From Melastoma dodecandrum (taxonomy: Eukaryota > Streptophyta > Magnoliopsida > Myrtales > Melastomataceae): a stretch of DNA of 64,000 bases. Both the position numbers and the translations under genes were made by a program. A model generated the notes under the pieces. It worked only from the letters and a program-made list of their open reading frames with translations. It searched no databases and had not been told where the DNA came from. Shown piece by piece: positions 1 through 64,000 of this stretch; the stretch's first letter is position 1, and every line of letters begins with the position of its first letter. The stretch is from contig JARUPY010000474.1 of NCBI GenBank assembly GCA_029817715.1, positions 9,362,001 through 9,426,000 on the forward strand, in the 5' to 3' direction.

Positions 1-6
1 GAACTA

Positions 7-483
7 ATGCCTGCGAGCGATTTGAGATCAGTTAGTCGAGATGCTGAAGAGCGCGCTAAGGAGATGCGATTGCTCCATGAGAAGACTCGAGCGCAGATCG
101 AGAAGGCCAATCAACGTTACGCAGAAAGAGCCAATCGCGGAAGAAGAGTGAAGATATTTCAGCCAGGAGACTTAGTTTGGATTCATTTGCGCAAGGAGCG
201 ATTCCCAGGCAAGAGGAAGAACAAGCTCATGCCGCGCGCTGAAGGACCATTCAAGATCATCGAGCGCATCAACGACAACGCCTACAAAATTGATCTTCCA
301 GGTGACTATGGCGTTTCTGCCACATTCAACGTTCGGGATCTCATGCCATTTGTGGAGGATGACGACGACGAGAGTTTGAGGACAAACTCTTTTCAACAAG
401 GGGAGGATGATACAAAGACGGACGACAACTTATCCCCGTCGACGCGCAGCAAGAGAGGAGTCACTTTACTCGCTAGAGAGTGA
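7..483 (+). pseudogene. Ty3/gypsy polyprotein, C-terminal end of integrase (partial)
   Basis: This is the tail of a Ty3/gypsy Pol polyprotein, cut by the left window edge. Residues ~50-110 hold the post-catalytic integrase segment: PGDLVWIHLRKERFP, a basic KNKLMPRAEGPF stretch and INDNAYKIDLPGDYG followed by FNVRDL. This SH3-like module is typical of plant Ty3/gypsy integrases. No chromodomain follows. The acidic tail (residues ~115-135) runs into the 3' LTR, whose polypurine tract (AACAAGGGGAGGA) lies inside the reading frame. Element B carries a similar tail on the other strand, so the two belong to related families. I call it pseudogene because only the end is visible; the element could be intact outside the window. 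Confidence 0.85.
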
Positions 484-1185
484 GCGACCAAGTCGACGCG
501 ACTCAAGGAGGTGCGACCAAGTCGACGCGATCAGCGACTGAGCAACGAAGAGTCGGCCAAACCAAGAGTCTCGAAGATGAAGAGAGCCTCGAGGAAGCTG
601 AATCATTTCGCATTCCTCATTTATGCTTTGCATTTACTTTGTTGCATTTCCAATAAGCCATTTATGGTTCGTCCATGAATCTGGCCTTGCATGCATCTAG
701 CCTAGGTTCATTTCGTGCATTTAAGTTCTTCTTCAGGTGTTCCCTATATAATGGGCACCTTGTACTCATTTGAAAACAAGCTTTTGAATCAAATTATAAA
801 CCCTTATCAGACTTAGTGTCTTTATCCGAAGTGAGTGGATTCTCCTTCAAACCTCGTTCTTCATTTGGTGGATTTCCAAGTGCGGATTGAGTAGAGTGTA
901 TCAACCGGTGGTGGTGTATCTGTATCCTCCGTGTTGTGCCTCGCCCTCGTCTTGTTCGTGGTGGTGTATCTGTATCCACGGTCAAACGAGTCTACCCGAG
1001 TCTTCTTTCACGGTGGTGCATCTGTATCCGTGAAGGTTGATCTCAAACCTTCCTTTTCTTCATTCAGCCGCATACCCCACACACTTTCCGTCCATACCGA
1101 CGTCACTCCATTCCGCACCCTTTTCAGTGACGTCCCCATTCGTTTTCGGTTTAGGAATCATCTATTCCTTGCCGTCCCCGTATCA
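408..1185 (+). repeat. 3' LTR of the left-edge Ty3/gypsy element
   Basis: The LTR starts TGATAC just after a purine tract (395-407) and ends GTATCA, a perfect 6-bp terminal inverted repeat. Its start and end match the termini of element B's LTRs (TGATGC...GCATCA), and a related solo LTR lies inverted at 24090-24858. The segment around 905-1030 holds three copies of a GGTGGTGTATCTGTATCC-like motif. The length, 778 bp, agrees with the relatives (756-769 bp). The left LTR is outside the window, so no target duplication can be checked; the right flank is CTTGG. Confidence 0.85.
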
Positions 1186-1329
1186 CTTGGAGTCTGCCCC
1201 AGCATACCACAGAGCTATTCTCGGTTCAATGGGCCATCGTATACCATGACCTTCGTGCACAAATGCTTTTTCTGGACAACTTCAAAGAACGAGATCTTCA
1301 CTTTTCACTGGAAATGATGCTAAAGACTG

Positions 1330-1990
1330 GTAAAAAACCCACAAGTATTTTTTTTTCTCTTGCTTACACTCTTGTTCATCCAATAATTCCCTATTTGTAA
1401 TTCTATGTCCGGCTTTTGATATTGATTCTGAGGCTTCTTCTCTTGAGCGTAGACCCCTTCCTGCTGGCCGCATGACTTGGTCCCGCCAAAAGGGGTTAGC
1501 GAAGTCTGCTAAGGGTAAGCAAATCAAAAAAGAGAAAGAGCCGAAGCCAACCAAGAAGAAGAAGAAGGTCTCGAAGAAGAGAGCTCCCCCGTCGTCAGAT
1601 GAAGTGCACTCCAATTCTGAGTACATAGAGTCCTTCTCAGTTGCTTTGAATAAACAAAGTAGGCTTATTCCTCCCACTGTCCCCCCCGGATTTCTGATAT
1701 CCCGACTTCATCAGCTCCTCCACCAGAGCTCTCCCCCAAAGACACTGGTGTCTCCATGGAAACGTCACCTCCAGAGGATCTACCCCTTAAATTCTTCTAA
1801 AGACTCTCTGAATAATTCCTAATAACTTTTAATCCCAGGAAGACAAGAGACAAGATTCAAAGTCAGATCCTTCTGAATTTTTGACTGAGGAAGCTAAGGA
1901 CCCCCGGCAAATTTTGAGATAAATCACGTGAGTATTTTCTTTCTTCTAAATTTCCTGTGTCTACTACTTGCTGATTGGCATTTTGTAGGG
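1330..1990 (+). other. Lys-rich exon-like segments next to a Tat-type LTR, possible relic of an antisense passenger gene
   Basis: An open stretch from ~1395 to 1822 encodes a Lys/Arg-rich segment (KKKKKVSKKRAPP near 1550) followed by Ser/Pro-rich sequence. Splice-like signals flank short open segments: AG at ~1834, GTGAGT at ~1928 and TTGTAG at ~1989. This resembles the basic and Ser/Pro linker exons of the antisense gene of element C (50666-53853). There is no clear residue-level match, and no PMD or coiled-coil part is present. It could be unrelated intergenic sequence. Confidence 0.3.
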
Positions 1991-1992
1991 AC

Positions 1993-2012
1993 CAAACCTT
2001 CTGTGGTCGCCA
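1993..2012 (-). other. Primer-binding-site-like sequence of a Tat-type element (minus strand)
   Basis: Read on the minus strand, the LTR end is followed by GTTTTTGGCGACCACAG, the same arrangement as just inside the 5' LTR of element C (43116-43138). This is the expected tRNA primer site of Tat-lineage retrotransposons. The tRNA species is not determined here. Confidence 0.7.
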
Positions 2013-2018
2013 AAAACG

Positions 2019-3065
2019 TGTTCGCGTCGGAAACGGATCACGTTGGAAATATTTGGCACGAACGCTCACAGGGATTCGGATGTGAACGCCAGCAATAAAA
2101 ACAGATGAATTGTATTAACAAACAATGTCGAACAATGTCTTACAAACCGATGAAAAAAATTACAGCCATGAAAAACAAAAAGAGTGATGATGCGGATGGT
2201 GGTGATGCCGTAGACTTGCTGCTTGCGCCTGGAGCCTACGGATTGTGGCGGTGGAATCTGGTCTTGGGTAATGTGTTGGACGGGGATGGACGAAGGTGAA
2301 GGTGGATTTGGAAACCAAGGGGCCATAGGAGCAACACCCTGGTGAAGGAATGAAGGCGGAATTAGGTACTAAGGGCCCTACGAGCAACACCCTAGTGATG
2401 GAGTGAAGGCGGAATTAGGTACCAAGGGCCCTACGAGCAACACCCTGGTGATGGAGTGAAGGCGGAATTGGGTATCATGGGCCCTACGAGAAACATCCTG
2501 GAGGTAGAAAGGAGACCAAGGGCCCTACAAGCTCACCCTGGTTGGGAACTGGATGTCGGAGGACTGAAAACCGAGAGCTGTAACAATCAATACACTTTTC
2601 GGTCTTAGATGATTGTGTGTTCTTGTTTTAGAGAATCTTACTTCCTTTTATATTAAATTTGATATCTGGAGACATGGATCACCTTTCCCTGATTTTTTTC
2701 CACCTGAAGAACATCTCAAATCATAGGAACGTGGTCTCCCTAACCGATTTCCTAAAATATCGGAATCAAGTTCTTTTATGCTCTTCGTAGACTTTGACGC
2801 TGATGGTTTCGCCTTCGTAGACTTAGTTCTTTCCCTGGCGGCTCGCATAACGATGGGCTTGCAAATACTCTTATATACCCCAAAACTTATGGGCTTTCCG
2901 TAAAATGGGTTCAAAATTTCTGTCATTATCTTGGTAGACTTGCTGTGGGTCAGGGAAATTACTTTGTGTGTTTCTCAAAAAAATGGGCCTGGATTTATGA
3001 GCTTATCATAATTAGGCTCAATAATTATGCACTAAGCTCTGAGCTAATTACCTGGTCATTGCACA
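2019..3065 (-). repeat. Tat-lineage LTR, minus strand, with purine tract and primer site on opposite sides
   Basis: The left boundary (TGTTCGCG, followed by a segment matching the reverse complement of 43077-43115) corresponds to the 3' end of element C's LTR. The right boundary is placed where a G-rich purine tract (minus strand, GTTGGGGGAGA, 3066-3078) meets TGTGCAATGACCAGG, similar to the start of element C's LTR. It contains a ~60-bp tandem repeat (2310-2545) and a minus-strand TATA-like TATAAAAG at ~2650. Sequence decay makes the right boundary less certain than the left. Confidence 0.6.
2310..2545. repeat. ~60-bp tandem repeat inside the Tat-type LTR, about four units
   Basis: Units share GGGCCCTACGAGCAACACC plus a GTGATGGAGTGAAGGCGGAAT segment and repeat at about 60-bp steps, with decay toward the right. 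The conserved core CCCTACGAGC is also the core, in reverse complement, of the ~59-bp repeats in element C's LTRs (42757-42910 and 54450-54605). Confidence 0.85.
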
Positions 3066-4549
3066 TCTCCCCCAACGGGATCAGGGCAAATAATTTTCGT
3101 TAAATTCTTAGGTGACTAAGCATACCAATCCACAAATATTGAAGTTATGGAAGCTTCCGAGGACAAACCAGCTTACCATCTGCTGGATCACCTAGAAAAA
3201 TCCACCATCTTCAAAGATTTCAAGTAATGAATGTCGTGACGAAAGTAACTTCCAACATCCAGAGTACACTGAATCCAAAACCAACTCACCCTCGGACATC
3301 TCGAGGTCACACCCGACATTCGAAGAAAAAATCAACAAAAAATCAAAAATCAAAACTTCGTCAGGAATCCGAGTAAAACCCTAGAAGAATACTCACACAG
3401 AAACCACAGCTTCACCGAGAATTTGGAGACAGCACCTGGAAAGATCAATCCCTGCCCAAGCTACACCACCACAGGAAAGCGCCAACCAAGGGCGCGTTAA
3501 CGGACCGTGGGGTGTGGGAGAGGTGGGCTGGGCGAGGGACGACGAAGGGGTCCTGGCAGTGGTCAAGAGGGCGACGGCGAAAGAACAGCGGGCGGGTGAC
3601 AACGGAGGAGCAGCAGACGGGCAGCGACAGGGGACAAGAAGGGATGACCACAGAGAAGTAGAAGTGAACGTGGGACTGGGAGGAAATGAACTATACGTAA
3701 AAATGAAATAAAACTTTTTAAAACCTTAAAATTAAGTAACTTAATTAATCAGAAATACGGGTGATTCGAAATATTTTTTACAAAATCCGAGTCCGAGCCT
3801 AAATTCGAACTTTAAAGTTCGGATAAATCTGATCTCGAGTCCGACGTCAAAATTATTCGAATTCAAATCCAAAAAAACTAATCGAATTTTGTATTCGGAT
3901 TTTTTATTTCAAATATTTTGCTCAATCCCTAGACACTTCCATATTGTGGCAGTATAACGACAGATGCAAGTTCATCTCAAAACCCTTTCAACTTAGAAAA
4001 ATAGACATAATTAGTTATACTTCCCTGTTAAAAGGTGTATAAAGCTCGAAAAATCTGGAAAATTCTTGGTGTCAGAATTTTACAAAAACCGCTCTCACTT
4101 GAGATTTCTTCGATAGATGTTGGTGCCAGCCACTACAACACAACCAGGACTAAAATTAATTAGTTATAGCGGTGAGATACTCCGAATTGACTCGACTTAT
4201 ATTCAGCATGTTGAGTTGAGCCACCTGAAAATATTTTAGTCAAATTCAAGAACATCAATACTAGTAAAGTTCACTAGTTTAATCGGGTTAAACTTTACCG
4301 AACTTATCGATTATAGTTACATCAAATTCTGTAATATGATAATAGTTTTTCGTTTTTATAGTTATAAAGAGTGGATTTCGAAAGGTTCTTTATTGTATAG
4401 AATTCATTGAAACTAAAATAAGATTTTAATATGTATTTAATATAAAATTAAATTTAGAAATTCCAATTCGTTTTCCACCTTTCAAATTGTGGAATTTCGT
4501 AATTGGACACTCTCCAGACACCTTCAAAATATGAATTACTTTTGACAAA
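3066..4549. other. No recognisable gene
   Basis: 3066-3720 contains a GC-rich patch (3470-3640) with short open frames but no recognisable motif. 3720-4549 is AT-rich and full of stops on both strands. I see no tRNA, conserved domain or clear repeat here. Confidence 0.5.
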
Positions 4550-5350
4550 ATAAAGACTTATGGGACGTACTTTTCGTCGAATTTCCTTTTCGTCTAAATT
4601 TTTTGGGCCTAATTTTAACACTGTAAGTCATTAGACTAATGGACTGCTTACATGGCCTATTTAAATTTAGTTTTATCATACGCAAAATATTACGTGGCTC
4701 TACAATAAGCTTTCATTATCGAGTCATGATCCGGACTTTTGGACGACTTTCTTTTCTCGACAAACTTTTGAAAACTTTATGCTGTGGTATTAGATGGATA
4801 TTTCAAATCTTTTAAATCCTCAATTTGACATTCTAAGTCATTCGAGTAACTGCTACTATTATCCAATGTAGACTTATTAAATTTTATTTTTATCCTACTT
4901 GCCTTTTTCAAATTACTTATAACTTATCCGATCAATTTTAGTTTGTTAATTTCCCCATCAAGCAACAAAGATCGATGTATGGATAAACAAAAAAGGTGAG
5001 CATAAAGACCGTAAAATAGATCGGGATATGAGGATAAACGAAAAGCTTCAAATACAAAGACCCGGGAAAGTTCTATTCTTCGATTTTACATCCCATGTTT
5101 GATGAATTGGCAAATCGGAGGATAAGAGATGGGTAAAAATAAGGAATTTTAAAAAAAAATCACGTAGGATAAAATTGAAGAATTTAAAAGATTCACGTGG
5201 AACAAAAATAAAATTTAAATAGGCCACGTTTGATAATATTAGTGGCATGTTATTTGAATGACTTACAATTTAAAATTATATCATAAAAGATTTAAAATAT
5301 CGACGTAATGCCACAAAAAGAATTGTTTAAAAGGTTAGGCTAGGCTTGAG
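4550..5350. repeat. AT-rich fold-back element with direct and inverted copies
   Basis: A segment around 4620-4700 (GTAAGTCATT then GGCCTATTTAAATTT) recurs inverted at ~5205-5270 as AAATTTAAATAGGCC then AATGACTTAC. A second direct, more diverged copy lies at ~4780-4915 (ATTTCAAATCTTTTAAAT, CTAAGTCATTCGAGTAA, TAAATTTTATTTTTATCC), matching the inverted copy at ~5160-5345. No coding capacity is seen. This is probably a MITE or fold-back transposon remnant; the ends are approximate. Confidence 0.6.
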
Positions 5351-5399
5351 ACAACTCCAACAAGTATTGATATGCACATTGATCTTCTCCCTAAGCTAT

Positions 5400-6500
5400 T
5401 GAAATTTCCCCACCTTAAATGACTTAATGAAAATATTTGCTAACTAATCTTTTCTAGTATTACATACCTGTTTTATTTGTCACATTCGTTGCACTTCTCT
5501 AAGATAATAGAATTTCACTTTAAAATGCTTTCTCTTACCATGGAAACTAGATCTTTTGAGATTGCTAGTACGGCTTGATTTTGCATAGAAACTCTTGGCT
5601 CTTTATTCATTATGTAACTAAGATCATCCATAAGCATGCTAACCAAGTAGCTTCATGATTCACAACACATGTTGTAAAAACAAACTTAGCTTATGTTGTA
5701 ATATTGAGAAAACTAATACTCATAAGTACTTTACGTGTCATCTACAAAATTAATCCAATTACTATCAGAAAATCCATAGAGCCAACATTTTGACACATTA
5801 TGTACTTGAGTCAATAAGAGCTCATCCCTTTTGAAGTATCTAAGCACCTCTATTATAGTTGCCGTGTCGACTTCACTAGCAAACTGTAGAAACTTTCAAA
5901 GAACACTTACAAGAAACAATATGTCAGGTCGTGTTATTGTTAAGTACAACAACCAACTCAGCTTTTATATAATGCATTGTCTACACGTGCATAAGCATCA
6001 CTTCCACTCAGTTTATCTTTTTTATTCATAGGAGTCACAACACTCTTTCACTCCTTCATTCGAAATTTTTTCAAAGTTTATTTGACATACTTCTTCTTAC
6101 GAATGAAGACCTGGACTGGAATTTGATTCACCTTCATGCCAAGAAAAGATGTCTTTTCTCCCAAATGTCATCTCAAGCATGTGCATCATATTTAGCTTCA
6201 ATTTTTATGAATTTTTCATCAATTCCTATAACATAAGATCATTTACATAGGGAAAATAATAATCACATTTAAATCAACCTTTTAGACATATCGAGTATGC
6301 TCACTTCGGCTTTTATTAATGTGTAAATCTATGAAGTAAGCGTCAATATTGTTATACCAAGCGTTAGGAGCTTGCTTCAAATCACAGGGCTTTTATCTTC
6401 ATAATATAAGCTTGATAATTCTCTCCATCAAATAAATGTGACATTATAGAAGAAAAATTGCTTGCACGCACCTTCATATCCTTTTATTGGACAAAAAACA
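5400..6500 (-). pseudogene. Ty1/copia pol remnant (RT to RNase H), heavily decayed
   Basis: Translating the minus strand gives, in several frames, pieces in the right order for copia Pol. A KAL..LKQAPNAWYNNID motif of the RT C-terminal part lies near 6390-6340. A VFIRKKKYVK segment near 6110-6080 is followed by a TPMNKK-like segment (~6030), then VLRYFKR near 5850 and FSDSNWINFVDD near 5780-5750, the start of the RNase H domain. Many stops and frameshifts interrupt it. Upstream, near 6450, LFDGENYQA resembles the start of a copia Gag, suggesting that Gag start and RT were joined by deletion. No LTRs were found. Confidence 0.75.
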
Positions 6501-6742
6501 AGTTTCAAGGCACTTCATAATATTTTCATAGACCCGGAAAGATCATAAAACTCCCTGATAGCACTTTCTCGAGCACGAATATGGAATGTGCAACAATAAT
6601 AGAAACTATAACATAAGTCGCATGTGTAACAATAAAACGTACCATAAAAGCATATTTAGGTTCTACGGATTAAAGTAATCCATAGATCTCGTATAAAAAA
6701 CCCCACCCTCGGACAAAGATCCGATGTGGGATTAAGGGGAGG

Positions 6743-7079
6743 TGTTGGGAAATAGTCCCACACCGGATACACAGAGACCTGGGCCAATGCATATATATAT
6801 GGTTGGGACTCTTCACCTAATTGCTAGCTTTTAGGTGAAGGGAATCCGACACATAATTTTCACATGGTATCAGAGCCAGATTTGTCCCGTCGGACAAAGA
6901 TTCCGAACGAGGATGCCCCACATCCGGACAAAGATCCGATGTGGTATTAATGGGAGGTGTTGGGAAATAATCCCACATTGCCTAGAAAAGGCCTGGGCCA
7001 ATGGCTTATTTATGGTTGGAACACTTCCCCTAATTGTTAGCTTTTAGGTGAAGGGGAATCCCGACACACAATTTCCACA
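6743..7079 (+). mobile_element. TRIM (terminal-repeat retrotransposon in miniature)
   Basis: Two 122-bp direct repeats, TGTTGGGAAAT...CACA (6743-6864 and 6958-7079), flank 93 bp of non-coding internal sequence. Directly after the first repeat is TGGTATCAGAGCCA (6865-6878), the classic initiator-Met tRNA primer site. Directly before the second is a purine tract (ATTAATGGGAGG). No protein is encoded, as expected for TRIMs, which depend on other elements' proteins. The sequence upstream of the first repeat (6709-6742) is a copy of the internal region's end, so a third repeat was probably present once. Confidence 0.92.
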
Positions 7080-7231
7080 ATTGCACTTTCTCATATTGAA
7101 TTAATGAACGAACTATAAAAGTCACAACAACGTAACCGCCCACTATGCTATAATGTTTCTTACTTCCTAAGAATTAACTAATAATGAATTAAACTAATAA
7201 TGAATCAACTGTAAAAAATTATGGTAGAAGG

Positions 7232-7528
7232 TAACATGCATGTCCTCGTTATAAAGACGTAGATGGTGGTTGTGGATTCTTCGTATGGATTAACCTTGTT
7301 ACTGGTGGTGTTGATTCGAAGAAAGTTGAGAGTGAGAAGATGGTGAATCCTACTATTGAGGCCAAATTAAGGAAGAGTGATGTGAAATTGATCAAGGCTA
7401 AAGCAAAGATCGGGATGAGGAAGACTTATATTAATAGATATCCGATTATTTGGAGTTTTTTGTTTATCATCGTTTTTATTCTAGCTTATGTTATTGCTGC
7501 AAAAAGTAGATGTATCTGTAATATTTAG
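7232..7528 (+). pseudogene. C-terminal half of a GRF-type zinc-finger protein with a membrane-anchor tail
   Basis: From about 7233 the frame reads HACPRYKDVDGGCGFFVWI, the second half of a GRF-type zinc finger (Cys-Pro-x5-6-Gly-Cys-Gly-Phe-Phe-x-Trp). A Lys-rich linker and one hydrophobic segment (YPIIWSFLFIIVFILAYVI) end at a stop at 7526-7528. Plant GRF/transmembrane proteins have this layout. The first CxCG half of the finger is not visible upstream, so this is a last exon or a truncated copy. Such fragments are often found beside transposons, as here. Function is unknown. Confidence 0.6.
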
Positions 7529-7979
7529 TTGTACAAACATGATATTGCTCTTTATGATATCAATTTATGATGTTATTTTAACAAGCAACATGTTACAAGA
7601 CAGTTTCCGATACAAGTAAATAATAGGGTAACAAGTAGTTTGAGATACACTCCAAACAACCACGACATCCAATTAAAAGAAAATCAATTCCAATTACAAG
7701 CAATCCCGAATACAATCCCAATTACAAGCAATCACAATTACAATCCCATCATACAATCTCAGTTAAAATCTAAGCATACATGTTATAATCCCAACACACA
7801 ATCTCGGTTTCAACGTCCCAATTACATGCACACAACATATTTGAATATCCCAAGCAGCATGAAAACGATTGCCAGCATTCTAAGGTTGATTCATATGTGG
7901 GGCCATGAAGGTAGAACTAGCAAAAAAGGACTCTTGCGTGCCTAATGTTTCCACATTGTAACTACTTTGAGGCTGGTCG

Positions 7980-8720
7980 TGTCATCCTTCATCTACAGTT
8001 TGAAACCACAGTCTAGTCCAACTACCTTCTAAATTTGAATAGTTGACGCCTTCTAGTATCTCTTTACTTAGCCTCCCTCTTCCTATGCTTTTGTCATTGC
8101 CATCGACTCTGCCACTCTTTATGCCCCAGCCTCTGCCCTTCCCCCCGTCCTCTGCCCCTTCCCTTAACGGCCTTGTTGTGCGACCAACAACAGGATCTAC
8201 ATGCCACAATGAAACCAATGTCAATACTTACAAACAATCAAAGCTGGTTGAAATGACATATAGTTAGAAATCTTAGATCGGTGATGTCATGATGAACAAT
8301 CAAAACATTTTCATGTTCAATAGAAAAAGTGAGTGCATATGAAGAAGTAGGTGCAACTTTATAGCTTCTTTTTGTTATGTCCATACTTTTTTCATTTGAT
8401 GCACTTCATCTGTAACCCTTTCCTTAGCAACCTGTTAAGAATTTTTGGCTCGTCATATGTTACCGTTCACCTATTTTTCTTCGGCCTTCCTGGTAATGTC
8501 TTAAAGGGCGGAGGCATGAAGGGTCCCCCTTCAATATCAGGCCACTTATTCTCTCCTTCTAATAAAGTTAATGAAAACTTGTAGGCCTTAAGGTAAGTGT
8601 CTTTCTTGTAAAAGTCACTTATATAGGCCTCAATGTCATGTTTATGAAATGTATACATGCTACTCCATGACAATACGGAATCCCAATCAAGTCCCATTCC
8701 CCACTTGTACAAGTGCTCCT
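7980..8720 (-). pseudogene. Mutator-like (MULE) transposase C-terminal remnant
   Basis: On the minus strand, 8712-8467 encodes ISDFYKKDTYLKAY then NKWPD, then PPPFKTLPGRPKKNR. This is the hallmark C-terminal region of MuDR/MULE transposases (a YxxxY segment, a WP motif, then GRPKKxR before a zinc knuckle). Further on, at ~8200-8150, a His-Asn-Lys motif in a different frame (SHNKAVKGRG) may be what is left of the knuckle, followed by Gly/Arg-rich sequence. The frames are broken, and no catalytic DDE part was found upstream. Confidence 0.65.
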
Positions 8721-9369
8721 ATTCAAGTTCATCACGAATTTGTCATTTCTAGAAATAACCTCAAACAACTTCCCTATGCATTATTTTGGAACCCATTTCC
8801 CAGCATTCACCTATACTTTTCAATCTTAGCTCTAATGTCTGGACCTATATTGTCATCTCTCCCACCAAACAACTTTTTCTTTTAGCACATCATTCACATC
8901 AAAGCTGACCTAATGTCATCTTACATTTCTACAAAAATAGCATATTTTAAATCTAATGGAGCAACAATACCAAGTCAGACGACCTTCTAATAAGTCAATG
9001 TTGAGAATGTATACACAAAGAAAGACAAAAACTTGTCTCTACGCTGAGATCGTCAAACAGGCGTTGGTCATATTCCTCCCATGTTGTTTGGTGGGACATA
9101 GACGGGTGTTGAAGACAATAGGGAGGCAAATAGTGGGCTCAATCGAAGGTAATGAAGACGACGAGAGGGCATAATACTCGATTGAAGGTGGTCAAACGAT
9201 GATGAATGAAAAAATATGGGGATGAGATGGGGGTTAGGGTTTTCTTTTGATATTGGGGTTCTCGGACGATTTGAGGGTGAGGGTGAAGGCTTTTTTTTAG
9301 AATTGGGAGGTTTTTTAGACGATTTGGGGTGTGGTGTGGCTAGGGATTTCATTGCGAAACTGAAAGTTA

Positions 9370-9480
9370 ACGATGATATTAACGTCGTCGTACGTTAACG
9401 GATGATATATTTAATGAAAGTATACATATGACCCCGAAGAGTTTGAAAAAAAAGAATAAATCGAAAAAAGTTGACTAAAT
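9370..9480. repeat. Copy of the terminal inverted repeat seen at 14937-15240 and 18530-18795
   Basis: CGTTAACGGATGATATATTTAATG followed by AAGAATAAATCGAAAAAAG resembles the inner-to-outer order of the repeat at 18650-18770 (GAGGATATTTTTAATG, AGAATAAATCGGAAAAAAG). It lies downstream of the MULE remnant and may be that element's terminal repeat. A partner on the left side was not found. Confidence 0.45.
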
Positions 9481-9864
9481 ATATTTGACAATTAGGCATC
9501 CTTTTCTATTAAACAATTATTTCATTTAACTCATTTTTTTAATTTTTTATTTGAAATTTTATTTCTGAAATATAAACAAACGACACATAAAATTATATTT
9601 CTACTCTAAGATGCCAAATCTTAGGTTCCTTGAAATTCTAATCGAACTTTTCACTTACCAAATTCCAGGACGATTTCTATCGTTTCTAAATATAAATCAA
9701 GGAGTTGGAGTTGAATTTTAATAAACCCACGGAATTCAATTTTGGATGGTATGGTACTCCGGGCACGGCCCTAGACACAACGACGGTCTCCGTCTCTAAG
9801 GTCCCCTTGGCTTCGAGGGATTTGTGTTCTTTTCTTTGGCTTCTCTCAGAACCCTAAAATTGAG
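9481..9864. promoter_or_regulatory. Upstream region of the 198-aa gene
   Basis: AT-rich DNA to ~9740 becomes pyrimidine-rich GC-balanced sequence (9775-9860, with CTCCGTCTCT and TTCTTTTCTTTGG), as in plant 5' leaders. No clear TATA box at the expected spacing was identified, so a transcription start cannot be placed. Confidence 0.35.
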
Positions 9865-10461
9865 ATGGCCGCCTTCCTGTGCCGTCAACTTGCTCCGTCC
9901 CTCTCTCGACTCCCGAACCATCCACTCTTCCGTCCTTCCCTGATCAACCCCCTGCCGCGGCCCCTGAAGCACCCGTACAGCTCCGCGTCGCCACCTGATC
10001 AGAACGCTGACTTCGCCAACTTCAAGCACCAGGAGATTGAGGGACCCACCGTCGAGCGCGACCTCTCCTCCTTGGCCAACGAGACCCGCAAGGTCCTCGA
10101 CACCATGATGAGGACCGGCGACAGCCTGAGCAAGGCTCTGGCCTCCCTTGCCCTCCTTCAGCTGTCCGTTGGAGCCTGGGTGTCGTACTCCTCCCCAGTG
10201 GGCACTGGCCAGATGCCGCTGGTGGTGACTTGCGCGGCCTCCAGCTTCCCGTTGGCCCTGGCGTTCCTGCTGCGGAGGTCCCTGAAGCCCATGCTCTTCT
10301 TCAGGAAGATGGAGGAGCAGGGAAGGCTGCAGATCCTCACCCTCGCCCTCCAGGTTTCCAAGTGCTTTGACCTCTTCTTCGCCAGGGTCCGTGGGGTTTC
10401 CTACGCCTGCGCTGCCGGCTTGTCAGCTGCCTTCTTCTTCACTTTGCTCTCTAGGCTTTAA
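9865..10461 (+). CDS. Small predicted mitochondrial membrane protein, function unknown (198 aa)
   Basis: A complete single-exon frame starts at ATG in a favourable context (GAGATGGCC). It is GC-rich in AT-rich surroundings, as expected of a host gene. Residues 1-45 carry many Arg/Ser/Pro and no acidic residue, which looks like a mitochondrial (or plastid) targeting presequence. Residues 46-90 are hydrophilic with a possible amphipathic helix (VERDLSSLANETRKVLDTMM). Three hydrophobic segments follow at ~90-108, 117-136 and 177-196, so it probably spans the membrane two or three times. The protein ends within the last segment (FFFTLLSRL). I do not recognise the family and assign no reaction. 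No frameshift or stop is present, and codon use argues for a living gene. Confidence 0.85.
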   Translation: MAAFLCRQLAPSLSRLPNHPLFRPSLINPLPRPLKHPYSSASPPDQNADFANFKHQEIEGPTVERDLSSLANETRKVLDTMMRTGDSLSKALASLALLQLSVGAWVSYSSPVGTGQMPLVVTCAASSFPLALAFLLRRSLKPMLFFRKMEEQGRLQILTLALQVSKCFDLFFARVRGVSYACAAGLSAAFFFTLLSRL

Positions 10462-11159
10462 CCAGTGGATGCCATCCTGCTACTACCCACCCACTTGATC
10501 ACCGATTGATTGCCTTTGTCAAGAGATCGTTGGAAATGGAATTCGGGCTTGCGTCCGATTTAAAACGGAGCACACTTGTTGATGTGTACTTCTTCCTAAA
10601 GCACGTCAAATTTTTATCTTCATTTGGAGCAGCCCAGTTGGTTTTCAATGTACTTTGTAGTTGTTTCTGTTCTCTCTTCTTCAACTTTTTGTATTGTACA
10701 TGACCAGGATAAAAGACTCGATGATCGATGGATTGTTACCAGTTGATCCATCTCGTTTTTTGCCTGCTTGCTTTTCTTGTGCTTGCCTAATTCTTGGTTC
10801 GGCACTCAAGTATTATGCTCACTATAAGTATAGACTATCTACTTTTTGCCTTTCTCGCCTTGTTAACTTGCGTTTCCTGGTTCTAGTGCACGCATCTTGC
10901 TGGTTGGTGTTCTTCTTCTTCTTATAGTTTTCTCTTTTACCTTGGGCAAACTCAGATTGCTAGAAATTGATGAAGTCATCAGAGTTTTGCCATATTTTTA
11001 ACTCAGTTATTCTGCACTTGGCATTTCAGTTTTCTTTGAACGGTCTGTAGGAATGGTTTAATGCGGAGAGTAGACCTGACAAGTATGGTGGAGTGAGGCG
11101 TTTTGCCGAACATCATCACCTGTATCTTACATTAGGCTTCTTCTTAGACCTATGTAACA
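10462..11159. other. 3' untranslated and intergenic sequence
   Basis: The first ~250 bases after the stop are probably 3' UTR of the 198-aa gene (T-rich; the polyadenylation site is not clear). The rest is T-rich intergenic sequence without recognisable genes. Confidence 0.4.
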
Positions 11160-12308
11160 TAGTTAAATTTATAATTAGTGTCCCCCATTATAATTCGCAA
11201 AGAGAAGGAGAAAGAGAGAGAGATAAAGGAAGACGCCGGTGAAAATTCCTGCCCTCCTCGTAGAGTTAAGGAATAATGTGTAAGAATCCCTTGCAAGAAT
11301 GAAAAGGGGCAGAAATTCCTTTCTTGTCGGGAGCGAGAGATCCGACACCGTTAAAAGGTGAGATGGGGTGGGTGGGGTTGCTTCTTTACTTCCCCCTGGG
11401 GGTTTCACTTTTTCCGATAGATTGCTTGCAGTTCAAAAATCAGCTTCCCCTCGTATATATAGAACTGGAGCGCAGCCTTGTGTCCGAGTCAAATGTGATG
11501 TATGCCCGCTCAACCGGATCAGCCAACACATTCCATGTTCGGGCGGATGATTTGTTAAGGTGAGACAATTCCCCCCCTTCTTTGGAAATGCCAATCCCAA
11601 TTTGTTCTTTTTTTGTAGTTTCAATTTTTCAGTTCTCCTGGTTTACACATCATACAGGGGATGGGGAGTTCCATTTCTTATTTATCTGATAGTATTAATG
11701 TTGCATGTTGACTCTTGCTCCTTTGGGGTAAAGTAATGAAAGACACCACCCTCCCCTTACAACTTCGTATATAATCATATTTGAAACTACTCTCTCTCTC
11801 TGTTTTTCTTCTTTTTAGGAAGGAAGCCTTCTTCAAACAAGAACAAATTGTAAATTTAAGTAAAAGAACAAAAAAAAAAAACAAACTATTCCATCTCTTC
11901 TTACACTGTTCTTTGGGGGACGTTTTCTCTATCATAATTCTGGGAATGGCTCAGTGGTCGTGAACCTTAGTCACCTGGCTTTTTCAGTTTTCCAGTGTTT
12001 TGCAATGATGACTATCAAATTGACTTATACCTTGTATATATAATGGGAAGCCAGCTCTTAACATCATTTTTACATTGTCTAGAAATATTTAGTTTGTGAA
12101 ATCAATTATGAGACAGCTGTTGTTGGGTCATAGAGTTTGGTCGTCCGGCGATCGTGTTAATGCCGCTAGTTTCAGCGAGTCAATTCCTCACATCCGTATG
12201 TTTTCAATAGTTAGTTACGCATATTGGCCTGTTATAAAGTGTTTGCCGGAAGCCGAGTTGGTAATTTTCAGTTCGCTTTCTTCTTTGGCATAGGAAAATA
12301 TAATTAGT
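11160..12308 (+). promoter_or_regulatory. Promoter and 5' leader of the MCTP gene with a probable leader intron
   Basis: A GA-rich tract (11203-11225) suits a plant core-promoter/leader region. A splice-donor-like AAG|GTGAGA lies at 11559/11560, and an acceptor-like TTTGGCATAG at 12284-12293 precedes the short leader ending at the ATG at 12309. Introns in the 5' UTR are common in plant genes with one coding exon. No coding frame extends through this stretch. Boundaries are inferred from consensus only; another acceptor at ~11818 is possible. Confidence 0.4.
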
Positions 12309-14714
12309 TTGAGGGAGATGCATTCATCTGCGTCACTTGCCGAGGGTCCGGGTGCTTACAGGGTAAAAGATGCCAACTCTGAGCTTGGTGACACGTGGCG
12401 GCCGCCAGGGGGTGAAGCCTACGTGGGGAGAGGGTGGATGAGTGGTGAGAGGTTTGCAAACACACATGACCTTGTTGAGCAGATGTATTACTTGTATGTC
12501 CGTGTTGTCAAAGCCAAGGACCTTCCTCCAAGCTCTATTACAGGAAGCTGCGATCCTTACATTGAGGTCAAGTTGGGAAACTACAAGGGTAGGACCAGGC
12601 ATTTCGAGAAGAAGATGAACCCAGAGTGGAACCAGGTCTTTGCTTTCTCGAAGGACCGCATGCAATCCTCTGTGCTCGAAGTCTTTGTAAAGGACAAAGA
12701 AATGGTAGGAAGAGATGATTGTCTCGGTCGGGTGGTCTTTGACTTGAACGAAGTGCCCGCTAGGGTTCCCCCAGACAGTCCACTGGCTCCTCAGTGGTAT
12801 AGGCTGGAGGACAAGAGAGGCGGAGGAAAGGTTAGGGGACAGATAATGCTCGCAGTCTGGATTGGCACTCAGGCCGACGAGGCCTTCCCTGATGCATGGC
12901 TTTCTGATTCTGAGTCATTTTTTGGGGAGGGCATTGTTAACATCAGGTCGAAGGTTTACATGTCTCCCAAATTGTGGTACCTCAGGGTTAACGTCATCGA
13001 AGCTCAGGACGTGATGCCAAACGACAGAAGTAGACTTCCCCAAGTTTCTGTGAAGGTGCAGGTTGGCAGCCAGGTCCTCAGGACCAAGATCTGCCCAACT
13101 CCCACAGTAAATCCATTTTGGAATGAGGATCTGGTTTTCGTCGCAGCTGAGCCTTTTGATGAGCTCTTGGTATTGACGGTAGAAGATTGTGTTCATCCTT
13201 CCAAAGATGAGGTGCTAGGGAAATTGGGCCTCCCGTTGGACACATTCGAGAAACGACTAGACCACAGACCGGTACACTCACGCTGGTTCAATCTCGAGAA
13301 GTATGGGTTTGGAGCGCTAGAGGCAGATAGGAGAAAGGAGCTCAAGTTCTCAAGCAGGGTCCACCTCAGAGTTTGTCTTGAGGGCGGGTATCATGTTCTC
13401 GATGAGTCGACCTTGTACTTGAGTGATCAAAGGCCCACAGCAAGGCAACTTTGGAAGCAGCCCGTTGGTATCCTTGAGGTAGGCATCCTGAAAGCAAAAG
13501 GGCTTCTACCAATGAAGATGAAGGACGGACGAGGAGTTATGGATCCTTATTGCGTGGCCAAGTACGGTCAGAAATGGATTCGGACAAGGACAATTGTGGA
13601 CAATCTCAACCCCAAGTGGAATGAACAATATACATGGGAGGTTTACGATCCTTGCACTGTGATGACTTTAGGGGTCTTTGATAACTGTCACTTGGAAGGC
13701 AGCGAAAAACCAAATGGGGGTGTTCTGCAGAAGGACACATATATTGGGAAGGCCAGAATACGCCTTTCAACTCTTGAAGCTCATTGCATTTACACACATT
13801 CGTATCCACTTCTTACCTTGCAGCCACAAGGAGTGAGGAAGACGGGTGACCTGCAGCTTGCTTTTCGTTTTACACCTCTGTCTCTGGCCAACATGATCTA
13901 TGTTTATGGACATCCCTTGCTTCCGAAGATGCATTATCTGCACCCCTTTACAGTGAACCAGGTTGACAGTCTGAGGTACCAAGCGATGAATATCGTGGCC
14001 ATGAGGCTAGGAAGAGCAGAGCCGCCGCTCAAAAAGGAAGTTGTGGAGTACATGCTGGATGTGGACTCACAAATGTGGAGCATGAGGAGAAGCAAGGCAA
14101 ACTTCTTCCGCATCATTTCACTCTTGTCGGGAACAATTTCCTTAGGCGGGTGGTTCGCTGATGTCTGCAACTGGAGGAACCCCATGACCACAGTGCTGGC
14201 CCATGCATTGTTCCTGATACTCATATGGTACCCAGAGCTGATCCTACCGACAGTCTTTTTCTACATGTTCCTTGCTGGTTTATGGAACTACCGGGGCAGG
14301 ACGAGACAACCGCCCCACATGGATACAAAGCTTTCTTGGGCGGAAGGGGCCCACCCCGATGAGCTGGACGAGGAGTTTGACACATTCCCGACATCCAAGC
14401 CCCATGACATTGTCCGCTTGAGGTATGACCGGCTCAGGAGTGTGGCTGGGAGGATTCAAACTGTGGTGGGTGACCTGGCGACTCAGGGGGAAAGATTCGA
14501 ATCCCTACTGACATGGAAGGATCCGAGAGCAACTGGTCTGTTCGTCATGTTTTGCCTCAGTGCATCTGTGGTGCTGTACGTGACCCCTTTCAGAGTGGTC
14601 GCGGTGGTAGCAGGACTCTACTATTTGAGACACCCCCGCTTTCGGAGCAAGTTGCCTTCTGTGGCCAGCAACTTCTTCAAGAGGTTGCCAGCTCGCACTG
14701 ACAGCTTGCTATAA
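12309..14714 (+). CDS. MCTP: Multiple C2 domain and transmembrane region protein (MCTP / FT-interacting-protein family)
   Basis: An 801-residue single-exon plant MCTP. The N-terminus is variable to ~residue 45, then DLVEQMYYLYVRVVKAKDL opens the first C2 domain (~60-150). C2 domains two and three lie at ~220-315 and ~385-500. The C-terminal phosphoribosyltransferase-C/MCTP_C region (~600-801) has hydrophobic hairpins at ~627-660 and ~741-773 that anchor it in the ER. The first and third C2 domains keep the DPY Ca2+-loop motif (CDPYIEV, MDPYCVA); the second has LPQVSVKV instead and may not bind Ca2+. In the family, C2 domains bind anionic lipids and tether the ER to the plasma membrane, notably at plasmodesmata, and some members move florigen. 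Which paralogue this is cannot be decided. The short MREM start was chosen because it follows an acceptor-like site and a 15-nt leader; a second Met at residue 4 is possible. The gene appears intact. Confidence 0.95.
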   Translation: MREMHSSASLAEGPGAYRVKDANSELGDTWRPPGGEAYVGRGWMSGERFANTHDLVEQMYYLYVRVVKAKDLPPSSITGSCDPYIEVKLGNYKGRTRHFEKKMNPEWNQVFAFSKDRMQSSVLEVFVKDKEMVGRDDCLGRVVFDLNEVPARVPPDSPLAPQWYRLEDKRGGGKVRGQIMLAVWIGTQADEAFPDAWLSDSESFFGEGIVNIRSKVYMSPKLWYLRVNVIEAQDVMPNDRSRLPQVSVKVQVGSQVLRTKICPTPTVNPFWNEDLVFVAAEPFDELLVLTVEDCVHPSKDEVLGKLGLPLDTFEKRLDHRPVHSRWFNLEKYGFGALEADRRKELKFSSRVHLRVCLEGGYHVLDESTLYLSDQRPTARQLWKQPVGILEVGILKAKGLLPMKMKDGRGVMDPYCVAKYGQKWIRTRTIVDNLNPKWNEQYTWEVYDPCTVMTLGVFDNCHLEGSEKPNGGVLQKDTYIGKARIRLSTLEAHCIYTHSYPLLTLQPQGVRKTGDLQLAFRFTPLSLANMIYVYGHPLLPKMHYLHPFTVNQVDSLRYQAMNIVAMRLGRAEPPLKKEVVEYMLDVDSQMWSMRRSKANFFRIISLLSGTISLGGWFADVCNWRNPMTTVLAHALFLILIWYPELILPTVFFYMFLAGLWNYRGRTRQPPHMDTKLSWAEGAHPDELDEEFDTFPTSKPHDIVRLRYDRLRSVAGRIQTVVGDLATQGERFESLLTWKDPRATGLFVMFCLSASVVLYVTPFRVVAVVAGLYYLRHPRFRSKLPSVASNFFKRLPARTDSLL

Positions 14715-14936
14715 TAAGAATTGGGCTATTTGCTCTGCTTGCTTTGAGGGGGAGTGGCTGCTAGGCTGCCTGATGGAGGTGGGAAGGATCAGTTTTATCC
14801 CAGGCATTTTTAGCATTCACCTGTACAAAGGTAAAAGGCAAAAGAAAAACGATCAATTCTCCAAGCACCAAGATAAACAAAAAATAACAAAACAAAATCA
14901 TCAGTGTAAGTAGAGGAAAGTCAGCCATATGCCGCG
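14715..14936. other. 3' UTR and spacer after the MCTP gene
   Basis: Sequence after the TAA/TAAGAA stop region is mixed, turning A-rich at ~14840-14910. A short 3' UTR is likely. No other feature is seen. Confidence 0.4.
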
Positions 14937-15240
14937 TTAGTTAAATTGCAATATTTTAGATAGGCTAAATTATTAAATTTATTTTAAATTTTAACATTTT
15001 TTTTTAATTTGTTCTGTATTTTCAGAAATGTCTCTGTATAGCTCCTCCATCTTCCTCCGTTACATTAAAAATATCCTTCGTTGCCCGGGTGATTAACGGC
15101 TTTCGACGTGGCAACGATATGGCAACGTTAGGTGTCACATGTCCTTTTCGGACTCCTTTTGTCTTTCCTGTTTCCGTCCTTCCATCATCGTCGCTTCCCC
15201 TCCTCCTCCGCCCAATACCAACCTCTCGATTCCCCTTCTT
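14937..15240 (+). repeat. Left arm of a ~250-bp inverted repeat (Mutator-like TIR)
   Basis: TACATTAAAAATATCC (15061-15076), then GATTAACGGC, GTGGCAAC and a pyrimidine-rich stretch with CTTCC/TGTTTC match, in the same order, the reverse complement of 18540-18770. The arms are long and diverged, as in Mutator-like elements or their non-autonomous derivatives. The outer end is approximate. Confidence 0.6.
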
Positions 15241-15535
15241 GATCTCTACTTCGGACCTCCGCTGTTGTCAGCCTTCTCTTAAGAAGATTGAAGAAATAAA
15301 ATCTCCACATCGAACCTCCGCTGTTGTGGGCCTTTCTCTTGGCGAGACTAGGGACAAAGTCAGCTCATCGGCAAGGCGGAAGTTTGAATTCCTAGCATTT
15401 ATACAGGAAGTACCTTCGAATTAGGAATGGATCTTACCCATGAAGTCGGACAGGAGGCGCTTGTGGGCTTGGACGGCGATGTAGGAGACACCCTAGGGAT
15501 GACGACAATGGTAGAAAACTCGATTGATCCCCTCA

Positions 15536-15966
15536 TGTTGGGGAAATTCAGCTGTCGTGTCGAGCTTCGATGGTGAAATTTGGATGAAAAACAGCATACG
15601 CAAGGGTTACGTGGTAAGGCCAAAACCGGCCTACATCCACAGGGAGGTTCTCCGGAGAGTCCACTAGACAACCGAGATTATAAAAGCACAAATTATGTCG
15701 CTCACTCACCCAAGATAAGAGAAAATACTAACCCCGAATCCTATAGAATAACCTATACCCCGACCTGATGACTTTCTCTCTCGAATGCCACACACTCCCC
15801 GTGTCACACCCCTAATAACCTAGATAGTCATAACTTGTCCTCCAAGTTAGAAATCTAATACAATAGGATTTAGATATTAGCCTAGAATCATATAATATCT
15901 AATACTATCAGATATTATATTTCTGCAATATCTCAAAAGATCTTAACTTCGGACCAAATCCTAACA
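15536..15966 (-). repeat. 3' LTR of the deleted copia element
   Basis: 431 bp, TGTTGGGG...CCTAACA. It aligns along its length with 17639-18090 with scattered substitutions and small gaps. It is followed inward by a purine-rich segment on the minus strand (GGCCCAAGG, ~15970-15985), where the polypurine tract is expected. Confidence 0.9.
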
Positions 15967-16029
15967 ATATACACCTTGGGCCGAAGTTACCGAATTCTCC
16001 GTCCCTGGATCTCCGGAGCCCCGAAGAGA

Positions 16030-16434
16030 TCACCCCTTCATCCGTGGTGTCTTCCTGAGAGCATTATCATCGCCTTTGACTATCGCTCTACCCTTCACAC
16101 GATCGTAGTACTTGTGCTCTCGAGCAACCATCGTGTACCGTGGCTCCAGCTCTCTCTTGCGCTCCGCACTCAGTACCTTCTTGGTACCCCGAAGAGTCTC
16201 ATCTGTCGACTGTTGCCAGACCTCTCTACCTGGAACTTTAATCAGCTTCACCTCACTCTTGACTTCACCGTCAATGTAAGCATCACCACCGAACTTCCTC
16301 ATCGATTTCACCTTGCTTGACACCCTCAAGCCCGTACACATCGCCCGTGTACCCGCGTTGCTAGCTAATGCTCCACCTCGACAAATAACCTCGAATCCGC
16401 ATCCTATCGAGCCATGTGAGAAGTTGTCACTCAC
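16030..16434 (-). other. Unassigned open segment inside the copia element
   Basis: A 134-residue minus-strand open stretch, Lys/Arg/Glu-rich toward its end. It may be the 3' part of the polyprotein after the deletion (between protease and 3' LTR), but I could not match it to integrase, RT or RNase H motifs. It could be non-coding. Confidence 0.3.
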
Positions 16435-16583
16435 GACTTTTCCGAGAGATGAGAAATACCTTTAATCTTATTTGCCTTCATCAGCATAAGGGTTCCCCGA
16501 ATAATCTTGAGGACTCCACTTCCTAAATAACATCGGCATCCCTCGTCATCCAAGGCTCCATTGGAAATCAAATTTTTATTCAG

Positions 16584-16826
16584 CTACAGAACATGACGTA
16601 CCCCCGTCAATAGCCTCATTACACCATCATGCATCTTGATGCTCACTGTACCGACTCCAGCCACCCGACACTCTGAGTTGTTTCTCATGTAAATCTTACC
16701 CGAACCAACGGTCTGGTAAGTTGAGAAGTACTCCCCGTGTGGTGTCATATGAGGGGTACATCTAGAATCAAGAATCCATTGATCACCTGTAAGGTTGGTT
16801 GTGGCAGTAAGAACTGTTGTCGCCAT
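16584..16826 (-). pseudogene. copia protease start (active-site glycine changed)
   Basis: This frame continues the polyprotein after Gag: WILDSRCTPHMTPH is the copia protease motif W-I-x-D-S-G-C-T-x-H-M with Gly replaced by Arg at the catalytic triad position. The following VGSGKIYMRNNSECRVAGVGTVSIKM is the usual continuation. It stops after ~80 residues, where the internal deletion begins. The Gly-to-Arg change should abolish activity (inference). Confidence 0.8.
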
Positions 16827-17433
16827 CCATCGAGCTCATCTCCGTGAATTCAACTATGTTCCTACTCGACGACCCATTCAATTTCCCCTTCTCCTTACAA
16901 TCTCTTTTACAATGTCCCTTCTTTCCGCACCTCCAGCACGATGCATGCTTCGTAGACTTTGACCTCGATCGGTCCCTTCTCCCACGATCTTGCTCGTTCC
17001 TTACTACAAGCCCAACGTCGGAATAGGAATTCCCTTCACAGTTCATTTTCCTGTGATAGAATCCCAACAAAGCACCAACGACATCTTCAAAGTCTAGCGT
17101 CTCCTTACCCCACGTTAAAGTCGTATGAAAAGTTTTGTAAGCATCCATGCTTGGTAACGAGTTCAGAAGGATCAACGCCTTGTCTTCTTCGTCGAACCTC
17201 ACATCAATCCTCAATAAATCGCTGATGAGTCGATTGAATACATTAATGTGTTGGCTCAAATCCGAGCCCGCCTCCATCTTCAAATCGTACAACTTCTGCT
17301 TGAGATAGAGCTTGTTCGACAACGACTTTGACATGCATCTGGATTCCAGTTTCCGCCACACCGCTGCTGGCGACTCCTCGTCTATCACGTCGTACATCAT
17401 GTCGTCTGCAGGACAGAGACTGATGGTTGACAC
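16783..17433 (-). pseudogene. copia Gag with zinc knuckle
   Basis: 216 residues on the minus strand match the UBN2/gag-polypeptide type of copia Gag. Landmarks are AVWRKLESRCMSKSLSNKLYLKQKLYDLKM, then a helical core with SLPSMDAYKTFHTTLTWGK, then Arg-rich sequence and a CCHC knuckle CWRCGKKGHCKRDC at ~165-178. The N-terminal ~60-80 residues continue upstream in other frames (to ~17630), so the start shown is only the open stretch. Gag would form the virus-like particle. It is adjacent to a broken protease and no RT, so the element is non-autonomous. Confidence 0.85.
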
Positions 17434-17638
17434 CGCTTTCGTCTCTATCTACATCCAATCTGTGTTGCTCATGTCCGTCGGCTTTCTTTCTGCCAACGCC
17501 TTCACCATCCCTTGTTGCACCAGTAAAACCTTCACCCTTCACTGCCATAGCCCGAAATTCCCAGTCCCGTCGAACTTAATGACATCGAACTTTGCAGGCG
17601 AAATTCCAGTCATCTTCACGGCTGGCTCTGATACCAAT

Positions 17639-18090
17639 TGTTAGGGAAATTTAGCTATTGTGTCAAGCCTCGATGGTAAAACTCGGACGAAAAATAGCAT
17701 ACGCAAGATTTACGTGGTTCGGCCAAAAACAGCCTACGTCTACGGAGAAGTCCTCCGGAGATTCCACTAGAAAACCGAGATTACAAAAGCACCAAGTGTG
17801 TCGCTCACGCACCCGAGATATGAAAAAATCCTAACCCCGAATCCCGTAGAGTAACCTCTACCCTGACCCGATGAATTTCTCTCTCAAATGCCACATACTC
17901 CCCGTGTCACACCATACCTAATTACCTAGACAAATCTCCTATTTATAGATAGTCGTAACTTACCCACCTAGTTAGAAATTTAATACAATAAGATCTAAAT
18001 ATAAGCCCGGAATCATATAACATCTAATAATATCAGATATATATTTCCACAATATCTCTAAACGTCTCAACTTTGAACCAAATCCTAACG
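17639..18090 (-). repeat. 5' LTR of the deleted copia element
   Basis: 452 bp, TGTTAGGG...CCTAACG (the terminal A is apparently mutated to G). It contains CTATTTATAG at ~17939-17948, a TATA-like site on both strands. The primer site lies immediately to its left (17621-17638 on the minus strand). Confidence 0.9.
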
Positions 18091-18529
18091 CCTCGTATTC
18101 TCCATGTAACTCTCAAAAGAATTTCTTTAACCTTCACCCTCTAAACGTGGGGAGGTGTTCAGGCTTATGAAATTGAGGAAGCACAAAACAAGAGGGTTGG
18201 GTTTGGTGGGGGAAGACTCCAATGACAATCCCATGGCCGCAAGGGCTTTCGAGTATGCAGCCCGAGCCGGGCTCAATTCAGTTATCGGGCAATTAGGGTC
18301 ATGTCATCTCGTGACCGGGATGCAACATCATCCTCTGGTGCGAGTGTGTATCCCATACCTTCTGCGAAGATTGAGAACGTAGTGTTTCCTCTTAAGGCAA
18401 CGCAAATCATATGCCATAAGAGAGGAAGAGGAAAATTGGGACCGGAGCAATAACGGGGAAGTGAGTTGGGATCTCTAGCCCTTCATGACATTGGGTGGGG
18501 TGGACGGGGGAGGACTTGGCGGTGGGAGG

Positions 18530-18795
18530 ACAGAAACAAGAGAGGAAGGGGGTGAGCTTGTCGGTGGAAGGGCAGAAACAAGAGAGAACGGGGGAGGAAT
18601 CATATGAGGACACTTGTCAGTTAACGTTATAATTAACGACTTGTGTTGCCACATCGGGAGCCGTTAATTACTCGGCTAGCGGAGGATATTTTTAATGTAA
18701 TGGGGGAAGTTGAGGCTTTACATAGAGATTTCCGAAAATATAGAATAAATCGGAAAAAAGATATATTAGCTATACATCTTTTCCTGCACTAAACG
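18530..18795 (-). repeat. Right arm of the Mutator-like inverted repeat
   Basis: Reverse-complement match of 14937-15240, best at AGGATATTTTTAATGTAATGG, with AGAATAAATCGGAAAAAAG toward the outer end. Together the arms enclose ~3.3 kb, most of it the later copia insertion. The remaining interior (15250-15530, 18100-18530) shows no transposase. Confidence 0.6.
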
Positions 18796-19520
18796 GACAT
18801 AATTATAATAATAGAAAAATACATAACTTTAAGATATATTACGATTTTACTGTTTCTTAATTCTAGATCACCTTCGCTCACAAACTGAATCTAACACGGA
18901 TCACCAAACCTTCTCGGCAGTCACATTATCTATCAATGACTGTAAGCTTACATTTTGGAAGAAAGTCCTATGGATGACATGTACGTAACTAAACTACATT
19001 ATCAACTTTTTATGACCTCGATATTTGTTTACGCAAGTAATGTCAAAGACTATTTTATCAATTGCAAAAGTTTTACGACTTGTGTTTAACATGTAAAATC
19101 AATAGGGTACAAAATTTACGAAAGTTAAAAGGTACTGGCCAAAAGGGCGAGAAAGGTATAACGAAGGAGAACAAAAGCTATTTCTCACTCGATTATTTCC
19201 AACGGCTGGAGGCCCGGCGTGGGCGTTGTTCACACCGGTGGTTAGGGAGGCAGGATTGTGAAAAGGAGGTGGCGGGTTGATTAGTTTTGAAGAAGGAAGG
19301 CTATATTGGGGTGATGTCATAATGACGTCATCGGATGGTTCTGGTGCTGACCAGCCGTGTGTGAATGGTTTGATCAGCCCTGACCAGCGAGGGAACAAAG
19401 AATTTGTGTCACACATCTCTTCCGCCACGCTTACAACTTCTAAAATTGGTCGCCAGGAGGGGATGTGCAATCTCCAACATGTGTTACTGCTTATAGTATG
19501 AGATGATCGATGAAATTTTT
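18796..19520. other. No recognisable gene
   Basis: Mixed-composition sequence with short overlapping open frames on both strands at 19060-19540. None has a recognisable motif. Confidence 0.4.
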
Positions 19521-19526
19521 CGTACT

Positions 19527-20110
19527 TGTTTAGCAACGAAAATTTTAGGCCATAGATTTGCGTTGTTTGTGGATGGATGATCCAGAATATGGGCCCAAAG
19601 CGTATAAGGCCTCTTAGTGAGGTAGTTGCAGAGATACGACTACTGAGCGATAGAGGTTTCTAGGCGACGAGGGTTATCAGGCGATACAGGAGGATAAAAG
19701 ACAATCAGCTGGGCGAACGATGAAACGCTGCAGCGAAGGCTAGTGGACGATATAGTCAATCAATGGCTGTTATGATAAGATTTGGACAATCTCGAGACAT
19801 GGAAGGAAATAGTTGCCAAGAATACTCGGATTTGGAAAGGAGATATTACGAAGACTGACAACATGGCTTCTAAATATATGTACAATATTTCATTTCCATA
19901 TTTACGTAGGACTAGCGTAATATAAATAGTTTTCTTTATCTACGCATTACACACACGCAGACATATCTACAAATAGACAAATACAGTTTTTTACCTTTCA
20001 TCTTAAGCATTCTAGCATTCTTACGATCTTGTTTCGACCGAAAACATTGTAAATGGCATTCGTAAGTATTTCTACAAAGTGTCATTTCTTGTCTTCTTCA
20101 TTTTCATTCA
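19527..20110 (+). repeat. Probable 5' LTR of decayed Tat-type element D
   Basis: A TATA-like TATAAATAG at ~19921, an ATGGC(A)TTCGTAAG segment near 20052 resembling the ATGGCTGTAAG of element A's and C's LTR ends, and an immediately following GGCGACCAC primer-site core (20113-20121) indicate the end of a Tat-lineage LTR. The left boundary is a guess (first TGTTT). No matching 3' LTR was found. Confidence 0.45.
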
Positions 20111-20160
20111 ACGGCGACCACACATATACAAAAAAACTCTCAGAGTATTAGCTGCTCATA

Positions 20161-23100
20161 GTGCCAAAGATTTCCGAGATGCTTAGATCTGGTTGTCTTA
20201 GCGGTTGCTTACGGAGCAAACACGCATTTGACGACCACAGTGGAAGTACTACTAATAATGCCATCAAGAGTGGTAAAAATTCGAACAATAACATGAGCGA
20301 CAATTCCGACGGAGAAACCAAGAATGGGGATAAAAGCCCAAACTTTGACATGGCTGGGGAACTGTTTGTCATCATGACTACCCGGGTCAATGCTATAGAT
20401 GAGAAGCATGATACTTTCAAGGAATGAATCGGCTCTAGAATGGATGCTGTTGTTCAGAACTTGGACACCGTATCGGGAATACCAGGAGGTAGCCTTGTCA
20501 AAATGGAGGGTGGATCAATAATCAATTTCCCTTCAGACTATGATGCCCAAAGGGCGTCAATATCTGAAGGGAAGAAGAAAGTTGGCGTGGATAACATTTC
20601 CAATATCTCCACAGGTCTAAAAGGAGCTGTACACATTCACCCTCCATTCGTGATCAACGAGAGGAGAACGGAGGAACGACAAGTCTACCGAGCTGTATAT
20701 GAACCTTCGTTCCGTGGGAAAGAGAGTTTTTACAGGCCGGTATAGTCTGATGTTTCGTCCCTTTGAGGAGAACCGTAATCCTGAATATTTCCCGTAGCCT
20801 TCTCATATAGGAGGAGTGATGGCACATGAGGCGAGGGTTCCGGCTAGCCTTGTTCCCAAAATAAAGGATTATGTTGCAAGGTTGGTCGAGCAGGCTATCC
20901 CAGGGGCGAATGACCCAAACGAAGTTGAATTTTTTCACGCTCTTTACCCGGAGAATATTGACAGAGATCACCCTTTCCCAAGGGGGCATTGGATATCAAA
21001 TTCGCTCGTTTCAGAGACGAAGAGGGTATATCCCCTATAGAGCATATTGCTCACTTTACTCACCAGGCTGAAGAGACTGCCACTAATGGGTACTGGAAAC
21101 TCTGTTTGGTCCTAGCACCCTTACCAAAGCCGCCTTTACGTGATATATCAACATGCCTCTAAACTCGGTCTGTAATTGGGAAGAAATGCAAGTGCAATTC
21201 AGACTTGCGCTCCCCAGACCGATCCGACAATAACTTTACGGGACCTCATTCACATGAAACAGCAACCTGGAGAACCTGTGGCAGTATTCATGAATAGGTT
21301 TCAAAAGGACAGGACAAGATGCAAGACTTCGACATCTAAGGACGAGTATATCGCTATCGCGTAGGATTCCCTTTTCCTCCGACTTAGCTAGGAGGATTCC
21401 CTTATCCTACGGTTTATCGATATTGAGCAGGATTCCCTTCTCTTCGCACAGGATTCCCTTCTCCTCCAAAAGGAGAAGTCTTTAGGGATTGGAACGAGCT
21501 AGCCAGGAGGCCCATTCGTCATGAAAACCTGTTGAGAGGAAAGACCTAAGCAAAAGGGAGGCTAATCACGGGACCCTTGGTAACTTATCAAACTGACTAT
21601 GTAGTTGATGTCCACATAATAAAATATGTGAAGGGACGTCCCCTAACTTGCGAAGAACTAACAAAGAAAAACTTTAGGGCCATGGCTTCCTAGAAAATGC
21701 AAGAAGAGAGGAAATGCTCTTTTGACGAGTAAAAAACAGATGAAATCTTCGAGTTCATGCTCCAAAACGGGCGAATTCGATTAAAAATAGGGCATGGGTT
21801 CACTCGTACTGATATAGAGCAGTCGAGAAACTTCTTTAAATGGCATGGGTCCTACATTCATGCCACCAAAGACTGCATCACGTTTAGAAACCTGATGCAT
21901 GACTTAATAGAGCCATAATTTGCGTTTTCTGGACTCGGGAGACCATACTCTTACTGAATCATAACTGTTGGTGATCAATTTGAGATTAACACCTTCGACG
22001 TTAATTGCTAGACCGATACCTCTTCTTTGATGGAGTGGAATGAGGGTCGATCGTTTGTGACAAACGAGACAATCATTGGTAACATGCTATTCAAGCGCAT
22101 GGTTAACAAAGGAATACTTCGGTGCCATACTGATCTTTAGAACACGCGACATTGGAGTGGTAAGACCTTAACCGCCTTGAAGAAATGACTATCGAGATCA
22201 CTGGTAGGCCATTCAGATATCCCTCCCGAGCGCCATAATGCCCAGCTAAACATCAAGAGCAGAAGAGAACTCTACTTGCCAATCACGTGACAGAAGAGAT
22301 GCATACCCCTGGGGAACTCCAGAGGCGAGGCATTACGGGTGAGGACGAAAATGTCCCAAAGGACCGAAGAGAGAAACCTCCCAGGCGACGTGCAGTTGAC
22401 CAGGTTGGGTATCGGAGCAACATTACCTATCGAAAAATCCCTAACTTTAGGTCTATTTTAAATTAAGTCAATGGGACCTCAAGAGGCGAAGGGGCATCTC
22501 GGGCAACAGAAAAATCCGCAAAAGGAACCCAACAACGACATGGATATTGTAAAAAATGGGACTTCACGGGCACAATTTTTGACGGCAGGCATCCATTGTT
22601 ACTGGTGCAAGCCCATAGAAGCTCACGAGATATTAATTACCCAGATATGTTAACCTTGTTTCAACCTATACTTCTTATTGTTGGCTTAGATGACTGTTGA
22701 ATGCACCATTAAGGTAGAGACCGTCAATCCTCCCTCAAGTAATACGTCGGACCCTACTTTAGACAATTCCCCGGATACTCCTCAAGTGGAAAAAAGACGG
22801 TAGGGTTTTGACCCACATAAACAAGATTTCGCATGGGTGGATACTGCACACGATCTCCCAGATATACATACTTTGGCCATGGTCTTAATATACCAACGAG
22901 CGCATGGTGAAAAGCCGGTGTAAAGCCACACCTTCAACCACCCGCTGAAGGAACAAAGCGACAGAAAGAACGAAGAGCGCAATGGAGAACGAAGAGCGCA
23001 AACGTTTTCGGACACCCCTAAAGCTAGGGCACCCAGTGAGAGTGATCTCGGGTCTAATACGCTAAGCGATTACAATCACGTTCAATATGGGGCCAAACCA

Positions 23101-23190
23101 GAAGCGAATGGAACCAGTTGCAACGTCCTAATGCTCGTGGCTGAATTCGCCAAGAGGGAAGATGATGACACATGAAGTAATCCTCCGTTT
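20161..23190 (+). pseudogene. Decayed Tat-type gag (element D)
   Basis: Broken frames reproduce the order of element C's Gag-Pro. LVEQAIPGANDPNEVEFFHALYPENIDRDHPFPRG (20870-20990) parallels the segment before the Gag core, and DLIHMKQQPGEPVAVFMNRFQKDRTRC (21244-21325) the Gag core. 21598-21640 parallels the VDxxxxVxEFVKG stretch, and a WHGSxxHATKDC-like knuckle lies at ~21843-21880. The VSCNxLxLxAEFA-like piece before the protease is at ~23100-23150. Stops and frameshifts are frequent, and protease, RT and integrase are absent. Confidence 0.75.
21362..21475 (+). repeat. AGGATTCCCTT short repeat cluster
   Basis: GGATTCCCTT occurs four times in ~110 bp (about 21363, 21393, 21429 and 21452), each followed by a TCCT/TTCG-like pyrimidine string. 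It interrupts the gag relic and probably arose by local duplication. Confidence 0.8.
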
Positions 23191-24084
23191 CCCTTTTCTC
23201 CAAGTAATGTTACTAAAGTGTTAGGAACTTGTCGAGTGGATAGCTGAAAGAGCCCCCTACGTCGCTTCTGAGACATACGTATGTACGCGTCACCTCCGAC
23301 CATAGCAAGCGCGTGGCGGTTTGGACAACCCGAGGATCCAGGTCCACTTCCCCAAGGCCCATCCAATCGGCGTCACTACTCGAGCGTCACTACGGAAGGA
23401 AATTGGGTTGGGTTCTCCCTTGGTTCCCTAATAGGCCTGCGCGGCGTTTCACTAGTCGTCTCCAGTTCCTTGGAGGTTACAGATGAGGCTGCGTTAAGCC
23501 CTCATTTGGCAGCTTTTAGGAGAACTCGGGAGTGGCTCGTGTCGCCGTTACCCATCCAAAATGGCTCCGTAAAAGTAGTTGTTGTTTAACCTAGGTTAGC
23601 TAAACATAGTCGCCACCGATTTAATTTTGAAAATAATTTAAGTCGGAAAAACCAGAGTTAGCTCGGGGATTCCTATTTACTAACTTTTATATTCTAACCA
23701 TGCGAAAAGGTAACGCTTATCCAAAAAAGCTTGCGTTTAATTAACGGGCGCTGGACCCGTTCCGAGAGTTGGGCGGACTCGTATCGACGTTTTACGGGCG
23801 TTGGACCCGAATTCGGGATTCTTTGATTAAAAGTTAGCATACGACGTGAATCCTAAAAGCCTAAAACACGCATACAACCACAACCGATTATTTAGATAAA
23901 AGAAACGGGGAAGGACGGAGACTGCGGGCCTATACACGTGGGCTCATAGAGCAAGTGGATTTGAAAATGCATCGGGGAGGCCCACACCTCCCCATCGTAC
24001 CTTAAATGATGTTTGATGCTGCTTTTCTTTAGACCGACGATTTTTAAGCCGTGATAGATCCAACCAAACGCGGTTTGTTACACG
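23191..24084. other. No recognisable gene
   Basis: The gag relic fades out near 23190. 23590-24000 contains the short repeat GGGCGxTGGACCCG (23743 and 23788) but no coding motif. Confidence 0.4.
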
Positions 24085-24089
24085 CGCCT

Positions 24090-24858
24090 TGAGGGGGGGT
24101 ACGATAAGGAATAGATGATTCCAATATCGAACCAATACGAGTAAGGATGCGAAATGGAGTAACATGGGAATGGTCGGAAGGGTAGATAATGAAACGCGAT
24201 GGCTGAATGGCTGGGCATGAAAGGATAGGTTAAGATCAACCTCCACGGATGCAGATACACCACTGTGAAAGAATCCTCAGATAGAACTCGCCTGTCACAG
24301 GGATACAGACACACCACTTTGAACAAGAACGAGGACGAGAAACAATACGGAGGATATAGGCATACCACCACCGATTAATACACTCTATTCAATCTGCACT
24401 TGGAAATCCACCAAATGAAGAACGATGTTGAAAAAGAATCCACTTCTTCAGATAGAAAGACAAAAGTCTAACCTGGTTTTAAAAGTCCGAATCAAAGTTG
24501 TGTTCAATCCTTATAAGGCAATGGCTTATATAGGCTGCCCATAGAAAAGACAATAAAGGAAACAAAATAAAAGATAAGAGAAATAAAATAAAGATATGAT
24601 CATAAGATAAGGAAAGGAAATATCTAATTTCCCCGACATGACCTGAAGAGCTGGTGGAGCGGGGTAGTGGAGCAGGCGTTACCCTTGGGCTGCAAGTTAT
24701 TAGACGAACCATCAAGTCTCTTGGGTTGCTCGTCGCCTGAGATTTGTGTCGCTCGGTGCTTCTCTCGTCGCCTCGCTTACTCAATGTCAAGCAAGTTGAG
24801 ACCTCCAGTAGGCGACACTAGCTGAGGTGTAGGCGAAGCGATGACCGTCCTTATGTCA
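24090..24858 (-). repeat. Solo LTR of the left-edge Ty3/gypsy family
   Basis: TG (24090) to CA (24858), 769 bp, flanked by perfect 5-bp direct repeats CGCCT (24085-24089 and 24859-24863). In reverse complement it aligns with the 3' LTR at 408-1185 over its 3' half (TTCATTTGGTGGATTTCC, GGAATCATCTATTCCTT, repeated GTGGTGTxTCTGTATCC). No internal element sequence adjoins it, so the element was removed by LTR-LTR recombination. Confidence 0.9.
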
Positions 24859-25053
24859 CGCCTTTGGGTGATCTTTGAAAATTTGAGGTTGAATCTCCCA
24901 AAGTTGATACAAAATAAAATGCAAGTGTCCTTAATATCGATAAATTCAATAAATAAAATTTAATCAATTATTAAGAAGGGGGTAAAACATGTCTTACCAT
25001 TTAAAATAATTGGATTGAACTTTGAGCCACGCTTTGAGTATGAATTGCGAGCA

Positions 25054-25557
25054 TGTTTACATGGTAAACGTCATTCTGAACTTTGCATATTGACCTTCGA
25101 AGGTGCTCGAGATCGATGATGCGTCAACAATGTTCAACATCGATGATGCGTCAGGGATAATCATCAAGGCATAAGGTCGACGTTGACTCGGGAGTTCATC
25201 GATGTTACGAGGATCGACAGTGGTGTTCATCGATGATGGGATTAGCTCAAATGGTTGGTCGATAGTTAGCATTACGATAATTAATAGGTCGACGGTTATC
25301 TAGTTAATGTCTATAAATATGCCGTCCTTAGTCAATTGTAACACAAAGACAATCAATCATTCTATGACCATGAAGGACTGGTTGGTTGTCAACTTTACTG
25401 TTAGAAATCGTGTAAAGTGTTGCAGGATGGCTGTAAGTTTTCTTTCCTTGTGTTAGTGAGATTCTTGACTTCTTTTTGTTCCTTCATATTATTGGCGACC
25501 ACATTACATTCAACTCCTTAGTCCCCGTTATATCGCGACGTGTTTCGTCCGCAAACA
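25054..25557 (+). repeat. 5' LTR of old Tat-lineage element A
   Basis: TGTTTAC...GCAAACA (504 bp) with inverted ends TGTTT/AAACA. It aligns with 41029-41510 over its whole length with many substitutions and gaps. TATA-like TATAAATATG lies at ~25313. It is followed inward by TTGGTGACCAC (25563-25573), a decayed form of the primer site TTGGCGACCAC. Confidence 0.9.
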
Positions 25558-25641
25558 CATTTTTGGTGACCACAATGGGAGTCGAAAACGAGTTTCGTGT
25601 GGTAACACGAAATACCAACTACTCGCAGTGCGGCTAACAGA

Positions 25642-28600
25642 ATGGCCAATACTCGTGGCGACTCGGAGACAGATTCCGGACAAGGCCAGAATACTAACAA
25701 TGGCCAGAGCCGTCGAAATGGGCAACAAAATGCCCAAAATTTTGGACAACAAAATGTCCAGACGCAGAAGCGAGTGAATTCCCCTGTGTCAAACATTTTG
25801 CCATCCGCGCCAGAGGCTATCCCTTTAGATATGTTTCTGTAGATGCAGGTTAAGTATCAGGAAAACCTTTGGGAGTTGCAGAAACAAGTCCAAGGGCTTA
25901 CTGCCAGGATCAATGCTCATTATTCCCCCGATACTGCGACCAGGAGAGCGACAATCCGTGACGGGAAGCGTAGGGTGAGTTTCGATCAAGAGACCACCCA
26001 TGATCCTGTTCATTTAACTCAAGATTATCGACGGGATGACCCAAGCAGGTCGCGTGGTGTTCCTGATTATCGAGGTGATTTTGTCACACCTGATTGACTA
26101 TATTGTTATAACGATTTTATCGATTTGGATGATGATAGACAAGATCAGTACAGGCCGCAGGTGTACGCATCTCCTCATTGTCAAAGAGAGCGCATTACAC
26201 ACATTCCACAGTCGAGAATCCCATCCGAGGACCATCGGGAGAGGATCAACTCCCGAGGGGGAACCTCTTCGGCGAAGCGCCTAAGAATAGGCCTATCTTT
26301 GACCAGGAAGTCGATAGAAATCCTTTGGAAAGAGAAGTCCCTAGGGTTCTTATGATGCCCGTTGATGCTATTGGCTATAGAGCTTTGATTACACGGATAA
26401 TCGAACAGATGGTCCTAGGGGCCGTACGTAGGGAAGAGGTTAACCTTTACAGGACACCTTATCCTGAATTCATTGACCGAGATTATCCTTATCCTAAGGG
26501 TTATAATATCCCCGACTTCACACGCTTCTCTAACGAAGATGAGATGATACCGATGATTCACTCACCAAACAGGAGAGGCGGTCGAATAATGATCGATGAG
26601 GGCATTGAATCTTTCCCAATTCGCTCATCGGACCTGCATTTACATGGTATATTCATCTCCCGCCTAATTCAGTACAGAATTGGCAGGACATGCAGAGTCA
26701 GTTTATGCAAGCCTTCGTTACCCTTGATTTGACCATTTCGCTGGTTGAGTTGACTACGATGCGACAGCAACCAGAAGAACTTGTAGCGACATTCCTGCAG
26801 AGAATCCGGAAGGCTCGACTTAGGTGCAAAACATTGATCAGTGAAGATTAGGTGGTTCACATAGCATAGGATGCTCTGTATATTCATATCTGGAAGGAAA
26901 TCCAGGGAGAAAAGTTTAGAGACCTCTACGAACTCACTCTGAGAGCCACTAAGTATGAAAATTTACTCAGAGAAGAGTTCAGGGATCGCACAACATATCA
27001 AGTCGAACCAACGATCGCTGAGCTCGATATGGCAGAATTTGTGAAATGAGAAGCCACCATCTGCGATCCCCTATCGAAAAAGAATTTCAATGCCAACGCA
27101 TCTCAGAAATCGAATGAAGAGAGGAAGTACTCATTTGACGTTGAAAAGGCTGATGAAATCTTTGACTGGCTCCATAAGCGAGATCGAATTAAGCTGTAAT
27201 GTGGTCATTGACGTCCCCGGACTAAAAGGGAGAAGAAGAAGAGTTACTGTAAATGGCATGGGTCTTTCACTCACGCCACACGCGGTTGTCTAACATTTAG
27301 AAATCTTATTCAGGACCTTATCGAAGCAAACATTTTATGCTTCAAAGAATCTAAAGAATCATCTTCTGTTGATCAGAAACCTTTTGCTTATTGCGGAATA
27401 CACACATTCGATATTATCATCGTTGATGTTGTTCGTCGTGCTTTTCAAGAGTCTCGTGTTTCTGGAAAAACTTATGTGGTCAACAAACTCTTCAAGATAC
27501 TCTGGATAACGGAGTCATTTCTTGCCCTATGGCTGCATCGATGCTGAAGAATGAAGTTTGTTGGTGGCATATGGATGAAACCAACCCCATTGACAAGTGC
27601 TTCACTTGCAGGAAGTTTCTTCAGTCTCATCAGATAGAGGAATGGTTCGATCTGACTCTAGTTGAAAGGACTGCAATCGGGCACAAAGAATCTTCGAAGG
27701 CATTCAATCGACAACCCAAAGGCACAGGATCTTCTTGTGATGCTCACAAGGTTTTTCCTGATAAGGAGTATCCCGTTAAGAAACCAAGTGCAGTGTCTCG
27801 TGGCCTCGGTAGGCCACTGGTTCAGCCGACTGCTAACAGTGACGCAGACTCTTCTGCCAAATCAAATGAGCTATCGAAAGAGAGAGTCAAGAAAGGCGAC
27901 GTTAGGGACAGGTTTCCATCCCCTTCCCGCCTTGATGAGCAGGCTATCAAGGATGGACCTCCTATCGCCCAATTTCTTGAGGAACCTGACACTTGCGATC
28001 GATGCAGGCCTATCTTGAGGAACAAGATACTGATCTCTCGGCTATGCCACCTTTGTTCCTACAATTACCTACATAAGCTGATTGTAATGTCCTCTGCGAA
28101 CAAGTTCGATATTGTTGCTGTCGATGATGCCATTTGAGGAATGATTTAAACCAATCCATTATATTGCATGCCTGTTTTTGTTCAGAAAAAGGGTGTTGGA
28201 CAAATGGAAGGATACGATCCTCAGGGAGCATAATTTGTTCAGGTATATCCTGCATATTATCAATCATCTCGACGTCGAGTCGACGTCTCCTATTCTAATG
28301 ATGGAGAATGGAAAGAGGTAATAAACCAACGGTCCCAGCTTCCATCTAAGAACAATAAGAAAAGGGAAGAGAGACATCGTCAGAGGGCAGAGGAAAAGCG
28401 ATGGAAATCCATTGACCCTGCAACAGTCGAGGTACGGAGAGTCGATCGCAACGACCCACTTGTGGTCGATGACTCTGTCTCCCATGACGGTCCTCTTAAA
28501 GCTAAGGAGATACCCACTGAGGATGATGATTTCGAAGATACCTTCGATGACTCAGACTATAATCCAGTCCGGTTCGATGCTCCTGAGAACACTGTAGAAT

Positions 28601-29460
28601 GTAATGTCATAATGTTACCTACAGAGTTTGCTAGACCAACCGTCGATCGGTCTATTCAAGGTATCCTTAAAACTTTAACTCCTCGAGTTGTTCGTTGCCA
28701 CTAGTAAATTGGTTTATTATGCCTAATCCTCCGATGCAGTCACAGATGCATTCACTATCTATCGAAGCATAATTTAATGAGATTCCTTTGAAGAAGGTAC
28801 GGGTATGATAAAGTAGACATTACCAGCACCGATGTCGCATAACGGGCTTCAATGACTTCATGTCGAAATGTGTGGGAATATTCCCACTAAGGTTGAAAGT
28901 GAAGATCTGAGATGAAAGCTGCTTTCTTCATTGTCGACGTAGATACGACATTTAGTGCCCTTTTGGGGCGGGATTGGCTGCATAAGGCAGCAATAATCCT
29001 TTCTACTCTTCATCGAGAACTTATGCTCTGGCTTGATTTTGAAGTTGATGTTGTTAAGGCTGATTCGACTATTAATACGGATATTAATACTGTCGAAATT
29101 TGGACAGGAAATGTCATTGGGACAGTTGACGACATGAGTCTGAAGAAGAGGTATGTTATGGGATATCCGAATGTCGGACCATTAGGTGAATCGATTGGGA
29201 AGTTCAAATACCTAGTTAAATACAGGGATCCTCCGCATCCAATCGTCGATGCTGCATCTGGATGGGATTCGGACATAATACCTCCGGCAGTCGAAGCTAA
29301 GACTCAAGCCAAAAGGGAGGCAGAACATTCCGGTATTCTCCATTCAATTAAGGAAGCTGTTGCATTTATCTAGGACCTTGTCGATGAAGAGAAGGATATT
29401 AATCCAGGTGACCCGGACTTGGAGCCCGATAGACTCCTCGGGGTGGTCGAAGATGCTTGA
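25642..29460 (+). pseudogene. Element A gag-pro, broken by stops and frameshifts
   Basis: The frame begins MANTRGDSETDSG (25642) with an in-frame TAG at 25840, after which QVKYQENLWELQKQ continues in the same frame. Gag core pieces lie at 26358-26545 (YPYPKGYNIPDFTRFSNEDEM) and 26745-26960. Knuckle-like segments follow (WHGSFTHATRGC in shifted frame at ~27255; CWWHMDETNPIDKCFTC at 27556). The protease is at ~28912-29070 (FFIVDVDTTFSALLGRDWLHKAA). The C-terminal LEPDRLL sits at 29420, as in element C. Its tail is cut by element B. Confidence 0.85.
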
Positions 29461-30216
29461 TGATGCGGAGACGGGTTGGGACGATTCGGTTGCTTAAAGA
29501 CAAACGAACCAAGATGGCGAACGGTGACAGATGAGGGTGATAAAGGATAAAGTTAAAGATAAAGACGCGCCAACCTTCAGATACAAACTAAGCCACTACC
29601 GAAGAAGGGACATGCCCTGCCCGGACCGTGTACGAATATAGCAATGGCACCACCGTATTTGGACTCGGGGTTGAACGACACCACAGCCGGATACAGCTAC
29701 GTACCTCCGGTGTAATGAACGCTCGGGTAATCTTACCACACTTGGAATCCACAGAGTGATAAGAGAAAAAGAGACTGAAAGTTTCTAGGTTGATTCAAAT
29801 TAAAGGTAAGTTGTCCTCAAGGGTTACAATACAGGGGCATATATAGACCACTAAAAGAAAGACAACAAAGGAACGAAATCAAAAGATAAGGAAATAAAAT
29901 CAAAAGATAAGGAACGGAAATATAACATTTCCTCCCGACAAGATCTGAAAAGATAGTTTTGCAGGGTAGTGGAGCAGGCGCGACTCCTGGGCTGCACATT
30001 TTCACACCTGAGCTGTCAGATAGTAACCGCCTATTGGGTTTTTCGTCTATTCAGCCTCCATCGCCTGACAACGTTGCTTCGCCCGAAAGCTTTGCGCCTT
30101 CGCTTGTCGCTTGTTCCGACCACTCCAGCAATGCGAGTTTAGTTTGTCGCTCGCTCGACTCAATTAAGGCGAAGCCGACACCACCCTTGTCGCCCAAGCC
30201 CATCTATCTCGCATCA
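29461..30216 (-). repeat. 3' LTR of element B
   Basis: 756 bp, aligned full length with 34464-35222 with scattered substitutions. Its U5-like part carries the (GGTG)GTGxxxCTGTATCCG-type motif also repeated in the left-edge LTR family. Confidence 0.95.
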
Positions 30217-30239
30217 TCCTCCCTTTGCTGAAGAAGATT

Positions 30240-31400
30240 TGTCCTAAAATCTAAAGGGTCTTCATCATCTTCATACGGCGCAAGATCCTAAACATTGAAA
30301 GTTGCCGAGACGCCATACTCTCCAGGCAAGTCGATCGTGTAGGCATTGTTGTTGATCCTTTAAATGACATGAAATGGCCCATCAGCTATTGGCATGAGCT
30401 TATTCTTCCGGCTTGTGGAAATCGCACTTTCCGCCGATGAATCCACACCAAGTCGCCTGGGTGAAAGACTTTCTCTCGTCGCCCTCGATTAGCCTTGGCT
30501 TGGTACTTCTCATTATGCTACTCAATGATGGTGCCAACCTTCTGCTGCAACTTCCACATTTCTTCAGCTCAACGAGCTGCGTTGTTGTCTACCAAACCTT
30601 TCCGAGGCAAGGGTAAAAGCTCAACTGGAATAATTGGGTTAACCCCATACACTACCTCGAATGGGGAAGCCCGAGTTGTTGAATGTGGAGCTCGATTATA
30701 AGCGAACTCAGCTTGGGCAAGCTTGATATCCCAATCCTTTTGATTCTTGGACACCATTGTACGCAGGATTGCTCCCATAGTTTGGTTCACCAACTCGGTT
30801 TGCCCATAGTTTGCGGATGAGAACTCGTGCTGAACAAGAGCTTCGTGCCGAGCTTATGCCATAAGGTCTTCCAAAAATAGCTCAAGAACTTGACATCTCG
30901 ATCTGATATGATCGATGAGGGCACCCCATGTTGTCGCACAACTTCCCAAAGTAGAGATTCGCAATGTGCGAGGCGTCGTCTATCTTCCAATAAGGAATAA
31001 AATGAGCCATCTTCGAGAATCGATCCACGACCACCATGATCGAATCCTTTTGTCGCTGGGTGCATGGTAATCCGAGGACGAAATCCATGCGCACGTGTTC
31101 CCAAGGTCGATCAACAACTGACAATGGAGTGTAGAAGCCTTGGGGTTGGACATAACTCTTCGCCCGCTGGTAAGTAGTGCATCGACGAATTATCTGATTA
31201 ATGTCCTTAGCCATCTTCGGCCAATAAAAGTGCTCTTGTAGCATCACGACAGTTTTTTGAACGCCAAAGTGGCCTGCAAGTCCTCCTTCATGCATCTCTC
31301 GAATCAACAACTCTCTAACAGAACTCCGTGGGATGCATAGGTTAACTCCTCGAAATAGGAATCCGTCCACCAGGTTGTACGGATCCTGGGCCTTCTCCAC
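30240..31400 (-). pseudogene. Element B integrase, frameshifted
   Basis: The minus strand encodes the zinc-binding HH-CC segment (near 31310-31170: EMHEGGLAGHFGVQKT, then the CTTYQRAKSY region in which only one of the usual cysteines is clear). The catalytic core starts at [29 protein letters not shown] (~31080-31000), continues with [17 protein letters not shown] (~30900-30850), and then changes frame to [17 protein letters not shown] (~30790). The C-terminal segment (30240-30560) resembles the integrase tail at 7-483. At least one frameshift lies near 30790 and stops occur further on. Confidence 0.85.
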
Positions 31401-32541
31401 GCATGTTTGTATACTTCCCCAAAGTATATGTCGGTCGAGTACAACTCCTTTAGCATCTCGAACCCGATGAGTTTCGACTCTATTCTAGCCACCAGATTTG
31501 ACTTCCTCGATAAATCATCTACTATGATGTTCTTCACACCCGACTTATGCTTCAACACGAACGTGAAGGATTGGAGGAACTCTACCCACTTCGCTTGTCT
31601 CCGATTGAGTTTCGTCTGTCCATTGATGTACTTCAACGCTTCATGATCACTGCGAAGAACAAACTCCCTCGGTAGTAAGTAGTGGCTCCATGACTCCAAA
31701 GCTCGAACAATCGAATAGAACTCTTTGTCGTACATAGGGTAGTTTAGTAGAGCACCTCCCAACTTCTCGCTAAAGTAGGCGATTGGTCGTCCCTCCTGCA
31801 AAAGCACACTACCAATGCCAGTTTCAGAAGCATCACACTCAACTTCGAATACCTTCTCGAAATCAGGAGGAGCTAACATAGGCGCTTCGCTCAGGCGGCG
31901 TTTGAGTTGCTCGAAGCTCAACTGAGCTGCCGTCGACCACTCAAAGGTTGTCCCTTTCAAGCACTCAGTCATAGGGCCGCAATAGTGCTGGAATCCTTGA
32001 TGAATCACTGATAGAATGAAACAAGCCCGTGGAAACTCCGCAGTCGTGAGCTGACTTGGGCGTAGGCCAATTTCAGATAGCCTGGACTTTGCTTTCGTCG
32101 ACTCGAATGCCTTCTCCAAACACAACATAGCCTAGAAAGACCAAGCTCGACGTCATGAACTCGCACTTCTTGATGTTTCCATACAATCGCTTCTCCCTCA
32201 GCTTCTCAAACACTTGTCGGAGATGATCTAAGTGCTCCATTTCGCTGTGACTATACATAAGAATGTCATCGAAATAAATTAACAACAAACCTTCCAATGA
32301 ACGAACAAAATACTTGATTCATGAGTCGCATGAAGGTGCTGGGTGCGTTTGAAAGTCCGAATGGCATAACCATCCACTCGTAGAGACCAAACTTAGTCTT
32401 GAACGCTGTTTTCCATTCGTCTCCTTCTCGGATCTGATGATAGCCGCTTCTCAAGTCTACCATTAAAAACACAGTCGATTCATGCAATTCATCAAGTCGA
32501 GGAATAGGAAACTTATACTTGATGGTGATTCTATTGATCAT
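31304..32541 (-). pseudogene. Element B reverse transcriptase and RNase H, frameshifted
   Basis: RT begins upstream of 32541 and shows [41 protein letters not shown] and then, after a frame change near 32280, the catalytic YFDDILMYS. RNase H follows (LAPPDFEKVFEVECDASETGIGSVL, YFSEKLGGALLNYPMYDKEFYSIVRAL, LRSDHEALKYI), all at the usual spacing for Ty3/gypsy. The catalytic motif itself is intact. The breaks near 32280 and 32100 separate fingers/palm from thumb/RNase H. Confidence 0.9.
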
Positions 32542-33330
32542 TCAGCTGTCGATTCACATTCGCCACGAGCTATCCTTCTTGGTAACGAGAATTGCTAGGA
32601 CAGAACATGGGCTAAGACTCTCCTGAACAAAACTACGTTCAATGAGCTCTTGAACCTGATGTTGTAGCTTTTTCGCCTCGTCCGGGTTGCATCTATAAGC
32701 TGGATGGTTAGGCAACGATACTCAGGGGATGAGGTCAATTTGATGTTGAATATCCCTTAAAGGTGGAAGTCTACCCAGCATCTCCTCTGGAAACACGTGG
32801 AGCTTTTGAACCTGTGGAGGTATGGTTGAGGTATGTTCTTCTCCTTCCTCGAATAACATCAGCATGTATATCTTCCTTTCGCTGTGAATTGCCTGGGTCA
32901 ACTCAACTCCGGTCGAACTGGACTCTTGCTCACTTGATGGTATCGTAGTCGTCGTCGATAGGGGTAGACGGGTGAACTTCTTCTGGTAAAAAGTGATAGA
33001 ATAAGTATTCTTGAACCCATCATGTATCGCATGCTGGTCGGACTGCCATGGTCTCCCCAACAGCAAGTAACAAGCGTCCATAGGTACGATATCGCATGTG
33101 ACAGTATCCTGGTAGTTCTTGCCAATACTAAGCTACACCAGAACTTGCTTTGTGACTCTCACGTTACTCTCCTTGCTCAACCGCTGAAGCTTGTCTGGTC
33201 GAGGATGAGGTTTGGTTGGTAGCCTCAACTTCTCGACCATGATGGTAGAAGCAACATTAGTGCAACTTCCACTATCAACTATCACTTGACAAACTTTCCC
33301 TTAAATGGTGCAACGGGTTTGGAAGATTTT
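32542..33330 (-). pseudogene. Element B protease and linker to RT
   Basis: VCQVIVDSGSCTNVAS on the minus strand (~33300-33255) is the aspartic protease active site (D-S-G) of this group. The C-terminal part CYLLLGRPWQSD (~33075-33040) corresponds to the LLGRPW flap/end motif. The linker to RT contains short breaks, with a decayed stretch at 32600-32720. Confidence 0.85.
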
Positions 33331-33378
33331 CTCGCACTGGTCGACTTCTTCGGCCACAACATTTGCATTGACAGCCTT

Positions 33379-34438
33379 TCAAATGACCAAGAGCTCTCCC
33401 TCATCAGGCTCCTCAACGTACTCTTCTTCGACGTCCCAAATGGGTTCATCTAGTGGCTCTTCCATCTCCTCTTCACCTGGATTCGCCATGATAGTTATCG
33501 CTGGTCGATTAGGACACTCTGTCGCCATGTGCCCAATTCCTTGGCACTTGAAACACTTCTTCACCCCAACATTGATGTGTGGGGAACGAGGGTCCACCTT
33601 CGCTTTTCTTTTGTCCATCGACGGGTTGGCTCTCATAGATGCATTCCCTTTGTTGAAAGGCGTCGTCCTCATATTCGCTCTTGTACTCACCCTCTTCGCT
33701 TGTTTCATCTCAACCTTGTGGGCAAGATTGTAAACGTCCGAGAAATTCCAATAGGGTTGAAGTTCCACTGCGTCGGCGACGTGTTATTTCAGTCCTCTTA
33801 GGTACCTAGCGATAGTCTGCTCTGAAGATTTAGATAAATCGCCCTGTAACATCAACTTCTCGAACTCTTGAGTACACTCCGGTACACTCGATGTCTGTTG
33901 TGACGAGTTTAGCTTAAGGAATAGGTCTTCCTTGTATCGTTCAGGAAGAAATCACTTCCTCATCGCTCGCTTCATCTTTTCCCATGAGAGAATCTTCTCC
34001 TTTCCTTCCCTTCGACGCTTAAGGTTAAGGTTCTCCCACCATAGACTCGCATATTTACGGAGTGTAAAGCTACTACCTTCACTTTTCGATCCTCCGGGAT
34101 TTCCTCATACTCAAATTTTCGCTCAATCGACTGAAGTCAGTCAACAAACTCTTCCTGATCCAGCTTTCCTTCAAACTCTGGATGTCCAAATGGATATTAA
34201 CAGGTCGAGCGGGCTGTCGCTCCCGGTGACTCGTCCTCGAACGCTCATCGTCACTTGAGTCATCCACAAAGGGGTTGTGTTCCTCCTCTACTTCGACGGG
34301 ATGTGGAGAATGCTCTCTCGGATTTCTTCTTTCTCCAAGAAGTTGTTGCACTTTGTGCCTAAACTCGTCAACTTCCTGCTCAAGATGGGCTGAACGAGCT
34401 TATTCTAACGTCATACCACGACAGAATCGGTTCGCCAT
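33379..34438 (-). pseudogene. Element B gag with zinc knuckle
   Basis: The likely start ATG lies at 34438, 26 bases inside the 5' LTR (MANRFCRG). An in-frame stop follows about 12 codons later, then QEVDEFRHKVQQLLGERR. Acidic and Ser-rich sequence and LDIQSLKESWIRKSLLTDF (~34190-34140) mark the start of the Gag core. After broken frames, the CCHC knuckle CFKCQGIGHMATECPNR lies at ~33558-33508. Non-functional owing to stops. Confidence 0.85.
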
Positions 34439-34463
34439 GACAACCTTGCGCTTTGATACCAAC

Positions 34464-35222
34464 TGATGCGGGGACGGGGTTGGACGATTCGATTGCTCAA
34501 AGACAAACGAGCCAAGATGGCGAATGGTGACAGGTGAAGGTGATAAAGGGGAACGTAAAAGATAACGACGCGCCAACTTCCAGCTACAAGCTAAGCCACC
34601 ACCGAAGAATGGACATTCCCTGCCCGGACCGCGTACAGATACAACAACAACACCACCGTATTTGGACTCGGGGTTGAATGCCACCACGACCGGATACAGC
34701 TACGCACCACCAGTGTAATAAACACTCGGGTAATCTCGCCACAAACAGAATCTACCGAGTGATAAGAGAAAAAGAGACTCAAAGAGTTTCAGGGTTTTAT
34801 TCAAATTAAAGGTAAGTTGTCCTTAAGGGTTACAATGCAATGGCTTATATAGGCCACAAAAAGAAAGACAACAAAGGAACAAAATCAAAAGATAAGCAGA
34901 TAAAATTAAAAGATATGGAAAGGAAATATAATATTTCATCCCGTCAAGATCTGAAAAGATAGTTTTGCAGGGTAGTGGAGCAGGCGCGACTCTTGGGCTG
35001 CAAGTTGTCAGACCTGAGCTGTCAAATCATAACCGCCTCTTGGGTTTCTTGTCGCTTCAGCCTCCATCGCTTAGCAGCGTCGTTTCACCCTAAAGCTTTG
35101 CTTCTTCGCCTGTTGCTTTTTCTGACCACTCCCGTAGCGCGAGTTCAGTTTGTCGCTCGGTCGACGCAATTAAGGCGACGCAAACACCACCTTTGTCGCC
35201 CAAGCCCATCCAACTCGCATCA
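34464..35222 (-). repeat. 5' LTR of element B
   Basis: 759 bp, TGATGC...GCATCA on the window strand as in its partner. It is bounded on the right by the target duplication CTTGA and on the left by the primer site. Confidence 0.95.
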
Positions 35223-38200
35223 CTTGATCTAAATAAGGAAGACGTAGTCGTCGATGTCATGGAGCGACTACGAGTGTATAGACTGACCTAGAGTTAGTCT
35301 TGAATTGTGTCTTGAAACCGGTTCGCTAGACGTACATAGTCTCGACCACCGTGCTAAAGAGGATGAGCCGAACTTGTGTTTGAAATCGTGTGTAGGTTCG
35401 ACTGGTGTTGTATTTCATCTTACTATGAATAAAACTACGTTTTGTGACAAGTCTATATGTTAATCACCTGAGGATCGACAAACATTGATGATGCTTCGAG
35501 ATTCTTTAATTAGAATTTAAGTGATGACGAAATTCGGCGACTTACTTTTATTAGTAGTTAGATCGACATCAATCTTTTCTAATCAATATTGAAACTGCTG
35601 AAGGAGTTTAAAGACTGTTTTGTATGGGATTACACAGAAATGCCTGGGTTGGATCGACGATTAGTCGAGCGTACTTTACCTACCAAACTAGACATTAAGC
35701 GTGTGAAGCAAGCTTCACGCCGGTTACCATTTGAACATCGACAATAAGTTTATGAAGAAATAAAGAAGTTGTTCGATGCTGGGTATATAAGGACTTCTCG
35801 ATACACAGAATGGATATCTTCCATTGTACTTGTGAAGAAAAAGAATGGTAAGATAAGAGTGTGAATCGATTTCCCATACCTCAATAAAGAAACTGCAAAA
35901 GATGAATGTCGGATGCCAATAGCGGATGAGCTCATCGTTAAGACATCTGGACATAAAATTATGTCTTTTATGGATGGTTATTCTAGATATAATTAGATCT
36001 TCATTACTGAAGACGATATACATAAGACGACTTTTTGTTGTTCTTTTGGAATCTTTGAATGGGTTGTCATGCCTTTTGGTCTACAAAATGCTGCGCAACT
36101 TATCAAAGGGCAATGAATCACATCTTTAATCCGCCAATTAGGTCGATAGTCGAAGTCTACATCGACGGCATCGTTGCAAGATCTTTTACAGATGATTATC
36201 ATGTCAATGGTCTTCGAAAAACTTTCCTTCAAATGAAGAAACTCAACTTGAAGTTGAATCCTATGAAATGTGCTTTTGGTGTTCGCACCAGGCAATTTTA
36301 AGGTACACTAACAATGAGAAGCTGTCTTTCATTGTATTATGCTGTCATGAAGGTTCGACATTATATTGGAGGTAATGTAGTATCGAAAGCCCCTGCATCG
36401 AAAATGTTATTCGATAGCCCTATGTTGTTTGTAGGCTGAGCAAATGGAGCCTTATTTTGTCTCCTTTCGATCTTCAATATCGGTCACAGGCGGCAATTAA
36501 AGGACAGATTTTGGCTAACTTCTTAGCCCGATACATTGATTCCAGATTAACCGGTTCCCAAGATAAGATAGAATTTTGGGAAGCTTGGTTCAATGGATCT
36601 GTGTCAAGTGAAGGAGTTGGAGTAGGGATTTATGTTATTCACCTTTGGGAGTAGGGCACAAAATAGCCAGCAGAATCGATGATATGTTAATAAATAACTC
36701 CGTCGACTATGAGGCTCTTCACGTACTTTATGCAGTGGTGTGAGGAGATTCGCAGCTTGTAATTAATCACATCTTGGGATTGAGTTTGTGTACCTTTGAT
36801 CATCTTTAAAGATATTTGGACAAAGTTCATGAGTTGTCTACCTTCTTTAAGGAAATTCATTTCGAACATATCCCCAAAGAAGAAAACTCCGTGGCAAATG
36901 AATTGGCACATCATACTTCCGCATATGGCAAGAAATTGGAGGACAGGTACTATGGTTATCGTCTATATTGACCAATGACACCGCACATGTAAACGTCATA
37001 AGTATTTTTCGTTGGATAACTGATTGGAGAAAATCATTCATGAAATTTTTCTCCAATCCTGGGAAGGGGGCAACCCGCCAAGTAAAATTGTCAGTGCGAT
37101 TCTATGTTTTAATTGATGATGTTTTGTGTCCTTTTGAGATACGTTGATATGGATGAAGCGCTCCCTATAATGTTGGAAGCACATCAGGGATTGTGTGGCC
37201 TTCATCATTCTGGCCCGAATATGTGCTGGTCGATCAAGTGACATGGTTTCTATTGGCCTTCGTTGATGAAAGATTGTATAAACATGGTTAAAGGATGTGA
37301 AAAGTATCAAAAACATGGGCCAATATCTCATGTACCCGCGACTCATTTACACCTTGTAGTCAAACGTTGGTCATTTCGATCATGGGCTATGAATATGATT
37401 GGAGAAATACGGCCAAGCTCAAGTAATGGAGATTCTTATATCCTTGTGGCAAGAGACTATTTCACTAAATGGGTCGAAGCAAAGGCTTATAAGAATATTA
37501 CTCAAAATGGTGTGATAGAATTTCTTCGATCAGACATCATTTATAGATTTGGCGTTCCTCAAAATATTGTAGTCGATAATGCCATTGTTTTTATTGGCAG
37601 TCTAATTAAGGAATTTGCATTGGAGTTTGGATTTGTGTTGACAAGTCCTCTCCCTATTATGCTCAATCGAATGGACAGGCAGAATTTACCAATAAGATTA
37701 TAAAAACCACCGTTCAGATGATGATCAATGACAATCCTCGATCTTGGCATTCATTGTTATTGGATGTACTTTGGGCTTTGCATGTTACTAAACGTGATAG
37801 CATCGGTCAAGCTCCGTATAACTTAGTTTATGGACATGATGCAATCCTTCCCATTGAAATTCGTTACAAATCGATGTGATTCTTGGCCCATTAAGGTGAT
37901 CGGCCGATCGATTATGAAGAATCAATGCACATCGAATTAGAAAATTTAGAGTTGACACGCTTTCAAGCATTGAATCAAATTCAAGTTCAAAAAGAAAGGG
38001 TCGCTCGAAGTTATAATAAAAAGGTTGTTTTGAAATCTTTTAAAAAGGGAGATTTAGTCTGAAAGATTATCCTCCCAATTGGAAGAAGATATTATTTTTT
38101 GGGCAAATGGTCTCCTACCTTGGATGGTCCTTTTAGAGTAAATTAAGTGTATCTTCAAAATGCTTAACATTTATCGTATTTAAATGGTAAATCACATGCC

Positions 38201-38290
38201 TTGAAGGTTAATGGTAAACAGTCGAAACTTCATCAACCAACATTATGGGATATGCATTCCATGGAAATTCAGTCTCGATGTCCTGAGTTG
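35223..38290 (+). pseudogene. Element A pol (RT, second RNase H, integrase), decayed
   Basis: The frame resumes after element B. DYTEMPGLDRRLVE lies at ~35628, WISSIVLVKKKNGKIRV at ~35812 and MPFGL near 36070. The RT catalytic site reads YIDGIV at ~36158, so the second catalytic Asp is lost. At ~36300 the sequence jumps from the RT end to YAVMKVRHYIGG, so ~0.4 kb (thumb and most of the first RNase H) is deleted compared with element C. The second RNase H (WEAWFNGSVSSEGVGVGI, ~36577) and integrase (GCEKYQKHGP, MIGEI..SYILVARDYFTKWVEA, NIVVDNAIVF; 37260-37700) follow with several stops. Confidence 0.9.
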
Positions 38291-38392
38291 TGGTCACAAT
38301 TAATTTGGATAATCAAGTTATTAAAGAAATATTGTCGATTGAGATAGTAAATCGATTCGTTAAGTAATAATAAAATTATAAGTGGATCATTA

Positions 38393-39250
38393 TGTAGGAA
38401 ATACAATCATTCCGTCGAAACTTAGCACTTTCGATCTTTGATCGTCGCAGCAACTGTTGTGGACACGAAAGTCGATTGTCGCAGCTACTGGCGTGACCGT
38501 GTGAAGCTCAGTCCTTCTCTTTATTAGTCTGTTCCATGAGGGTTTGCGCAGTATCGTATCCCAGGAATCTTTCCTGCTTCGTTTGCTCCCGAGGAACCCT
38601 GAAAATCCACTAGTGTTGCAGCCTTCATAGCAAGCAACACTAGTATAGACAATCGTAAAAGACGTAAACAGCACTATTGTCCAATACCACTAGACGACGT
38701 TTGTCATCTTGCCGTGGCTGATATTTCAGCCATGGTGCTGGACAACACAAGCCTATCCCCACCTAAGGTTGTGAACCTAGGCTTTCATGGGGTCTAAGAT
38801 TGTGAACCTAGGCTCTATGGGATAAGATGGTTTTGGAAAGAGAGCTTCTCGACGGGACATTATGGCTGAGGGCTAATAAATGAATATAGGTGAACTAATG
38901 TCTCTCCACCCCCTGGTATTTATAGGCAGTCGTCTAGCACTCCATCGACTACAAAAAAATCTGAACAGTCTACGGAAGATCATAACAGATCCTTGATAAT
39001 CTTACTGACCTCATTAAATTAGATTTTCCAGCTGGCAACGCTTGAAATATCTTATGTACACGACGATCAGAAATTTTTTTCGTAAAGATTCGCACGAAGT
39101 GAATCGATGATATGAGTTGGATAAGCTCATGTTTAATTCAACTCATTAAACGTGAAGCAAAGAAAAGACAATTTTTCAACGTCGATGGTGCATCATCGAC
39201 TAATTCACGGTCCTTGAGTGTACAAATACCCTGCTAGCAAGTCAGTAAGA
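38393..39250 (-). other. Extra LTR-like segment between element A's pol and antisense gene relic
   Basis: Element C has only ~140 bp between integrase end and antisense gene end; element A has about 1 kb. This stretch contains TATAAATACC on the minus strand (~38928), a tandem pair of (A)GRTTGTGAACCTAGGCT (~38764 and ~38797) and a possible TG start at 38393, which suggests a nested solo LTR. The right end and a target duplication could not be fixed. Confidence 0.35.
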
Positions 39251-39294
39251 TAAGTTCGAACGTTGTTCTTAATAGTAAGGTCGTTCACGGCTTT

Positions 39295-40872
39295 CTAGAA
39301 GGCGGTCAGGTTGCTTGTTTTATATACTGGTATACGGTTTGCTTCGACCTCCAGTTCAGCCTCGGATAATTCTCTTTCTTGAACAGTGATCTCTGCCTTG
39401 CATTTATCCAATTTCGACCTCAGTTCTGCCATTTGAGCTTCCAGTTGATCCCGTTCTTCGATCAGGCGTCGATGCTCAAAGGAAATCACCATTGCCTTGC
39501 TCTGGGCAGCGTCATGATTGATCAACTTTGAGGAAATCTCTTTCTAGTGCCCAACATTTGTCATGGCTCTCTCCCAGTCCTCGCAAGACTTCTAGAATGA
39601 CTCCTTAAGGCTTTGGCAAATGCTAAACAAGTTGATAGGAGCCCTGGCATGCCCCTCTATGGCTTCTATTGATCGAACCATTTCATCGATGTTGGACGAT
39701 GTTGGTTCTTCCCGTCGAAGTACATCTAACAACCTTTGAGCAAGTACTATCGAGTCACTCGAATCAATCCCCATTTGAGCCATGTTGCTTGAAGAAGCTA
39801 TCCGGTTAAGCCTTGTCGAGATCTTTGGTGTTAGTTTATAATCTTGGAGTAATTCCTATGATAGAAGTTATTACCAGAAGTACATCAAGCGTTTCAGCAA
39901 ATCCAGCATCATCCAGTCCTTTAGATGCCTTTAGAGTTGGAACATCGAACTGCGAAGGTATTTCTGGATGTGAGTCAACTTGAGTAGTTTGCTCGGGAAT
40001 GGATTCCTCAATGGTTGGGTCATGAGTATGTGGGAAGTTAAGTAATATTTAAATTCGCTTGAAATGAATTCAAAGAACGTACCTGTACGTTCGAAACATA
40101 GTTGGCTCTTCGCAATCTCATTTAAAGATGATTGTTTTGACGATCACATTTAGTCCCCCCGTCGAACCTTCCTCAGAAACGTTCTATGCTTGATGATTGG
40201 CTTGTACTCCATCACAGCTTCGATGTTAGGTGGAAGGTCCTCTGCTTGAGGATATGGGGGTATGAATAGGTCGTCGTATTCAACCTGTGCATTTATATAT
40301 GGTTAGAATTTTCACACGTTACATTTAAATTTTATCTTATGTTCACACTATCATGGGTCGTTCTTGGAGATAGAAGCAGTTGGTCGATACACACCATAGA
40401 GATATAGGTGCAGCGACTGACCGATGATTGCATCTCATCGGCTCTGTCGAAGCCTTAATTAGGAGATAAATCCCTATAGTTTTCCACGTGCTGCGTCGAA
40501 GATCGGTCCCCAAATTTATCCATTCGACGAACCTATCTACACCTGTAGTTGGAAAGACGTGCAAAGTTGAATCGTCGGAGTCAGGGGATCGACTCCAATT
40601 ACCTGGGTGAAGGAAACTGTCTCTGTAGATTGGAATGGCTGTAGGGTCAGGGAGGAGGTAATCGACAGACATATGGTTGTTATCCGCCGAAGGGTTGAAA
40701 GAACCGCCTCTGAAGAAGTGGCCCAGCGTGATTTGCCCGTTCTTTTCTGCCTCTTCTGCGCGAAATCGAAGGTTCTTTTGGCTACGGAATCTATTATATG
40801 GCTCCTGAACCCTTTGAAGTAAACCCCAGACCTGTTCAGCGGCGTGCGAATGTAGAATGCTTGAGGTGCCAT
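39295..40872 (-). pseudogene. Element A copy of the antisense PMD/coiled-coil gene (relic)
   Basis: It starts at MAPQAFYIRTPLNRSG (ATG 40872), about 100 bp after a minus-strand TATAAAA (40974-40980). Pieces match the PMD-like part of the element C gene: DYLLPDPTAIPIYRDSFLHPGNW, the FVEWINL segment and NCFYLQERPM (40670-40345). The middle (rest of PMD, linkers) is missing. A coiled-coil part remains at 39783-39295 (LIEERDQLEAQMAELRSKLDKC), with one TAG at the place of a Trp codon in the relative. The start contexts M-A-x-x-x-A-F are shared. Confidence 0.75.
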
Positions 40873-40973
40873 GATTGGATGCGGTAAGGAAGTTCGCTTT
40901 GCAGAGGAGAGAGAAATAAACGGAATGACGAAGAGAAAGAGGCTAAAAGTGGTAAATGGGAAGGCGACAAGCG

Positions 40974-40980
40974 TTTTATA
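40974..40980 (-). promoter_or_regulatory. TATA box of element A's antisense gene
   Basis: Minus-strand CTATAAAACGC, ~100 bp upstream of the ATG at 40872 and ~50 bp from the 3' LTR start. Element C has TATATAA in the corresponding place (54003-54009). Confidence 0.5.
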
Positions 40981-41028
40981 GAGGAAGATGGAGAAGACGA
41001 GTTGGCGCATGGAAGGAAGGGGGCAAAA

Positions 41029-41510
41029 TGTTTACATGGCAAACGTCATTCTGGGCTTTGCATATGGAGCTTCGAAGATGCTCGAGATCGATGATGCGTC
41101 GACGGTGTTTAGCATTGAATCTGCGTGAGGGATAATCATCAAGGCATAAGGTCGACGTTGAGTCAGGAGTTCATCGATGATGGGATTATTTCAAACGGTT
41201 GGTCGATAGTTAGTATTCGGATAATTATCACGTTTTTAATGTGTCTAGGTCGACGGTTATCTAGATAATGTCTATAAATATGCCATCCTTAGTCAATTGT
41301 AACACACAGACAATCATTCTATGACCCCGAAGGGGTGCTTGGTTGTCAACTTGACTGTTAGAAATCGTGTAAGGTGTTGCAGGATGGCTGTAAGTTTTCT
41401 TTCCTTGTGTTAATGAATTGACTTCTTTTTGTTCTTTCATATTATTAGAGACCACATTACATTTAACACTTTAGTCCCTGTTATATCTCGACGTATTTCG
41501 TTTGCAAACT
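41029..41510 (+). repeat. 3' LTR of element A
   Basis: TGTTTACATGGC...GCAAAC(T). It matches 25054-25557 with a deletion at ~41165 relative to it. The purine tract lies immediately upstream. TATA-like TATAAATATG is at ~41273. Confidence 0.9.
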
Positions 41511-41975
41511 GAATCGGAGCTTGTTTGGGACTTCCGACGATGCTCATTCCTATATTCCAGTGAATTAAACATTGACGACATAATATGCAATCAAACGGAA
41601 TAAACATGCATTAGTATTTGACGCCAATAAGAAAAAAAATTAAAGCATTACAACTTAAAGGGATCGAACTGTCAGCATGTGTGAATTGGTCAAAATTGGA
41701 TTAAAACAATAAAACGAGATTGCTCTGACATCCTAACTACGACTAAAGAAGGATCTATTAAATATTTCACAGCTACAGTCTTATGGCCGTAATAAGAGGA
41801 ACTAAGATAGGGAGACTTACCGCACATTCCCCTTATCATCTCCTCGGTCACCGATCCATTTTCCGAGGATGGCATATGCGAGTCCAACGCTACTGGTGTA
41901 TGGGTTCCCATGCTAGAATTCTGGCGTGAGTTCAATGCCGTCAATGGAAGATGCAACTGAAATCGTCCAGAGAGG
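41511..41975 (-). other. Host or older sequence between elements A and C, with an exon-like end
   Basis: The minus strand has an open stretch from the element C boundary to a strong splice-donor match GCG|GTAAGT (donor GT at 41820-41819). The open stretch reads Ser/Thr-rich without a recognised domain. It would continue across element C with 54809 onward. Confidence 0.3.
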
Positions 41976-42031
41976 TGTTGACATGGTAAATAATTTTGGG
42001 CCTGGGCCCAGGAATCATCACACTGCCTAAG

Positions 42032-42265
42032 AACGAAGTCGCCCAGGCCGACTCATGACAAAGTCGACTGGGCTAACTCAGAACGAAGTCGCCCAGGCCG
42101 ACTCATGACAACGTCGACTGGGCTAACCCATAACGATGTCGCCTAGGTCGACTCATAGTGAAGTCGACTGGGTTAACTCATGACGAAGTCGACTGGGTTA
42201 ACTCATGACAAAGTCACCCAGGTCGACTCATGACGAGGTCGGTTGGGTTAACTCATGATGAAGTC
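42032..42265. repeat. ~25-bp GTCGAC-rich tandem array in the LTR U3
   Basis: About nine units of alternating type: GAAGTCGCCCAGGCCGACTC and GACAAAGTCGACTGGGCTAA, later GACGAAGTCGACTGGGTTAA, giving a ~50-bp higher-order period. It lies upstream of the TATA box, where LTR enhancers reside. The array is missing from the 3' LTR. Confidence 0.9.
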
Positions 42266-42637
42266 GACCCACAATGGAGTTACTAAAGACGACTCATGTA
42301 TAGAGTCGACTAGGTCAACTCACCACAAAGATATGACTACCAATAGGACCCAATAGTAGCTAGGTCTACTCATAGGGTCAAGTCGACCTTATCCTGAACA
42401 AAGGCAACTACAGCAGCCAAAACCCGTACAAACAAAGCAAGTCGACGAGATGGGAATAAATTTATTTATTCCTAAAATCACGATTGTTAAGAATCGTAAC
42501 CGATTCTAATTTTCAGGAACGTGATCCCGTATCTCATGGGAAGTTGTTGGGACACTCCCACGATACTAGGGATCACGATCTATGACACGATCTGTAACAA
42601 GATCCACTCGTTACGTGTTAGACACGTACGAGTTCTC

Positions 42638-42646
42638 TATAAATAG
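42638..42646 (+). promoter_or_regulatory. TATA box of element C's LTR promoter
   Basis: CTCTATAAATAGCAAAGG, the same in the 3' LTR at ~54325-54333. It would drive the genomic RNA (inference from LTR position). Confidence 0.7.
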
Positions 42647-42756
42647 CAAAGGAGTTTCCAAAGACAAGGACGACCAGACACAGCCAAAGCTCTGAAGTTT
42701 GTTCGTCAACCTTAGGAATTAGATACCCTGACCCGGTTTACAGGTCAACTATCCTT

Positions 42757-42910
42757 CCACCGACAGAGTGAGCTCGTAGGGCCTTTGCCGTCAACCCCCC
42801 GCCAGCGACACCACCGACGGAGTGAGCTCGTAGGGCCTTCGTCACAGCTTTCCGCCAGCGACTACCACCGACGGAGCGAGCTTCCAAGGCCTTCGTCACA
42901 AGTTCTCCGC
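42757..42910. repeat. Three ~59-bp tandem units in the transcribed part of element C's LTR
   Basis: Each unit begins CCACCGACRGAGYGAGCT and continues GGCCTTYGYCGTCA/CACAG, then a CTCCGCC-like end. The 3' LTR has the same three at 54449-54604, and a related array lies in the LTR at 2310-2545. Confidence 0.9.
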
Positions 42911-43121
42911 CGTCACAGATTTCCACATCGTTGTCAACACTTGCACTTTTTTCCATTTCTAATGGCTGTAAGCCCTGTTTTCTTTATTCATTAAGATTGT
43001 AAGACTTGCATTTGATTTCAATAAAATTGTGCATCTTCTTACTGGCGACCATAAACTCAATTCCTGTGAGTCCTTTGCCAAATATTTCCGACGTGATCCG
43101 TTCTATAGGCGAACACGTTTT

Positions 43122-43138
43122 TGGCGACCACAGTGGGA
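43122..43138 (+). other. Primer-binding site of element C
   Basis: TGGCGACCACAGTGGGA lies 6 bp inside the 5' LTR. This form is usual in Tat/Ogre-type elements; I have not matched it to a specific tRNA. Confidence 0.7.
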
Positions 43139-43168
43139 GAAGAAAAAAAAAAAAAATCTTAGTCTCAA

Positions 43169-46100
43169 ATGCCAAGAAATACTCGAAGCCGTGAGTCTCA
43201 CAATCCTTTAAATGGGGAAAACCAGTCAGAACTTCCTCCGGGAATGAGCTTGCAAGCGCCGGTCCTAGGAGGCCAGGCAGCTACAAACCAGTCCACCTTT
43301 GATTCACATACCCCGTCCGAATTTATTTCAAGGTTGGAGTTCCACAAGGAACTGGGGGATGTGCGTCAGGAGTTGACTGATATGAAGGGTATTCTAATGG
43401 ATGTCCAAACTCTAATGGGGCGTCTTTCTGGCCCGAGAAACGAGGAAAGAGTAAGACCTCATATGAGAGAGACCCCCTTTAGGGAGTCTACGTTCATGGC
43501 AGACGCTCGACGGACTGCTCAAGGGCCACGTAACGTGACTTTTGAGCAATCTCAGATAAGGACAAATGCCCTTTTCGAACCCGGGAATCTAGTTCCCCCT
43601 AGTCGACCCTCTTCTTCACGTAATCGACCAACGGATACGTATTGGAATGAGGCAGAGGACTTTCAAGAGGAAACAGATCGAGGGGAGGATTTTATTCCGT
43701 CTCATCGCCCTGGAAAAGAACCCGTAATCGACGCGACTGGAGACCCCTATGAGCTTGGATCCCGAGGTGGAAACTTTCGGGAGGAGCCTTCTTTCTACAT
43801 GAGGAATCCAGCGAATCAGGCAATGGGGGAACGATCTCCGTACAGCCCGATAAGGTCGACTCGACCTCCAGCGCAAGCACCAGTAGGCGGTGTACCCCCA
43901 GACTTGAGGGAGGCCATAACTCAGGTTATAGAGCAAGTCGTCCCCGGAATAGCTCGGCGAGACGATGCCTGTTTGTACAGGTCTCCCTATCCTGCATATG
44001 TCGACAGGGATTTCCCTCTACCTAGAGGTTATAAGGTGCCCGACTTTACTCGTTTTTCGGGTGAAGATGAAATGACCCCACTCGAGCATGTCGCTCGCTT
44101 CACTCACCAACTTGGTGAGGCGGCTGGGAACGACTTTTGGAAACTGAAGTTCTTCCCTAACTCGTTAACAGGAGATGCCTTTACGTGGTATGCGAGTTTG
44201 CCGCCAGGGTCAGTAGCCTCGTGGACTCAGATGCAGTCTATGTTCGTTAAGACCTTTGCTCGACTGGACACCCCCATGTCGATGTTTGAGGTAATGCGCC
44301 TTAAGCAGGCTAACGGAGAACACCCAGGGCAGTTTCTAATGAAACTTAGGAAGGCCCTACTACGGTGTAGACCCCCCATACCGGAGAAGGATCAATTACT
44401 TCTCGCATTAAATGCGTTGACTATCCCGTTCCGGAAAAAGCTGCAGGGCGAGCGCTTTGCTGACCTGTATGAATTAGCAAGGAGGGCTACTGAGTATCAT
44501 CAGCTCCTTACAGAGGAAGCCCAGCTGACTCGAGCCTACCAAGTCGACACTTATGAAGTCGACGTAGCGGAATTTGTCAAGGGGGAGTCGACTATATGTG
44601 ATCCCTTGATTAAGAAGAATTCCAAAGCTAAGGCATCCCAAAAGAATGCCGAGGAAAGAAAATATTCTTTTGACACGGATAAAGTCGACGCTATATTCGA
44701 CTGGCTTTATCAAAGGAAAAGGATTAGGCTTAAGCCCGGCCATCGAGTCCCTCAGACAGAGAGGGAAAAGAATAGGAATGACTGCAAGTGGCATGGGTCC
44801 TTCACCCATGCTACCAAGGACTGTTTGTCCTTTAGAAATATCATCCAGGATTTAATAGAGTCTAAAGAGCTCCGTTTTCCCGAGGTCGACGAAGTCGCCG
44901 TGGTGGATGATAATCCATTCGGGGATGAAGTCGCCATTCATACGTTTGACATATTTGATGCTGAGGTTAATCTCTTAGAAGTTATTAACGACTCTGCTGT
45001 ACCCTCGCAGGACTTACAAGCAACCGGCGAGACTTTGGTGGCTAATGCCCTGATGAAGCGACTGGCTGAGCGTGGGGTCTTCATTCTGCCCAAAGGAAGG
45101 GAGAAGTGGCTATGCCACTGGCACTTGAACGACACTCATACTACGGATCAGTGCCACACGTTCAAGAAGTACCTACTGGACAGCAAGACGGAGGAGTGGT
45201 ACGACTTGACCCCGTTCGAGGAAGCAGCAATGTCGCTGAACACTCCCCGAGGATCTTCTCACGCCCTCAAAAGCCCTCCTAGCGCAGATCGCCGATTAGC
45301 CTTGCGAGGAGGAAGAGGAGGCCCCCAGGGTCACAAGGGGAATGGAGAGGCAGTCGCCCGGGGAACAGAACGCCCGGCACGGCGACTGGAGTTCATAGAC
45401 TCGTCTGGCCAAAGGGTCATCAAACAGGGGTACACTAGAACTACCCCTGTCAAGGAGATTAGACCGGTAGAGGAGCATAAGGAAGCGGACCAACCTCAGC
45501 AGGCCGTGAATCGCAGGCCCCGCTACGCGTCGCAGACAGTTGATCCTCAGGAACTGCGGAGGGGGCCACCCATTGCCCAATTCCTGGACGAAAAGCTGCT
45601 GTGCCAAAAGTGCAAGCTGATCGCTCACAACCGCATACTCATCACCCAGCTCTGCACAGCATGCTGCGTTAACTACTTCTTGCGGCTCGTCGACTTATCC
45701 GCAAAAGGGGAGATGCTGGTGAAGGCAGTCCGTCCTGAGGGCTCAGGTAATTCGAACCCTAACAAGCCCTCTTCGAATAGGCCAGCAGATAACCCTGTGC
45801 AGGTAGGATATGACCCAGCCGACGGAAGGTTTGTGGAGGTAAGTCGACTTCCTTTTGGTTCTAAGAAACCAAGGTTTGTCAAAGCGCTTAACCCTTCGTC
45901 TCAATGGCAGAAGGCGGAAAGGAAGGTTACGCTTCCCGTGAGGGCTCAAAAGAGAAAAGAAAGGCGTCTAAGTCACGCCCAGAAGAAGCCAAGAATGACC
46001 CCTGTGATGCCACCCTTTGGCGGGAACCACGCCACAGGGAAACAAGTCGCAGAGCCCGAGCGGGTCGAGTCTACTGACTACTCGGAAGACCCAGGCTCGA

Positions 46101-47083
46101 GCTTCGACTACACTCCTCTACGAGGAGATAAGCCCTGCGACTTCAACGCAGAGCAAGGGCCCCTCGTGAGCTGTAACGCTCTTACCCTCCCTGCGGAGTT
46201 CGCCTGCAACAACAAGTCGGAGGCACCGGAAGGTAAAACTCTCGACTCTAAAGTCACTACATTTCCTTCTGGCTTCCCTCTGCACTGGTTGAGGAAACCA
46301 TCAGATCGCATGAAACAGCATATGCATTCGCTGTACATCTTAGCCACCTTTGATGGTGTCTTAGTGGGCCGAGTCTTAATAGACAATGGCGCCACTGTCA
46401 ATGTTCTTCCCCTTGCCAAGTTTAGATTACTTGGGTACAAGCCTAGCGAGTTGGTGCGAACCGACGTAGCTGTAAGTGGCTTTAATGGGAGAAAATCCGA
46501 GTGCCTGGGCATATGCTCCGTGCGCCTAGGCGTCGGGAGACACGAGCAGGAAACTGCTTTCTTTGTAATCGATATAGCCCCTTCATTTAATGCGCTTTTA
46601 GGACGCGATTGGCCTCATAAGGCCGCCGCGATTCCATCTACTTTGCATAGGGAGTTAATCTTATGGCTTGACTCCGAAATAGAAATCGTTAAGGCTGATG
46701 AATACTCCTGTTGTGACAAGGGTATTTTGCATGCAGAGACGTGTAAGACAATCAAGGACCTTACTCTGGACCAGCGCTACAAGCTGGGAGACCCCCCAGT
46801 CGGACCCTTAGGTGAACCTTCTGGGAAGTTCGACTTCATCGTAAGCTATGGCACCTCTCACCCCAAGCCTGACGAAGGACCGATTGTGCCAACAGGATGG
46901 GGGCCCGACTTCACAGACAAGGACATAGACGAGGTCCTGCAGGAGGTAGTCACGACCAAGGATGGAGGCGAGACGAACAACAGACCAAGCGGCAACAAGG
47001 GAGAAGCGCCTAAGAGCCAAGAGAGCACTGCGACGGAGTTGGAGCCCGATAGACTCCTACACGAAGGGATGTATGGACAGTGA
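43169..47083 (+). CDS. gag-pro: Element C Gag-protease polyprotein (1304 aa)
   Basis: An uninterrupted frame from the first ATG after the primer site. The N-terminal ~270 residues are polar with a short coiled-coil-like stretch (FISRLEFHKELGDVRQELTDMKG). The Gag core spans ~290-470 (VPDFTRFSGEDEMTPLEHVARF, WYASLPPGSV). Two unusual knuckles of the form C-x-W-H-x5-H-x4-C occur at ~538-551 (CKWHGSFTHATKDC) and ~649-662 (CHWHLNDTHTTDQC). A Cys-rich motif CQKC...CTACC is at ~811-835. The aspartic protease shows VLIDNGATVNVLP (~1069-1081; D-N-G-A in place of the usual D-T/S-G) and LLGRDW at ~1142. Gag forms particles and protease cleaves the polyproteins. The frame ends at ELEPDRLL...YGQ; pol restarts 72 bases later after several stops. 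Confidence 0.95.
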   Translation: MPRNTRSRESHNPLNGENQSELPPGMSLQAPVLGGQAATNQSTFDSHTPSEFISRLEFHKELGDVRQELTDMKGILMDVQTLMGRLSGPRNEERVRPHMRETPFRESTFMADARRTAQGPRNVTFEQSQIRTNALFEPGNLVPPSRPSSSRNRPTDTYWNEAEDFQEETDRGEDFIPSHRPGKEPVIDATGDPYELGSRGGNFREEPSFYMRNPANQAMGERSPYSPIRSTRPPAQAPVGGVPPDLREAITQVIEQVVPGIARRDDACLYRSPYPAYVDRDFPLPRGYKVPDFTRFSGEDEMTPLEHVARFTHQLGEAAGNDFWKLKFFPNSLTGDAFTWYASLPPGSVASWTQMQSMFVKTFARLDTPMSMFEVMRLKQANGEHPGQFLMKLRKALLRCRPPIPEKDQLLLALNALTIPFRKKLQGERFADLYELARRATEYHQLLTEEAQLTRAYQVDTYEVDVAEFVKGESTICDPLIKKNSKAKASQKNAEERKYSFDTDKVDAIFDWLYQRKRIRLKPGHRVPQTEREKNRNDCKWHGSFTHATKDCLSFRNIIQDLIESKELRFPEVDEVAVVDDNPFGDEVAIHTFDIFDAEVNLLEVINDSAVPSQDLQATGETLVANALMKRLAERGVFILPKGREKWLCHWHLNDTHTTDQCHTFKKYLLDSKTEEWYDLTPFEEAAMSLNTPRGSSHALKSPPSADRRLALRGGRGGPQGHKGNGEAVARGTERPARRLEFIDSSGQRVIKQGYTRTTPVKEIRPVEEHKEADQPQQAVNRRPRYASQTVDPQELRRGPPIAQFLDEKLLCQKCKLIAHNRILITQLCTACCVNYFLRLVDLSAKGEMLVKAVRPEGSGNSNPNKPSSNRPADNPVQVGYDPADGRFVEVSRLPFGSKKPRFVKALNPSSQWQKAERKVTLPVRAQKRKERRLSHAQKKPRMTPVMPPFGGNHATGKQVAEPERVESTDYSEDPGSSFDYTPLRGDKPCDFNAEQGPLVSCNALTLPAEFACNNKSEAPEGKTLDSKVTTFPSGFPLHWLRKPSDRMKQHMHSLYILATFDGVLVGRVLIDNGATVNVLPLAKFRLLGYKPSELVRTDVAVSGFNGRKSECLGICSVRLGVGRHEQETAFFVIDIAPSFNALLGRDWPHKAAAIPSTLHRELILWLDSEIEIVKADEYSCCDKGILHAETCKTIKDLTLDQRYKLGDPPVGPLGEPSGKFDFIVSYGTSHPKPDEGPIVPTGWGPDFTDKDIDEVLQEVVTTKDGGETNNRPSGNKGEAPKSQESTATELEPDRLLHEGMYGQ

Positions 47084-47155
47084 GGAGAAAGGTCATGCAG
47101 TCGCTAATATCCTACAGCGACTTCAGAAGCATGTTAGAATGTCTAGGAAAGTAGG
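47084..47155 (+). other. Stop-containing gag-pro/pol junction of element C
   Basis: Stops follow in the gag-pro frame (TGA 47081, TAA 47105, TAG ~47138) before pol opens in the same frame. In Ogre/Tat relatives pol is expressed past such stops, by splicing in Ogre (family knowledge). Candidate acceptors TCTAG and AGTAG lie at ~47138-47152, but no convincing donor is identified here. Confidence 0.5.
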
Positions 47156-49117
47156 ATGCAAATAGGCAACATCACTCGCGAAGCTAGATCATGTAATAAC
47201 GTCAACATCGACTTAGGTGGTGTCCAGAGTCGTGAGTCACTGATGATGCCATGTGACTCACTCGTAGGCGTCAATTTAGGCGAGGCATCAAGCCCTCGAA
47301 TTGTTTTCATCAGTTCCTCAATGAATAAAGAACTTTTCAATTCTATCAAAGCTGCTCTAGAAGAGTTTAAAGACTGTTTCGCTTGGGATTACACTGAGAT
47401 GCCTGGCCTAGATCGCCGACTTGTGGAACACAAGTTACCAATCAAAACGGGATTTAAACCAGTCCAACAGGCACCGAGGAGAATGACTCATGAAGTCACT
47501 CAAGCAGTATTCGAGGAAGTCAAGAAGCTCTTTAAAGCTGGATATATAAGGACATCGAGGTACACCGAATGGATATCCAGTATAGTTCCTGTCATTAAGA
47601 AGAATGGCAAGATTAGAGTTTGCATCGATTTCAGAGACTTAAATCGTGCCACTCCGAAGGACGAGTACCCCATGCCTATCGCAGACGACTTAGTCGACAA
47701 GACTGCAGGGCACCAAATTATGTCCTTCATGGATGGTTTCTCAGGATATAACCAAATCTTCCTAGTTGAGGAGGATATCCATAAAACTGCGTTCAGGTGT
47801 CCCTTAGGCATTTTCGAATGGGTAGTCATGCCATTTGGACTCAAAAATGCTGGAGCAACCTACCAACGAGCCATGAACACTATATTTGATGCCTCGATTA
47901 ACAAAACAGTCGAAGTATACATAGACGATGTAGTGGTCAAGTCGCAAGACGAGAAGTCACATGTTGATGACCTTAGAAATGCTTTCATTCAAATGAGAAA
48001 GCATCAGCTCAAACTAAACCCTCTAAAATGTGCCTTCGGAGTCAGAGCAGGACATTTCCTAGGTTTCTTAGTTCATCGACGCGGCATAGAAGTAGACCAA
48101 AACAAAATAAACGCTATTCGAAAATTGAACCATCCGAGTAACAAGAGGCAATTGCAAGCTTTTTTGGGACGGGTCAATTATCTTAGACGATTCATTGGCA
48201 ATATAGCCGGTCGAACAGAAATCTTCTCGACTTTGCTAAAAGTAAAAGAGAGTTTCGTATGGAGAGAAGAACACCAAAGGGCATTCGAGGGACTAAAGGA
48301 GTATTTAATGAAACCACCTGTGCTCGCTCCTCCTCGAATAGACAAACCTTACCTACTTTATGTAGCGGCGACTGAGGCGGTCATTGGAGCCATGTTAGCC
48401 CAAGAGACAGACAACAAGGTAGAGAGAGCAGTTTATTACTTGTCCAGGCAGCTCTCCGCTACAGAAAAGCGCTATACAACTAAGGAGAAGTTGTGCCTAT
48501 CAGTCTTCTATGCTGTTAAGAAGCTGAGACACTATATCGGATCCCAAGAGGTTCATGTTATTGCCAAGTCTCCAGTCATAAAATACTTTTTCGAAAGTCC
48601 CCTATTGACCGGAAGAATTAGTAAATGGAGCTTGGTCCTATCCGCATACGATCTGCGTTTCAAACCTCAACAGTCGGTGAAAGGGCAGGCCTTAGCCGAC
48701 TTCTTAGTGAACCACGATCCATCTACATCAATCGATCAAGAGGAATCCCTTGAGGATGTCTGGCAAGCTTGGTTTGATGGATCTTCGGCGAAATCCGGCG
48801 TAGGCATAGGCCTCCACATACTTTCGCCACTAGGAAAGGACGTTCGCCTAGCATATCGTTTGTCGGCGACTCATACAAACAATGCGACTGAATATGAAGC
48901 GTTGATCACGCTCTTGAAGGAATTATTAGCCTTGGGAGCCAGGAAAGCCAGAGTAATGGGAGACTCTCAACTGATTATTAACCAGATGAATGGCGACTCT
49001 CTATGTCAAGAGAAACTCGCACCCTATCATCAAGTCGCCCGAAGGCTAGTCGAGCGGTTCGAAGCAATTACTTTCCTCTTTGTAGGCCGGGGGAAAACAC
49101 CATTGCTAACGACTTAG
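47156..49117 (+). CDS. pol: Element C pol: reverse transcriptase, RNase H and second (archaeal-type) RNase H
   Basis: 653 codons. RT: DYTEMPGLDRRLV (~77), WISSIVPVIKKNGKIRVCIDFRDLN (~137-161), MPFGLKNAGATYQRAMN (~222-238), catalytic YIDDVVVKS at ~255. The first RNase H follows (LYVAATEAVIGAMLAQ ~399, YLSRQLSATEKRYTTKEK). The second carries WQAWFDGSSAKSGVGIG (~536), NNATEYEAL (~579) and GDSQLIINQMNGD (~602). This additional RNase H marks the Tat lineage. RT copies the RNA and the RNase H activities remove it. The frame ends early at a TAG because one G seems lost from the run at 49089-49093. Integrase continues in the next frame. Confidence 0.95.
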   Translation: MQIGNITREARSCNNVNIDLGGVQSRESLMMPCDSLVGVNLGEASSPRIVFISSSMNKELFNSIKAALEEFKDCFAWDYTEMPGLDRRLVEHKLPIKTGFKPVQQAPRRMTHEVTQAVFEEVKKLFKAGYIRTSRYTEWISSIVPVIKKNGKIRVCIDFRDLNRATPKDEYPMPIADDLVDKTAGHQIMSFMDGFSGYNQIFLVEEDIHKTAFRCPLGIFEWVVMPFGLKNAGATYQRAMNTIFDASINKTVEVYIDDVVVKSQDEKSHVDDLRNAFIQMRKHQLKLNPLKCAFGVRAGHFLGFLVHRRGIEVDQNKINAIRKLNHPSNKRQLQAFLGRVNYLRRFIGNIAGRTEIFSTLLKVKESFVWREEHQRAFEGLKEYLMKPPVLAPPRIDKPYLLYVAATEAVIGAMLAQETDNKVERAVYYLSRQLSATEKRYTTKEKLCLSVFYAVKKLRHYIGSQEVHVIAKSPVIKYFFESPLLTGRISKWSLVLSAYDLRFKPQQSVKGQALADFLVNHDPSTSIDQEESLEDVWQAWFDGSSAKSGVGIGLHILSPLGKDVRLAYRLSATHTNNATEYEALITLLKELLALGARKARVMGDSQLIINQMNGDSLCQEKLAPYHQVARRLVERFEAITFLFVGRGKTPLLTT

Positions 49118-50529
49118 CCCAAAAAGCTTCGGGATACAAGGCTAGAGGAAGAAACGATTGTGTCCCCGAAATAGCTTCTCATTTAGTCCCACAAAGCGAT
49201 TTGTTCGCATTGGACATACTGGTAAGCGATAAAGATTGGAGAAAGACCATCATCGACTTCCTGACGGACCCAGCTCAAAAGGCAAGCCAAAGAATTAAGA
49301 CTCAGGCTTTGTCTTATACCCTCATAGATGGAGTACTCTACAGGAAAACCAAGGAAGGAGTACTGCTAAGATGTGTCGACTTAGACGAGGCGACTCCCAT
49401 AATGTTAGAAACTCATCAAGGTTTATGTGGATCCCATCAATCAGGCATTAAGATGTCTTGGGTCATTAAAAGACATGGATTTTACTGGCCATCAATGCTA
49501 AAAAATTGCATAGAAATGGCTAGAGGATGTCAAGAGTGCCAAAGGCATGGTCCTGCGACGAGAGCTCCAGCGTCCGACTTAATCTCAGTCATTAAGCCTT
49601 GGCCATTTAGGACTTGGGCCCTGGATATAATCGGGGAGATTCACCCACACTCGAGTAAAGGCGATGCCTACATTCTAGTCGCTACTGACTACTTTACCAA
49701 GTGGGTCGAGGCTCAAGTATATAAGAAAATTGACTACAAAGAGGTGATCGATTTTCTCAGATCTTCCATCATTTATAGATTTGGGATTCCCCAGAATATT
49801 GTAGTAGACAATGGCACCGTTTTCAATAATGAGAAGGTGCGAGAATTCGCTGCTGAGTTCAGCTTTTCAATCACTAATTCGACACCTTATTACCCCCAGT
49901 CGAATGGACAAGCTGAAGCTACTAATAAGCTCATAAAGAATAACATTCAGAAAATGGTTGGTGCAAATCCAAGAGAATGGCACAAACTATTACAAGACAC
50001 CTTGTGGGCTCTAAGAGTCACCAAGAGAGACAGCACAGGAGAAGCCCCTTTTTCGCTGGTATATGGGCAAGATGTTGTCCTACCTATTGAGATTCGATAC
50101 AAGTCGCTCAGGGTAGCTCATCCTGACTTGCAAGACGAGGCAATGTACCTCGCTTTAGAAGAATTGGAAAAGAAGCGACTCGACGTAATAGACCGACTCG
50201 AGGTACATAAGCAAAGAATTGCTAGGCACTATAATAAAAAGGTTGTCCATAAGCGCTTCAAAGTGGGCGACTTAGTATGGAAGATGGTCCTACCTCTTAA
50301 ATCGAAGGACCAAGTCCTGGGTAAGTGGTCTCCTAATTGGGAGGGTCCATATGAAGTGTGCGAGACATACTCATCTAATACGTATCGACTTATGACCAGA
50401 GAAGGGGATAAACATCCATTGAAGGTCAATGGTAAATATCTTAAATCCTACCGCGAGACCATTTGGGAAGCTCACCGTGGAATCCTAAAACGAAGGACTC
50501 CATTGATTTGGGAAGCGCTTAACTCCTAA
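49003..50529 (+). CDS. pol: Element C pol continued: integrase (separated by a frameshift)
   Basis: The real polyprotein enters this frame near 49093 (ENTIANDLAQKASGYKA); the earlier part is open by chance. The zinc-binding domain reads HQGLCGSHQSG ... CQECQRHG (~49415-49550). The catalytic core contains LDIIGEIHPHSSKGDAYILVATDYFTKWVEA (~49622), NIVVDNGTVF (~49795) and QAEATNKLIKNN (~49911), supplying the D-D-E residues. The C-terminal segment has FKVGDLVWKMVLP and WEGPYEV (~50255-50360). No chromodomain. It would insert the cDNA. In relatives it is fused to RT/RNase H; here translation would need a shift, or the copy is defective. Confidence 0.93.
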   Translation: MSRETRTLSSSRPKASRAVRSNYFPLCRPGENTIANDLAQKASGYKARGRNDCVPEIASHLVPQSDLFALDILVSDKDWRKTIIDFLTDPAQKASQRIKTQALSYTLIDGVLYRKTKEGVLLRCVDLDEATPIMLETHQGLCGSHQSGIKMSWVIKRHGFYWPSMLKNCIEMARGCQECQRHGPATRAPASDLISVIKPWPFRTWALDIIGEIHPHSSKGDAYILVATDYFTKWVEAQVYKKIDYKEVIDFLRSSIIYRFGIPQNIVVDNGTVFNNEKVREFAAEFSFSITNSTPYYPQSNGQAEATNKLIKNNIQKMVGANPREWHKLLQDTLWALRVTKRDSTGEAPFSLVYGQDVVLPIEIRYKSLRVAHPDLQDEAMYLALEELEKKRLDVIDRLEVHKQRIARHYNKKVVHKRFKVGDLVWKMVLPLKSKDQVLGKWSPNWEGPYEVCETYSSNTYRLMTREGDKHPLKVNGKYLKSYRETIWEAHRGILKRRTPLIWEALNS

Positions 50530-50665
50530 GGGGTCGCGTTAAACTTCGCCCAAGTGATATTCTCCAGAAGAATAATTATGCGTAGAGATTAGCTTGAGAA
50601 ACGACATGCTTAATCGATTAAAGTGAAAGCAATGTGATTACATTGTTGTTCTAATTACAAATCAT

Positions 50666-53600
50666 CTAATCTAACCCGCCAGCCTTTTTGAAATCGAAGA
50701 TAAGGGACTCGCGAGCTCGGCGCTTCGCGTTCACCCTATTCCGCTGGGCATAGAGGTCAATGACCTTTTCTCTATCTTTTCCAGTCCTGGCCTCCAGCTC
50801 CTCGATTTCCTGAGTGTTGATCGACGCAAGCTGCCGAGTCAGGTTATTCTTGAGGTTGGTATAAAACTCTATCTGCCTCTCTGCCTCGGTCAGCTTCTCT
50901 CGCACGTCGACCAAACGTTGGCGGGCGTCCTGTGCAGCTTTAGAGGCCTGCTTTCGAGCTTGATTGATCAACTGAATCTTCGAGTCAGTCGATTCCAAGA
51001 TAAGCAAGTCGGCGTCATAATCCCTCCAACGGGTCCAGTACGTCGACTTAAAGCTCTTGCAGGCCCCCAACAATTCATCCGTGACCCAAGGGGAAGCCTC
51101 GATTCTTTTAACCAGCTTCTGCATCCTCTTAAATGAGTCGATCTCTAACGGATCGATATGCAGAAGCTGGCACAACTCTTCAACATCCTCGTGAAGCTTC
51201 ACCCATGGGTCGCTAGTCGAGGTCGCTGCAGCAGGATCCTGCAGAATAAGAAATGAAATGTTGCTAAGACACAATATCCTGAAAAGTCGACACTTTCATG
51301 CAATCGAATACTTACCTCCGAAGGTAGTAAACCCTCAGAGCTTTCACCCGAAGAAGTGGAAGGAGTAGGAGCCTTCTTGCGACCAGCAGTCGTCTTCACT
51401 CTCTTCGGACGAGCCTGTAAAGTGTCGCGGTTAGAATCGCGATAACAACGCCATGCTTTGTGTGAAAGAAGAACACATACCATTGGTGGTGCAGGAGTGT
51501 GGACTGAAGAAGAAGGAACGCCTTGTTCTTCCTCCTCTCGCATCAACTGAGGTGGTGCCTCCTCTCGCGTTGACCAAGTTGAAGGATCGAGTAAAACCAT
51601 AGCGGTTCCTTCTTCTTGTAACAAGACTTCAGGAGCCTGCTCTTCCTAGAATAGAGTGTAATAAAACCAAAGTTCATATATGAACTAGAGTAATATATCT
51701 TAGCAGGGAGTCGAGCTCACCTCGGCGATTGAAGCCGTTGAACCTGTCTCGAACACAGGGGGAATAGGTTGGTCACCATCTCCGGTTGAAGCTTCGCCCT
51801 AGGCAATATAGTGCGGGTTAGATACAGAAGCTCAAGATGAATTAGAATCAGTAGAGTCATACCTCTGTAGTCGCCCCTGGAGCGATATCGACCGTCGCTA
51901 AGGTCGCAGGCGCCGCAGCAGATGATGAACTCACTACTGGTGATCTGAGTGGGGCCACCGCTGCTGGCGACCTGGAAGAAGAAGTCGCCGCTACGGTAGT
52001 CGGCGACTTGGGAAGAGGAGCCGCCACTGGAGATGGTACCCTCACCAGTTTCCTCCTCTTTGATAGAGGCATCTCATCGAGGTCTTCCTCCTCTTCCTCT
52101 TCGATCTCCTTGCGTTTTGAGGCGACGTTGGCCTTAGAAGAGTCGCCTCTAGTCGTTCGCTTGGGACCTGCGACTTTGGCCTTCCCCTTGTCGATCGGCT
52201 TGGGCTTGGAGGAACCAGGGGCAAGGGGGCTTTGAGCTTCGCTTTGCCGGGGCCCCGAGGAAGTAATGATCCTAAAAGGAAAAGAAGAAGAGAAAACTTA
52301 GGTCTAATATTAAGAACTCCATGCTGTTTAAACAAAGCTAAGTCCTTACCTCTCGCTTTGAGTTGAGCATCATCAGGATAGAAATCAGGTTCGATGGAGA
52401 CCTCGAGGAAGTGCATCAAGGATCGCAGCTCCTCATACATAGATGACCACAGCACAGTGAAGAACTGTGTGGCGAAGCAAGAGGAGGAACTGGATGGGAA
52501 CTCCATCCTGAGGAGTTGCGCCTTTCTGCTAAGCAACTCCAGGACCTTGGCGTCACCCGACTTGCACGGGATCTTCGTCGCCCTTCCAAGTAGGCCACCA
52601 GTGGCATCAGCAAAAGGGACCGCCGCGCTCTGGATGAACCCGAACTGTCTTGCGCACAGCTGAGGGTTATAGACTTCGAAGGACAGATAGTTGTCGAAAA
52701 CTACTGGCAAATCCCTGCTGGTGAGAGCCCCGTTCCAAAAGCCTGGAGCGATCTGGGGGTCGACCTTTTGGGCAATTGTTTTGTGACCTGGGAGAGGCGC
52801 CCAGTCGCGTCGATCTGCTCTCGCGAAATCAGCTATATGCTTCATATGGCCAGTAACTGAAGTAGGGAGCCACTGGTCTTTGCGCTGGCAGCATCGATTC
52901 AAGATGCTCTCCCCATAGTACAAGGCTTCAGGGGGCGTCGTGGGGACCTTGAATCCAGTCAACCCTGGCATCCACATGGCCGACCATAGATGGACCAACC
53001 AAAGCATGCCTCCTTCTGGATGCTTTGGGAATGGCTTGATTTGAGAAGTCGCCCTCTCCAGATCGTGATATAGCAGACCGAGGATGAAGGGACCCTAGGA
53101 AACTTCTTCAGTAGTCTCCCTCAAAAAGTTCGCCACTGCGTGAGACGTGTGGCTAACCTTCTTCCCAGGGAAACAATAGACAAATTTGCTCAGCCAGGTG
53201 CTGAGAAATTCGATCTCTTCCTGGGCGCCGAACCCTGCGATCGTTCGCTTCTCGCCCTTTTTCTTGCCCACTGAGGCCATCTGCAAGTGTTTGTTTACTA
53301 CTTCCATATACTGGAGGGCTCCCTTTGGACTAATGTCTCCTATCTGGGCATATTGACGCACTGGGCGGCCATTAATCTTGCTCCTGGTCAAAAACTTCAA
53401 ATCTGCCAAAGTGATGGACATAGGGCCTTCTGGGAAATAGAAGCAGTTCACCATGGAGTTCCAGAAAGGCAGAATAGCCGCACAAACCCTAGGATCACAG
53501 CTCTTACTAGCTATTGACATCCTAAAAAATCTGAGAATCTTCTGGTCCCTGAATCGATTTTCAAAATGATCCTCCCACATCTCTAACCACTCTATCATCT

Positions 53601-53853
53601 CGGCCTTAGTAGCAGAAGGGAAGCACAAAAAGGTCCCCTGCTTCTCCCAGTTGAGGGGATTAATAAAGTTGGGATGACAAACCGGGATAGGCTTCTCTGT
53701 GATGAGGTAATTGAGTGGCACCACTTCTGGAAACAGATGCTCCGGCAACATGGGTCCAAGAGCGACACCCGATCCTTGGTCTTCCGCGACCGGAATAGGT
53801 CCGGCCGGCCCCGCACGAGCATTGTGGAGTTCGAAGGCTTTGAAAGTTGCCAT
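50666..53853 (-). CDS. Spliced antisense passenger gene in element C: plant-mobile-domain-like N-terminus, coiled-coil C-terminus
   Basis: Start ATG 53853 (AAGATGGCAA; MATFKAFELHNARAG). Predicted exons: 53853-52350, 52271-51863, 51798-51721, 51645-51481, 51414-51316, 51238-50666, with five GT-AG introns of 64-78 nt. The last four exons are multiples of three, in phase 0. Residues ~40-400 resemble the plant mobile domain (PF10536-type): FYFPEGPMSITLADLKFL..INGRPV, FLSTWLSKFVYCFPG, LGLLYHDLERATSQ, WLVHLWSAMW. Then come basic (PKPIDKGKAKV) and Ser/Pro-rich linkers and a ~190-residue helical C-terminus (QARKQASKAAQDARQRLVDVREKLTEAERQ). Breaks: in-frame TAG at 53095-53097 and a one-base discrepancy after the first intron (~52272-52240). 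It lies between pol and the 3' LTR, opposite to both. Function unknown; a role in silencing evasion or regulation is speculation. Exon 1 alone could also be a single-exon form. Confidence 0.75.
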
Positions 53854-54000
53854 CTTTTTAAAGATCGGAGAGATTTTGGTGAAGGAGATGGAAGGGACGG
53901 AGGGTTTCAAGAACGAGGGTTTTCTGGGTTTCTTGAGGAGGAAGGTGAAGAAGTGTCGAGCAAGTAAGGAGATGGGCGGGAAAAGGACACTCACTCTCCC

Positions 54001-54010
54001 TTATATAGGG
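54001..54010 (-). promoter_or_regulatory. TATA box of the antisense gene in element C
   Basis: Minus-strand CCCTATATAA, ~150 bp upstream of the ATG and ~53 bp from the 3' LTR start. It suggests an independent promoter facing away from the LTR. Confidence 0.55.
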
Positions 54011-54062
54011 TGTGATTTTTTGCTAAGTCAGCATAGCTAACCCAGCATAAAAGGGGGGCTTA

Positions 54063-54804
54063 TGTTGACATAGTAAATAATTTGATTTCAATAAAATTGT
54101 GCATCTTCTTACTGGCGACCACAAACTCAATTCCTGTGAGTCCTTTGCCAAATATTTCCGACGTGATCCGTACGTAAAAAATCGTAACCGATTCTAATTT
54201 TCAGGAACGTGATCCCGTATCTCATGGGAAGTTGTTGGGACACTCCCACGATACTAGGGATCACGATCTATGACACGATCTGTAACAAGATCCACTCGTT
54301 ACGTGTTAGACACGTACGAGTTCTCTATAAATAGCAAAGGAGTTTCCAAAGACAAAGTACGACCATACACAGCCAAAAACTCTGAAGTTTGTTCGTCAAC
54401 CTTAGGAATTAGATGCCCTGACCCGGTTTATAGGTCAACTACCCTTCCACCGACAGAGTGAGCTCGTAGGGCCTTTGCCGTCAATCCTCCGCCAGCGACA
54501 CCACCGACGGAGTGAGCTCGTAGGGCCTTCGTCACAGATCCCCGCCAGCGACTACCACCGACAGAGCGAGCTTCCAAGGCCTTCGTCACCAATTCTCCGC
54601 CGTCACAGATTTCGACATCGTTGTCGACACTTGCATTTTTTCCATTTCTAATGGCTGTAAGCCCTGTTTTCTTTATTCATTAAGATTGTAAGACTTGCAT
54701 TTGATTTCAATAAAATTGTGCATCTTCTTACTGGCGACCACAAACTCAATTCCTGTGAGTCCTTTGCCAAATATTTCCGACGTGATCCGTTCTATAGGCG
54801 AACA
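54063..54804 (+). repeat. 3' LTR of element C, rearranged
   Basis: It begins TGTTGACATAGTAAATAA like the 5' LTR. It then continues at 54081 with a copy of the LTR's own 3' end (TTTGATTTCAATAAAATTG...CGACGTGATCCGT), after which the middle of the LTR resumes at ~54180 (AATCGTAACCGATTC) and runs to the end. The first ~500 bp of U3 including the tandem array is missing. Ends AACA. Confidence 0.9.
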
Positions 54805-54808
54805 GAGG

Positions 54809-56470
54809 CAGGGGTTTTAATTGCGGATTTGAAAACCACCCCAGATGAAGAGAGGTCGTCAACTTTAATTGAGATGAATGCATCTGGGTCGGAGCCGCCG
54901 AGTTCGCGGATCTGTTCGCCGACATTTGGGGGTCGAAGCTCATACTAACCGGAGATTGAGATGAATGCATCTGGGTCGCATGGGTTGAGGCAGTCGTGTC
55001 TGCGATGCTGGGTGTGGGGGACCGGTGACAGACAGAATTGAGGAGAGACGGTTGAACCATGGCCGCCTTGGGGCCTGTCACCAGAGTCCGTCGTTGCAGC
55101 AGGATTGCACCTTCAGATTTAGCCGAAGTAAAATTGGCAGGGTTCTGCTCCTTGAGGCAACTCGTGTGTGGGTGTGCTATTGGAGTGAGGGAATGGGTCG
55201 GTGACTGCACAGTTTGAACTAACATGCGCCCACTATGCTGGCTGGGATGTCGGCTGGAGTGGTTGCGGCTGAACCAGAGTAAGGAACTCGTCTTTTGAGC
55301 TGAAGACGGTTTTCCTTTGTCGGTTCCATCTGGGAAGTGGGATGTGCTGGTTTCCCCGCCACAGAAACCAAAGGGAGAGACTGGGGAAGGTTGCACCAGT
55401 GAGAGCAGCCTTGGGGTGCTTGTCTAGAGGATGTCAAGCTTTAGGGGATCTGCCATGGGTGTCAGGAGAAGTTGTCGAGACTTGATATCTGCTAGTAGGA
55501 TGTTTGCTGTTAATAGGATGATGCCTCTGTTGGTGTGGCTATCGCTGGAAGATGTGAAACCATCTTGTTGGTCCACTCAGTCGTTCCACTAGAAAGTGCG
55601 GTCTGAAAAAGAGAAGCAGCGACCGCGACAGCTTTGGAGTTAGGAATCCGGAGTCGACGGAGGGTGTGCCTTGTCGTGGTTGCTGGAGATGGCACAACTG
55701 GGCAGTTGAGCCTGAGAACGAGCCTCACTGGAGCTGATGACCACCTTGGGGTGTTGGAATCAAGAAGATGAACACTAAGGAGGGCGGTGCTTGCTTCTAG
55801 TGTGGAATGTTGGCACTGGAAAGAAGTAGCTGTCATAGAGCCAATGTCTGGAATTGTTGACGCTGGTGTCACCCTGAGAGAAACCGAGAGTTAATCTCGT
55901 CTAGAATTTTTAAGGTTGGATGAGAGCAGTGGACACCATAGCTCCATTTCTGGTTGGCTTCTTGTTGTCGCTTGTTGTTAGTGTAGGAACCAAAGGAATC
56001 TGGCCGCATCTGAGAGTTGATGGCCGTCCAAGGAGATAATGACTGAAGGAGTCTACTTTTAGCAATCGTCAAGTGTTCTAGGAAGTCGAAGTCGGGGAGG
56101 ACGCCTTGGAAACCTCAGATATCTTCATGGCTAGACCCAGGTCAGCAATGGCAATGATGACGTTGTTGTGGTAGTGAGAGCAAACAACTGCTAGGAAGAG
56201 CTGAAGTTGAGATTGCTGCTTCGGGATGGGTTTAGTTACTTTCGGAGGCGATCTGTGTCTAAAGGGCCACCGATGGGGAGCGAAGAGGTCACCTTCGGAC
56301 ATCAGGGTGGTGAGGAAGACCGCTGCCATGTCAGCTGGAAGGAGATGAATGAGCGGTGGTGTTGATCCCTCAAATTGCGATGCGGGGGAAAGAGGAGAAC
56401 TAAATAACCCATCGGTCAACCCACACATAACAAAAACTGACAAAATTAATAAATCCTCACAAGACAAAAC
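54809..56470 (-). other. Unrecognised minus-strand, Ser/Thr/His/Gln-rich open stretches
   Basis: Several overlapping open frames on the minus strand (56467-56078, 56072-55869, 55872-55510, 55396-54809) encode polar, Ser/Pro/His-rich sequence with frame changes and stops. A ~21-bp direct repeat lies at 54871 and 54958 (GAGATGAATGCATCTGGGTC). It may belong with 41821-41975 as one exon split by element C. I recognise no family. It could be a decayed host gene or a transposon interior. Confidence 0.3.
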
Positions 56471-56724
56471 CTCAATAACAAGGACGATCTTCCCTTGGCT
56501 AGGAAGATTTGCAATTAATGGCCTTCTCCCTCAAGTCCCAAGGAGACGGAAAATGAGTGGATGTTGCATCATGAGCCAAATGATTCCCTCTTCCCAAAGA
56601 AACCATCGTCTTGAGTGGAAAAAAGAATAAAAAGATTAACAACATCCGCTAAAAAAAGAGGACACTTCGTAAGAAGAAGACTTCGTGAGAAAAGGAGACA
56701 CACCCTCCCAAAGAGGGACACAAA
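56471..56724. other. No recognisable gene
   Basis: A-rich sequence with a GAAGACTTCGTGAGAAAAGGAG-like patch. Nothing identifiable before the boundary of element F. Confidence 0.4.
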
Positions 56725-57667
56725 TGAAAGGACATAAGGATTTCCTAAAAGAAAACACATCAACCATTTCATTAATAATTGTAGAGTATTATATGATTCA
56801 ATTTACAAAACGAAAGTTTTCTACCGAACATGAATATAAGCATGCATAGATCACTTCTACGACCTATCAAAACACGCAATAACCTTAGTCAAACGATTAG
56901 GTACGGTAGCTCAAGCACGCGCAACCAATTGCTCATAACAACCCTTGACATATATAAAAAACGAGACCTCGTCTCAAAATTATGACATACACCGTTGCGT
57001 TTCCAAATTCTAAAAAATAACAACTAAGTTGTTTCCAGCGGCATCCGAGAAAGTCACATTTTCAGCCTAAGCACTCCCCGTAAAAGCCTCATGTTTATGT
57101 ACTTACAGCAGCAAAATATCCCTACCACAGATGAAACCATCCGGGTGCGAAAAAGCACGAAACTTCCCTCGTGCCTTAGCTTTTCGCCCAACTTCTTCAG
57201 CCAACTAAGCTATCCAATACAACATTTCGAGGGTGGATTCCTTCTATCCAAATCCTTCTCATATCCGCCTCATAAGGTAACCCCATGGGCGTGTCGATGT
57301 ATTATCGTAAACTTCCATTCCGCCCATAATACATGGGTCGTTCGATCACTTTCATTTAACTATGCATTGTGCACTTAATAAACCCTCCTCTAACAGGAGT
57401 ATCAACTTCGAACCCGCTATGAATGATCATAACAAGTCCCTTTTCCAGCCCATGTTCACTCATTAATATTGTTCAATGTTCGTAAATTCGCATCCACGAA
57501 TGTTCGTGCTTGTCCGCAACCATCTAATTCGGAGTTTCGACCTTTCTTTTTCTCAATACCGACGAACCAGCCCGTCCATCTCCATTTGCCCTAATCTTGG
57601 GCCTCAATTATATGCCAAGGTATACACTCCGAATGGGCAGTCACGTACCCGCACGAACACACGCAAA
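56725..57667 (-). repeat. Truncated 3' LTR of element F
   Basis: It aligns with 60654-61590 of the right LTR, with a ~40-bp gap near 56790 and one small deletion. It stops at CACGCAAAA, where the RT relic begins. About 1.2 kb of the LTR is missing. Confidence 0.85.
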
Positions 57668-57676
57668 ATAAGATAA

Positions 57677-58144
57677 CTAATATGACTTGTTCTCCCACAA
57701 TGTCCTTACAACGATAGTTAAATGTTCCTTGTGCTCTTGTCGACTTTTTGAGTACACAATAATATCGTCTATGAATAGCACCACGAAGTGATCGAGGTAC
57801 GGTCGAAATACTTGGTTCATTAACGCCGTGAATACGGCTGGTACATTCGTTAATCCAAAGGGCATCACTTGAAATTTATAATGACCGTATCTTGTTCGAA
57901 AAGCGGCCTTCGGAATGTCCTCTTCCCTTATTATGATTTGATAATATCTCGATCGAAGATCTATTTTTGAATACACAACCGATCCTTGTAATTGATCGAA
58001 CAAATCATCGATTCGGGGAAGTGGATAACGATTCTTAATCGTGCTTTGATTCAACAAACGATAGTCAATACATAATCTCATTGAACCGTCCTTTTTCTCT
58101 ATAAACAATACAAGAGCACCCCATGGACTTACATTAGGACGCAC
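57677..58144 (-). pseudogene. Element F reverse transcriptase, N-terminal half
   Basis: 155 codons: [74 protein letters not shown] and catalytic FIDDIIVYS at ~57782-57756. Motifs and spacing fit the Del/Tekay chromovirus group. The C-terminal half, RNase H and integrase are deleted. It overlaps the protease frame by 16 bases in another phase, so one frameshift joins them. Confidence 0.9.
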
Positions 58145-58812
58145 AAACCTTTATCTACAAGTTCTTGTAACTGCGCCTTCAACTCCTTAAGTTCAGCCAA
58201 GCTCATTTGGTACAGAATACGAGAGATAGGAGTTGTTCCGGGAATAAGTTCGATCACAAACTCTGCATCTCTTTTCGGTGGCAGCCCCGGTAACTCCTCC
58301 GGGAAGACATCTGCAAAGTCTCGGACCACATCAATCCGCTCCAATACCAGTAAATCGGCTCCTTTATTCAGCCCCATCGCAAGAAACACTTCACGTCCTG
58401 TCCTTAAAAGATGGTGTACCCGCATCGCCGAAACCATTAAAAGTCGGCCGCATGGCTCGTGTGGTTCTTCGCCCGCCGCGTTGATCAAAAGACGCTTCTT
58501 CTCGCAGTCCACTTGAGCATGGCTAGAAGCCAACCAATCCATGTCCAAGATCACTTCAAAATCATTTATCTGAAACCCAAGAAGATTGATCACGAACTTC
58601 AAACCAGTCACCATCAATTCACAATTACGACATACATCATCAACGATAAACTCATCGCCCATAGGTAACAAAATCCTCATATGCCTTTCAACTCTTTCAA
58701 TCGGCCAGCCATACTTTTCCACACATCCACGCGATATAAATGAGTGTATAGCACCGGTATCAAACAATGTATGCACCAAAATACCTCGGATTCGAACCGT
58801 ACCTGAAATCAC
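58129..58812 (-). pseudogene. Element F protease and RT leader
   Basis: The active site VHTLFDTGAIHSFIS (~58780) has the D-T-G triad and is followed by a typical DFEVILDMDWLASSHAQVDC (~58560). Then come VVRDFADVFPEELPGLPPKRDAEFVIELIPG and [19 protein letters not shown], the standard segment before RT in this group. Frameshifted into RT near 58135. Confidence 0.9.
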
Positions 58813-58859
58813 TCCGGGGGATGCAGTCGCATCCGCCTTGGTGGTAACATTCAGTCTCC

Positions 58860-59891
58860 CTTTCTCGAAGGCCCACTCACGGATCCCTTTGATGACGACA
58901 CAGTAGGGGCGGGTCTCATAATTCCACTCGGCGTTGGCGTGCTCGAACCCACCACACTGGCCCCCGGTCTATCCCCCTCCTTCAGGGCAATTTCTTCTTA
59001 TATGACCAGGCTTTCCGCACCGGTAGTATACCATCTCATTTGTCTAACACACAGACCCAAAGTGGTGTTTGTTGCACCGATAACAAAGGGGTGGTCCACC
59101 CGAATGAGATCCTTGACTATCTCCGCTGAAAAAGCTTCTTACAGGTGTAGGAACATGAGGAGGACGTGCCACAAATGGTCGCGGGATGAAAAAGAACTCC
59201 CCGGCCTAAATTTCTTTCGAATGGACAGGCCGCTCCCCATCATCCACTTAGAACTCTCCGCTTCTCCCTTGGCTTTTATCGCCATCAATGCCTTCTCCGT
59301 GTTTTGTGCCCCACGGTAAATTTCTTCATAAGATGTGAGCATAAATGGGGCTACTTGTAGTTGGATCTCCAGATCTAACCCCAATTCAAACTTCCTCGCT
59401 TTACTCTCTGCTTCCATATTCGATTTTTAACGAGATAACGCGGCAAACTTCCCTTCATACTCATCCACCGTCATCCTTCTTTGCTTCAAGTTAGCAAACT
59501 CAAGTGCCTTATCTTCAGGATAAGAGAAAGGAAAGTACTTCCCAAGGAAAGCTTTCTTGAATGCCGTCCACACATCTTCGGTGTAAATGATTCCGACGCT
59601 ATCCTTACTGGCTTTCCACGACACCTCCTCACCTCTTTGGAGAGAATACTCGACCATAAGCAACTTTTCTTCCAGAGTACATCCGAGAACATTGAAAATC
59701 TTCTCAAGTTCGTTCACGAAATCTTCCGCCACCTCAGGTCCCTCATCTCCCTTGAACTTTGGCGGCTCAAGCTTTTGAACTTGTCCAATAAGGGTCACCT
59801 TCCTCTTCCGTGGAATCTCATCATCCTTTTCCGGGAACTCATGCACCCCCAACCTTGTACTTTCCTCGACCATTTCACTGTCAAACAACAA
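58860..59891 (-). pseudogene. Element F gag, frameshifted
   Basis: 59891-59427 carries the Gag core (KLEPPKFKGDEGPEVAEDFVNELEKIFNVLGCT...VWTAFKKAFLGKYFP...KQRRMTVDEYEGKFAALSR). After a stop, 59417-59139 continues in another frame (KARKFELGLDLEIQLQVAPFMLTSYEEIYRGAQNTEKA). Arg/Ser-rich and knuckle-like Cys-His pieces (CFRCNKHHFG-like at ~59090-59060, YYRCGKPGHIRRNC-like at ~59030-58990) are readable on the minus strand. Confidence 0.85.
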
Positions 59892-60639
59892 AGAATTGAT
59901 TAATCGTGCTCAACCTCAATTTGAATCATAAGGGCATTATATTCATCACATACCCAAGAGCACGACTACCACAACAAAAATCCTTCCTTGGCACACATTT
60001 TCAGCCACAATAAAACATCGTTCACTATGCTCAAATCATCCCATTTTTACATATTGATACATAAGATGATTCCGTGGTGTAACACCACAATGTACGCATA
60101 AATTTCGGCCATTTTATACACCATACTTGCCCAATCCGTCCCTCATGGAAAAAGTATTCTCACACTCCACCTCGAGACAGTCATAACATAGACTTATAAT
60201 ACACGTAGCCACGCGCGTGTTTTACCGAACAAAATAAGCACCATGTCACGTCATAATTCATACACCTCAAACATACACACGGCCGCACAAATTCAGCCAT
60301 AATCAAGCACATTCAAGGCCACCACATAATGTCCAGGTATCGCAAACAATAGCATGTCCGTACTACACATTCCCATCACAAAATTTCCCAGCCCTTCCGG
60401 CCCTGGCATTCGTAACACGCCCAATTCCTTTCCATTTCCACATCTCAACATCCACAAATAATTTGGAAAAACAAACCACATTTTGATTCACTCTTTTCAT
60501 TCAAAACATTAAGCCAAACACTCATAATACACTTTCAAAAACCTCATTCGCATACATATGCATATAACCTAATGTTTGAACCAAAAATCAACCCTTTTTC
60601 TTTCAAAAATACATCCTTATCACTCCAAGCTTAACCAAA
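59892..60639. other. Leader between 5' LTR and gag of element F
   Basis: Mostly AT-rich with stops in every frame. It includes the untranslated leader expected between the primer site (60640-60653) and gag. No separate gene seen. Confidence 0.5.
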
Positions 60640-60653
60640 GCTCTAATACCACA

Positions 60654-62813
60654 TGAAAGGACATAATGATTTCCTAAAAGAAAACCCATCCACCATTTCA
60701 TTAATAATTGAAGAGTATTACACGATTCGGTTACAATCGAGTTATAAAAATTTACAAAACGAAAGCTTTCTACCTATCATGAATAACATGGATAGATCAC
60801 TTCTACGACCTGCCAAAATATGCAATAACGTTAGTCAAATGACTAGGTATGACAGCTCAATCACGCGCAACCAATCGCTCATAACATCCCTTTGCGTATC
60901 TCAAAATCGAGACCCCGCCACAAATTCTCAAGGATCGCTACTAAGTTGTTTCTAGCGGCATCAGATAACGCCGCATTTTCAGCCTAAGCACGCCCCATAA
61001 AAGCCTCATGTTCATGTACTTTCAGCCGTAAAATATCCCGCTACCACGTATCAAACCATCCGGGTACGTAAAACCAAGGAACTTCCCTCCGTGACTTAGC
61101 TTTTCGCCCAACTTTTTCAGCTAACTAGGCTGTCCAATACACCATTCCGAGGGTGGATTCCTTCTGTCCAAACCCTCCATATATGCGCCTCATAAGGCAG
61201 GCCCATGGGCGTGTCGGTGTACCATCGTAAACTTCCATTCTGCCCACAATATGTGGGTCGTTCGATCACTTTCATTTAACCATGCCTTGTGCACTTGATA
61301 AACCCTCCTCTCAATGAGGAGTATCAACTCCGGATCGGCTATGAATGACCATAACAAGTCCCTTTTCCAGCCTATGTTCATTCAATAATATTGTTCAATG
61401 TTCGTAATTTCGCATCCACGAATGTTTGTGCTTGTCCGCAACCATCTCATTCGGAGTTTCGACCTTTCTTTTCCTCAATACCGATGACCAGCCCGTCCAT
61501 CCCCATTTGCCCTAATCCTGGGCCTCAATTATATGCCAAGGCATATACTCCGAATGGGCAGCCACGTACCTGCATGAACACACGCAAAACAAGCCATTTT
61601 TCAACCCAATACACATACACACAAATCGGGAAAATTCACTCCCGAACAGCCCATGTTCATCACGAGCATCCGTTCATAACTTAATACAACCTCAACCTCA
61701 TGCACATGGATGAGTTCCCGCATGGCCAGCCCCCGCACGATTGTCATCCGACACACACACGCTCCACCGCGAAGCTCTGGCCAGCCAACATGCGGTGTGA
61801 ATCCTCTCATCCGTCACACAGCGAGCAAAACTCAAGGCTAACAAGTTTTATGGCCGTTTCACAAGAAGAAAAACGAAGTGGATTGAGTACCGTACATTTC
61901 TTCTTCTCCAGAGCAAAACCGCTCCAATTCTTTCCTTCTCCGAGCGACCTATCCACGAAGGGGTCTTCCCACTCTCTTCCTCGATGGTAGCCCTTCCGTT
62001 TCACTCCTTTCTTCACCATCGAGCCAGCCCCCTCCTTCTTTCTCTTCTTTTTCCTCTTTTTATCCGTTTTCTTCTTCTTCTTCTGCCCCCCTTAGTTTAG
62101 GACATCCATATGCCCTTTTTTCCCCCTTTCCAATCCTCCTAAGCTTTTTATTAGTGTCCCAAAATGATGACAAGTGGGCCCCACCATCTATGGCTTGTGG
62201 AAGAAGCCTTGGGCTCGATTACACTAATTAATCATGCTTAATTAGCGTTAATAATTCAGCTTTCTTAACCTTAATTTATCCAACTCCTTTTTGTCTTATT
62301 TGACCAGCTTGGTCGTGCTTCTAAATTTGTAGGATTTGCGGCCAAATTTCAGTCATTAATCCGCACGAAAATGGGCTCTCCACGAGCAATGTCGAGGAGT
62401 ATTTTGGCAGCCCTTTCGAGCACATCGACCACCCTTTCTCCGCTTCACATTATTCACTTTTCATCCACATTTATGGCTGAATAATCATTGAATTTCTTGC
62501 GACAATCGATTTGGTTCTTAACCATAACGTTAAGTACGTTTTAACCACAACAACACCAATTTTATCATCATAACAACGAAAATGTCAATCGTCATTTACA
62601 AGGATACTTCCAAACATTACTCCCTCGCTTAGGAAGCTGTCCATATTGCCCCATGAAAGGACCTTGGGCATTGGACATCATTCTTGAGTATCGTTCGCAT
62701 CATTCCATTCTTATGCATTCAAGCCGTCCATTCACCGTTCTGTACTCAATCTTATATCTGACGAATTTTCCCTTTTCATTACATTGATAACTAGAAAAAT
62801 ATGAGTTATTACA
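60654..62813 (-). repeat. 5' LTR of element F, ~2.16 kb
   Basis: It starts TGAAAGG on the window strand and is placed to end at TTATTACA (62813), giving TGTAATAACTC on the minus strand, a usual start for Del/Tekay-type LTRs. Its left ~940 bp match the truncated LTR at 56725. The right end rests on this terminal motif only. The interior holds pyrimidine-rich and CT-rich tracts (~62020-62100). Confidence 0.7.
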
Positions 62814-63420
62814 AACCCTCCCAAGAGAGTTTGGGGAAGAAATCAAAAGCTTCTCCTCCAAGCTCCAAAGATGAAAGTTAATCCCCCTTCGTATCTAATG
62901 TCCCAAGTCGAAGGAGAATATCACCACAGGTCACCTGCTCCACGGCAGCCTATACGGACACATCGACGTCGCTCTTTTTCCTCGGGCCACCGGGCTAGGC
63001 AACCCCTCGGTGAGACTTCCTCTCACTTTTCTAACTCCAACATGCTTCTACCATGTTTGGTGTTCTCACCACATCTTTCTTGCTTGCTTGGCATTGCAAT
63101 GCACGAGCACGCCTCTACCCACAAGCTCAGAATGATTGAAGGCTGGGATTGGGAAATGAGACGTTGACAGTCCATTCCCGAGGTCTCTTCTTTTTGGTAC
63201 AACAACAGAACCAAGTTTGGTCTAGTCCATCCTCTTCTTTACACCCTTCCAGTCACGTGGATAAGTTGTGCACTTGAATCAAGTCTGTGTAGCCCATGTT
63301 ACAGTCGAAATACGGAACGCAAGGGTCTTGTACTTGAGCAGCAATGTTGTCGTAGTCGACTGGACATATTTGGCTATAGAGCTTCGTTTATCCTAAAATC
63401 AGTTGGGATAGTTAATTCTT
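62814..63420. other. No recognisable gene
   Basis: Short open frames only. ACCCTCCCAAGAG next to the element F boundary resembles ACCCTCCCAAAGAG at 56702-56715 on the other side. Confidence 0.35.
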
Positions 63421-63428
63421 TGATTTTT

Positions 63429-64000
63429 CTACAACTTTTATGTTTGAACTTTTTTTTTGAGGTCGTCTTGATCGAGTTTTGACACATCAAAGTCGACTTA
63501 CAGAACAAAAAGGCATAACTTTGTCGACAGAGATCGGTTCCCCTATTGTTGATCTACAACTTTTATGTTTTGACATTTTCGATCGTGTTTTGGTCCTTCG
63601 ACTTTCTAATTGTAGAATGCAACGGTTCTGCAGTCAAGTGCAAACGTTGATTCGGTCGACGATGTATAACCTTGTCGACAGAGATTGGATTGACCCAAAG
63701 TGTGTTGGGTTAGGTCTTCTCCTGTCAACCTACATCTTTTATGTTTCGAACTTTTCAATTTGAAGTTGTCTTAACTAAGTTCTGACCAGTCGAAGTGGAC
63801 ACACATAATGCACCGATTCTGTGGTCGACCCAAAACCCAGTGTCAGTCGACAGAACTCCGTTTCTCCCAAAACCAGTTGAGTTAGCTTCCTTTCTTGAAG
63901 CTCTAAGACTTTGGTGTTTTGAACTTTTGGTGCGACGAAACCTTCATCTCCATCGACCTCGCGTAAGTTCGACTCACAGAATGCAATGGTTCAGGAGTTG
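63429..64000 (+). repeat. Degenerate tandem array (period ~125-175 bp), running off the window
   Basis: A block of CTACAACTTTTATGTTT(T)GAAC, then TCTTGATCGAGTTTTGAC-like, then AGTCGAC, then ACAGAATGCA-like sequences recurs starting near 63429, 63554, 63730 and 63898. Units also share GTCGACAGAGATYGG (63523, 63674, 63847). The units are diverged and incomplete. It could be a satellite or the inner repeat region of another retroelement. Confidence 0.65.

Follow-up and report, generated by a model that had tools for sequence, protein, structure and literature searches.

A decayed antisense gene of the plant mobile domain family, with six predicted exons, in a Tat-clade LTR retrotransposon

What use might an LTR retrotransposon have for a gene that it carries backwards, with predicted introns, between pol and its 3' LTR? 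Such a gene is found in the window studied here (the whole stretch of 64,000 nucleotides), where it occupies the minus strand from an ATG at 53853 to a stop codon at 50666 in six predicted exons of about 940 codons, coordinates that confirm the position reported in an earlier note. The carrying element lies on the plus strand. Its 5' LTR (42485..43115; TGTTA...GAACA) is a direct repeat of the 3' LTR (about 54063..54804), whose start we infer and which follows a polypurine tract ending at 54058. Over 610 aligned bases, 12 transitions and 5 transversions separate the two LTRs (K2P 0.028). The 3' LTR holds one additional piece of 92 bp (54080-54171), whose sequence is the same as that of 54699-54790. 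The five-base sequences next to the LTRs differ (ACGAT and GAGGC) and thus show no target-site duplication. Six nucleotides after the 5' LTR, the sequence displays a primer-binding-site-like stretch, TGGCGACCACAGTGGGAG (43122..43139, plus strand), which we take to resemble the tRNA-Arg type. Next comes a gag-protease frame, open from stop to stop (43163..47083), with matches to PF03732 at 28.9 bits and to PF13650 at 21.9 bits, the latter below the cut-off of 24.3 bits. It is followed by an ORF for reverse transcriptase, RNase H and a second, archaeal-type RNase H (47147..49117; PF00078, PF17917/PF17919, PF13456) and by an integrase ORF (48982..50529; PF00665 at 50.4 bits, PF17921 at 31.1 bits). 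The last two overlap in different frames, so pol is split in this copy, with no single open frame.

The order of these domains identifies the element. PF17917 covers residues 399-501 of the reverse transcriptase ORF, PF13456 (39.7 bits) covers residues 569-648, and the integrase ORF comes next. A second archaeal-type RNase H, located in angiosperms between RH and INT, characterizes the Tat clade of Ty3/gypsy (PMC6317226); the element belongs to this clade, as the earlier note had proposed. It is probably a member of the Ogre/Retand group, in a Melastoma-like plant host. Of the features by which the Ogre lineage is recognized, RT/INT phylogeny, a primer binding site for tRNA-Arg and a frequent PMD eORF, the element has the plant mobile domain (PMD) and a primer binding site that may be of the tRNA-Arg type. 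The position and orientation of the antisense ORF would suit Retand. The Retand-typical domain Transposase_28 (PF04195) gave no match in the two pieces of exon 1 and exon 6 at E<=1, nor in the whole of P0005, a homologous Melastoma candidum protein discussed below, at E<=0.1. An antisense ORF with Transposase_28 was reported in 61 of 63 clusters (PMC11963269) and, elsewhere, in 23% of Retand elements (PMC6317226). Since the feature is not universal, a Retand identity by reverse transcriptase would still be compatible.

The TATA box of the antisense gene, CCCTATATAAGGG (54002..54007, minus strand; TATATAA at 54007), which the earlier note had also recognized, lies about 55 nt inward from the 3' LTR. 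All further coordinates of the gene refer to the minus strand. Exon 1 (52350..53853, 1504 nt) contains the ATG and the PMD, and is separated by intron 1 (52272..52349, 78 nt, phase 1; GAGAG/GTAAGG...TTTTAG) from exon 2 (51863..52271), a low-complexity linker with a KRRK motif whose reading frame shifts within the exon. Intron 2 (51799..51862, 64 nt) leads to exon 3 (51721..51798), the weakest exon, which has no counterpart in P0005. Beyond intron 3 (51646..51720, 75 nt), exon 4 (51481..51645) shows 52% identity to P0005 residues 642-689, with both of its ends at junctions. Intron 4 (51415..51480, 66 nt) and intron 5 (51239..51315, 77 nt) correspond to exact junctions in P0005, 689/690 and 722/723, respectively; between them lies exon 5 (51316..51414), which has an RPKRVK basic cluster and matches residues 690-722 without gaps at 73% identity. 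Exon 6 (50666..51238, stop codon 50668-50666) is predicted to be helical with a final helix of about 90 residues, and is 82.5-82.6% identical to P0005 residues 723-913. Exons 2 and 5 contribute basic clusters to the linker region, for which no structure is predicted.

Thus, all five compact introns of 64-78 nt described previously could be located. Each begins with GT and ends with AG, they are A+T-rich (56-68%, versus 41-49% in the exons), and exons 3-6, of 78, 165, 99 and 573 nt, are multiples of three, as had been noted. Intron-like GT-AG stretches numbered one in the 1504-nt exon 1, none in the 573-nt last exon and six in the 1.1 kb between, five of which are the named introns. This clustering is more than chance would give, by a single simple scoring rule that was chosen after the introns had been seen.

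The predicted product belongs to the plant mobile domain family PF10536. The part of exon 1 before an internal stop (residues 1-252) scores 39.3 bits against a Pfam gathering cut-off of 34.9 bits, which upholds the PMD-like N-terminal part of the original description; the part after the stop scores 23.6 bits, below the cut-off when taken alone. The relatives P0005 and P0003 reach 92.2 and 82.8 bits. The earlier reading holds for the layout. It had overlooked two lesions: an in-frame TAG at 53097-53095, which cuts the PMD of exon 1 midway, and the frame change in exon 2. Splicing exon 1 to exon 2 leads into a frame with a stop inside exon 2, and the linker and later exons lie in another frame. 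In P0001, P0004 and P0005 the linker stays in frame, unlike in the window copy. The observation of an antisense PMD gene is real, with the correction that this copy is decayed and the full protein cannot be made from it.

Three protein searches, the last of which scored just the 7996 candidates sharing most words, returned ten related clusters (31 member sequences), all with representatives from Melastoma candidum; within this scope no relative from outside that species appeared. P0005, a protein of 918 amino acids encoded at another locus and open from end to end, is the only cluster to span the whole gene, the other nine being shorter models. It lacks the predicted introns, and its exon ends join residue by residue between exons 2 and 4, 4 and 5, and 5 and 6. 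Intron 1 is skipped in eight of the ten clusters (P0001, P0003-P0009), the other two having no corresponding part, and at the intron 2 donor the gene models of P0004 and P0008 stop one residue beyond, that of P0009 three residues beyond. The published M. candidum models combine RNA-seq, homology and ab initio evidence (PMC9911893), and splicing is therefore not proved by any one of them. P0001 and P0003 have ends that match the strand opposite to gag, which indicates that the annotation is imperfect. P0003 also departs from exon 2 exactly where the window copy changes frame, and the locus encoding it may thus be broken as well.

Conservation between the window copy and P0005, which are about 24% apart in protein sequence, follows the domains. 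The PMD is 79% identical, exon 6 about 83%, and the linker, the most diverged part, about 50%. Counted by residues, 323 of 409 are identical in the N-terminus and PMD, 87 of 172 in linker exons 2 and 4, and 156 of 189 in exon 6 (Fisher P about 2e-11 and 9e-11, from one protein pair with regions grouped afterwards). Outside this comparison stood residues 411-501, with 67% identity, exon 5, with 73%, and exon 3, which has no match. Open versions of exon 1 are present in relatives at 75-77% identity. When unconstrained drift of exon 1 was simulated to 77% protein identity, a mean of 6.1 stops accumulated and 0 of 400 runs stayed stop-free; at 98% identity the mean was 0.85 stops and 44% of runs were stop-free. 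This comparison is biased toward selection, as gene models prefer open frames. The earlier note had argued that introns kept on the antisense strand of an element transposing through RNA imply selection. We rejected antisense introns alone as proof, on logic: they remain unspliced in the sense genomic RNA, and passive survival through transposition suffices. What does point to selection, on sequence comparison, is that P0005 has kept splice junctions and frame despite its linker being the most diverged part.

Of the coiled-coil end claimed previously, the long C-terminal helix was recovered in P0005, and the coiled coil itself is probable. An AlphaFold model built with 10 sequences predicts a helix at residues 821-909 (pLDDT 55-78 per block of ten); the PMD has no confident model (mostly below 40; mean pLDDT 34.7), which leaves the C-terminal helices as the usable part. 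The C-terminal region would accordingly be helical and probably coiled-coil. Searching the sequences of the PDB with the A2 profile gave no match at E<=1, and none of 17 pattern-matching stretches in an IMG/VR scan with P0005 encodes a relative.

Published examples exist both of PMD genes carried by Gypsy/Tat elements and of antisense genes at this position. PMD is present in 57% of Ogre elements (PMC6317226), and the PMD eORFs of Tat/Ogre Ty3-gypsy elements (clades PMD-A1/A2) share Pfam domain and element clade with the gene described here. The latter is antisense, 3' of pol, has six predicted exons and ends in a helical tail. Retand antisense ORFs (Grande gene23, RIRE2, Retand) typically encode Transposase_28, and PMD is absent from the domains listed in the accessible part of a Retand survey (PMC11963269). 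Accessible portions of published accounts of such elements contained no description of a multi-exon antisense layout; what is unusual here is the presence of several predicted introns. Single-ORF surveys, two of which, as excerpted, set their threshold at 250 codons or 600 bp, would catch only part of a gene with introns, and could therefore undercount such genes.

How might the element benefit? The reading that we prefer, at about even confidence, is that the gene, read from an antisense promoter of its own, supplies a nuclear protein with an accessory role. This protein would probably counter host silencing, a step that is inferred. Host RNA polymerase II would transcribe the gene toward pol and the introns would be removed from this transcript; they would be harmless to transposition, being reversed in the sense genomic RNA. 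The protein might then enter the nucleus via its basic clusters, self-associate through the coiled coil and, by means of a domain that also occurs in the host silencing factors MAIN/MAIL1, interfere with or divert silencing at copies of the element. MAIL1 and MAIN act in silencing, and PMD-A clades are confined to Gypsy elements (PMC5418596); a counter-silencing role has already been proposed in a review (PMC8616336). The Arabidopsis MAIN/MAIL1 proteins (PMD-C) have a transposon-silencing role and are compared here by family, not by sequence; they are host genes, whereas the present gene is element-borne. A similar layout is known from HBZ of HTLV-1, whose spliced antisense transcript starts in the 3' LTR and whose product inhibits transcriptional activators (PMC1459196), although protein and virus are unrelated and the likeness is an analogy alone. 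More tentatively, and with doubt prevailing, the lineage may stably keep a multi-exon, host-like gene backwards that has spread to diverged subfamilies, with an HBZ-like spliced nuclear PMD-coiled-coil protein competing with MAIN/MAIL1 complexes and weakening silencing. PMD proteins are found in both host silencing and transposons, and an element-borne PMD with promoter, introns and coiled coil offers a concrete candidate silencing antagonist to test.

The same protein could have another job, assisting nuclear entry of the particle or integration complex or choosing insertion sites as a chromatin tether, without touching silencing. We regard this as possible, well short of even. The basic clusters of exons 2 and 5 would suit it, and the antisense Grande protein is reported to be nuclear, with a retroviral-accessory-like role suggested (PMC7264820), but PMD relatives of known role act in silencing, not integration. 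It is unlikely that the antisense RNA rather than a protein matters, pairing with sense RNA and feeding or limiting small-RNA silencing as a form of copy-number control. The gene is convergent with pol, from whose stop codon its own is 136 nt away, double-stranded RNA has been raised in a review (PMC7264820), and PMD genes are sources of phased small RNAs in tea (PMC10673657); an RNA-only role would nevertheless need neither the domain-wise coding conservation nor the frame-keeping junctions of P0005. Less probable still is a passenger, a host PMD gene captured as DNA, backwards with its introns, and merely carried while decaying. The broken frame would fit, as would the decay of the second and third PMD genes of the window and the single whole gene among ten related clusters, yet this account has to contend with the open exon 1 of relatives, the conservation by domain and the equivalent location of a PMD gene in an older element of the window. 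A chance antisense frame or gene-model artefact, which the interrupted copy and annotated models disagreeing at the 3' end might suggest, is refuted for the PMD and exon 6 by the PF10536 score and a full-length homologue sharing junctions; very improbable overall, it could still apply to exon 3.

The older element is also of Tat type, with LTR matches at 25053-25556 and 41028-41509 (K2P 0.112, versus 0.028 for the main element). Its decayed antisense PMD gene (39295..40872, minus strand; PMD match 40750-40265) shows 26-28% identity to P0003-P0007 and scores 37.8 bits with the A3 profile (E 7.5e-11), and its ORF has no Pfam match at E<=0.1. The ATG (40872) is out of frame with the PMD match. 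As in the main gene, a TATA box (40980) lies about 50 nt from the 3' LTR match. That this older element has its PMD gene in the corresponding position suggests that the arrangement has outlasted many transpositions. By eye, this second gene has a coiled-coil-like end; it is too decayed for intron calls. In the third PMD gene, a remnant on the plus strand (1155..1822), a donor-like GGTAAAA agrees with intron 1 in both codon and phase, and by our reading none of the three listed acceptors restores the frame.

The antisense gene of the young Tat-clade element is real. It runs on the minus strand in the interval that separates pol (which stops at 50529) from the 3' LTR, with its own TATA box at 54007, an ATG at 53853 and a terminal stop codon at 50666. 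Six predicted exons of 1504, 409, 78, 165, 99 and 573 nt are separated by five GT-AG introns of 78, 64, 75, 66 and 77 nt, and the A+T content is 56-68% in introns versus 41-49% in exons. Under one fixed scoring rule, chosen after the introns had been seen, there is one intron-like stretch in exon 1, none in the last exon and six in the intervening 1.1 kb, five of these being the introns themselves. The N-terminal part carries a plant mobile domain (PMD, Pfam PF10536) as two matches that follow one another along the profile (7-138, then 150-292); the portion before an in-frame TAG scores 39.3 bits, above the cut-off of 34.9 bits, and the portion after it 23.6 bits. An earlier note had described this gene with its own TATA box, five compact introns of 64-78 nt and a PMD-like N-terminal half, and in outline that description stands; it went astray on the gene's intactness and on what the introns prove.

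Protein searches returned ten clusters of relatives (P0001-P0010, 31 member sequences), with every representative named Melastoma candidum. The closest, P0003, shares 98% identity with residues 1-500 of the predicted product, a closeness that suggests an origin of the window in Melastoma or a near relative; P0004-P0007 are 75-77% identical; PMD scores reach 92.2 bits in P0005, a 918-aa relative from another locus, and 82.8 bits in P0003. Intron 1 is skipped at the predicted place in eight of the ten clusters (P0001 and P0003-P0009), the other two (P0002, P0010) being without that part. Past the donor of intron 2, P0004 and P0008 stop after one residue and P0009 after three, as expected if a gene finder had run into the intron. 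P0005, the only cluster to reach exon 6, aligns to the predicted exons with ends that meet residue by residue at the 2|4, 4|5 and 5|6 junctions; exon 3 is without a counterpart in it. The M. candidum gene models rest on RNA-seq data, homology and ab initio prediction combined in one pipeline (PMC9911893); they support splicing but stop short of proof. At their ends, P0001 and P0003 show 93-95% matches to the strand opposite gag (45256-45176 and 44480-44424, minus strand), explained either by errors in the gene models or by long antisense splicing that reaches into gag.

This copy has decayed. An in-frame TAG at 53097-53095 in exon 1 interrupts the PMD, and splicing of exon 1 to exon 2 enters a frame that stops within exon 2, the linker and later exons using another frame. 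The earlier note missed both lesions. The full protein is not encoded by this copy. The place of the TAG is a sense codon in eight of the ten clusters (P0002-P0009; the other two are without that part), and P0001, P0004 and P0005 continue in frame across the frame change. Since P0003 departs from exon 2 exactly there, its locus may share the same break.

Sequence conservation is region-dependent in the comparison with P0005. Identity is 79% in both the N-terminus and the PMD and 67% after the PMD; exons 2 and 4 stand at 50% and 52%, against 73% for exon 5 and 82-83% for exon 6. The N-terminus and PMD together (323/409 identical) differ from exons 2 and 4 (87/172) at P about 2e-11, as does exon 6 (156/189) at P about 9e-11, in a test that left out residues 411-501, exon 3 and exon 5 and grouped the regions after they had been seen. 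Simulated unconstrained drift of exon 1 to 77% identity produced a mean of 6.1 stops, with none of 400 runs stop-free, versus 0.85 stops and 44% of runs stop-free at 98% identity; gene models are selected for openness and most of the ten clusters are partial, which qualifies this comparison. The retention of introns in an element that transposes through RNA had been taken to imply selection. Antisense introns are reversed in the genomic RNA and thus compatible with retrotransposition, which explains their persistence but is by itself no sign of selection.

The carrier is a plus-strand Ty3/gypsy element of about 12.3 kb, bounded by direct repeats: a 5' LTR at 42485-43115 and a 3' LTR at 54063-54804, whose probable start directly follows a purine tract. 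The LTRs differ by 17 substitutions in 610 aligned bases (K2P 0.028). Pfam matches cover gag, reverse transcriptase (RT), two RNases H and integrase, with a weak protease match below cut-off. The second RNase H precedes integrase, an order published as diagnostic of Ogre and Retand, the Tat lineages of angiosperms (PMC6317226). The pol of this copy is interrupted too, the RT/RNase H and integrase ORFs overlapping in different frames at 48982-49117. Within 54063-54185, the 3' LTR holds an extra 92-bp piece (54080-54171) that repeats its own 54699-54790 exactly and is absent from the start of the 5' LTR. The two LTRs start differently and their flanks lack a target-site duplication, as if the element were a recombinant or the product of a template jump.

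A second Tat-type element, older than the first, has LTR matches at 25053-25556 and 41028-41509 (K2P 0.112) and its pol at 35514-38302, and carries a decayed antisense PMD gene (39295-40872, minus strand) in the same place. This second element is interrupted by another LTR element, with 86% identical repeats at 29461-30216 and 34464-35222 enclosing minus-strand RT and integrase pieces. The N-terminal part of this second gene is 26-28% identical to P0003-P0007 (profile E 7.5e-11); its ORF alone gave no Pfam match. Like the young element's gene, it has a TATA box (40980), some 50 nt from the 3' LTR; its ATG (40872), 108 nt further on, is out of frame with the PMD match. A PMD gene in this position thus predates the young element's insertion and is common to two elements; both genes probably derive from one ancestor. 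A third, far diverged PMD remnant (1155-1822, plus strand) has a 33-residue match to P0007 (E 1.1e-4) and a lysine-rich linker. Seven codons and one base past the match end, exactly as in the relatives, stands a donor-like G|GTAAAA where intron 1 begins in the young element's gene, and a T-rich stretch comes next. By our reading, all three listed acceptors break the frame, so this remnant is decayed.

PMDs have been reported in extra ORFs of 57% of Ogre elements (PMC6317226) and of Gypsy elements from ten plant species, or 40 with a looser filter (PMC9289625), and PMD-A clades are described as exclusive to Gypsy (PMC5418596). Antisense ORFs 3' of pol are recorded for Grande, RIRE2, Retand and PvRetro13 (PMC7264820), and one with Transposase_28 for 61 of 63 larger Retand clusters (PMC11963269). 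The 2020 review among these (PMC7264820) does not use the word 'intron', and it closes by calling for study of antisense and spliced transcripts. Judged by title and the start of the abstract, none of the papers listed describes an antisense gene with several introns in an LTR element of a plant, a weak negative whose scope did not extend to a 2011 survey. The abstract of that survey reportedly states that Tat extra ORFs vary in position and orientation, some having a transposon-associated domain.

Transcription from the antisense TATA box, followed by splicing of the predicted introns, would yield a protein that enters the nucleus and self-associates, probably through its coiled coil. Basic clusters occur in exon 2 (KRRK) and exon 5 (RPKRVK), and P0005 has clusters of similar form (QRKRLVK, RPKRVK). 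The AlphaFold model of P0005 (ten sequences) is poor (mean pLDDT 34.7): values mostly of 55-79 are confined to the C-terminal helices, the last of which is about 90 residues long, and no secondary structure is predicted for residues 487-734. The target of the protein would be host silencing, the most speculative step. The host PMD proteins MAIN and MAIL1 act in transposon silencing (PMC5418596, PMC7156037), and a review raises the possibility that element PMDs oppose it (PMC8616336); on this basis we take the protein, with moderate confidence, to be a silencing antagonist. The nearest rival is that it aids nuclear import or integration.

Elsewhere in the window, an 806-aa open frame at 12294-14714 (plus strand) resembles, by eye, a host C2-domain membrane protein. 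A further repeat pair, 83% identical (56721-57672 and 60650-61593; span 56721-61593), encloses a minus-strand gypsy RT piece.
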